From Scleromatobacter humisilvae (GTDB lineage Bacteria > Pseudomonadota > Gammaproteobacteria > Burkholderiales > Burkholderiaceae_C): DNA of 39,037 bases. Positions 1-39,037 of this stretch are shown here, in pieces. How positions within the stretch are numbered: position 1 is the stretch's first letter; the number at the start of each line of letters is the position of its first letter. The notes under the pieces are model-generated. The model made no database searches. It was not told the origin of the DNA and was given only the letters and a program-made list of their open reading frames with translations. Position numbers and translations under genes: made by a program. The DNA lies in NCBI RefSeq assembly GCF_023231945.1, contig NZ_JAJLJH010000019.1:1-39037 (forward strand), written 5' to 3'.

Positions 1-2352
1 CCGCCGCCCGCGCCGCTGCCGGCACCCGTGCCGGCGCCGGCCGCCCGCACGCCGGCGCCCAAGCCCGCGCCGGCTCCGCGTCCCGCGCCCGCTCCGAAGC
101 CCGCGCCGGCCCCGGTCGAGCGCGCCGAGAGCCCGGCCCCGGCGCCGGTTTCCAGCGGTGGTGGCGAGTCCACCGTGAAGGTCAACTCGGGCGACACCCT
201 GACCTCGATTGCGGCGAGCAACAAGCCCAGCGGCGTCTCGCTCGACCAGATGCTGGTCTCGCTGTATCGCAACAACCCGCAGGCTTTCATCGACGACAAC
301 ATGAACCGGATGAAGTCCGGCGTCACGCTGACCGTCCCGAGCGCCGACACCGCCAAGCAGCTGTCGACGCCTGAAGCGCACCAGGTCATCCAGGCCCAGA
401 GCGCCGACTTCGCCGCCTACCGCAACCGCCTGGCCACCGGCGTCACCACGGTGCACACCGACGAAGGCAAGCGCGCCGCGTCGGGCAAGGTCGAGGCCAA
501 GATCAACGACCAGAAGACGGCGTCCGCGCCGCCCCCGTCCGACAAGCTGACGCTGTCGCGCGGCGCCGCCAAGCCGGGCGCGCCGTCGGAAGCCAAGGAT
601 TCGAAGGAGACGCTGCGCAAGGCCGAGGCCGCGCGCGTCGCCGAGCTGAGCCGCAACGTCGCCGAGCTGAAGAAGCTGGCCGACGCAAAGACCCCGCCGG
701 CTCCAGCCGTGCCGGCTGCCAAGACGCCGGCCCCGGCCCCGGCTCCGGCGCTGCCGGTGCCGGCCATCGTGGCGCATACGCCGCCCGCGCCGGTCGTCGC
801 GCCCAAGCCCGCCCCGGCGCCCGCGCCGGTGCCGGTCGCCGCGCCCAAGCCCGCGCCGGTTCCGCCGCCGCCCCCGCCGGCACCGGTGCCCGCGCCCAAG
901 CCGGTGGTCGTCGCCGCTGCCGCGCCTGCCGTCGTGCCGTCGACGCCGTCGCCGGCCGTCAAGGCACCGGTCATCGCCTCGGCGCCGGTCGTCGCGGCGC
1001 CGGTGATCGCGTCCGCGCCGGTCATCGCCGCCAGCGCGCCCGCCCCGTTCGTCGCGCCGTCGGTGCCCGTGCGCGCCTCCGCGCCGCGCGCGGCCGTGCC
1101 GGCATCGACCCCGACGCCGGCGGCCGACGACAGCTTCCTGTCCTCGCTGTTCGAGCCGCCGTACATCGTCCCGGGCATCGCCGGCCTCGCCGTGCTGCTG
1201 GGCGGTTTCCTGTTCTGGCGCAAGCGCCAGGGCGGCGACCGCAACAAGTTCTCGGGCGAGACTTCGTTCATCGAGAGCAAGATCCAGCCGGACTCGTTCT
1301 TCGGCGCCAGCGGCGGCCAGCGCGTCGACACGCGCGACGGCGCGGCCAACTCGGCGTCGTCGTCGCTCAACTACTCGCTGAGCCAGCTCGATGCCATCGG
1401 TGACGTCGATCCGGTCGCCGAGGCCGACGTCTACCTGGCCTATGGCCGCGACCTGCAGGCCGAGGAAATCCTGAAGGAAGCCCAGCGCTCCGACCCGGAC
1501 CGCCTGGCGATCCGCACCAAGCTGCTGGAGGTCTACGCCAAGCGCGCCGACCTGAAGACCTTCGAGACGCAGGCGCGCCAGCTGCAAGGCCTGACCAACG
1601 GCCAGGGCGAGGACTGGACGAAGGCGCAGGAGCTGGGCCGCCAGATCGACCCGACCAACCCGCTGTATACCGAAGGCGGCGAATACGCCATCGTCGACAC
1701 CGATCCGATGCCGCTGCATCCGCTGGGCGACGAGCCGGCCGACGAGGTGACGCTGATGCGTCCGCCGGCCGACAAGGCCGAGGGCCACCACGAGTTCTCG
1801 TCGACCGACCTGCCGATCGACTTCGATCACGACGAACCGCCCACCATCCAGCCCGAGGTCGCGACGCACGTGCAGCCGGTCGCGCACACCGAGCCGATGA
1901 ACATGACGGCCGACGGCGACACCGCGCGCCAGCCGCACCAGTCCTCCAGCGCGAAGGACATGCCGTTCGAAGTCAGCGATTTCGACCTCGAGCCCGGTCA
2001 CGTCGTCGAAGTGCCGACGATCCCGGAGCCGGCGCCGGAGCCTGTCCACGCGGCGGCACCCGCGGCTGCCGCGGGCGCACCGGCCATCGACTTTGACTTC
2101 GGCGACCTGTCGCTGGATCTCGACAAGTCGCATCACGTCGCCGAGGCGCACGAGGAGTCGGTGCTGCCCGAGCTCGACATGGGCGGCGGGCATGGCGACA
2201 GCGAGCCGATGGCCCGCAAGATCGAGCTGGCCGACGAGTTCCGCCGCATCGGCGACCACGAGGGCGCGCGCGAATTGCTGGAAGAAGTCGTCTCCAAGGC
2301 GGACGGCCCGCTGAAGTCCCGCGCCCAGACGATGCTGGATGCCTTGGGTTAA
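1..2352 (+). CDS. fimV: FimV-family polar hub protein, C-terminal part (5' end outside window)
   Basis: The reading frame is open from the first base, so the gene starts upstream and 783 residues are visible. FimV proteins are inner-membrane, peptidoglycan-binding organisers of the cell pole that act in type IV pilus and twitching functions. Visible parts in order: a Pro/Ala-rich stretch, a LysM-like segment (about nt 169-400, containing VKVNSGDTLTSIA), a long linker rich in Ala, Pro and Val (nt 690-1120), one membrane helix (nt 1162-1230, followed by FWRKRQ), an acidic cytoplasmic region with TPR-like helices (AEADVYLAYGRDLQAEEIL), and the short conserved FimV C-terminal domain (ARKIELADEFRRIGDHEGAR, nt 2210 onward). 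The place directly before truA is its usual one in Burkholderiales. The linker is low-complexity, so its length is likely to vary between strains. Confidence 0.93.
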   Translation, partial: PPPAPLPAPVPAPAARTPAPKPAPAPRPAPAPKPAPAPVERAESPAPAPVSSGGGESTVKVNSGDTLTSIAASNKPSGVSLDQMLVSLYRNNPQAFIDDNMNRMKSGVTLTVPSADTAKQLSTPEAHQVIQAQSADFAAYRNRLATGVTTVHTDEGKRAASGKVEAKINDQKTASAPPPSDKLTLSRGAAKPGAPSEAKDSKETLRKAEAARVAELSRNVAELKKLADAKTPPAPAVPAAKTPAPAPAPALPVPAIVAHTPPAPVVAPKPAPAPAPVPVAAPKPAPVPPPPPPAPVPAPKPVVVAAAAPAVVPSTPSPAVKAPVIASAPVVAAPVIASAPVIAASAPAPFVAPSVPVRASAPRAAVPASTPTPAADDSFLSSLFEPPYIVPGIAGLAVLLGGFLFWRKRQGGDRNKFSGETSFIESKIQPDSFFGASGGQRVDTRDGAANSASSSLNYSLSQLDAIGDVDPVAEADVYLAYGRDLQAEEILKEAQRSDPDRLAIRTKLLEVYAKRADLKTFETQARQLQGLTNGQGEDWTKAQELGRQIDPTNPLYTEGGEYAIVDTDPMPLHPLGDEPADEVTLMRPPADKAEGHHEFSSTDLPIDFDHDEPPTIQPEVATHVQPVAHTEPMNMTADGDTARQPHQSSSAKDMPFEVSDFDLEPGHVVEVPTIPEPAPEPVHAAAPAAAAGAPAIDFDFGDLSLDLDKSHHVAEAHEESVLPELDMGGGHGDSEPMARKIELADEFRRIGDHEGARELLEEVVSKADGPLKSRAQTMLDALG

Positions 2353-2361
2353 CCTTCGCGG

Positions 2362-3330
2362 GTGACGACACCGATCCCCGAAGACACCACGAGCACGCCG
2401 GGCCTCGCGCCCGGTCAGCCGGAATCCGAAACCCCGAACTCGCCCGCGCAGGACGCCGTCCCGCCCGGGCGTGTTGCTTTGGGCATTGCGTATCGCGGCC
2501 AGAACTACCACGGGTGGCAGTCGCAGCCCGACGGACGCACGGTGCAGGACAAGCTCGAGCGCGCGCTGGCCGAGTTCGTCGGCCTGCCGCGCGGCGAGGT
2601 CGTTCCGACCGTGTGCGCCGGCCGCACCGACGCCGGCGTGCACGCGCTCAACCAGGTCGTGCACTTCGACGCGCCGGTCGCGCGCGAGATCTTCTCGTGG
2701 GTGCGCGGCACCAATCGCTTCCTGCCCGAGGACATCGCCGTGCAGTGGGCGCAGAACGTCGAGCCGGACTTCCATGCGCGCAACAGCGCGCGCGGGCGCC
2801 AGTACGCGTTCCTCGTGCGCGAGTCGGCGGCCCGCCCCGCGATCGAGGCCGGCCTGTGCGGCTGGGTCTTCCGGCCGCTGGACATCGACCGGATGCGGCA
2901 GGCGGCCCGCGCGCTGATCGGCGAGCACGACTTCAGTTCCTTCCGCGCCTCGGCCTGCCAGGCGCTGTCGCCGGTCAAGGAGATGCGGCGCATCGAGATC
3001 AACCGCATCGGCGACTACTGGCGCTTCGACTTCGAGGCCAGCGCGTTCCTGCACCACATGGTGCGCAACCTGATGGGCGCGCTGATCACGATCGGCAGCG
3101 GCAACCAGTCGCCGGAATACATGGCGGAGTTGCTGGCCGAACGCAATCGCGAGCTCGCGCCGCCGACCTTTCCGGCGGCCGGCCTGTACTTCCTCGGTCC
3201 GATCTACGATCCGCACTTGGCCGTGCCGCGTCGCACGGCGGCGCACGACTGGCTGCCGCGCGTGCCCGTCGAACTGGCGCGTCCGGACGAGGCGCATCCT
3301 TACGTTTCCGGTACTCCGGCAAAGCAATGA
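2362..3330 (+). CDS. truA: tRNA pseudouridine(38-40) synthase TruA
   Basis: TruA isomerises uridines 38-40 in the anticodon stem-loop of many tRNAs. The catalytic aspartate lies in the motif CAGRTDAGVHALNQ, and the family signatures YHGWQSQPDGRTVQ near the N-terminus and HHMVRNLMGALI near the C-terminus are present. At 322 residues it is longer than the roughly 270 of enteric TruA because of about 35 poorly conserved N-terminal residues and a C-terminal tail. The GTG at 2362 is used as start because no better start lies before the conserved core. It has no clear ribosome binding site and follows fimV by 9 bases, so translation may be coupled. Its stop overlaps the trpF start (ATGA at 3327-3330). 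Confidence 0.95.
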   Translation: MTTPIPEDTTSTPGLAPGQPESETPNSPAQDAVPPGRVALGIAYRGQNYHGWQSQPDGRTVQDKLERALAEFVGLPRGEVVPTVCAGRTDAGVHALNQVVHFDAPVAREIFSWVRGTNRFLPEDIAVQWAQNVEPDFHARNSARGRQYAFLVRESAARPAIEAGLCGWVFRPLDIDRMRQAARALIGEHDFSSFRASACQALSPVKEMRRIEINRIGDYWRFDFEASAFLHHMVRNLMGALITIGSGNQSPEYMAELLAERNRELAPPTFPAAGLYFLGPIYDPHLAVPRRTAAHDWLPRVPVELARPDEAHPYVSGTPAKQ

Positions 3331-3977
3331 GCAGCCACCGCACCCGAATCAAGATCTGCGGCTTGACGCGCGAAGAGGACGTCGACGCGGCCGTCGCCGC
3401 CGGCGCCGATGCCGTCGGCTTCGTGCTGTACGAGCGCAGCCCGCGCCACGTCTCGATCGCGCGCCTGGCCGCGCTCGCGAAGCGGCTGCCGCCGTTCGTC
3501 ACGCCGGTGTGCCTGTTCGTCAATGCGAGCCCCGACCTGATCGACGAAGCCGTCGCCGCGGCCCCGAACGCGCTGCTGCAATTCCACGGCGACGAAGGGC
3601 GCGAGCAGTGCGAGCAGCCGGGAAGGCCCTACCTGCGCGCCGTTCGCATGGCACCGGGCGTCGATTTGCTAGACTTCGCTTCTGGCTTCCCCAGCGCGGC
3701 CGGCCTGCTGCTCGACGCGTTCGTCGAGGGCTACGGCGGTGGTGGAAAGGTGTTCGATTGGTCTCAAATTCCGTCAGGCGTCCCCCTTCCAGTCGTTTTG
3801 TCTGGTGGGTTGAATCCTGCAAACGTGATCGATGGAGTGATGCACGTCCGGCCCTGGGCCGTTGACGTGAGTTCCGGCGTGGAGCAGGCCAAGGGCATCA
3901 AGGATGCCGTCCTGATCCGCCGGTTCTGCGAGGCGGTGCGCGAGGCCGATGCCCGCATCGCCAATGCCATGACCTGA
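3327..3977 (+). CDS. trpF: Phosphoribosylanthranilate isomerase TrpF
   Basis: TrpF converts N-(5-phosphoribosyl)-anthranilate to the carboxyphenylamino-deoxyribulose phosphate used in tryptophan synthesis. The 216-residue protein is a single (beta/alpha)8 barrel. The catalytic Cys sits in [15 protein letters not shown] near the N-terminus and the general-acid Asp in [19 protein letters not shown]. The phosphate-binding end of the barrel ([11 protein letters not shown] and AVDVSSGVE) is intact. Start ATG at 3327 overlaps the truA stop in an ATGA, which implies translational coupling. The gene belongs to a trpF-trpB-trpA cluster. The first stem-loop of the trpF-trpB gap overlaps its stop codon. 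Confidence 0.96.
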
Positions 3978-4017
3978 AGCGGCGACGCCGCTTCGTCTTC
4001 CGTCCGGCCAGGACGGA
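3976..4017 (+). promoter_or_regulatory. Two tandem stem-loops in the trpF-trpB gap
   Basis: Seen directly: a perfect 8-bp stem (3976-3983 with 3987-3994, loop GAC) that begins on the trpF stop codon, followed by a perfect 7-bp stem (TCCGTCC 3999-4005 with GGACGGA 4011-4017, loop GGCCA). The 3' arm of the second stem overlaps the Shine-Dalgarno sequence GGAGAA (4015-4020) of trpB. There is no T-tract, so this does not look like a classical terminator. It could protect mRNA ends or modulate trpB translation; the function is inferred. Confidence 0.5.
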
Positions 4018-4031
4018 GAAAGCTGATCACC

Positions 4032-5291
4032 ATGTTCGAGTATTCCCAGCCCGATGCATCGGGCCACTTCGGGCCGTACGGCGGCACCTTCGTCGCCGAG
4101 ACGCTCACCCACGCGATCGACGAGCTCAAGGCCGCGTACGAGCACTACCGCAAGGATCCGGAGTTCCTTCGCGAGTTCCACCACGAGCTCAAGCACTTCG
4201 TCGGCCGTCCGAGCCCGATCTACCACGCCGACCGCATGAGCCGCGAGATGGGCGGGGCGCAGATCTGGCTCAAGCGCGAGGACCTGAACCACACCGGCGC
4301 GCACAAGATCAACAACACCATCGGCCAGGTGCTGCTGGCGCGCCGCATGGGCAAGCCGCGCATCATCGCGGAGACCGGCGCCGGCCAGCACGGCGTGGCG
4401 ACGGCCACGATCTGCGCGCGCTACGGCCTCGAGTGCATCGTCTACATGGGCGCCGAGGACGTCAAGCGCCAGAGCCCCAACGTCTACCGCATGCACTTGC
4501 TGGGCGCGACGGTGGTGCCGGTGGAGTCGGGCAGCAGGACGCTGAAGGACGCGCTCAACGAGGCGCTGCGCGACTGGGTGACCAACGTCGAGAACACGTT
4601 CTACGTGATCGGCACCGTCGCCGGGCCGCACCCGTATCCGACCATGGTGCGCGAGTTCCAGAGCGTCATCGGCGAGGAATGCCTGGTGCAGATGCCCGAG
4701 ATGGCCGGCCGCCAGCCCGACGCCGTGATCGCCTGCGTGGGCGGCGGCAGCAACGCGATGGGCATCTTCTATCCGTACATCAAGCACGAGGCCACGCGGC
4801 TGATCGGCGTCGAGGCCGCGGGCCTGGGCCTGGATTCCGGCAAGCACTCGGCGTCGCTGACCCGCGGCTCGCCCGGCGTGCTGCACGGCAACCGCACCTA
4901 CCTGCTGCAGGACGCCAACGGCCAGATCACCGAGACGCACTCGATCTCGGCCGGCCTGGACTACCCCGGCGTCGGCCCCGAGCATGCGTGGCTGAAGGAC
5001 ATCGGCCGCGCCGAGTACGTCGGCATCACCGACGACGAGGCGCTGGCGGCGTTCCACCGGCTGTGCCGCACCGAGGGCATCATCCCGGCGCTGGAGTCCA
5101 GCCACGCGGTCGCCTACGGCATGAAGCTGGCGGCGACGATGCGGCCCGACCAGCACATCCTGGTCAACCTGTCCGGACGTGGCGACAAGGACATCGGCAC
5201 CGTGGCCGACCTGTCCGGCACCGCGTACTACGACCGACCATCGATGGCGGGACACGCCGTCAAGGGCGGCAAGACGGGAGCTGCGCAATGA
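4032..5291 (+). CDS. trpB: Tryptophan synthase beta subunit TrpB
   Basis: TrpB condenses indole with L-serine, using pyridoxal phosphate, in the alpha2-beta2 tryptophan synthase complex. The PLP-binding lysine is in [10 protein letters not shown], the PLP phosphate loop is GGGSNAMG, and the N-terminus [12 protein letters not shown] is typical of the family. The 419 residues are slightly longer than usual because of a short C-terminal tail. Start ATG at 4032 is preceded by GGAGAA at 4015-4020. The stop overlaps the trpA start (ATGA at 5288-5291), which fits stoichiometric production of the two subunits. Many Burkholderiales carry a methyltransferase gene between trpB and trpA; none is present here. 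Confidence 0.98.
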
Positions 5292-6109
5292 GCCGCATCG
5301 ACACTGTCTTCGCGAAGCTGCGAGCCGATGGCCGCGCCGCGGTCATCCCGTACATCGCGTGCGGCGACCCGTACGCCGACGCCACCGTCGACATCATGCT
5401 GGCGCTGGCCGCCGGCGGCGCCGACGTCATCGAGCTGGGCGTGCCGTTCTCCGACCCGATGGCCGACGGGCCGGTGATCCAGAAGGCGTCCGAACGCGCG
5501 CTGGCGCGCGGGATCGGCACGCCGCAGGTGCTGGAGGCCGTCCGCGCGTTCCGCGCGCGCGACGCGGCCACGCCGGTCGTGCTGATGGGCTACGCCAACC
5601 CGATCGAGGCCTACGACCTGGCGCACGGCAAGGGCGGCTTCGTCCGCGCCGCGGCCGAGGCCGGCGTCGACGGGGTGCTGGTCGTCGACTATCCGCCCGA
5701 GGAGTCGGTCCAGTTCTCCGCCGCGCTGAAGGCGGCCGGGCTGGCGCCGATCTTCCTGCTGGCGCCGACGTCGACCGAGGCGCGCATGAAGCAGGTCGGC
5801 GAGGTCGCGGCCGGCTATGTCTACTACGTGTCGCTGAAGGGCGTCACCGGTGCCGGCCACCTCGACACCGACGCCGTTGCACGCGCCGTGCCCCGGATCA
5901 AGGCGCACGTGAAGGTGCCGGTGGGCGTCGGCTTCGGCATCCGCGACGCGGCCTCGGCGCAGGCGGTGGCGCGGGTGTCGGACGCCGTGGTCATCGGCTC
6001 GGCGCTGGTGCAGTGCCTGGAAGCGCTGCCGCGCGACCAGGTGGCCGACGGCGCCCGCCGGTTCATCGCCGGGATCCGCTCGGCCGTGGACGAAGTCCGG
6101 AAAGCGTAA
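5288..6109 (+). CDS. trpA: Tryptophan synthase alpha subunit TrpA
   Basis: TrpA cleaves indole-3-glycerol phosphate and channels indole to TrpB. The 273-residue TIM barrel contains [14 protein letters not shown], which carries the catalytic Glu and Asp, and the late phosphate-binding motif VGVGFGIRD. Start ATG at 5288 overlaps the trpB stop by four bases, indicating translational coupling. An 84-bp gap with two stem-loops separates it from accD. Confidence 0.97.
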
Positions 6110-6127
6110 AATCGTCGTTTCGCGAGT

Positions 6128-6176
6128 CCGGCGGGCCTCCCCCGCCGGCGACGTTGGGCGGCTCCACCCGAGCCGC
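6128..6176 (+). promoter_or_regulatory. Two tandem stem-loops in the trpA-accD gap
   Basis: Seen directly: a perfect 8-bp stem CCGGCGGG (6128-6135) with CCCGCCGG (6141-6148) and a 5-base loop, then a perfect 7-bp stem GCGGCTC (6158-6164) with GAGCCGC (6170-6176) and a 5-base loop. The second stem ends four bases before the accD Shine-Dalgarno sequence AAGGAG (6181-6186). There is no T-tract after either stem. A role in mRNA stability or in accD translation is an inference. Confidence 0.5.
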
Positions 6177-6193
6177 ATGCAAGGAGTTCATTG

Positions 6194-7066
6194 ATGAGTT
6201 GGCTTGAGAAGCTGTTGCCCCCGAAGATCCAGCAGACGGATCCGAGCGAGCGCCGCACGATCCCCGAAGGCCTGTGGATCAAGTGCCCCTCGTGCGAAAC
6301 GGTGCTCTACAAGACCGACCTCGAGCAGAACCTGAACGTCTGCCCCAAGTGCGACCACCACCTGCGCATCGGCGCGCGGGCGCGGCTCGACGGCTTCCTC
6401 GACCAGGAAGGCCGCTTCGAGATCGGCCAGGAAGTCATCCCGGTCGACCCGCTGAAGTTCAAGGACAGCCGCAAGTACCCCGAGCGCCTGCAAGGCGCGC
6501 TGGAAGCCACCGGCGAGACCGACGCGCTGGTCGTGATGGGCGGCGCCGTGATGAGCGTGCCGCTGGTCGTCGCCTGCTTCGAGTTCGACTTCATGGGCGG
6601 CTCGATGGGCTCGGTCGTCGGCGAGCGCTTCGTGCGCGGCGTGCGCACCGCGGTCGAGCAGCGCGTGCCCTTCGTGTGCTACACCGCCACCGGCGGCGCG
6701 CGGATGCAGGAAGGCCTGTTCAGCCTGCTGCAGATGGCCAAGACCAACGGCGCGCTGACGCTGCTGGCCAAGGCGAAGCTGCCCTACATCAGCGTGCTGA
6801 CCGACCCGACCATGGGCGGCGTGTCGGCCAGCTTCGCGTTCATCGGCGACGTCGTCATCGGCGAGCCCAAGGCGCTGATCGGCTTCGCCGGCCCGCGCGT
6901 CATCGAGAACACCGTGCGCGAGAAGCTGCCGGAAGGCTTCCAGCGTTCCGAGTTCCTGATGCAGAAGGGTGCGATCGACATGATCGTCGACCGCCGCAAG
7001 CTGCGTCCGACGATCGCGCGCCTGCTGGCCCAGTTGCAGCGCCAGAGCGCCGACGCCGTCGCTTAA
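6194..7066 (+). CDS. accD: Acetyl-CoA carboxylase carboxyltransferase subunit beta AccD
   Basis: AccD is the beta half of the carboxyltransferase that makes malonyl-CoA for fatty acid synthesis; it works with AccA. The N-terminal zinc ribbon is visible as two CxxC pairs (CPSC and CPKC, residues about 27-50), followed by the crotonase-like carboxyltransferase domain with [18 protein letters not shown] and [12 protein letters not shown]. The start is ATG 6194, giving [13 protein letters not shown]; a TTG directly before it also lies in frame but AAGGAG at 6181-6186 is better placed for the ATG. 290 residues is the normal length. It is followed by a probable terminator hairpin. Confidence 0.97.
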
Positions 7067-7087
7067 GCTTCGCTTCCGTCTCCGTCC

Positions 7088-7121
7088 AAGGGCGGCCCGG
7101 GCTCACGCTCGTGCCGCCTTT
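7088..7121 (+). terminator. Probable terminator or attenuator after accD
   Basis: AAGGGCGGC (7088-7096) can pair with GCCGCCTTT (7113-7121) with one G-T pair, and the inner CACG-CT-CGTG extends the hairpin. Only three T follow, so termination may be partial and folC may still be read from upstream. Confidence 0.4.
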
Positions 7122-7145
7122 GTCATTCCTGATCCAATCGATCCC

Positions 7146-8456
7146 ATGACCCAGCCGACCAATCTCGCCGAGTGGCTCGCCCACTGCGAACGCCTGCATC
7201 CCAAGCAGATCGACATGACGCTCGCGCGCACGAAGACGCTGATCGAGCGCCTCGGGCTGAAGTTCGCGATGCCGGTCATCACCGTGGCCGGCACCAACGG
7301 CAAGGGTTCGACCTGCGCGATGCTGGAGGCGATCGTGCTGGCGGCCGGCTACAAGGTCGGCGCCTACATCAAGCCGCACCTGGTGCACTTCGAGGAGCGC
7401 TGCCGCATCAACGGCGCGATGGTGAAGGCCGAGGATCTGCTGCCGCATTTCGAGGCCGTCGAGGCCGCGCGCGGCGACATCGCGCTGACCTACTTCGAGT
7501 TCACGACGCTGGTCATCATGCGCACGCTGGCGTCGGCGGCCGTCGACCTCGTGATCCTGGAAGTCGGCCTGGGCGGGCGGCTCGACGCGGTCAACGCGGT
7601 CGACGCCGACGTCTCGGTCATCACCAGCATCGACATCGACCACGTCGAGTACCTGGGCCCCGACCGCGAGTCGATCGGGCGCGAGAAGGCGCACATCGCG
7701 CGCAAGGGGCGGCCGCTGATCGTCGGCGACCCGCTGCCGCCGCAAAGCATCATCGACTACGCCACCCAGATCGGCGCCGACCTGTGGCTCAGCGGGCGCG
7801 ACTTCAACTACTCCGGCGACCGCCAGCAATGGGCCTGGAGCGGTCGCGGCAAGCGCTGGAACTCGCTGGGCTACCCGTCGCTGCGCGGCGCCAACCAGTT
7901 GCTCAACGCGTCGGGCGCGCTGGCAGCGCTCGAGACGCTGCGCGACAAGCTGCCGCTGACCGCGCAGGCCGTGCGCATCGGTTTCGCGTCGATCGACCTG
8001 CCGGGGCGCTTCCAGATCGTCCCGGGCCAGCCGGCGCTGGTGCTGGACGTCGCCCACAATCCGCATTCGGTGGCCGCGCTGGCCATGAACCTGGACCAGA
8101 TGGGCTTCTTCAAGCGCACGTTCGCAGTGTTCGGCGCGATGCACGACAAGGATCTGGCCGGCGCGGTCGGCAAGATCTCGCACCTGGTCGACGACTGGAT
8201 GCTGACCGACCTGCCGCTGCCGCGCGCCGCCAAGGCGACCGAACTGGCCGAGACCGTGTGGCAGCTGACGGCCACGGCGCCGTCGGCGTCGCCCAAGCCG
8301 CGGGTCAGCACCTTCGCCTCGCCGGCGCAGGCGCTGGCCGCCGCGCTCGCCCAGGCAGACCCGGCTGATAGAATCGTCGTCTTCGGCTCGTTCTACACCG
8401 TGGGCGGCGTGCTGAAGGACGGCCCCCCGCGCCTGGTGGCCCGACACCTCGGTTGA
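7146..8456 (+). CDS. folC: Bifunctional folylpolyglutamate synthase/dihydrofolate synthase FolC
   Basis: FolC adds L-glutamate to dihydropteroate and extends the glutamate tail of folates, using ATP. The Mur-ligase-like P-loop is GTNGKGSTCAMLEA (about residues 49-62), followed by the family motif YFEFTTL and by EVGLGGRLDAVN and SIDIDHVEYLG, the Mur-ligase metal-binding region. The C-terminal domain contains LDVAHNPHSVAAL. 436 residues is the usual size. ATG 7146 is the natural start (MTQPTNLAEWLAHCERLHP), although no strong Shine-Dalgarno sequence precedes it. The accD-folC-dedD-cvpA-purF order is widely conserved in beta- and gammaproteobacteria. Confidence 0.97.
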   Translation: MTQPTNLAEWLAHCERLHPKQIDMTLARTKTLIERLGLKFAMPVITVAGTNGKGSTCAMLEAIVLAAGYKVGAYIKPHLVHFEERCRINGAMVKAEDLLPHFEAVEAARGDIALTYFEFTTLVIMRTLASAAVDLVILEVGLGGRLDAVNAVDADVSVITSIDIDHVEYLGPDRESIGREKAHIARKGRPLIVGDPLPPQSIIDYATQIGADLWLSGRDFNYSGDRQQWAWSGRGKRWNSLGYPSLRGANQLLNASGALAALETLRDKLPLTAQAVRIGFASIDLPGRFQIVPGQPALVLDVAHNPHSVAALAMNLDQMGFFKRTFAVFGAMHDKDLAGAVGKISHLVDDWMLTDLPLPRAAKATELAETVWQLTATAPSASPKPRVSTFASPAQALAAALAQADPADRIVVFGSFYTVGGVLKDGPPRLVARHLG

Positions 8457-8459
8457 TGC

Positions 8460-8505
8460 AGCAGCGCGCCCGCGCTGCTCCACGCCACTTGTCCGGCCCC
8501 GGACA
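8460..8505 (+). promoter_or_regulatory. Two tandem inverted repeats in the folC-dedD gap
   Basis: Seen directly: AGCAGCGCG (8460-8468) and its exact complement CGCGCTGCT (8471-8479), two bases apart, then TGTCCGG (8490-8496) and CCGGACA (8499-8505), also two bases apart. Each can form a stem after opening the central pair or pairs. No T-tract follows. This repeats the arrangement seen in the trpF-trpB and trpA-accD gaps. Confidence 0.45.
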
Positions 8506-8518
8506 CCGATGAGAAGGC

Positions 8519-9496
8519 ATGGGGCTGCTGTCGATTTTCCAACGCAACAAGCAGACGTCTGCCCAGGCCCCGAAGGGGCGGGGGGCGAAGTCCGCCGCTC
8601 GCCAGGCCCCGCTGGCCAACGCCCAGAATCCCGCCGACACCGCCGAAGCCATGCGCGAGGTGCGCGCCCGCGCCCGCACGCGGCTGATGGGGGCGACGGT
8701 GCTGCTGCTGATCGGCGTGATCGGCTTCCCGCTGCTGTTCGAGACGCAGCCGCGGCCCATCCCGGTCGACCTGCCCATCGAGATCCCGGCCCGCAACGCC
8801 GCGGCCGTGGTCGACGCGTCCTCGCATGCGTCGCGCAACCCGGTCTCGGCCGCGCCGCTCGCGGCGTCGCTGCCGACGCCCGAGTCCGTTTCCTACGACG
8901 CCAGGCCGTCGGCGCCGGTGGCGGCGTCGGCGCCGGCCGCTGCGGCGTCGACGCATCGGTCGGCATTCGCGTCGCTGGCGTCGGCGCTGGGTTCCGGCTC
9001 GTCGAGCGCGGGCACGGCGCCGGCGTCGGCGGCCTACGTCGCGCCGTCGATGGGCGGCAGCAGCTCGACCGTTGCGCAAACGAAGCCCGCGGCCAAGCCC
9101 GTCAAGCCGGCCGCCTCCGCCGCGGCAACTGTGGCTGCCTCGAAGCCGTCGCCCGCGCTGCACACGACCGGGCCGGTGCTGCCGCCGGCGATCGCGGCGT
9201 CCAGGCCGTCGCCCGCGGCGATCCTGGCCGACAGCGCGACCAATCCGCCCGACGCCGCCGCCAACGGTGGCCGCTTCGTGGTGCAGGTCGGCGCCTTCCT
9301 CGAGGACGCGAAGGTTCGCGAGACGCGCGCCAAGGTCGAGAAGCTGGGCATGAAGACTTACACGCAAGGCGTCGACACGCCGACCGGCAAGCGCATCCGC
9401 GTGCGCGTCGGGCCGGTCGCGACCAAGGCCGAGGCGGACAAGATCGCGGCCAAGTTGAAGGCCGACGGCCTGCAGGCCGTGGTGCTGGCGCTGTGA
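8519..9496 (+). CDS. dedD: SPOR-domain cell-division protein, DedD-like
   Basis: A single-pass inner-membrane protein of 325 residues. It has a short basic cytoplasmic N-terminus, one membrane helix (LMGATVLLLIGVIGFPLLFE, about residues 57-76), a long Ala/Ser/Pro-rich periplasmic linker and a C-terminal SPOR domain (from GGRFVVQVGAFLEDAKVR to the end). SPOR domains bind denuded glycan strands at the division septum. The place between folC and cvpA is that of E. coli dedD. ATG 8519 gives the typical start MGLLSIFQRNKQ. The cvpA start codon overlaps its stop (GTGA at 9493-9496). Confidence 0.92.
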   Translation: MGLLSIFQRNKQTSAQAPKGRGAKSAARQAPLANAQNPADTAEAMREVRARARTRLMGATVLLLIGVIGFPLLFETQPRPIPVDLPIEIPARNAAAVVDASSHASRNPVSAAPLAASLPTPESVSYDARPSAPVAASAPAAAASTHRSAFASLASALGSGSSSAGTAPASAAYVAPSMGGSSSTVAQTKPAAKPVKPAASAAATVAASKPSPALHTTGPVLPPAIAASRPSPAAILADSATNPPDAAANGGRFVVQVGAFLEDAKVRETRAKVEKLGMKTYTQGVDTPTGKRIRVRVGPVATKAEADKIAAKLKADGLQAVVLAL

Positions 9497-10008
9497 ACCT
9501 GCCGCATTTCGACGTCCAGCTCGGCTGGGTCGACATCGCGCTGCTGTCGGTGTTCGGCCTGTCGGTGCTGATCGGGCTGTGGCGCGGCTTCGTGTTCGAG
9601 ATCGTCTCGCTGCTGGGCTGGGCCGTGGCCTTCGTCATCGCCAACACGCTGGGGCCGCTGCTGGCCCGGTTCATCCCGCTGGGCGACGACGGCTCGCCGG
9701 CGCGACTGTGGACGGCCTACATCATCGTGTTCGTGCTGATCCTGCTCACCTGCACGCTGCTGGCGCGCATGCTGCGGGCGCTGGTCTCGGCGACGCCGCT
9801 GTCGTTCTTCGACCGCCTGCTGGGCGGCCTCTTCGGGGTGGTGCGCGGGGCGCTGATCCTGGTCGTGGTGGGGATGCTGGTGTCGCTGTCGCCGTATGCC
9901 TCGTCGGCGGTCTGGAAGAACTCGCACGGGGCGCTGTGGTTGGGCCTGGCGCTGGAAGGGTTGAAACCCGTGCTGCCGCAATCACTTAACGTGCACATCG
10001 CCACGTAG
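9493..10008 (+). CDS. cvpA: CvpA family inner-membrane protein
   Basis: A 171-residue hydrophobic protein with about four membrane helices (for example VDIALLSVFGLSVLIGLWRGF and AYIIVFVLILLTCTLLARML). The segment between the first helices, WRGFVFEIVSLLGW, and FFDRLLGGLFGVVRGAL are family signatures. CvpA is named for a requirement in colicin V production and is linked to envelope homeostasis; its exact molecular role is not established. GTG 9493 overlaps the dedD stop in a GTGA, which implies coupling. purF follows after 109 bp. Confidence 0.92.
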   Translation: MNLPHFDVQLGWVDIALLSVFGLSVLIGLWRGFVFEIVSLLGWAVAFVIANTLGPLLARFIPLGDDGSPARLWTAYIIVFVLILLTCTLLARMLRALVSATPLSFFDRLLGGLFGVVRGALILVVVGMLVSLSPYASSAVWKNSHGALWLGLALEGLKPVLPQSLNVHIAT

Positions 10009-10117
10009 GACGCTCACCCATTCGGGTCGAACTCGGCTACGGTTACGGATGTGGCGCAGGCCGCGACGACGGTCACGAACGAACTCTCTCGGTATTTTTC
10101 TTGAAACGGAACAAGGT

Positions 10118-11635
10118 ATGTGCGGCATCGTCGGCGTGATCTCGAAATCCCCCGTCAACCAGATGATCTATGACGCGCTGCTGCTGCTGCAGCACCGCGG
10201 GCAGGATGCCGCCGGCATCGTGACGATGCAAGGCACCAAGTGCTTCATGCACAAGGCGCGCGGCATGGTGCGCGACGTCTTCCGCACGCGCAACATGCGC
10301 GCGCTGCCGGGCACGGTCGGCCTCGGCCAGGTGCGCTACCCCACCGCGGGCAACGCGTACAGCGAGGAAGAGGCGCAGCCGTTCTACGTCAATGCGCCGT
10401 TCGGCATCGTGCTGGTGCACAACGGCAACCTGACCAACGCGCACGCGCTGAAGGCGGAGCTGGTCGAGAAGGATCGCCGCCACATCAACACCGAGTCCGA
10501 CACCGAAGTGCTGATCAACATCCTCGCGCATGAGCTGCAGAACGCGGCGCGCGGCTCGGATCTGACGCCCGACGTGGTCTTCCAGGCCGTGGGTGCGGTG
10601 CACAAGCGCATCAAGGGGTCCTACGCCGTCGTCGCGCTGATCGCCGGCTACGGGCTGTTGGCGTTCCGCGATCCGTACGGCATCCGCCCGCTGATCTACG
10701 GCACCGCCGAGACGGCCGACGGCAACAGCGTGATCGTGGCCAGCGAGAGCGTGGCGCTCGAGGGCACCGGCCACCAGGTCGTGCGCGACGTCGCCCCGGG
10801 CGAGGCGCTGTTCATCGACCCGAACGGCAACGTGCACGCCAAGCAGTGCGCCGAGAACCCGACGCTCAACCCGTGCATGTTCGAGTACGTGTACCTCGCG
10901 CGGCCCGATTCCGTCATCGACGGCATCTCCGTCTACCAGGCGCGCCTCAACATGGGTGAGACGCTGGCGCAGCGCCTGATCTCGACGATGCCGCCGTCCG
11001 ACATCGACGTCGTGATCCCGATCCCCGAATCGAGCCGCCCGTCGGCGATGCAGCTGGCGCAGAAGATCGGCAAGCCGTACCGCGAGGGCTTCGTCAAGAA
11101 CCGCTACGTCGGCCGCACCTTCATCATGCCGGGGCAGTCGGTGCGCAAGAAGTCGGTCCGTCAGAAGCTCAACGCGATCGGTGTCGAGTTCAAGGGCCGC
11201 AACGTGCTGCTCGTGGACGACTCCATCGTGCGCGGCACGACGTCCAAGGAGATCGTGCAGATGGCGCGCGAGGCCGGGGCCAACAAGGTCTACATGGCCT
11301 CGGCCGCGCCGCCGGTGAAGTACCCGAACGTCTACGGCATCGACATGCCCACGCCGGAGGAGCTGATCGCGTCGGGCCGCACGCAGGACGAGATCCGCGA
11401 GTTCATCGGCGCCGACGCGCTGATCTACCAGGACGTCGACGCGATGAAGCGCGTGGTCGGCAAGCTCAACGGCAAGGTCGCGAGTTTCGAGGCCTCGTGC
11501 TTCGACGGCCGCTACATCACGGGCGACGTCAGCGTCGAGGACTTCTCGACGATGCGCGAGCAGCGCCGTTCGCAGCAGACGGAGGAGGACGATCCCGCCC
11601 GCTCGCGCCTCGCGCTGCAGAACACCGGCGAGTAA
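10118..11635 (+). CDS. purF: Amidophosphoribosyltransferase PurF
   Basis: PurF carries out the first committed step of purine synthesis, using PRPP and glutamine to make 5-phosphoribosylamine. The start is ATG 10118, because the glutamine-amidotransferase nucleophile must be the Cys right after the initiator Met (MCGIVGVIS); an upstream in-frame extension is therefore not translated. The N-terminal Ntn domain contains HRGQDAAGIVT and GLGQVRYPTAGN. The C-terminal phosphoribosyltransferase domain has the PRPP loop LLVDDSIVRGTTSKEI. 505 residues matches the family. AAGGT lies just before the start. A strong hairpin terminator follows 23 bases after the stop. Confidence 0.98.
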   Translation: MCGIVGVISKSPVNQMIYDALLLLQHRGQDAAGIVTMQGTKCFMHKARGMVRDVFRTRNMRALPGTVGLGQVRYPTAGNAYSEEEAQPFYVNAPFGIVLVHNGNLTNAHALKAELVEKDRRHINTESDTEVLINILAHELQNAARGSDLTPDVVFQAVGAVHKRIKGSYAVVALIAGYGLLAFRDPYGIRPLIYGTAETADGNSVIVASESVALEGTGHQVVRDVAPGEALFIDPNGNVHAKQCAENPTLNPCMFEYVYLARPDSVIDGISVYQARLNMGETLAQRLISTMPPSDIDVVIPIPESSRPSAMQLAQKIGKPYREGFVKNRYVGRTFIMPGQSVRKKSVRQKLNAIGVEFKGRNVLLVDDSIVRGTTSKEIVQMAREAGANKVYMASAAPPVKYPNVYGIDMPTPEELIASGRTQDEIREFIGADALIYQDVDAMKRVVGKLNGKVASFEASCFDGRYITGDVSVEDFSTMREQRRSQQTEEDDPARSRLALQNTGE

Positions 11636-11658
11636 GCTCCGCTTTCTCCGATGCACAC

Positions 11659-11678
11659 GGCACCTTCGGGTGCCTTTT
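11659..11678 (+). terminator. Intrinsic terminator after purF
   Basis: A perfect 6-bp stem GGCACC (11659-11664) with GGTGCC (11669-11674) closes a very stable TTCG tetraloop and is followed by TTTT (11675-11678). It ends 14 bases before the gltX start codon, so it must either be leaky, act as an attenuator, or be paired with a gltX promoter in this short stretch. Confidence 0.75.
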
Positions 11679-11692
11679 CAATTGACCGCACC

Positions 11693-13087
11693 GTGACCAC
11701 ACCCATCCGCACCCGCATCGCCCCGTCGCCGACGGGCTTCCTCCACCTCGGCACCGCGCGCACCGCGCTGTACTCGTGGGCGTTCGCGCGCCATCACGGC
11801 GGCGAGTTCGTGCTGCGCATCGAGGACACCGACGTCGCGCGCTCGACGCAGGACTCGGTCGACCAGATCATCGCCGCGATGAAGTGGCTGGGCCTGCAGT
11901 ACGACGAGGGCCCGGTCTACCAGATGCAGCGCCTCGATCGCTACAAGGCGGTCGTCGACCAGATGCTCGCGGCGGGCACCGCTTACCACTGCTATTGCAC
12001 GCCGGACGACCTCGAGAAGATGAAGGCCGACCAGGAAGCGCGCGGCGAGAAGCGGCGCTACGACGGCACGTGGCGTCCGCTGCCCGGCAAGACGCTGCCG
12101 GCGATTCCCGAGGGCGTGAAGCCCGTGGTTCGCTTCGCCAATCCGGCCGACGGCGAGGTGAGCTGGGACGACCTGGTCAAGGGCCCGATCACCATCGGCA
12201 ACAAGGAGATCGACGACCTCATCATCGTGCGCGACGACGGCGTGCCGACGTACAACTTCGCGGTGGTGGTCGACGACTGGGACATGCGCATCAGCCACGT
12301 CTTCCGCGGCGACGAGCACATCAACAACACGCCCTGGCAGATCAACATGTTCCGCGCGCTGGGCGCGGCGCTGCCGCAGTTCGGCCACCTGCCCATCATC
12401 CTCGGCGACGACGGGCTGAAGCTGTCCAAGCGCCGCGGCGCGGTCAGCGTTACCGACTACGAGGACAACGGCTACCTGCCCGAGGGCATGAACAACTACC
12501 TCGCGCGCCTGGGCTGGAGCCATGGCGACGACGAGCTGTTCACGCTGGAGCAGATGGTGGCGTGGTTCGACGGCTCGCACCTGAACAGGAGCCCGGCGCA
12601 GTGGGATCCGGCCAAGCTGCTGTGGGTCAACGCGCACCACATGAAGCAGGCTGGCGACGCGCGGCTGGCCGCGCTGGCGGTGGCGCAGCTGAAGAAGAAG
12701 GGCATCGAGGCGCAGGCCGACGACGCGATGGCCGCGCGCTGCGCGCTGCTGAAGGATCGCTGCCAGACCACCGTCGAACTGGCCGGCTGGCTGGAGATGT
12801 TCTACGAGCCGCAGGCGGCGCCGCAAGCCGAGGTCGACCAGCACGTCACCGACGCCGCGAAGACCGCGCTGCGCACGCTGCGCGACAAGCTCGAGACCGC
12901 GACGTGGGACAAGGCCGGCATCGCCGCCGCGATGAAGGAGACGCTGGCGGCGCACGCCATCAAGATGCCGCAACTGGCGATCCCGCTGCGCGTGGTCGTG
13001 TGCGGGCGCGCCCAGACGCCGGCCATCGATGCGCTGCTGGCGCTTTTCGATCGACAAGTTGTGCTCGACCGCTTGCGCACTGTTTGA
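11693..13087 (+). CDS. gltX: Glutamyl-tRNA synthetase GltX
   Basis: A class I aminoacyl-tRNA synthetase that charges tRNA-Glu. The HIGH-type motif is [13 protein letters not shown] at the N-terminus and the KMSKS-type motif is [19 protein letters not shown] is also typical. GTG 11693 is chosen because it gives [15 protein letters not shown] and a 464-residue protein, close to the family norm; an in-frame ATG at 11651 lies upstream of the terminator hairpin and would translate through it. No convincing Shine-Dalgarno sequence is visible. The gene is followed by tRNA-Ala and two tRNA-Glu genes, the latter being its own substrate. Confidence 0.96.
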
Positions 13088-13102
13088 AATCTGTTCTATA
13101 CT
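13073..13102 (+). promoter_or_regulatory. Candidate sigma-70 promoter for the tRNA cluster
   Basis: TTGCGC (13073-13078) and TATACT (13097-13102) are separated by 18 bases, with the -35 element inside the last codons of gltX. Transcription would start near 13109, about 55 bases before tRNA-Ala. The -10 element is strong for such GC-rich DNA. A start site has not been mapped, so this is an inference from spacing and consensus. Confidence 0.5.
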
Positions 13103-13163
13103 AGCGGTCTTCGCTCTTCACCACGCGATGCGGTTTTGACAGGTTGCTGTCGAGGCCAGAATC

Positions 13164-13239
<76 letters not shown>

Positions 13240-13292
13240 ACCGCTTAGCCGGTTGCCAGCAACGCGTGGCTGAAGAGAGAAGAAAGAATACT

Positions 13293-13368
13293 GACCCTAT
13301 CGTCTAGAGGCCTAGGACACGACCCTTTCACGGTCGTTACCGGGGTTCGAATCCCCGTGGGGTCGCCA
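13293..13368 (+). tRNA. tRNA-Glu (anticodon TTC), copy 1
   Basis: A 76-nt cloverleaf with acceptor GACCCTA/TGGGGTC and encoded CCA. The anticodon arm CGACC-CTTTCAC-GGTCG shows anticodon TTC. It differs from copy 2 at the second acceptor base (A instead of G), near the T stem and at the discriminator base (G instead of A). Confidence 0.97.
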
Positions 13369-13430
13369 GCGAAAGCGGGCACAAGTTGCAGGCAGCGCTT
13401 GGAACGCAAGTTCGAAGTTGCCGACCACGT

Positions 13431-13507
13431 GGAGTGGTAGTTCAGTTGGTTAGAATACCGGCCTGTCACGCCGGGGGTCGCGGGTTCGAGTCCCGTCCAC
13501 TCCGCCA
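13431..13507 (+). tRNA. tRNA-Asp (anticodon GTC), copy 1
   Basis: A 77-nt cloverleaf with acceptor GGAGTGG/CCACTCC, anticodon arm CCGGC-CTGTCAC-GCCGG (anticodon GTC) and encoded CCA. It appears identical to copy 2. The spacer from tRNA-Glu copy 1 is 62 bases. Confidence 0.97.
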
Positions 13508-13516
13508 AAATACCAG

Positions 13517-13549
13517 CGGGTTGCAGTCGACAGGATGCAGCCCGTTTTT
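13517..13549 (+). terminator. Intrinsic terminator inside the tRNA cluster
   Basis: CGGGTTGCA (13517-13525) pairs with TGCAGCCCG (13536-13544), with one G-T pair, and is followed by TTTTT (13545-13549). It lies ten bases after tRNA-Asp copy 1 and should end most transcription of the Ala-Glu-Asp set. Confidence 0.75.
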
Positions 13550-13586
13550 GATCCAGGGAAACCTGGTGCAGAATTGCTTTCAGACT

Positions 13587-13662
13587 GGCCCTATCGTCTA
13601 GAGGCCTAGGACACGACCCTTTCACGGTCGTTACAGGGGTTCGAATCCCCTTGGGGTCACCA
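13587..13662 (+). tRNA. tRNA-Glu (anticodon TTC), copy 2
   Basis: A 76-nt cloverleaf with acceptor GGCCCTA/TGGGGTC (one G-T pair), anticodon arm CGACC-CTTTCAC-GGTCG (anticodon TTC) and encoded CCA. Only 37 bases separate it from the upstream terminator, and no clear promoter was found there. Confidence 0.97.
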
Positions 13663-13727
13663 GTCACATCGCAAGCCTTCAGCGCTTGCAGCGCCTCGAG
13701 CGGCGTCGCTCGAGTCGTCCGCCACGT

Positions 13728-13804
13728 GGAGTGGTAGTTCAGTTGGTTAGAATACCGGCCTGTCACGCCGGGGGTCGCGGGTTCGAGTCCCGTCCACTCC
13801 GCCA
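13728..13804 (+). tRNA. tRNA-Asp (anticodon GTC), copy 2
   Basis: A 77-nt cloverleaf, apparently identical to copy 1, with anticodon GTC and encoded CCA. The 65-base spacer before it differs from the first Glu-Asp spacer and contains a perfect hairpin CTCGAGCG-GCGT-CGCTCGAG (13695-13714). Confidence 0.97.
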
Positions 13805-13812
13805 CTCATCTC

Positions 13813-13848
13813 AAAGCCGTTGCGAATCGTCGATTTGCAGCGGCTTTT
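13813..13848 (+). terminator. Intrinsic terminator after the tRNA cluster
   Basis: AAAGCCG (13813-13819) pairs with CGGCTTT (13841-13847). The stem continues inward through TTGCGAAT and ATTTGCAG with two G-T pairs, closing a 5-base loop. TTTT at 13845-13848 ends the structure. Confidence 0.75.
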
Positions 13849-14283
13849 GACTTTGGGGCATGGCGCGCGACGTCGTCACATCGGATGAGTCGCCGGACAA
13901 GCGCTTGCCATGGCATTCGCACACGCGCCGCCAGCGGAAGCCTGCCCCGACGCGAAGCGGAGGACGCCATGGACGCCGTTGTCGCAGGACATCGTTTCGC
14001 GCGCCTGGCGGTGGCCGGCCGCAAGCTGTGGGATGACGGCCGGTGCGCCACTCCCCCGGCGCAGGCCGATCTCGCCGCGCCCCACGCGGGCGGACAGGCG
14101 CCGATCGTGATCCTGAAGGTCGAGGCCCGCTGAGCGGCCGCGATTTCAGGTTCGCCGAAAAGCAGCCGATATCCCGTTCATTCCCGCCCGGGAAGGCCGC
14201 GCGCTGCCGACAGCCGACGTGTCGAAGGCGACACGATCTACAGCTTCTCGCGCACCGAGCCGATACACAGGCAGGAGCCCGCC
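13849..14283. other. Sparsely coding stretch between tRNA cluster and lipoprotein gene
   Basis: About 435 bases with no recognisable conserved gene. It contains one plausible small ORF (13969-14133, listed separately), a perfect 6-bp stem GTGTCG-AAGG-CGACAC (14219-14234) upstream of the lipoprotein gene, and the lipoprotein ribosome binding site. No convincing promoter was seen. Confidence 0.5.
13969..14133 (+). CDS. Possible small protein, 54 residues, unknown
   Basis: ATG 13969 is preceded by GGAGG (13959-13963) at a spacing of five bases, a good ribosome binding site. From about codon 10 the third codon positions are mostly G or C, as in neighbouring genes. The product (start MDAVVAGHRFARLAVAGRKL, end APIVILKVEAR) has no signal peptide, membrane helix or motif I recognise. 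Overlapping longer ORFs on both strands lack such a start signal. It may equally be non-coding. Confidence 0.35.
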   Translation: MDAVVAGHRFARLAVAGRKLWDDGRCATPPAQADLAAPHAGGQAPIVILKVEAR

Positions 14284-14946
14284 ATGAACGACTGCCACGA
14301 CCTTACCCCGAACGCCGGCGCGCGCGCCCCCGCCCGCGCGTCCCGCGCGCGCGGGGGGCTCGCGCTGGCGGCCGCGGCCTGGCTCGCGGCGTGCAGCGCG
14401 GTGCCCAACGCGGCGCCGAAATATCGCGAGCCGCCCAAGGGCGTGGCCGCGGCCAAGGTGCGGGTCGTCAACCTGCGTCCGTACGCCTACTACGCCGACA
14501 TCGCCGTGTTCGACTCGCCGTCGTGCTTCACCAAGGCCAACCTCGGCATGACCGGCGGCAACAGCCGCGACGCCGAACGCATCGGCATGCTGGACGACAA
14601 GCCCGTGTCGCCCGCCACGCTCGAGCGCTACGTGCGCGCCGAGGAGGCGCTGGTGATCGGGCCGCGCGCCGTGTTCCCGACGGTCACGAGCGCCGAGGTC
14701 ATGCACGTGCTGCAGCCCGACACGCAGAACGAGGTGCGCGCGCGCACCGCCGGCGTCTGCAAGGTGCCGGCGTTCGTGCCGAAGGCGGGCGAGCAGTACG
14801 AAATCGAGATCGACCTGACGCCCGCGCGCTGCACGGTGACGCCGTACCACCTGGTCGGCACCGACGGCGCGGTGCGACGCGAGCCAGTGGAAGTGCACGA
14901 GTCGCGCATCTCCACCTACGAGTTCGACATGAAGTGCTTCAAGTGA
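14284..14946 (+). CDS. Putative lipoprotein of unknown function
   Basis: A 220-residue protein whose N-terminal hydrophobic stretch (LALAAAAWLAACS) ends in a lipobox with Cys at about residue 37, so it should be lipid-modified and exported. The n-region is long and Arg-rich. I do not recognise the mature domain. It starts with a beta-like segment AAKVRVVNLRPYAYYADIAV, has three further Cys (SCF, GVCKV, ARCTV) plus one near the C-terminus, and ends in FDMKCFK. The even number and spacing of Cys suggest disulfides. GGCAGGAG precedes the ATG. Its last 8 bases overlap the convergent GNAT gene. Confidence 0.75.
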   Translation: MNDCHDLTPNAGARAPARASRARGGLALAAAAWLAACSAVPNAAPKYREPPKGVAAAKVRVVNLRPYAYYADIAVFDSPSCFTKANLGMTGGNSRDAERIGMLDDKPVSPATLERYVRAEEALVIGPRAVFPTVTSAEVMHVLQPDTQNEVRARTAGVCKVPAFVPKAGEQYEIEIDLTPARCTVTPYHLVGTDGAVRREPVEVHESRISTYEFDMKCFK

Positions 14947-15454
14947 GGTCGATGGCGTAGACCAGGGCCACGATCGCTTCGCCGGCCCAGGTGTCGTCCA
15001 CGCGATCGACGCAGCGCCAGCCGAGCGACTCGTAGAAGCCGATGGCCGGCGTGTTCGTCTGCAGCACCTTCAGGTGCAGCGCGCTGGCGCCGACGTCGCG
15101 CGCCCACTGCGCCGTCGCGGCCAGCAGCGCGGAGCCCGCGCCCAGCCCCTTGCGGTCGGGACGCGCGTGCAGGTTGTTGATGTAGACGCTGCCGCGCTCG
15201 TCGGGCGCGAAGGCCGCGACGAACGCGATGGGCTCGCCGTCGGACTCCGCGACCAGCACGCGGCCCGCGCCATCCAGAAGCGCCGGCAGCTTGCGTCGCC
15301 AGTCCTCGATGCTGGCCGCCGGCATCGTGACGTCGAGGTAGTGGTCGGATACCTGGCCCCGGTATGCGACGCGGCGGCTCTGCACGTGGATCTCGTCGAT
15401 GGTCGCGAGGTCGGCCAGCGTGGCGTCGCGCAGGCCCAGCGGCGTCCTTGCCAT
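14939..15454 (-). CDS. GNAT-family N-acetyltransferase
   Basis: A 171-residue single-domain acetyltransferase. The GNAT core is visible: DATLADLATIDEIHVQSRR at the N-terminus, the beta4 strand GSVYINNLHARPDRKGLGAG with the acetyl-CoA pyrophosphate-binding loop (R-x-x-GLGAG), and the late motif NTPAIGFYESLGWRCVDR. The substrate cannot be told from sequence; the closest look is to RimI/PhnO-type enzymes. It is the third gene of an alkylation-repair operon: its ATG (15452-15454) overlaps the ogt stop by one base. The 3' end overlaps the convergent lipoprotein gene by 8 bases. Confidence 0.88.
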   Translation of the reverse strand: MARTPLGLRDATLADLATIDEIHVQSRRVAYRGQVSDHYLDVTMPAASIEDWRRKLPALLDGAGRVLVAESDGEPIAFVAAFAPDERGSVYINNLHARPDRKGLGAGSALLAATAQWARDVGASALHLKVLQTNTPAIGFYESLGWRCVDRVDDTWAGEAIVALVYAIDLT

Positions 15455-16023
15455 CACAGCAACTGGGCCTGCGCCTCGTGGCGCGCGCCGGGCGCCAGCG
15501 CGGTGCCCTCGATGTCCAGCAGCGCCTGCTTGCGATGCAGGCCGCCCGCGTAGCCGGTGAGCGTGCCGTTCTCGCCTATGACGCGATGGCACGGCACGAT
15601 GACGGAGATCGGATTGCGCCCGACCGCCGCGCCCACCGCGCGCGACGCCTGCGGGCTGCCCAGCTCGCGCGCGATGCGGCCGTAGCTGACGGTGTCGCCG
15701 CACCGGATCGCGCAAAGGCGGCGCCAGACGGCCTCCTGGAAGTCGGTGCCGCGCGGCGCCAGCGGTACCTTGAATTCGCGCAGCCGGCCCGCGAAATAGA
15801 GCGCGAGCTCCTCGCGCGCCTGCGCGATCCAGCGCTGCGCGTCGTCGACGGGGGCCTCGAGCATGCCGGGCGAATGCAGCTGGTCGCCGAACCACAGGCC
15901 CATCAGGCCCTCGTCGCTGGCCAGCGCGGTGAGGGGGCCGAGCGGCGTGTCGATGACGCCCTGGACGAGTGCGTCGCCGGTGGTGCGGCGCGCGGGCAGG
16001 GCGTGGGAAGCGGTGTGGGTCAT
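15454..16023 (-). CDS. ogt: Methylated-DNA--protein-cysteine methyltransferase Ogt
   Basis: A suicide repair protein that moves the methyl group from O6-methylguanine (and O4-methylthymine) to its own cysteine. The active-site motif is VIVPCHRVIG with Cys at about residue 145, preceded by SYGRIARELGSPQASRAVG, the recognition helix region with the Arg finger. 189 residues fits the Ogt class. ATG 16023 (MTHTASHALPARR) is preferred over a longer frame that reads into the upstream gene; it overlaps the stop of the Ada-AlkA gene in an ATGA. The protein corresponds to the C-terminal half of classical Ada. Confidence 0.95.
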   Translation of the reverse strand: MTHTASHALPARRTTGDALVQGVIDTPLGPLTALASDEGLMGLWFGDQLHSPGMLEAPVDDAQRWIAQAREELALYFAGRLREFKVPLAPRGTDFQEAVWRRLCAIRCGDTVSYGRIARELGSPQASRAVGAAVGRNPISVIVPCHRVIGENGTLTGYAGGLHRKQALLDIEGTALAPGARHEAQAQLL

Positions 16024-17597
16024 GCTGATTCCTTGGCGGTCGTCTTGCGGACCGCATTGCGTTTCTTGACGGGGGCGGGCGCCGGGCTCGGATCGTCGGA
16101 CTCCAGCGCCCGCCACAGCGCGATGACGGCGTAGGAGCGCCAGGGACGCCAGCTCTCGGCCATCGCGATGGCCTGCGGTGCGTCGCGCGCCTGCGCGAGG
16201 CCCAGCGCCTTCAGCAGGCCGATGTCGGTCGCGGGAAAGGCGTCGGGCCAGCCCAGCACGCGCAGCGCGAGCAGCTGCGTCGTCCAGTCGCCGATGCCGG
16301 GCAGGGCGAGCAGCGTGTCCTGCGTGCTGGCCAGCGGCGCGCCGCGATGCAGCGGCAGGCCGTCGACGACGGCGCGCGCGAGGCCCTGCAGCGCGGCCAC
16401 GCGCTGGCGCACGATGCCCAGCTCGCCGATCGAGTCGGGCGTGGCCGCGGCGATCGTCGCCGCGTCGGGGAAGCAGCGGGTCAGGCCGGGCCAGGGCGTC
16501 TCGACCGGCGCGCCGAAGCGCTCGATGAGCCGCCGCGTCAACGTGCGCGCGGCGGCGACGGTGACCTGCTGGCCCAGCACGATGCGCGCGGCGGTCTCGA
16601 AGCCGTCGAAGCTGCCGGGCATGCGCAGGCCCGCCGTCATCGCCGAAGCCGGATGCAGCTCGGCCAGCGTCGCCAGCAGCGGCGCCATGTGGGTGGGATC
16701 GGCGTCCAGGTCGAGCGCGTGGCGCGCCGCCTCGACCAGCTGGCCGCTGTGCGCGGCGAGGTTCGCGCTGGCGCGCAGCTCGACCTCGTGGCGTTCTTCC
16801 AGGAACTCGATCTCGATCCAGCCGCGCGCGGGTTCCGCCGCGGCGCCGGCGTGGCCGGATTCGTCGACGGCCGGCCGCGGCGCGCTCCAGGTGCGGCGGA
16901 TGACACGGCCGCTGACCTCCTCGACACCCGCCAGCACGCGCTGCTCCCAGAACGCCAGCATGCTGGCGACGTCATACGGCGGCCGGTATCCGAGGCGGAC
17001 CCGCAGCCCGTCGCCGCCGGCCTTGGACGAGCGCGCGGCGCCGCGCAGCTCGGTCGGCTTGAGCCGCACCTGCTCGGCGAAGACGGCGTTGAAGCGGCGC
17101 AGGCTCTCGAAGCCGCAGGCGAGCGCCACCTCGGTGACGGGCAGGTCGGTGTCGGTCAGCAGCTGCTTGGCCTGCAGCAGGCGTTGCGTGGTGAGGTAGT
17201 CGATCGGGCTGACGCCGTGCGCCTGCGCGAACACGCGCCGCAGGTGGCGCTCGGTGACGCCCAGCCGCGCCGCGAGCTCGGGCATGCGCACGGCCGCGCC
17301 GACGCGCACGGCATGGTCGATCATGCGCGCCGCGTGCTGCGCGAGCACCTGCGACGAGTCCATCAGGCTCAGGCCCGGCGCGAGCTCCGGACGGCAGCGC
17401 AGGCACGGCCGGAAGCCGGCCTGTTCGGCCGTGGCGGCGTTGGCGTAGAAGCGGCAGTTCTCGCGGCGCGGCGTACGCACGCGGCACACCGGGCGGCAGT
17501 AGATGCGCGTCGACGTGACGCCCACGAAGAAGCGGCCGTCGAAGCGCGCGTCGTGCGCGGCGAGGGCCTTCCAGGCGATGTCGGGATCGAGTTCCAT
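16020..17597 (-). CDS. alkA: Ada-type regulator fused to AlkA 3-methyladenine DNA glycosylase
   Basis: A 525-residue fusion. Residues 1-80 are the Ada methylphosphotriester-repair domain with the four zinc Cys (C34 and C38 in YCRPVC, C65 and C68 in CLRC). Residues about 90-190 are an AraC-type helix-turn-helix (MPELAARLGVTERHLRRVF; VALACGFESLRRFNAVF). Then come an AlkA N-terminal domain (about 205-330) and an HhH-GPD glycosylase domain with LPGIGDWTTQLLALR and a catalytic Asp at about 458 (FPATDIGL). The family logic is that methyl transfer to the N-terminal Cys turns the protein into an activator of its own operon. ATG 17597 is the first start before the Ada domain. A Lys/Arg-rich tail ends the protein. 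Confidence 0.95.
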   Translation of the reverse strand: MELDPDIAWKALAAHDARFDGRFFVGVTSTRIYCRPVCRVRTPRRENCRFYANAATAEQAGFRPCLRCRPELAPGLSLMDSSQVLAQHAARMIDHAVRVGAAVRMPELAARLGVTERHLRRVFAQAHGVSPIDYLTTQRLLQAKQLLTDTDLPVTEVALACGFESLRRFNAVFAEQVRLKPTELRGAARSSKAGGDGLRVRLGYRPPYDVASMLAFWEQRVLAGVEEVSGRVIRRTWSAPRPAVDESGHAGAAAEPARGWIEIEFLEERHEVELRASANLAAHSGQLVEAARHALDLDADPTHMAPLLATLAELHPASAMTAGLRMPGSFDGFETAARIVLGQQVTVAAARTLTRRLIERFGAPVETPWPGLTRCFPDAATIAAATPDSIGELGIVRQRVAALQGLARAVVDGLPLHRGAPLASTQDTLLALPGIGDWTTQLLALRVLGWPDAFPATDIGLLKALGLAQARDAPQAIAMAESWRPWRSYAVIALWRALESDDPSPAPAPVKKRNAVRKTTAKESA

Positions 17598-17815
17598 GCC
17601 GTCATCATAGGCAGGCGCCAAGTCCCTACTCGCCGTTTTCGGACACGTGTATTTCGCGTGGATTCCGGCCCGGAAACGCGCGCCACGTGCGACGCGGCGC
17701 GCAGGAGGCCGCGCAACACTCGGGTAACATTGCCGACGCCAATCGCCGCCGAGAAGGTCTTTCCGGCGGCTCCGGATGCCCGGTTGCCCGGGCGTCGTCG
17801 TCCACTTCGAGCCCA
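17598..17815. promoter_or_regulatory. Divergent control region between alkA operon and T6SS kinase
   Basis: A 218-bp gap between divergently transcribed genes, so promoters for both are expected here. On the - strand, TATGAT (+ strand ATCATA, 17603-17608) lies very close to the alkA ATG, but no -35 box fits it well. On the + strand, TAACAT (17725-17730) is a weak -10 candidate. No Ada box or sigma-54 element could be assigned with confidence. Confidence 0.35.
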
Positions 17816-20800
17816 TTGAGCGACGTACCCAAACAGCTGGGCAAGTACGAGATCCGCCGAGCGATCGGCAAGGGTGCGATGGGCATCGTCTATGAGGGAT
17901 ACGACCCGATCATCGACCGGATCGTCGCCATCAAGACGATCAAGAAGGACGAGCTCGACGCCGAGGAGGCCGAGGAGCACTCGCGGCGCTTCCTGATCGA
18001 GGCCAAGGCCGCCGGCCGCCTGAACCACCGCAACATCGTCGGCATCTACGACTATGGCGAGGAGAAGGGGCTGTCCTTCATCGTCATGGAGTTCGTGCAG
18101 GGCAAGGAGCTGAAGTCCTTCTTCGCGGCCCGCCATCCGTTCTCGATGTCGCAGATCGTGCGCCTGATGGGCGAGCTGCTCGACGCGCTCGGCTACTCGC
18201 ACGGCCGCGGCGTCATCCACCGCGACGTCAAGCCCGACAACATCTTCGTCACCGACGACGGCTCGGTGAAGCTGGGCGACTTCGGCATCGCGCGCATCGA
18301 CTCCACCGCGAAGACGCACGCCGGCACCGTGCTGGGCACGCCCAGCTACATGGCGCCCGAGCAGATCCGCGGCGAGACGGCCGACGCGCGGTCCGACCTC
18401 TATGCCGCGGGCGTCATCCTGTACCAGTTCCTGGTCGGCGAGCGGCCGTTCTCGGGCGGCATGGTCGCGGTGATGCAGAAGGTGCTGATGGAGGCGCCGA
18501 AGCCGCCGTCCAGCCACAACCCGTCCATTCCGGAGGCGATCGATGCCGTGGTGTTGCGGGCGCTGGCCAAGGTCGCGACCGACCGCTTCGCCAGCGCCGC
18601 CGAGTTCAGCCGCGCGCTGACGGCCGCCGTGGGCCTGGCCGACTCCGGCGACGAATCGGAGTCGACGATGATCATGTCGGCTGAGGCGTTGAAGCACCTG
18701 AACGACGGCGTCGCGCCGGCCGATCGCACGGGAACGGGCACCGGAACCGGAACCGGCACGGGCACCGGAGCGACCGGCGGCAGCCATTCCGGCAGCGGCG
18801 CGTCGACGGGCCGCGCCGCGGCGGTCGAGGAGGCCCGGCGGCGCGCCGACGAGGCCCGGCGCCGCTACGAGGAGGACATGAAGCGCGCCGAGCTCGAGCT
18901 GCAGCAGGCCGAGGCCGAACAGCGCGCGGCCGAGGCCGAGGCACAGGCGCAGTCCGCGCAGTGGCTCGAAAGCTCGCGGGCGCTGCTCGCCGAAGCCGGG
19001 GCGCAGCTCGAGGCGGGGCAGGCGCTGTTCGCGCAGAACACCTTGCTGATCGACGGCCCCGCCAACGCCGCGGCCGGGCGCGCCGTCGTTGCGAAGCTGC
19101 GCGAGAGCGCCACGGCGATTGGCGCGTTCGTTGCCGACTCGTACGCGCTCGCCCCCGACGCGCAGGCCGAGCTGGAATCGCGCCGCGGCGCGCTCGACGC
19201 GGCCGCGGCGGCGCAGGAGACGCTCTGCGAGCGCATCGAACGCGAGGGCCGCAGCGCGCTCGGGGGCTTCGAGCAGAAGCTCGACGTGCTGGAAAAGCGC
19301 CTGTCCGGCCAGGACGGCGCGTGGGGCAGCGAGTCGCGCGCGCTGGAGTCCGTCGATGCGGCGGCCGGCGAGGCGCCGATCGACGCCATCCAGGCGCGCC
19401 TGGACAAGCTGGCCGCCAGCGTCGAGCAGGTCGGCAAGGGCTTTGCGTCGATGCAGGCGCTGCCGTTGAAGCTGCCCGTGCCGCTGGCCGAGCGCGTCGC
19501 CGTCATCGAGGCCCAGCTGAAGGCGCAGACGGGCTACATCGCGCGCCTGCGCAGCGAGACCGAGGCGGCGCGCGAACGCGCGCGCGCCGAGGCGCAGGCC
19601 AGGCGCGTCGCCGAGGAGCAGGCGCGCCGCGCCGCCGAGGTCGCGCGCGAGCAGGCCGCGGCGGCCGCCCGATTGCAAGCCGAGGCCGAGGCGGCCGCGC
19701 AGCGCAAGCGCCTGGCCGATGAACTGGCCGAGCGCGAGGCTGTCGAGGCCGAGGCGAAGCGCCGGGCCGAGGACCAGGCCGCGCAGGACGCGGCCGCGGC
19801 CCTCCGACGCCAGGCCGACGAGCAAGCGCGCCTCCAGGCCGCCGCCGATGCGACGGCCAAGGCGGACGCCGATGCGCGCGCGAAGGCCGTGCTCGAGGCG
19901 AAGCGCCAGGCCGACGAGGAGGCTGCGCGGCGGGCGGATGTCGAGGCGAAGCGCGCGCGCGAGGCGCAAGCCGCCGCGATGCTGAAGCCGGCCGATCCGG
20001 AGGCGACCATGCTGGCCCGCGCCCCGGCGCCCGTCGCCGCCGACGACGACGCCGAGTTGACGATGGTGCGTCCGATCCGGGACAAGCCGCCCGCGCGCGC
20101 GCCCGCTCCCGCGCGTGCGCCGACACCGCCGCCCGCAGCGCCCGCGCCGGTCGCGGTGGCGCCCTCCGGCAGGAACCCTCTGCTGCTGCCGATCGCGGGT
20201 GCGGCGGTCGTCGCGCTCGCGGCGGGCGCCTGGTTCGTGCTCAAGCCGGCGCCGGCGCCGACGACGGTCGACAGCGCGCCGCCGCCGCCGGTCGCCGCCG
20301 TGCCCGTGCCGTCGCCGACCCCCGCGCCCGCGCCGGCAGCGTCGCTGGTCGTCGCATCGCCCGCACCGGCGCCTGTCGCGACCGGCGCCAGCGCCGTCGT
20401 CGCGCCGACGGTCGACGACACGGCCGCTGCGCAACGCAAGGCCGACGAGCTGGCCCGGCGCAAGGCCGAACTCGACGCGCAGGCCAAGGCCAGGGCGGAC
20501 GCCGACGCGAAGGCAAAGGCGGACCAGGAAGCTGCGCAGGCCAAGGCCGATTCGGACGCCAAGGCCAAGGCCGATGCGGAGGCCGCCGCGGCGTTGAGGC
20601 CTCCGCGGGTGGACGCCCATGCCGACGCCTCGGACCTGCTGCGCAAGGGCTACGAGGCCTATCTCGCCGGTCGCGTGCCCGAGGGCATCCGCCAGATGGA
20701 ACGCGCCGATGCGATGGGCGCGCCTGGCGCGCGTGCGCGGCTGTGCGCCATCTATCGCAAGCCGACGGCGGCCGAGGGCAAGGACTTCCTCAAGGAAGCC

Positions 20801-20824
20801 AACAAGTGCAAGGGCGTCGACTAG
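17816..20824 (+). CDS. ppkA: T6SS-associated membrane Ser/Thr protein kinase, PpkA-like
   Basis: A kinase of about 1002 residues that should start the threonine-phosphorylation switch of this T6SS. The N-terminal Hanks kinase domain (about 8-275) is complete: GKGAMG (18-23), VAIK (K40), HRDVKPDN (135-142), DFG (155-157), APE (180-182). A Thr-Gly repeat linker follows, then a long Ala/Glu/Arg-rich coiled coil (about 325-730), a Pro-rich stretch, one membrane helix (about 786-807), a second Ala/Lys coiled segment and a small C-terminal periplasmic domain (LLRKGYEAYLAGRVPEGIRQ) that resembles a Sel1/TPR-like helical unit. Three acidic-x-T-hydrophobic sites (T284, T731, T749) may be phosphorylated. 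TTG 17816 is the likely start; a GTG at 17687 adds 43 unconserved residues. P. aeruginosa PpkA has a different periplasmic domain. Confidence 0.9.
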   Translation: MSDVPKQLGKYEIRRAIGKGAMGIVYEGYDPIIDRIVAIKTIKKDELDAEEAEEHSRRFLIEAKAAGRLNHRNIVGIYDYGEEKGLSFIVMEFVQGKELKSFFAARHPFSMSQIVRLMGELLDALGYSHGRGVIHRDVKPDNIFVTDDGSVKLGDFGIARIDSTAKTHAGTVLGTPSYMAPEQIRGETADARSDLYAAGVILYQFLVGERPFSGGMVAVMQKVLMEAPKPPSSHNPSIPEAIDAVVLRALAKVATDRFASAAEFSRALTAAVGLADSGDESESTMIMSAEALKHLNDGVAPADRTGTGTGTGTGTGTGATGGSHSGSGASTGRAAAVEEARRRADEARRRYEEDMKRAELELQQAEAEQRAAEAEAQAQSAQWLESSRALLAEAGAQLEAGQALFAQNTLLIDGPANAAAGRAVVAKLRESATAIGAFVADSYALAPDAQAELESRRGALDAAAAAQETLCERIEREGRSALGGFEQKLDVLEKRLSGQDGAWGSESRALESVDAAAGEAPIDAIQARLDKLAASVEQVGKGFASMQALPLKLPVPLAERVAVIEAQLKAQTGYIARLRSETEAARERARAEAQARRVAEEQARRAAEVAREQAAAAARLQAEAEAAAQRKRLADELAEREAVEAEAKRRAEDQAAQDAAAALRRQADEQARLQAAADATAKADADARAKAVLEAKRQADEEAARRADVEAKRAREAQAAAMLKPADPEATMLARAPAPVAADDDAELTMVRPIRDKPPARAPAPARAPTPPPAAPAPVAVAPSGRNPLLLPIAGAAVVALAAGAWFVLKPAPAPTTVDSAPPPPVAAVPVPSPTPAPAPAASLVVASPAPAPVATGASAVVAPTVDDTAAAQRKADELARRKAELDAQAKARADADAKAKADQEAAQAKADSDAKAKADAEAAAALRPPRVDAHADASDLLRKGYEAYLAGRVPEGIRQMERADAMGAPGARARLCAIYRKPTAAEGKDFLKEANKCKGVD
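18728..18769 (+). repeat. Seven-unit ACSGGR repeat coding for (Thr-Gly)7
   Basis: Seven consecutive six-base units of the form AC(G/C)GG(A/C) encode alternating Thr-Gly in the linker after the kinase domain. The units differ at their third and sixth bases, so slippage is less likely than in a perfect repeat, but copy number could still vary. Confidence 0.75.
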
Positions 20825-20962
20825 CCGCGAATCTCCCGGGATAACCCTGGATCTGTCTCGCCGCCGCCGCGCAAGGATGTCCAGGAAGCCCCGATTTCGC
20901 CGGCACGGCGCGCGCGCCGGATCCAGCGCGCCATAATCGTTTCGACTCCTCATCGAACTGCC

Positions 20963-22648
20963 ATGGAACTCGTCGTCCGCGCATTGCGTTGCCCTCCGCC
21001 CGACCAGCCGCAAGCGATCAACGCGCGCTTCGGTGCCAATGGCGGACGCATCGGGCGCAGCAACACCTGTTCGCTGCCGCTGCCGAGCCCGGATCGCTAC
21101 ATCTCGCGCGAGCACCTGGAGATCCGCTGCCGCGACGGCCGCTATTCGCTGAAGGTGATCTCCAAGGTCAACGGCTGCAGCGTCAACGACAACGCGGTGC
21201 CGCCAGGCGCGGCGGTGGAGCTGTCCAACGGCGACCGCATCCAGCTGGGCGACTACCTGCTGGTGGCCGAACTCCAGGGTGCCTCCGCCGCGGCACCCGC
21301 TGCACCCGCCATCCGCGATCCGCTCGCCGCGTTCGGCCATTCCGCCGGCGCGCGTGCCGACAGTCTCGACATGATGGCGTCGCTCGCGCCGCCACCGGCA
21401 GCCGGTGTTGCGCGCGATTCGCAGTTCGGCACGTCGCCCAACTGGGCGAAGCCGCCGACGCCCGAGGCGCGGCGCGCGCCGCCAGTGGCGCCGCTGGCCC
21501 AGCCGCTCGAGGCCGATCCTGCGGCCGGCGACCTGAGCCGCATGCTCGACGCGCCGCCGTCGGCGTCCCCGCGCCCGCGCGCGGCGAGCGCGGATGCCGC
21601 GGCCCATCGCGTGTCGGTGCCGGCCGGCAACGACTACGGCGCCAGCGCGCTCGACGCGTTCCTGGGCACGGACAGGCCCGCCGCCGCGGTTCCGATGAGC
21701 GACCAGGCCCAGGGCCTGTTCCGCCAGCAGGACGTCAACCTCGCGATGCCCGCGCAAGGCAACAACACGCTGCCCGAGCCGTTCGACGACGACATCTTCG
21801 CGGCCCTCGACAAGGACTTCGGCCCGGCCCGCAGCGCGCCGGCTCCAGCGCCGGCGCCGGCGCCGCTCGCCCCCGTCCGCGCCGCCGCGCCGCCGGCCGA
21901 CATCGACCCGCTGGACATCGACCTGATGGCCGACGTCGCCGCACCCGCGCGCACGCACGTCATCGCGCCGCCGCGTGCCGCGCCCGAGCCCGCCGTCGCG
22001 CCGAAGGCCCCGCCGGTGGCCGCCGGCGGCGCGGGGGTCGACGGCACCGCGGCGCTGGCCGTGCTCGCGCAGGCACTCGAGCTCGAGCCGGGCGACCTCG
22101 ATGCATCCAACCCGATGGAGACGATCCGCATCGTCGGCGAGCTGCTGAACCTCACCGTCAACGGCCTGTACCAGATGCTGCAGATGCGCGCCGAGCTCAA
22201 GAACGAGCTGCGCATCGAGGATCGCACGATGATCGCGTCGCGCGAAAACAATCCGCTCAAGCACTCCGAGTCGGCGCGCGACGCGTTGCGCTATCTCGTG
22301 GACGTGCGCCAGCATGGCAACAAGCTGTTCCTGCCACCGGTCAAGGCCATCGGGGACGCCGTCAACGACGTCTGCGCGCACGAGATGGCCGTCATGGCCG
22401 GCACGCGCGCGGCGCTGCTGGCCGCGCTGAAGATGTTCGCGCCCGACACGGTGGAGAAGCGCATCAAGAAGTCGGGTGCGCTCGACAGCGTGGTGCCCGC
22501 GCTGCACCGGGCCAAGCTGTGGGAAAGCTTCCTGGCGATGTATGGCGAGCTCGAGAAGGAAGCCGAGGATCATTTCGATCGACTGCTCAATCAGGAGTTC
22601 GCGCGCGCCTACGCGGAGCAGGGCAAGAAGCTGCGACGCAAGAAGTGA
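20963..22648 (+). CDS. tagH: T6SS FHA-domain protein TagH (Fha)
   Basis: A 561-residue cytoplasmic protein. The N-terminal FHA domain (about 1-105) shows the phosphothreonine-binding elements GRIGRSNTCSLPL, YISREHLEI and KVNGCSVND. A long Pro/Ala-rich disordered middle follows, and then the C-terminal domain specific to T6SS FHA proteins (about 365-561, from ALAVLAQALELEPGDL through ENNPLKHSESARDALRYL to KKLRRKK). In the family, FHA proteins bind threonine-phosphorylated T6SS components after kinase action and promote assembly. The order kinase-FHA-phosphatase supports a complete phospho-switch. ATG 20963 gives the conserved beginning MELVVRALR. Confidence 0.95.
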   Translation: MELVVRALRCPPPDQPQAINARFGANGGRIGRSNTCSLPLPSPDRYISREHLEIRCRDGRYSLKVISKVNGCSVNDNAVPPGAAVELSNGDRIQLGDYLLVAELQGASAAAPAAPAIRDPLAAFGHSAGARADSLDMMASLAPPPAAGVARDSQFGTSPNWAKPPTPEARRAPPVAPLAQPLEADPAAGDLSRMLDAPPSASPRPRAASADAAAHRVSVPAGNDYGASALDAFLGTDRPAAAVPMSDQAQGLFRQQDVNLAMPAQGNNTLPEPFDDDIFAALDKDFGPARSAPAPAPAPAPLAPVRAAAPPADIDPLDIDLMADVAAPARTHVIAPPRAAPEPAVAPKAPPVAAGGAGVDGTAALAVLAQALELEPGDLDASNPMETIRIVGELLNLTVNGLYQMLQMRAELKNELRIEDRTMIASRENNPLKHSESARDALRYLVDVRQHGNKLFLPPVKAIGDAVNDVCAHEMAVMAGTRAALLAALKMFAPDTVEKRIKKSGALDSVVPALHRAKLWESFLAMYGELEKEAEDHFDRLLNQEFARAYAEQGKKLRRKK

Positions 22649-22798
22649 GCAGGGCGGCGACGCGACGGGCGTCGCAACCGGTCCGCCAGCCGTCTTTCCC
22701 GCGATCCCCGTCGTCGCGGATCCCGGACGCATCAGGATCATTCATGAAGCTCGGTTCCCGCTCCGCACGCAGGCCCTGCCCAGGCGGGCATCGCTGAG

Positions 22799-23626
22799 AT
22801 GGCCGCCCTCGGCACCACGGCCCCCCATTGCGAGATGGCCTCGCGCACCGATGCGGGACGCGTGCGCTCGGCCAACGAGGACGCGCTGCGCTTCGACGCG
22901 AACCTCGGCCTGGCGATCCTCGCCGACGGCATGGGCGGCTATGCCGCGGGCGAGGTGGCCAGCCGGATGGCGGTCGACGAGATCTTCGACGAGCTGGCGT
23001 CGGCGCTGCCGCACCTGCATGCGGCGCCGGTGTCGCCCGACCGCGCCGGCCTGCACGAGGACATGCGCTTCGCCGCGGCGCGCGCCAACGCCAGCATCAT
23101 CGCGGCCGCGCGCCGCGAGCCCGACTACGAGGGCATGGGCTCGACGCTGGTCATCGCGGTGCTGATGCACGACCGCATGACGGTCGCCCACCTCGGCGAC
23201 TCGCGCTGCTATCGCTGGCGCGCCGGCGTGCTCGAACAGGTCACGCGCGACCATTGCTGGGTCGACGAGCAGATCGCGATGGGCGCGCTGTCCGTCGATG
23301 CGCTGCTGGATCCGCGCTTTCGCAACATCGTCACGCGCGCGCTGGGCATCGAGGACGAGATCGATCTCGAGGTGCACGACCACGAGGCGCTGGTCGGCGA
23401 CGTCTTCCTGCTGTGCTCCGACGGCCTGACCGACATGCTGGACGACGGCGCGATCTCGGCCCACTTCGGGGCCGGCAAGCCGCTGGTCGAGACGGCGTCG
23501 CTGCTGGTGGACGCGGCCAACGAGGCCGGCGGCCGCGACAACATCTCCGCGCTGCTCGTGCAGGTCGGTACGCCCCAGTCGCCGGGCTGGGCCGCGCGCC
23601 TGGTGCGGCGGCTGCACGGCGGCTGA
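22799..23626 (+). CDS. pppA: PP2C-family Ser/Thr phosphatase, PppA-like
   Basis: A 275-residue soluble metal-dependent phosphatase. All PP2C signatures are present: GRVRSANEDAL, ILADGMGGYAAGEVAS (metal-binding Asp-Gly), GSTLVIAVL, VAHLGDSRCYRW, LLCSDGLTDML and GGRDNISALLV. It should remove phosphate from the targets of the neighbouring kinase and so switch the T6SS off. ATG 22799 was chosen; a second ATG twelve codons later (MASRTDAGRV) is also possible. No membrane helix is seen. It lies 150 bp after tagH. Confidence 0.94.
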   Translation: MAALGTTAPHCEMASRTDAGRVRSANEDALRFDANLGLAILADGMGGYAAGEVASRMAVDEIFDELASALPHLHAAPVSPDRAGLHEDMRFAAARANASIIAAARREPDYEGMGSTLVIAVLMHDRMTVAHLGDSRCYRWRAGVLEQVTRDHCWVDEQIAMGALSVDALLDPRFRNIVTRALGIEDEIDLEVHDHEALVGDVFLLCSDGLTDMLDDGAISAHFGAGKPLVETASLLVDAANEAGGRDNISALLVQVGTPQSPGWAARLVRRLHGG

Positions 23627-23973
23627 GCCACCGGGCGCCGCCCCTTGGCGCGGCGCGCGGCAAGCCCCGAAACCGGGGATCTTGCCGAGGTCGAGCGCGG
23701 CTGTAATGTGCTGAAATCGACTCGGCCTGGCCGCTGCTGCACCATGCGGGCAAGGCGCGAGAACGTCGCGGCGCAACACGAGGCCCCCCAAGTGGTGAAT
23801 CGCAAACCCGTTTGTTTGAGACGAGAATTCGGCAGCCCCTCGCATCGGGCTGAAAGGCTCGCGGCGCAGCATTTGTTCGTCATGGGCGGCGTCTCCCGCA
23901 TCGTCGACGAGGGCGGCAACCTCGTGGTCTCCGTCCGCCAGAGGCCGTGCCCCACGGAACAAAGGAAATCGCC
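23627..23973. other. Leader region upstream of vgrG
   Basis: 347 bases without a convincing gene. Visible elements are a small hairpin CCCCG-AAAC-CGGGG (23665-23678), an inverted AGCCC/GGGCT pair near 23835-23851, and the vgrG ribosome binding site AAAGGAAA near 23960. The middle (23790-23880) is less GC-rich than its surroundings, as expected for a promoter region, but no sigma-70 or sigma-54 promoter could be fixed. A 110-codon frame across it looks non-coding. Confidence 0.4.
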
Positions 23974-26040
23974 ATGAGCCGCCTGCTTGAGATCTCCACC
24001 GCCGCCGGCGCCGACGTCTTCGTCGTGCAGCGCTTCACCGGGCGCGAGGAACTGGGCCGGCCCTACGAATACCAGCTCGAGCTGCTGTCGGAGCGCTCGG
24101 ACATCGCGCCCGAGAAGATGCTGGGCACCAACGCCACGGTGCAGCTGGAGATGACCGACGGCTCGTCGCAGCGCTACTTCAACGGCTACGTCACGCGCTT
24201 CGTCATCCAGGGCGCGGTGCGCACGCCGGCGTTCAAGGGCAATACGGGGTACCTGTATCTCGTCACGCTGAACCCGGGGCTGTGGTTCCTCGGGCATTCG
24301 GCCAACAGCCGCATCTTCTCGCAGACCGCGATCGGCGACCTGGTGATGGCGCAGCTCAAGAACGACACGCTGATGGGGGTCGAGAGCAGCGTCGGCAGCA
24401 CGGAGACGCGCGACTACGTCGTGCAGTACCGCGAGTCCGACTTCGACTTCGTCAGCCGGCTGATGGAGCACGCGGGCATCTACTACTACTTCACGCACGA
24501 CAACGGCAAGCACACGATGAAGCTGCTGAACGCGCTCGGCGACCAGCAGGCCACGCCCAACCTGGCGCAGCTCGAGTTCGCCGGCCCCGGCTTCGCCGAC
24601 GCGACGCTCGGCAGCCTCGAGCTGGTCTCGAAGGTGCATGCCGGCTCGTTCGCCACCGGCGACTACAACTACGTCACGCCCAACACGCAGATCGCCTCGG
24701 TCAGCGCCAATCCGAAGTCGCACGACAACGCCGGCTTCGAGGTGTTCGACCACCCGATCGGCACGACCACCGGCGCGCAGGCGACCACCTACGCGACGAT
24801 CCGCGGCGAGGAACTCGCGAGCCGCTACTCGATCGCGCACGGCAAGGCGACGGAGCGCCGGCTGCAGGTCGGCTTCAAGGTCAAGGTCGTCGACCACGGG
24901 GTGGCGGCGCTGAACCGCGAGTACCTGGTGATCGGCCATTCCTTCGTCGCGGTCAACAACCTCGCGGCCAGCGGCGGCGGCGACGGCGGCTCGTTCACGT
25001 GCGAGTTCGAGGCCATCCCGTCGTCGGTGCAGTTCCGCACGCTGCGCACCACGCGCAAGCCGGTCATCACGGGCACGCAGACCGCGCTGGTCGTCGCCGA
25101 CTTCCGCAACGACAGCGACGCCAGCACCGGCGGCAACCTCGGCCGCATCAAGGTGCGCTTCTTCTGGGATCGCTACGGCAGCGACTCGTGCTGGGCCCGC
25201 GTGTCCACGCCGTGGGCCGGCAAGGGCTACGGCTTCCAGAACATGCCGCGCGTCGGCGAGGAGGTGCTGGTGCAGTTCCTCGAGGGCGACCCCGACCGGC
25301 CCGTCGTCATCGGCCGCGTGCACAACGCCGAGAACACGCCGCCGTTCAAGCTGCCGGCCGGCGCGTCCTACACGGGCCTGAAGTCGCTGAGCATCGATTC
25401 CAGCGGCAAGAGCGTGGCCGGCAAGTGGAACGAGCTGCGCTTCGACGACACCGACGGCGCCGAGCAGATCTACCTGCAGGCGCAGTACAACTTCGACACC
25501 CGCGTGCTCAACGACCACAAGCTGTGGATCGGCAACGAGTCGCACCACTACGTGAAGGCCGACGCGTTCGCCAAGTTCGACGGCGACCACCACGTGCAGA
25601 CCACCGGCGACCACAACGAGAAGATCGGCGGCAAGCTGTCGATGGACGTGGCGTCGGACGTCCACCTCAAGAGCGGCTCGGCCGTCCTCGTCGACGGCGG
25701 GCAGGAGATTCACCTGAAGGCCACGTCCAAGATCGTCCTGGAGTCGAGCACGATGGTCTCGCTCGTGTGCGGCGGCAACTTCGTGACGCTGAGCCCGGCC
25801 GGGGTCGACATCAAGGGCATCATGGTCAACGTGAACTCCGGCGGCAGCAAGGGCTCGGGCAGCGCGATCAGCCCGCAGGCGCCCAAGGCCGGCAAGGACG
25901 CGATGACCAGCGAAGGCGGCGCGGCCGTCGACAAGCCCGCCGCGCCGACGGCGCCGACGGCTTTCTCGCCCAAGGCCAGCAGCTTCCTGACGGCCGCGAA
26001 GACCGGCGCGCCGTTCGTGTCGTCGTCCTGCCCGGGCTGA
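23974..26040 (+). CDS. vgrG: T6SS spike protein VgrG (TssI)
   Basis: A 688-residue VgrG that forms the trimeric needle tip. The gp27-like base covers about residues 1-370 (start SRLLEISTAAGADVFVVQRF; YYYFTHDNGKHTMKLL). The gp5 OB-fold is at about 389-450 (LGRIKVRFFWDRYG, VGEEVLVQFLEGDPDRPVVI) and is followed by a beta-helix rich in His-Val and Lys-Ile repeats (about 500-620). The C-terminal extension of about 50 residues is Ala/Pro/Ser-rich with no enzymatic motif, so this is not an obvious evolved VgrG with a toxin domain. The start is ATG 23974, nine codons into the longer frame, because of AAAGGAAA just upstream. DUF4280 and DUF4123 genes follow directly. Confidence 0.96.
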   Translation: MSRLLEISTAAGADVFVVQRFTGREELGRPYEYQLELLSERSDIAPEKMLGTNATVQLEMTDGSSQRYFNGYVTRFVIQGAVRTPAFKGNTGYLYLVTLNPGLWFLGHSANSRIFSQTAIGDLVMAQLKNDTLMGVESSVGSTETRDYVVQYRESDFDFVSRLMEHAGIYYYFTHDNGKHTMKLLNALGDQQATPNLAQLEFAGPGFADATLGSLELVSKVHAGSFATGDYNYVTPNTQIASVSANPKSHDNAGFEVFDHPIGTTTGAQATTYATIRGEELASRYSIAHGKATERRLQVGFKVKVVDHGVAALNREYLVIGHSFVAVNNLAASGGGDGGSFTCEFEAIPSSVQFRTLRTTRKPVITGTQTALVVADFRNDSDASTGGNLGRIKVRFFWDRYGSDSCWARVSTPWAGKGYGFQNMPRVGEEVLVQFLEGDPDRPVVIGRVHNAENTPPFKLPAGASYTGLKSLSIDSSGKSVAGKWNELRFDDTDGAEQIYLQAQYNFDTRVLNDHKLWIGNESHHYVKADAFAKFDGDHHVQTTGDHNEKIGGKLSMDVASDVHLKSGSAVLVDGGQEIHLKATSKIVLESSTMVSLVCGGNFVTLSPAGVDIKGIMVNVNSGGSKGSGSAISPQAPKAGKDAMTSEGGAAVDKPAAPTAPTAFSPKASSFLTAAKTGAPFVSSSCPG

Positions 26041-26069
26041 CGCCTTTCCCTGCGAACCAGGAGAACACG

Positions 26070-26459
26070 ATGCCCAATCACGTTTGTCACGGTGCCTTGC
26101 TCCAATGCACCATGGGCATGGCGCCCAGCAGCCTGGCCGTGCTGCCCATCAAGATGGTCAACACGTCCAACGTCCCCGCGGCCAACATCATGGATCACGT
26201 GCCGATGGTCAACATCATGCCGTTCGGCATGTGCCAGTCGCCGGCCAATCCGATGGTGGCCGCCGCCACGGCCGCGGCGCTGGGCGTGCTGACGCCGATG
26301 CCCTGCATCCCGGTGACGCCGTCGCCATGGGTGCCCGGCTCGCCGACGGTCATGCTGGCCAACCAGCCCGCGCTGAACAAGAGCTCGATGCTGATGTGCA
26401 ACTGGGCTGGCCAGATCAGCATCCAGGTCGAAGGCCAGATGACGCACACGATTCCCTGA
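26070..26459 (+). CDS. DUF4280-family PAAR-like spike tip protein
   Basis: A 129-residue protein. MPNHVCHGALLQCTMGMAPS at the N-terminus, followed by MPFGMCQSPANPMVAAATAA, TPMPCIPVTPSPWVPGSP and MCNWAGQISI, matches the DUF4280/PAAR-like pattern, with conserved Cys residues that in PAAR-type tips can hold a metal. Such proteins are expected to sharpen the VgrG spike and to carry or recruit cargo. CAGGAG (26058-26063) precedes the ATG. It lies 29 bp after vgrG and 12 bp before the DUF4123 gene, so the three are probably one unit. No toxin domain is fused to it. Confidence 0.88.
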   Translation: MPNHVCHGALLQCTMGMAPSSLAVLPIKMVNTSNVPAANIMDHVPMVNIMPFGMCQSPANPMVAAATAAALGVLTPMPCIPVTPSPWVPGSPTVMLANQPALNKSSMLMCNWAGQISIQVEGQMTHTIP

Positions 26460-26471
26460 AGACTGGAACCC

Positions 26472-27011
26472 ATGTCCGAACGCTCCCTTCCCATGCCGCC
26501 GGCCGTGCAGACGCGCCTGTGGCAAGAGGCCGGCGACATGCCCGCCTACGTCATCCTCGATGGCGCGCAGAACCCGAGCCTGCTCGAGGCGCTGTACGCC
26601 GACCATGCGCCTCGCTGGCGCTGCCTGTTCACCGGCCAGCTGGAGCCGGACATGGCCACCGTCGCGCCCTACCTGATCGAACTCGAGCCGAGCGCCGCCT
26701 TCACGCGCCGGCTGCTGGCCGAGGGCTGGGGCCAGAACTGGGGCGTGTTCCTCACCAGCCAGCTCGCCTTGCCCGCGCTGTGGCGGCACGTGCGCCAGCA
26801 GGTGCACGTCTACGGGCCGGACATGGAGTCGCTGTTCTTCCGCTTCTACGACCCGCGGGTGATGCGCAGCTACCTGCCGACCTGCCCGCAGCAGCAACTG
26901 GCCGCGTTCTTCGGGCCGGTCGACTTCTATTTCGCCGAGGGCGAGGAGCCGACGCGGGCGCATGCGTGGTCGATCGCCGACGGGCGGCTCGTCGCCCAGA
27001 GTCTCGGCTGA
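26472..27011 (+). CDS. DUF4123-family T6SS adaptor/chaperone
   Basis: A 179-residue protein with the DUF4123 hallmarks: an early AYVILDGAQNPSLLEALY strand-helix, APYLIELEPSAAFTRRLL, WGVFLTSQLALPALWRHVRQ, and FRFYDPRVMRSYLPTCPQQQ followed by FFGPVDFYF. DUF4123 proteins act as chaperones that load specific effectors or PAAR proteins onto VgrG. An effector gene usually follows; here the next gene is a sheath-like fusion protein, so the client may be the DUF4280 protein or an effector encoded elsewhere. Confidence 0.9.
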   Translation: MSERSLPMPPAVQTRLWQEAGDMPAYVILDGAQNPSLLEALYADHAPRWRCLFTGQLEPDMATVAPYLIELEPSAAFTRRLLAEGWGQNWGVFLTSQLALPALWRHVRQQVHVYGPDMESLFFRFYDPRVMRSYLPTCPQQQLAAFFGPVDFYFAEGEEPTRAHAWSIADGRLVAQSLG

Positions 27012-27037
27012 GCGCCGGCCAACGAAGGAGCGCCGCC

Positions 27038-28456
27038 ATGCCCGCTATCGAGTTGAACATCGGACACCTGCCGTCGCCGCGCCGCCAGCGCAGCGACGAC
27101 GACGGCGACGACGCGGCGCCGTTCCGAGTCGTCGTGCTGGGCGACTTATCGGGCCGGCCGCGCGCGCGCCGCCAGCCGCTGGCCGAGCGGCGGCCGGTGC
27201 GCATCGACATCGACAACTTCGACAGTGTCTTCGCCCGCATCGCGCCGGTCGCCGAGATCGACGGCCTGCAGGACGAGGCCGGCGTGGCGCTGCGCATCGC
27301 GCTCGAGTCCATGGACGACTTCTCCGCCGACGCGGTGCTGGCGCGCCTGCCCGCGCGGGCCAGCGCGAGCGCGTCGCCCCCGCCTGCGCCCGCGCGCGAG
27401 GACGGCGCGGAGGACGCCGCCGCGATGATGAAGCGCCTGCTGGGCGGCGACCTGCCCGCGGGCGCGCCCGCGCTGGCCGCCACGCCGTCGTCCACGGCCG
27501 ATGGCGCCATCGATCGCTTCATCCGCCAGCTGGTGGGCGATCAGCTCGTCGCCGCGACGCCGGCCCCCGCAACGCGCGTCGACGAACCTGCCGTCTCCGC
27601 GCTGCTGCGCCACGTGCTGCGCGATCCGGCCTGGCGTCGTCTCGAAGGCGCGTGGCGCGCGGTCGACCGCTTCGTGCGCGAGCTCGACATGGCCGATGGC
27701 CAGGTGCGCCTCGAGCTGTTCGACTGCCGGGCCGACGAGCTGCTGGCCGATCTCGGCGCCGTCGCCGCGGAGCCGGCGCGGGCCGCGCTCGCCGCGGTGT
27801 TGAACGGCGATGGCCGGGGCTGCGATGTCGTCGTCAGCCTGGAGGAGTTCGGGCCCAGCCTGGTCGAGTTGTCGCTGCTGGGCGGCCTGGCCTCCGTGGC
27901 CGCGGCCCAGGGCGCCGTGCTGCTCGCCGGCGCCGCGCCGGCGCTCGCTGCCGTGGCCACGAGCGACGACGCGCAGGTGCTGGCCGCCAACGAGTCGCGC
28001 GTGTGGCGGGCGCTGCGCGAGAGCGCGCTCGCGCGGCATGTCGGCCTGACCTTCCCGCGCCTGCTCGCGCGCCTGCCGTACGGTCCGCGCAACGAGCCGG
28101 TGTCGGCGTTTCCGTTCGACGAACTGGCCGATGCCTCCACCCTGTCGCTGCACGACGCGCTCGTCTGGCGCAGCGCCGCGCTGGACGCCGCCTTGCTGCT
28201 GGCGCAAGGCGACGTCGACGGCGGCGTCGAGACGCGGGTGCAACTCGCCGACCTCCCGGCCTTCATCGACCGCAGCGGCGAAGAGCCCCGCCTGCAGGCG
28301 GTGGCCGAGGCGTATCTCGGCGAGCGCGACGTCGACGTGCTGCAGGCGGCCGGCCTGATCACGCTGCAGAGCGAGCGCCGCGTGCCTGAAGCGCGCGTCT
28401 CGGGCTGGCAGTCGATCGCCGCAGGCGGTGGCGAACTCGCCGGCAGCTGGCGTTGA
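27038..28456 (+). CDS. Fused TssB/TssC-like sheath-related protein
   Basis: A 472-residue protein that joins two sheath families. Residues about 28-104 resemble TssB: VVVLGDLSGRP, RIDIDNFDSVFARIAP and ALESMDDFSADAVLARL align with ADLSGKP, EIDVDNFDERLKSMKP and TFENMSDFSPEAVAKKV of TssB in this locus. Residues about 155-460 resemble TssC: RRLEGAWRAVDRFV, RVWRALRESALARHVGLTFP and RLLARLPYGPRNEPVSAF align with TKLEGAWRGLHHLV, AAWRSLRESEDARYIGLAMP and RFLARLPYGAKTNPVDAF. It ends before the C-terminal part of TssC. An acidic, Pro-rich linker (105-150) connects the halves. ATG 27038 has AAGGAG at 27025-27030. Complete tssB and tssC are also present, so this is an additional component of unknown function. 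Confidence 0.85.
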   Translation: MPAIELNIGHLPSPRRQRSDDDGDDAAPFRVVVLGDLSGRPRARRQPLAERRPVRIDIDNFDSVFARIAPVAEIDGLQDEAGVALRIALESMDDFSADAVLARLPARASASASPPPAPAREDGAEDAAAMMKRLLGGDLPAGAPALAATPSSTADGAIDRFIRQLVGDQLVAATPAPATRVDEPAVSALLRHVLRDPAWRRLEGAWRAVDRFVRELDMADGQVRLELFDCRADELLADLGAVAAEPARAALAAVLNGDGRGCDVVVSLEEFGPSLVELSLLGGLASVAAAQGAVLLAGAAPALAAVATSDDAQVLAANESRVWRALRESALARHVGLTFPRLLARLPYGPRNEPVSAFPFDELADASTLSLHDALVWRSAALDAALLLAQGDVDGGVETRVQLADLPAFIDRSGEEPRLQAVAEAYLGERDVDVLQAAGLITLQSERRVPEARVSGWQSIAAGGGELAGSWR

Positions 28457-28628
28457 AACCCGATGCGAACGCGCGCGCTCGCCGCGGTCCTCACGAGGGG
28501 AAACTGCGGTTTTCTACCCTCGGCGCGCCGAATGAATACGTGTACATTTGCTGCGGCCCCGCGACGTTCCGGGTCGTCAACATGAACCCGCGCGTCGCCC
28601 CTGCGCCGGTTCTCACGACAACAAGAGC

Positions 28629-29966
28629 ATGAGCCGAAAGCGCGTCATCTGGTCGGAGGGATTGTTCCTGCGGCCGCAGCATTTCCAGCAACTCGAACGC
28701 TCCGTCGAGATGCTCGTCGAGTCCCGCGCGGCCGGCCTGCTCGCGCCGGGCTGGGGCTTCACCAGCCTGCGGCTCGACGACGAGGCGCTCAAGATCGGAC
28801 GGCTCTCGATCAAGGCCGCGCGCGGCGTCATGCCCGATGGCACGCCGTTCTCCATCCCCGAGGAATACGCCGCGCCGCTGGCGCTCGAGATCGGCACCGA
28901 GGTCAAGGAAACGCTGGTGCACCTGGCGCTGCCGCTGGTGCGCTCGGGCATGCCGGAGTTCGCGGTCGACGCCGGTCCGTCCACCGCGCTCGCGCGCTTC
29001 GTCGGCCAGGACCTGCGCGTCGAGGACAACGTGCTGGGCGTCGGCGATCCGGCCGACATGAAGCTGGGGCAGCTCAACCTGCGCCTGATGCTGGACGACG
29101 ATCCGCGCTCGGGCTTCTGCAGCATCGCGGTGGCGCGCATCGTCGAACGCCGCAGCACCGGGCAGCTGATCCTCGACGAGAGCTTCATCGCGCCGGCGCT
29201 CGATTGCCGCGGCAGCTCGCGCCTGCAGGATTTCCTGATCGAGGCGCGCAACCTGGTGCGCCATCGCGCCGACACGCTGGCCGCGCGCCTGAACCAGTCG
29301 CAGCAGAAGGGCGTCGGCGAGATCGGCGACTTCATGATGCTGCAGGTCGCCAACCGCTACGACCCGTGGCTCACGCACCTCGGCGAGCGCGAGTCGCTGC
29401 ACCCCGAGGCGCTCTACACGGTGCTGGTGCAGGCGGCCGGCGAGTTCTCCACCTTCAGCGACCGTCGCAGGCGCCGCGCGCGCGTGCAGGCCATCTATCG
29501 CCACGAGGACCTGAAGAACACCTTCGAGCCGTTGATGTTCGACATCCGCGAGCTGCTCACCGAGGTGATCAACCCGAACGCGGTGCCGATCCCGCTGCAG
29601 GAGCGCGCCGCCGGCCTGTACACGGGCATGGTGCCCGACGTCGACCTGCTGCACAACGCGCAGTTCGTGCTGTGCGTCAACGCCGACCGGCCGGCCGAAT
29701 ACGTGCGCGGCCGCTTTCCGCCGCAGGTCAAGATCGGGCCGCCCGACAAGATCCGCGACCTGGTGCGGCTGCACCTGCCCGGCATCGACGTCGAGCCGCT
29801 GCCGATGGCGCCGCCGCGCATGCCGTACTACGCGGGGTATACCTATTTCCAGCTCGATCGCAGCGGCGACCTGTGGAAGCAGCTCGACGTCACCAAGGTG
29901 ATCGCGCTGCACATCGCGGGCGACTTCCCCGGCCTCCAACTCGAGCTCTGGGCCCTGAAACCCTGA
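28629..29966 (+). CDS. tssK: T6SS baseplate protein TssK
   Basis: TssK is the trimeric baseplate connector that links the TssEFG wedge to the TssLM membrane complex. The 445-residue protein begins with the family signature KRVIWSEGLFLRPQHFQQLE and contains DELPDGTPF-like text (VMPDGTPFSIPEEYA), ARNLVRHRADTLAARLNQS and the C-terminal YYAGYTYFQLDRSGDLWKQL. No membrane helix is seen. ATG 28629 is chosen because the signature follows at once; the Shine-Dalgarno sequence is weak. A 172-bp gap before it may hold a promoter, though none could be fixed. tssL follows after 22 bp. Confidence 0.97.
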   Translation: MSRKRVIWSEGLFLRPQHFQQLERSVEMLVESRAAGLLAPGWGFTSLRLDDEALKIGRLSIKAARGVMPDGTPFSIPEEYAAPLALEIGTEVKETLVHLALPLVRSGMPEFAVDAGPSTALARFVGQDLRVEDNVLGVGDPADMKLGQLNLRLMLDDDPRSGFCSIAVARIVERRSTGQLILDESFIAPALDCRGSSRLQDFLIEARNLVRHRADTLAARLNQSQQKGVGEIGDFMMLQVANRYDPWLTHLGERESLHPEALYTVLVQAAGEFSTFSDRRRRRARVQAIYRHEDLKNTFEPLMFDIRELLTEVINPNAVPIPLQERAAGLYTGMVPDVDLLHNAQFVLCVNADRPAEYVRGRFPPQVKIGPPDKIRDLVRLHLPGIDVEPLPMAPPRMPYYAGYTYFQLDRSGDLWKQLDVTKVIALHIAGDFPGLQLELWALKP

Positions 29967-29988
29967 GCGTCCTTCGATCGATCGCATC

Positions 29989-31329
29989 ATGACCCAACCT
30001 CCCTACCCAGGCCAGCCGGGCACGCCGCCCCCGCCGCCGGACGATTCGGAAGCCACGATCATGATCCCCAAGCCGGGCGGCCGCCGCGCGGCGGCCCAGG
30101 CACCGATGGCGGGCCAGGCGATGACGCTCGATGCGTCGGCGGTGCTGGCCGACGTCGAGGACGCCGCCGGCCCGGTCGGCCTGAACCCGCTGGTGGCCAA
30201 CGCGTCGGTGCTGCTCAACACGGTGCCGACGATCCGGCGCTCGCTGCGCCACGCCGACCCGGCCGGCCTGCGCGACTACCTGCTGCGCGCGATCACCGAG
30301 TTCGAGACGCGCGCGCGCGCCGCGGGCGCGACGCCCGAGCACGTGCTGATCAGCCGCTACGCGCTGTGCACCGTGATCGACGAGGCCGTCGCCAACATGC
30401 CCTGGGGCGCGAGCCCCGAGTGGGTGCAGCAGAGCCTGCTCGTGACGCTGCACCGCGAGGGCTTCGGCGGCGAGAAGTTCTTCCAGCTGCTCGAGAAGGC
30501 GATGGAGGATCCGCGTCGCAACATCGACCTGCTCGAGCTGATGTACGTGTGCATCGCGCTCGGCTTCGAGGGGCGCTACAGCGTCATCGAGAACGGGCGC
30601 CAGCAGCTCGACGTCGTGCGCGACCGGCTGCACAACGTGATCCGGCGCGAGCGCGGCGAGTTCGAGCGCGACCTGTCGGGCAAGTGGCGCGGCGTGCAGC
30701 GTGTGGCCAAGCCGCTCGTGCGGCGGCTGTCCGCGTGGATCGTGCTGGCGGCCGTGGCGCTGCTGCTGTTCGTGCTGTACCTGGTCTTCGCGCTGCTGCT
30801 GGCCTCGAAGTCCGACCCGGTCTTCCACCAGCTCGCGGCGATCCACTCGGACGTCGGCGACCTCAAGCGCGCGCCGCCGCCCCCGCCGCCGCCGGCCGCG
30901 CCGCGCCTGAAGCCGCTGCTCGCGCAGGAGATCCTGGACGGCCAGGTCGACGTCGAGGAGGACGCGACGTCCAGCCACGTCATCATCCACGGCGACAAGT
31001 TCTACGACCCGGGCAGCGCCGACATCAAGTCCGAGCTGGTGCCCGTGATCAACCGCATCGCCGCGGCGATCAACCAGGTGCCGGGCGTCGTCACCGTCAG
31101 CGGCCACACCGACAACCAGCCGACCCGGCGTTCGCTGCGCTTCCCGTCCAACTACGAGCTCTCGCTCGAGCGCGCGCGCGGCGTCGCCACCTTGCTGGGG
31201 CAGACGGTGCAGAACCACGCGATCAAGGCCGAGGGCCTGGCCGACAGCAAGCCGCTGGCGCCGAACACCACGCCGGAAGGACGCGCGCGCAATCGCCGCG
31301 TCGAGATCACCTTGCGCACCGGCGCATAA
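29989..31329 (+). CDS. tssL: T6SS membrane complex protein TssL with OmpA-like domain
   Basis: A 446-residue long-form TssL. The order is: a Pro-rich cytoplasmic N-terminus with T23 in DDSEATIMIPKPGG, the DotU/IcmH domain (about 60-240: GLNPLVANASVLLNTVPTI, RYALCTVIDEAVANMPWG), one membrane helix (about 250-275), a Pro-rich spacer and a periplasmic OmpA-like peptidoglycan-binding domain (about 325-445; VSGHTDNQPTRRSLRFPSNY, LSLERARGVA, NRRVEITL). It forms the envelope channel with TssM and TssJ. In Agrobacterium tumefaciens, PpkA phosphorylates TssL at an N-terminal Thr that Fha then recognises; T23 is a candidate equivalent here. Confidence 0.97.
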   Translation: MTQPPYPGQPGTPPPPPDDSEATIMIPKPGGRRAAAQAPMAGQAMTLDASAVLADVEDAAGPVGLNPLVANASVLLNTVPTIRRSLRHADPAGLRDYLLRAITEFETRARAAGATPEHVLISRYALCTVIDEAVANMPWGASPEWVQQSLLVTLHREGFGGEKFFQLLEKAMEDPRRNIDLLELMYVCIALGFEGRYSVIENGRQQLDVVRDRLHNVIRRERGEFERDLSGKWRGVQRVAKPLVRRLSAWIVLAAVALLLFVLYLVFALLLASKSDPVFHQLAAIHSDVGDLKRAPPPPPPPAAPRLKPLLAQEILDGQVDVEEDATSSHVIIHGDKFYDPGSADIKSELVPVINRIAAAINQVPGVVTVSGHTDNQPTRRSLRFPSNYELSLERARGVATLLGQTVQNHAIKAEGLADSKPLAPNTTPEGRARNRRVEITLRTGA

Positions 31330-31350
31330 CCGGGCGGAGAACCGAACAAC

Positions 31351-34300
31351 ATGTGGGCAAAGCTCAAGAGCTTCTTCGCCAATCGCTGGGTGCTGGCGTT
31401 CATCGGCCTGCTGGTCGTGTCGCTGCTGATCTGGTTCGTCGGCGACGCGATCGCGTTCTATGACCATCGGCCGCTCGGTTCGGCCGGCGCGCGCATCGGG
31501 TTGATCGTCCTGGTCTGGCTGGTCTTCGCGCTCGTGGAGGGCCTCAAGCAGTTCCGCGCGTGGCGCGCCAACAAGGCGATGCTGGCGGCGATGGGCGAGG
31601 GCGCGTCCAGCAACTCGGCGCTGTCGCAGCGTGAGGTCGCCGAGCTCAAGAAGCGCTTCGACGACGCGATGGCCACGCTGCGCAAGGCGCGCTTCGAGGA
31701 CAAGTCCGGCAGCGGCCGCAACTACCTGTACCAGTTGCCCTGGTACATGTTCATCGGCGCGCCGGGCTCGGGCAAGACGACGGCGCTGGTCAACTCGGGC
31801 CTGCGCTTTCCGCTCGAAGGCAAGATGGGCAAGGACGCCGTCAAGGGCATCGGCGGCACGCGCAACTGCGACTGGTGGTTCACCGACGAGGCCGTGCTGC
31901 TCGATACCGCCGGGCGGTATACGACGCAGAGCAGCAATCGCGAGGTCGATGCCGCGGCGTGGACGGGCTTTCTCACGCTGCTGAAGAAGTTCCGCCCGGC
32001 GCAGCCGCTCAACGGTGCGATCGTCACGGTGAGCCTGTCCGACCTGTTCACGTCGTCGTCGGCGCAGCGCGATGAGTACGCGCGCTCGATCCGGGCGCGC
32101 ATCCAGGAGCTGTATTCGACGCTGGGCGTGCGCTTCCCGATCTACGTGGTCGTCACCAAGTGCGACCTGCTGGCCGGCTTCGCGGAGTTCTTCGGCGACC
32201 TGGGCCGCGAGGCGCGCGCGCAGGTGTGGGGCACGACGTTCGACTTCCCGCTGCCCGCAGGCGCGAACCTGGGCGCGACGTTCGCGGGCGAGTTCGACGC
32301 GCTCGTCGCGCGCCTGAACGCGCGCCTGACCACGCGCATGGAAGAGGAGCGCGACCCGCAGCGGCGCGCCACGCTGTTCGCGTTCCCGCAGCAGTTCGCG
32401 GGCCTGCGCGACATGCTCAAGGCCTTCCTCGACGAGGCCTTCCTGAGCTCCGCGTTCACCGAGGAGCCGATGGTGCGCGGCGTCTACTTCACCAGCGGCA
32501 CGCAGGAGGGCAGCCCGTTCGACCGCGTGCTGGGCAACATCTCGCGCGTCTACGGGCTCGAGCGGCAGGTGCTGCCGCCGGCGTCGTCGTCGGGTCGCAG
32601 CTACTTCCTCACGCACCTGCTGCGCGGCGTGATCTTCGCGGAGTCCGACATCAGCGGACGCAGCGCCGTCATCGAGAAGCGCCGCGGCCGCGTCGCGCTC
32701 GCGCTGTATTCGCTGCTGGCGCTGCTGTCGCTGCTGCTGATCGTGGGCTGGACGATCAGCTTCGTACGCAACCAGGTGCTGATCAAGGACGTGGCCGAGG
32801 CCTCGGCCGAGGTCACGAAGCAGGTGGCCGCGGTGCCGCCGCTGCCCACCGGCGACGTCACGACCGTGCTGCCGGTGCTCGACGCCGCGCGCAACATCCC
32901 CACCGGCTACGCCGATCGCGACGCCGGCGTGCCGATGTCGCGCGCCTTCGGCCTGAGCCAGAGTGGCAAGCTGGGCACGCAGGCCGACCGCGCCTACCTG
33001 AACCTGCTGCGCGATGTCTTCCTGCCCCGCATCGCGCTGCGCCTCGAGCAGCAGATCCGCGAGGCCAATTCGCCCGAGGTGCGCTACGAGGCGCTCAAGA
33101 CCTACGTGATGCTGTACGACCCGGCGCACCTGAAGGCGGCGGACGTCAAGACCTGGATCTCCGCCGACTGGGATCGCACGCTGTCGCGCGACATCACGCA
33201 GCTGCAACGCGCGTCGCTGCTCGCGCATCTCGGCGCGGCGCTCGACCAGCTGCCGCTCGAGATGGTGCTGCCGCAGGACCAGGCGCTGGTGCAGCAGGTG
33301 CGCACGCAGCTGGCCGCGGCGTCGCTCGCGCAGCGGACCTATTCGCGGCTGAAGCGCATCGGCGTCGAGGGCGTGCCCGACTTCCGCGTCACCGATGCCG
33401 GCGGCCCGCAGGCGGCGCTGGTCTTCACGCGCGCCTCGGGCGCACCGCTGTCGCAGGGCGTGCCGGCGCTGTTCACGGTGGCCGGCTACGACAAGGGCTT
33501 CCGCGCGCAGGCGCCGCTGCTGGTCAAGCAGCTGGGCGACGAGGAGGCCTGGGTGCTGGGCACCTCGTCCAACGGCTCGGGCGTGGCGCGCATGGCCACC
33601 ACGCTCACCGAGGTGCAGCAGCTGTATCTCAACGAATACATCAAGAGCTGGGACGACCTGCTGGGCGACCTGCGCCTGATCCAGTCGTCCAGCCTGCAGG
33701 GCAGCATCCAGACAATCACGCTGCTGTCCGCGGGCGACTCGCCGCTGAAGCTGCTGCTCAATGGCGTGGCCAAGGAGACCAAGCTCGCCACCGGCAACGA
33801 CAGGTCGGCCGAGGCCGCGGCCGCGGGCCTGCTGGACAAGGCCACCGCCGCGATGCGCAGCACCGCCGACAAGCTGATGGGCACGCCGGCCGCCAGCGCG
33901 CAGCCGGCGGCCAAGCCCGAGGCCGTGGTCGACGCGCACTTCGAGCAGTTGCAGCGCGTCGTCGCCGGTCCAGCCGGCCAGCCCGTGCCGCTCGACGCGA
34001 CGCTGGGCGTGCTGAAGGAATACGAGGTGCAGCTGCGCGCGACCGACGAGGCGATCAAGCGCGGCGCGCCGGTCACGTCGGATGCGCTGATCGTCGCCCG
34101 CATCAAGAGCGAGGCCGACCGCATGCCGCCGCCGGTCAGCAACCTGCTCAACGGACTGATCTCGCGCAGCGGCGCGCAGTCGGCCGGCGCCGGCGCGGCC
34201 GCGGTGAAGGCGGCCGCGGCGGGCGAGGTCGGCAGCTGGTGCAAGCCGGCCGTCGAGGGGCGCTATCCGTTCGTCAAGGGCGTGGCCAAGGAAGTGCCGC

Positions 34301-34893
34301 TGGGCGACTTCGCCAAGCTGTTCGCGCCCAACGGCGTGATCGACGGCTTCGCCAAGACCAAGCTCGTCGGCATGGTGGACATGAGCGGCCCGCTCTGGAA
34401 GCCGATCCAGATTGCCGACGGCGTCGACGCGTTGCCGCCCGCCGCGATCGCCAACTTCCAGCGCGCCGCGACGATCCGCGACGCGTTCTTTCCCGGCGGC
34501 GCGGCCAATCCGCAGGCCTCGCTCGACCTGCTGCTGCAGCGCGTCGACGACGGCGTGACCGACGTGCAGCTGTCCATCGACGGCCAGGTCAGCTCGATGA
34601 AGCCGGGCACCAACGCCGCCGCGCGCCTGTCCTGGCCCAGCCTCAGCCCGGCCAGCCAGATCAAGCTGACGCTCGTGATCGGCGGCAAGCCGTCGACGAC
34701 GCCGCTGATCTTCGACGGCCCGTGGGCGCTGTTCCGCTTCGTCGACGCCGGCAAGGTCGAAGGCGGTACGCCGGAACGCCAGAGCGTCAGCTACGCGGAG
34801 GGCGGCAAGCAGGTGTTCTTCGAGCTGCGATCGGGCAGCGTGCGCAATCCGATGCGGCTGCCCGAGCTGGCGCAGTTCCGCTGCCCCGGCTAG
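31351..34893 (+). CDS. tssM: T6SS membrane complex protein TssM (IcmF family)
   Basis: An 1180-residue inner-membrane protein. It has two N-terminal membrane helices (about 13-36 and 46-64), a cytoplasmic nucleotide-binding domain with Walker A GAPGSGKTT (136-144) and VLLDTAGRYTTQ, a third helix (about 449-472, LALYSLLALLSLLLIVGWTI) and a large periplasmic part that contacts TssJ. The Walker A motif is intact, unlike in several TssM proteins that have lost it. ATG 31351 is preceded by GGCGGAGAACC. The stop TAG lies within the TAGGAG that serves as the tagF ribosome binding site, indicating coupling. Confidence 0.97.
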   Translation: MWAKLKSFFANRWVLAFIGLLVVSLLIWFVGDAIAFYDHRPLGSAGARIGLIVLVWLVFALVEGLKQFRAWRANKAMLAAMGEGASSNSALSQREVAELKKRFDDAMATLRKARFEDKSGSGRNYLYQLPWYMFIGAPGSGKTTALVNSGLRFPLEGKMGKDAVKGIGGTRNCDWWFTDEAVLLDTAGRYTTQSSNREVDAAAWTGFLTLLKKFRPAQPLNGAIVTVSLSDLFTSSSAQRDEYARSIRARIQELYSTLGVRFPIYVVVTKCDLLAGFAEFFGDLGREARAQVWGTTFDFPLPAGANLGATFAGEFDALVARLNARLTTRMEEERDPQRRATLFAFPQQFAGLRDMLKAFLDEAFLSSAFTEEPMVRGVYFTSGTQEGSPFDRVLGNISRVYGLERQVLPPASSSGRSYFLTHLLRGVIFAESDISGRSAVIEKRRGRVALALYSLLALLSLLLIVGWTISFVRNQVLIKDVAEASAEVTKQVAAVPPLPTGDVTTVLPVLDAARNIPTGYADRDAGVPMSRAFGLSQSGKLGTQADRAYLNLLRDVFLPRIALRLEQQIREANSPEVRYEALKTYVMLYDPAHLKAADVKTWISADWDRTLSRDITQLQRASLLAHLGAALDQLPLEMVLPQDQALVQQVRTQLAAASLAQRTYSRLKRIGVEGVPDFRVTDAGGPQAALVFTRASGAPLSQGVPALFTVAGYDKGFRAQAPLLVKQLGDEEAWVLGTSSNGSGVARMATTLTEVQQLYLNEYIKSWDDLLGDLRLIQSSSLQGSIQTITLLSAGDSPLKLLLNGVAKETKLATGNDRSAEAAAAGLLDKATAAMRSTADKLMGTPAASAQPAAKPEAVVDAHFEQLQRVVAGPAGQPVPLDATLGVLKEYEVQLRATDEAIKRGAPVTSDALIVARIKSEADRMPPPVSNLLNGLISRSGAQSAGAGAAAVKAAAAGEVGSWCKPAVEGRYPFVKGVAKEVPLGDFAKLFAPNGVIDGFAKTKLVGMVDMSGPLWKPIQIADGVDALPPAAIANFQRAATIRDAFFPGGAANPQASLDLLLQRVDDGVTDVQLSIDGQVSSMKPGTNAAARLSWPSLSPASQIKLTLVIGGKPSTTPLIFDGPWALFRFVDAGKVEGGTPERQSVSYAEGGKQVFFELRSGSVRNPMRLPELAQFRCPG

Positions 34894-34905
34894 GAGACTG
34901 CCCAG

Positions 34906-35499
34906 ATGGCCGGCGGCTTCTACGGCAAGCTTCCGAGCGAAGGCGACTTCGTGACGCGTCGCCTGCCGTGGGAGTTCACGTCGGCCTGGGACGACTGGCT
35001 GCAGCAGGGCATGCAGGCCTCGCGCGAGGCCTTGGGCGCGCGTTGGCTGGAGCTCTATCTGTCGGCGCCGATCTGGCGTTTCCAGGTCGCGCCGGGCGTC
35101 TGCGGGCCGATGGGATGGCGCGGACTGTTCTTCGCCAGCGTCGATCGCGTTGGCCGCTACTTCCCGCTGACGCTGGCGTTCCCCGACGCCGGCGCCACCG
35201 GGCTGGCGTCGCTCAGCAACGAGCCCGAAGCCTGGCTGGGCATCGAGGACGCCGCGCTCGCGGGGCTGGCGCCCACGCTGCCGATCGCCGACTTCGACCG
35301 CATGATGGAAGCGCTGGCGCTGCCCGCCGGCGCGGCCGCCGATCCGGCGCGTCCGCGCGCCTGCTTCTACACCGCCGGCTCCGACGACGTGCCGGCGCGC
35401 GGCATGAGCCTCGCGGCACTGCCGCCGCCCGCATCGTTCGTCGACCTGATCGCGCCCGCCGCGCCGGCGTCATCGAGCGCGTTGACGGACCTGCTGTGA
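34906..35499 (+). CDS. tagF: T6SS post-translational repressor TagF
   Basis: A 197-residue TagF-domain protein (formerly DUF2094). Signatures are AGGFYGKLPSEGDFVTRRLP at the N-terminus, WLQQGMQASREALGARW, MGWRGLFFASVDRVGRYFPL and a short C-terminal FFYTAGS-like stretch (ACFYTAGSDD). In other bacteria TagF holds the T6SS off independently of threonine phosphorylation, through the FHA protein. With PpkA, TagH and PppA in the same locus, both kinds of post-translational control are encoded. It is a stand-alone protein, not fused to a phosphatase. TAGGAG at 34891-34896 is the ribosome binding site. Confidence 0.95.
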   Translation: MAGGFYGKLPSEGDFVTRRLPWEFTSAWDDWLQQGMQASREALGARWLELYLSAPIWRFQVAPGVCGPMGWRGLFFASVDRVGRYFPLTLAFPDAGATGLASLSNEPEAWLGIEDAALAGLAPTLPIADFDRMMEALALPAGAAADPARPRACFYTAGSDDVPARGMSLAALPPPASFVDLIAPAAPASSSALTDLL

Positions 35500-35616
35500 C
35501 TTCTTCCGCGCGCGACCGTTCGAGCTGGTGAGGACATACCCTTGTGCGTAATTCGCCGTAATGTTCCCCGTCATGCTCGACCACTACACTGAACCCAGTT
35601 TCGGAGACAAGCCATC

Positions 35617-36699
35617 GTGATCGATTTCGACGCTCTCTCGCGTCCCGTCAGCGACGAGGAACCGGCCGGCCCCGACCTGGAGTACTCCAGCGTCGCCGAG
35701 CTCGATCGCTTCGCCGCCGGCACCCCGGGCACGATCGATCCGTCCACCCAGGAGCTGGTGGGCGCGGAGGAGCCGAACTGGCGCAAGGTCGCCGAGATGG
35801 CCACCGAGTTGCTGGGCAAGACCAAGGACCTGCGCGTGGCCGCGTGGCTCGCGCGCGCCGAGCTCGCCAACCGCGGCCTGCCCGGCCTGGCCGATGGCCT
35901 GAAGCTGATCGCGCTGCTGCTCGAGAACTTCTGGGAGACGGCGTACCCGATGCTCGATCGCGACGAGGGCGACGATCCGATCGAACGCCTGAACGTGCTC
36001 GCGAACCTGGCGCCCGATCCGGCGCAGTCCTACGGCTCGCCATCCGCCGAGGCCTTGCTGCGCACGCTGCGCGGCACGACCATCGTCGAATCGCGCGAGG
36101 TCGGGCGCTTCACGGTGCGCGACCTCGACTACGTGCTGGGCCGCATGACGCCGCCTGCCGGCCAGACCGCGCCCGCCGCGGGCCTGCTGGCCGCGGCATG
36201 GAAGACCGGCGACGCGGCCGCCAACCAGCACAAGCGCGACGGCATCGCCGCCGGCCAGGCGGGCGTCCAGGCCATCGTCAAGCTGTTCGCCGAGCGCAGC
36301 GGCCAGCGTCCCAACCTCGACCTGCTGCAACAGACGTTCCGCCGCGTCGGCGAGTTCTACGCCGAGCAGGATGCCCAGGCCGCGGCCGAGGCGGGAGACG
36401 CTGCCGACGGCGCTTCCGAAGGCGCTGCCGACGAACTAGGGGGTGTCCCGGGAGGCGGGAAATCCCCTCGTTCGGGCGGCTTGGCTTCGCGTGCCGATGC
36501 GGTCAGAATCCTCCAGCAGGTCGCAGCTTTCCTGCGCAAGTCGGAGCCCAGCAGCCCGGCGCCCATGTTCGTCGACCGTGCGGTCAAGCTCCTCCAGATG
36601 GACTTCAACGCGATCGTCAAGGAATTGATGCCCGACTCGCGTGACCGCATCGAGATGCTGGGAGGCATCTCCCTCGAAGAACCCGAATCCGACTCCTAA
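35617..36699 (+). CDS. tssA: T6SS tail-assembly protein TssA
   Basis: A 360-residue TssA with the ImpA N-terminal domain (about 1-150: SDEEPAGPDLEYSSVAEL, NWRKVAEMATELLGKTKDLR, LLENFWETAYPMLDRDEGDD). A helical middle, a Gly-rich linker (LGGVPGGGKSPRSGG, about 274-288) and a C-terminal helical segment (SRADAVRILQQVAAFLRKSE, VKLLQMDFNAIVKELMPD) follow. TssA caps the growing tail and coordinates sheath and tube assembly; short forms like this stay at the baseplate side or organise assembly, but the class cannot be fixed here. GTG 35617 has GGAG ten bases upstream. The linker is coded by an unusual run of rare codons. Confidence 0.95.
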   Translation: MIDFDALSRPVSDEEPAGPDLEYSSVAELDRFAAGTPGTIDPSTQELVGAEEPNWRKVAEMATELLGKTKDLRVAAWLARAELANRGLPGLADGLKLIALLLENFWETAYPMLDRDEGDDPIERLNVLANLAPDPAQSYGSPSAEALLRTLRGTTIVESREVGRFTVRDLDYVLGRMTPPAGQTAPAAGLLAAAWKTGDAAANQHKRDGIAAGQAGVQAIVKLFAERSGQRPNLDLLQQTFRRVGEFYAEQDAQAAAEAGDAADGASEGAADELGGVPGGGKSPRSGGLASRADAVRILQQVAAFLRKSEPSSPAPMFVDRAVKLLQMDFNAIVKELMPDSRDRIEMLGGISLEEPESDS

Positions 36700-36740
36700 T
36701 CCGTAGCAGTCGACCGTATTTTCCCCAGGAGAGAAACGTC

Positions 36741-37250
36741 ATGTCAGGAAGCAGCCAGAAGTTCATCGCCCGCAACCGTGCGCCGCGCGTGCAGATCGAA
36801 TACGACGTCGAGCTGTATGGTTCGAACAAGAAGATGCAGATCCCGTTCGTGATGGGCGTGATGGCCGACCTGTCGGGCAAGCCGGCCGAGCCGCTCGCGC
36901 CGGTCGCCGACCGCAAGTTCCTGGAAATCGACGTCGACAACTTCGACGAGCGCCTGAAGTCGATGAAGCCGCGCGTGGCGTTCGCGGTGCCCAACACGCT
37001 GACCGGCGAAGGCAACTTGAGCGTCGACATCACGTTCGAGAACATGTCCGACTTCTCGCCGGAAGCGGTGGCCAAGAAGGTCGGCGCGCTGAACAACCTG
37101 CTGGAGGCACGCACCCAGCTGAAGGATCTGCTGACCTACATGGACGGCAAGGTCGGTGCGGAGGAACTGCTCGGCAACGTGCTGAAGAACCCCGAACTGC
37201 TGAAGTCGCTCGCCGCCGCGCCCAAGCCCGCTGACAAGCCGGCCGAATAA
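36741..37250 (+). CDS. tssB: T6SS contractile sheath small subunit TssB
   Basis: A 169-residue VipA/TssB protein with all family marks: RNRAPRVQIEYDVELYG, PFVMGVMADLSGKP, EIDVDNFDERLKSMKP, ITFENMSDFSPEAVAKKV, and the C-terminal LEARTQLKDLLTYMDGKVGA that pairs with TssC. With TssC it builds the contractile sheath that drives the Hcp tube outward. AGGAGA precedes ATG 36741. tssC follows after 58 bp. Confidence 0.98.
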   Translation: MSGSSQKFIARNRAPRVQIEYDVELYGSNKKMQIPFVMGVMADLSGKPAEPLAPVADRKFLEIDVDNFDERLKSMKPRVAFAVPNTLTGEGNLSVDITFENMSDFSPEAVAKKVGALNNLLEARTQLKDLLTYMDGKVGAEELLGNVLKNPELLKSLAAAPKPADKPAE

Positions 37251-37308
37251 CGCGCCGCGTCCGCACTCGCGTCCACCGAACCGTCCAGAGATCCCGAGGA
37301 GTCCACCG

Positions 37309-38799
37309 ATGACCACCCAACAAGATTCGTCCGCCGCCGCCGGCGCGATGGCCGAATTCGACGATTTCGCTGCCCTGCTGCAGAAGGAATTCAAGCCCAA
37401 GACCGACCAGGCCAAGACCGCCGTCGAGAGCGCCGTCCACACCCTGGCGCAGCAGGCGCTGGCCGACACGGCGCTGGTGTCCACCGACGTCTACAACACG
37501 ATCGAGGGCCTGATCGCGGCGCTGGACAAGAAGTTGTCCGAGCAGGTCAACCTGATCCTGCACCACGCCGAATTCACGAAGCTCGAAGGCGCGTGGCGCG
37601 GCCTGCACCATCTCGTCAACAACACCGAGACCGACGAGATGCTCAAGATCCGGGTGATGAACATCACCAAGGGCGAGCTGCACAAGACGCTCAAGCGCTA
37701 CAAGGGCACGGCCTGGGACCAGAGCCCGATCTTCAAGAAGGTCTACGAGGAGGAATTCGGCCAGCTCGGCGGCAACCCCTACGGCTGCCTGGTGGGCGAC
37801 TACCACTTCGACCACAGCCCGGTCGACGTCGAGCTGCTCGGCGAGATGGCCAAGATCGCCGCTGCCGCGCACGCCCCCTTCATCGCCGGGGCCTCGCCGA
37901 CGACGCTGCAGATGGATTCGTGGCGCGAGCTGTCGAACCCGCGCGATCTCACCAAGATCTTCGACAACTCCGAATACGCCGCCTGGCGCTCGCTGCGCGA
38001 GTCGGAAGACGCGCGCTACATCGGCCTGGCCATGCCGCGCTTCCTGGCGCGCCTGCCCTATGGCGCCAAGACCAACCCGGTTGATGCGTTCGACTTCGAG
38101 GAAGAAGTCGAGGGTGCCGACCACAACCGCTACGTGTGGGCGAACTCCGCGTACGCGATGGCCACCAACATCACGCGCGCCTTCAAGCTGTACGGCTGGT
38201 GCACGACGATCCGCGGCGTCGAGTCCGGCGGCTCGGTGCCCAACCTGCCGGTGCATTCGTTCCCGACGGACGACGGCGGCGTCGACATGAAGTGCCCGAC
38301 CGAGATCGCGATCTCCGACCGCCGCGAGGCCGAACTCGCCAAGAACGGCTTCATGCCGCTGGTGCACCGCAAGAACAGCGACTTCGCGGCCTTCATCGGT
38401 GCGCAGTCGCTGCAGAAGCCCGCCGAGTACGACGATCCGGACGCCACGGCCAACGCCAACCTGGCGACGCGCCTGCCGTACCTGTTCGCGTCGTCGCGCT
38501 TCGCGCACTACCTGAAGTGCATGGTGCGCGACAAGGTGGGCTCGTTCGCGAGCGCCGCGTCGATGCAGCGCTTCCTGAGCGACTGGATCGGCAACTACGT
38601 CGTCTCCAACCCGGAGAGCGCGGGCCAGCTGATCCAGGCGCAGAAGCCGCTGTCGGCCGCCGAGGTGATCGTCGAGGAGGTCGAGGGCAACCCGGGCTAT
38701 TACACGTCGAAGTTCTTCCTCAAGCCGCATTACCAGCTCGAAGGGATGAGCATCTCCCTGCGCCTGGTGTCGAAGCTGCCGTCCGCCAAGGCGGCCTGA
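37309..38799 (+). CDS. tssC: T6SS contractile sheath large subunit TssC
   Basis: A 496-residue VipB/TssC protein. The N-terminus FDDFAALLQKEFKP lies in the region that binds ClpV in other TssC proteins. The conserved core includes FTKLEGAWRGLHHLVNNTET, YGCLVGDYHFDHSP, AAWRSLRESEDARYIGLAMP and RFLARLPYGAKTNPVDAF. The C-terminal part SSRFAHYLKCMVRDKVGSFA to YTSKFFLKPHYQLEGMSISL is complete. GAGGAG at 37296-37301 precedes the ATG. It is the full-length counterpart of the TssC-like half of the protein at 27038-28456. hcp follows after 131 bp, with a perfect inverted repeat in the gap. Confidence 0.98.
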   Translation: MTTQQDSSAAAGAMAEFDDFAALLQKEFKPKTDQAKTAVESAVHTLAQQALADTALVSTDVYNTIEGLIAALDKKLSEQVNLILHHAEFTKLEGAWRGLHHLVNNTETDEMLKIRVMNITKGELHKTLKRYKGTAWDQSPIFKKVYEEEFGQLGGNPYGCLVGDYHFDHSPVDVELLGEMAKIAAAAHAPFIAGASPTTLQMDSWRELSNPRDLTKIFDNSEYAAWRSLRESEDARYIGLAMPRFLARLPYGAKTNPVDAFDFEEEVEGADHNRYVWANSAYAMATNITRAFKLYGWCTTIRGVESGGSVPNLPVHSFPTDDGGVDMKCPTEIAISDRREAELAKNGFMPLVHRKNSDFAAFIGAQSLQKPAEYDDPDATANANLATRLPYLFASSRFAHYLKCMVRDKVGSFASAASMQRFLSDWIGNYVVSNPESAGQLIQAQKPLSAAEVIVEEVEGNPGYYTSKFFLKPHYQLEGMSISLRLVSKLPSAKAA

Positions 38800-38825
38800 G
38801 CCGCGCGGCGGCACGAAGTCGAGCG

Positions 38826-38846
38826 CCGCGGTTCCCGGAACCGCGG
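38826..38846 (+). promoter_or_regulatory. Perfect inverted repeat in the tssC-hcp gap
   Basis: CCGCGGTTCC (38826-38835) and its exact complement GGAACCGCGG (38837-38846) are separated by a single C. In RNA this can form a stable stem-loop of 8-9 bp. No T-tract follows. It lies 27 bases after the tssC stop and may act as a stability element or partial terminator that lets hcp mRNA accumulate apart from tssC; this is inferred. Confidence 0.5.
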
Positions 38847-38930
38847 CCGGCCAATCAGCCCTTCGGGGCGTAGTCCCAACAGGGGCGAATTCCGGCCTGC
38901 AGGGCTGGGATGGTGATCAGGAGAATCAAA

Positions 38931-39037
38931 ATGGCAATGGACATGTTCATCAAGATCGGCTCGCTCAAGGGCGAATCCGTCGACAAGACGCATGCGGGCG
39001 AAATCGACGTCCTGGCCTGGAGCTGGGGCATGTCGAA
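38931..39037 (+). CDS. hcp: T6SS tube protein Hcp (TssD), N-terminal fragment
   Basis: The first 35 codons are visible before the window ends. MAMDMFIKIGSLKGESVDK followed by EIDVLAWSWGMS is the typical Hcp1-type beginning. Hcp hexamers stack into the inner tube that the sheath expels. AGGAG (38919-38923) precedes ATG 38931 at seven bases. Position after tssB-tssC is the standard one. Confidence 0.95.
   Translation, partial: MAMDMFIKIGSLKGESVDKTHAGEIDVLAWSWGMS

Follow-up and report, generated by a model that had tools for sequence, protein, structure and literature searches.

In the T6SS sheath, the N-terminal strand of TssB and the C-terminal strand of TssC, referred to as arms, insert into the inner domains of neighbouring subunits. 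The direction of these contacts matters for what an incomplete protomer could do: as described for V. cholerae from cryo-EM (PMC5813253), both arms go to the ring nearer the baseplate, and in the account given in PMC5807055 the TssB1 strand inserts into a neighbour within its own disc. Which proteins make up the distal sheath end is left unclear by the V. cholerae study (PMC5813253). Accessory proteins differ with the type of TssA: TagA goes with the long form, and TagB or TagJ with the short one (PMC7896307); as far as the accessible text of that source goes, accounts of short-TssA systems explain baseplate stabilisation, not closure of the far end.

The window, i.e. the whole stretch of 39,037 nucleotides analysed here, carries a T6SS locus in which a gene for a fused, shortened TssB-TssC-like protein lies between the spike adaptor and tssK. 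The other genes of the locus are:

17687..20824, + strand: PpkA-like Ser/Thr kinase
20963..22648, + strand: T6SS FHA protein
22799..23626, + strand: PppA-like phosphatase
23947..26040, + strand: VgrG spike
26084..26459, + strand: DUF4280 protein (start inferred; the open frame 24282-26459 closes with the domain)
26472..27011, + strand: DUF4123 spike adaptor
28548..29966, + strand: TssK
29989..31329, + strand: TssL
31351..34893, + strand: TssM
34906..35499, + strand: TagF
35617..36699, + strand: TssA, short (360 aa, ImpA_N)
36741..37250, + strand: complete TssB
37309..38799, + strand: complete TssC, with both Pfam domains (VipB and VipB_2)

Complete tssB and tssC are thus present in the same locus, as the sequence-only reading had stated. 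The contig ends at 39037, shortly after TssC; in another genome of the genus (G003), Hcp, TagJ, TssE, TssF, TssG and ClpV come after TssC. Judging by the presence of TagJ in two genomes of the genus (G001 and G003) and by the N-terminus of the window's TssC (DFAALL), the T6SS of the window is of the TagJ class. Outside this set, the window encodes (16020-17816, − strand) a single chain with Ada metal-binding, AraC-type helix-turn-helix, AlkA N-terminal and HhH-GPD glycosylase domains.

The fused gene and its parts are as follows:

27038..28456, + strand: fused, shortened TssB-TssC-like protein, 472 aa (Pfam, NCBIfam, family profile, RBS, AlphaFold2 pTM 0.72)
27047..27067, + strand: residues 4-10, IELNIGH, aligned by hhalign with TssB 19-25 (IEYDVEL), where the N-terminal donor strand (arm) of TssB1 lies on a reading of PMC5807055
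27116..27352, + strand: TssB-like half, residues 27-105 (Pfam VipA PF05591, E 3.4e-14)
27428..27445, + strand: MKRLLG, residues 131-136, conserved linker motif at the position of the TssC N-terminal ClpV-recognition helix (family profile)
27590..28414, + strand: TssC-like half, residues 185-459, VipB N-terminal/middle domain only (Pfam VipB PF05943, E 5.2e-25)
28322..28324, + strand: codon of E429, at the VipB D333 position (acidic in 26/26 members: 24 E, 2 D)
28436..28450, + strand: C-terminal LxGxW tail, residues 467-471, where TssC continues into VipB_2 (W in 21/26 members)

The reading frame is intact and stop-free, with an AAGGAG box seven bases 5′ of the ATG, and encodes a TssB-like half, a linker and a TssC-like half, in that order. 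That both halves reside in one 472-residue chain is borne out by Pfam, NCBIfam and family-profile matches to each; PF05591 scores 53.4 bits against a cut-off of 24, and PF05943 is also above its curated cut-off. The NCBIfam equivalog scores are far below their cut-offs (TIGR03355 for TssC, 88.7 bits vs. 271.5; TIGR03358 for TssB, 50.6 bits vs. 97.25) and, therefore, the protein should be named neither TssB nor TssC. Among solved structures, a phmmer search with the fused protein gave best E-values of 1.9e-16 for TssC chains and 3.1e-8 for TssB chains, and a 23-row family profile gave 2.1e-75 for TssC (5n8n_B) and, at best, 5.8e-18 for TssB chains. In the AlphaFold2 model, the middle-domain sheath fold is predicted, and residues 1-25 have pLDDT <50. 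With Pfam at E up to 10, only VipA and VipB were matched in the fused protein; ImpA_N, found in TssA/TagA caps, was absent, and the VipB_2 inner domain (PF18945) matched neither this protein nor any of the four other members scanned. The TssC-like half is accordingly shortened before the C-terminal region of TssC, as first proposed, and with the inner domain absent, polymerisation into a normal sheath appears unlikely from the sequence.

Alignment delimits what has been kept. The TssB-like half as a whole aligns with TssB by hhalign (99.5%, E 2.5e-22), beginning at TssB residue 19, such that TssB residues 1-18 have no counterpart. HsiB1 residues 8-30 bind TagJ/HsiE1, as described in PMC4239648, and by alignment the TagJ-binding N-terminal stretch of TssB is absent from the fused protein. 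Forced into global alignment, the TssC-like half follows TssC to around residue 380-390 of 496 (E 4e-71) and then ends. Lost, then, are the inner acceptor domain, the C-terminal arm of TssC and the TagJ-binding N-terminus of TssB; kept are the TssB-like N-terminal strand, the helix motif at the ClpV-recognition position and the acidic residue at VipB D333, which is required for contraction in V. cholerae (PMC5797969). Chain numbering of VipB is offset here (VipB minus 16, set from LLDEIM at 19-24), with which K223 and D333 land on K and D; the K223 position is a variable column, not kept in the fused family, and the window's own TssC also lacks K223. The C-terminal helix of TssB, previously considered missing, is missing in the window's genus, but an LRxLR-type stretch is present in most deeper relatives.

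The linker contains an island of conservation among the 26 members of the family. The suggestion that its end corresponds to the TssC region recognised by ClpV agrees with the family profile, which aligns the linker 'llerLL' with VipB LLDEIM, and AlphaFold2 predicts a helix, with low confidence, at residues 127-134. In the available text of PMC4239648, the TssC N-terminus of the P. aeruginosa H1 system, which belongs to the TagJ class, is not needed for ClpV1 binding; because the T6SS of the window is assigned to the same class, the ClpV argument is weaker than originally held. Among the 26 rows, the linker reads LLDxxL/V in 4, has R at column 133 (xxRLLG-like) in 20 and is different in 2 (FDQLLQ in L082, FAALLG in L085). 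The four genomes G338, G159, G250 and G087 all have the linker LLDDIL, LLDTVV or LLDSLL, and the only T6SS found in them is of the Agrobacterium type, with FLEQAI or LLEQAI at the TssC N-terminus and L at ClpV residue 6; in G338, G159 and G250, no TagJ match was found beside the T6SS. In the genomes of the other 22 rows, wherever the T6SS was seen, it includes one with a DFxxLL-like TssC, and ClpV, where it was read, has R at residue 6. On the sequences, the motif class of the linker fits the local ClpV, although the four rows form one clade and the match may represent a single event.

The fused gene was found at the same place, at 73-79% identity, in all three other genomes of the genus that were searched. 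Scanning of genome contigs yielded 10 loci, 3 from the window's genus and 7 distant ones at 29-36% identity, the latter in Stieleria, Schlesneria, a further planctomycete and assemblies titled as betaproteobacterial or proteobacterial, Rhodoferax and Rhodocyclaceae being among them; one of the scan loci (L041) is cut by a contig end. A class-wide sample of 370 genomes contained 17, including that of the window, with a stop-free single-frame match spanning both halves, a count that leaves out G223, in which the match covers 118 profile positions and lies at the edge of a contig. Of the 294 Planctomycetota genomes, 14 carried the gene, 9 with strong matches (E <1e-95) and 5 with weaker ones (E 2e-74 to 2e-32; G636, G431, G584, G462 and G606). 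Among 397 genomes of a phylum sample, 4 carried it and 102 had any match at E 1e-60, a limit that could miss weaker members; of these four, G971 has its aligned stretch interrupted by a stop, and G1063 appears to be a second copy of the L038 genome. No record of the plasmid collection had a single place covering 80% of the query. Chance or misassembly was rejected because the same layout is repeated in many assemblies.

Carriers almost always have a second, TssC-type match (16/17 in the class-wide sample and 14/14 in Planctomycetota), compared with 50/353 and 52/280 non-carriers (Fisher p = 3e-12 and 2.6e-10, respectively), where matches are those of the fused-family profile at E 1e-30 and not each is confirmed as TssC. 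A separate TssC-type match was likewise present in 7 of the 8 genomes behind the scan loci. The two carriers of 26 in which neither VipB_2 nor the TssM C-terminus was found in the assembly, G229 (L077) and G408 (L035), are both drafts; these may be incomplete assemblies, or the fused gene may act without a T6SS. Most genomes with a match do not carry the fused gene, the carriers being 17/67 class-wide, 14/66 in Planctomycetota and, at the stricter limit, 4/102 in the phylum sample.

For the TssC part, a tree of 61 rows (26 fused, 27 TssC, 7 TssC2 and 1 full fusion) and 351 columns placed all 26 fused rows apart from all TssC and TssC2 rows, with branch support 100/100. The tree is unrooted and represents few T6SS classes; branches inside the fused group are long and bootstraps unsettled, such that the order within the group is unsure. 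Recent fusion of the locus's own tssB and tssC was rejected on this separation, subject to the same long-branch and bootstrap warnings. Within the genus, pN/pS was 0.36-0.48 for the fused gene, 0.08-0.14 for TssB and TssC, 0.21-0.31 for TssA and 0.23-0.49 for TagF, and dN of the fused gene was about 5-7 times that of TssC; the gene is constrained, but loosely. A pseudogene absent from related T6SS loci, the finding that was to have overturned the original interpretation, is not what we observed: frames are intact, the gene is under constraint and the members form one deep group. A pseudogene was rejected on the tree grouping and pN/pS.

The full TssB-TssC fusion in G008, a genome of the window genome's family, nests among ordinary TssC and represents a different event. 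This 931-aa chain (L025:10284-13079) consists of about 300 residues without a Pfam match followed by TssB and complete TssC with VipB_2, and a TIR-domain protein is encoded nearby (L025:6929-8263). No other VipB_2, no TssM C-terminus and no PADLOC match were found in the genome; apparently, this is a complete sheath fusion outside a T6SS, perhaps part of a TIR-linked system.

Genomic context is variable. Placement between DUF4123 and tssK, once offered as a clue to function, is confined among the 26 members examined to the window's genus (4/4 genomes); the family spans several lineages and is often encoded away from the T6SS locus, and a general link to that site was rejected from the contexts of the other members. 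The gene lies in or beside a T6SS core in the window's genus and in L037, L076, L083, L087 and L088, and within about 1 kb of vgrG in 9 of the 26 members (the 4 of the window's genus, L073, L074, L075, L076 and L087). In 14 of the 26, neither a T6SS core gene nor vgrG gave a match within the fetched stretch; among these, PpkA-like kinase matches occur near the gene in L036, L077 and L078. In L036, the PpkA match (L036:7415-9889, + strand, 142 bits) immediately precedes the fused gene and has the same orientation, with no T6SS core gene matched nearby. The L083 member (L083:14412-16178, − strand) extends about 100 residues past the usual C-terminal end, with three LDALLAELE-like repeats, and adjoins PppA and TagF. 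TssA in carriers is encoded by open frames of 336-462 aa (an upper bound), with one of 539.

We tentatively propose that the fused protein is a non-polymerising single-chain protomer that docks at a sheath end, giving an arm but receiving none, and is recycled by ClpV; this is a possibility that we favour with less than even confidence. By sequence and predicted fold, the protein comprises domains 2 and 3 (middle and outer) of TssB and TssC, joined by a linker, without the inner domain. It retains the arm-like TssB stretch and the side surfaces, and has no inner domain to take arms or face the tube. On an exposed ring, it could form a dead-end unit at which growth is stopped or held, and the conserved linker helix could let ClpV remove it together with the spent sheath. 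Given arms directed to the baseplate-side ring (PMC5813253), the simplest site would be the last, distal ring. If, as in PMC5807055, the TssB1 strand stays within the disc, a single TssB arm would connect laterally, which weakens the case for a cap. We infer that the fused protein binds a sheath end and does not build sheath. Several points count against a sheath-end site: the modelled arm is short, with pLDDT <50, and VipB K223 is not kept; the dN of the gene is loose for a part fitting a conserved lattice; the carriers are a minority of the genomes with a match; in two carriers, both draft assemblies, neither VipB_2 nor the TssM C-terminus was found; the apparent match of motif class to ClpV comes from one four-member clade; and TagJ or TagB at the baseplate is the stabiliser described for short-TssA systems (PMC7896307).

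An action outside the machine seems rather unlikely. A soluble regulator or decoy would present a sheath-like surface to ClpV (or to TssB, TssC or TssA) and tune assembly or recycling, in line with the linker motif conserved at the ClpV site, a gene often apart from T6SS, PpkA, PppA and TagF in the window locus as well as PppA and TagF next to the L083 gene, and a rate of change similar to that of TagF. However, a ClpV bait would need neither the complete sheath fold nor the D333 position to be conserved, and the H1 result on the TssC N-terminus (PMC4239648, as available) likewise counts against this role. Rather unlikely, too, is a baseplate partner that joins TssE as a ring-zero protomer below the first sheath ring and starts or locks assembly. 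The domain contents are complementary: TssE, a separate protein, is related to the inner domain, and the fused protein consists of the middle and outer ones. In PMC5813253, TssE is treated as a homologue of sheath domain 1, with the proposal that it accepts the arms of the first ring, and the neighbours of the gene in the window encode baseplate and spike proteins. Nevertheless, most genomes with a sheath-type match do not carry the gene, such that the role could not be a general one, and the fetched stretch of 14 of the 26 members gave no core gene or vgrG match.

An adaptor that aids docking of the VgrG/DUF4123 unit, or of cargo, to the sheath or baseplate is improbable, given that the vgrG proximity in 9 members is offset by 17 without a vgrG match in the fetched stretch and that the predicted fold is that of a sheath protomer. 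A decaying, functionless duplicate, for which the missing domain and fast evolution might speak, is very improbable considering the same truncated layout in one deep group, intact frames, pN/pS of 0.36-0.48 and presence in both Pseudomonadota and Planctomycetota.

Docking at a sheath end, as preferred here, could be extended to a general claim, that of a widespread, overlooked T6SS part in which a headless protomer of both subunits ends the sheath in short-TssA systems, offering an arm while taking none, and is removed by ClpV via its own handle; in this broad form we consider it unlikely. Some T6SS carriers do keep a single-chain TssB-TssC alongside the two-chain sheath, and a natural, conserved protomer without the interlocking domain offers a test object for how sheath ends form.

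No description of a fused short TssB-TssC protein was found among the papers listed by searches of the open-access literature, subscription papers being outside the search. The parts and the fold are known; among the same papers, none was found to treat a headless fused protomer of this kind as a conserved accessory. With TssB/VipA, the protein shares the DxDNF core, the arm-like strand and, in most fused members, the C-terminal helix, but it lacks an equivalent of TssB 1-18, is joined to a TssC half and scores below the TIGR03358 cut-off. Compared with TssC/VipB, it is without VipB_2, below the TIGR03355 cut-off and separate in the tree. TssC40/TssC2 of the Agrobacterium type is, as reported in PMC3702570, a second sheath-like protein non-redundant with the main TssC; the scanned TssC2 proteins differ in that they have VipB_2 (3/3) and no TssB half, and form their own group in the tree. 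TagA, TagB and TagJ are likewise accessory proteins, described at sheath ends or the baseplate (PMC7896307, PMC7545191), from which the fused protein is set apart only by the Pfam and NCBIfam scans, where no such family was matched. The single-chain sheath proteins of phages, pyocins and eCIS form the whole middle domain from one chain, and both halves of the predicted model align with it; these chains, however, continue (e.g. 383 residues, aligned to 287), whereas the fused protein ends there.
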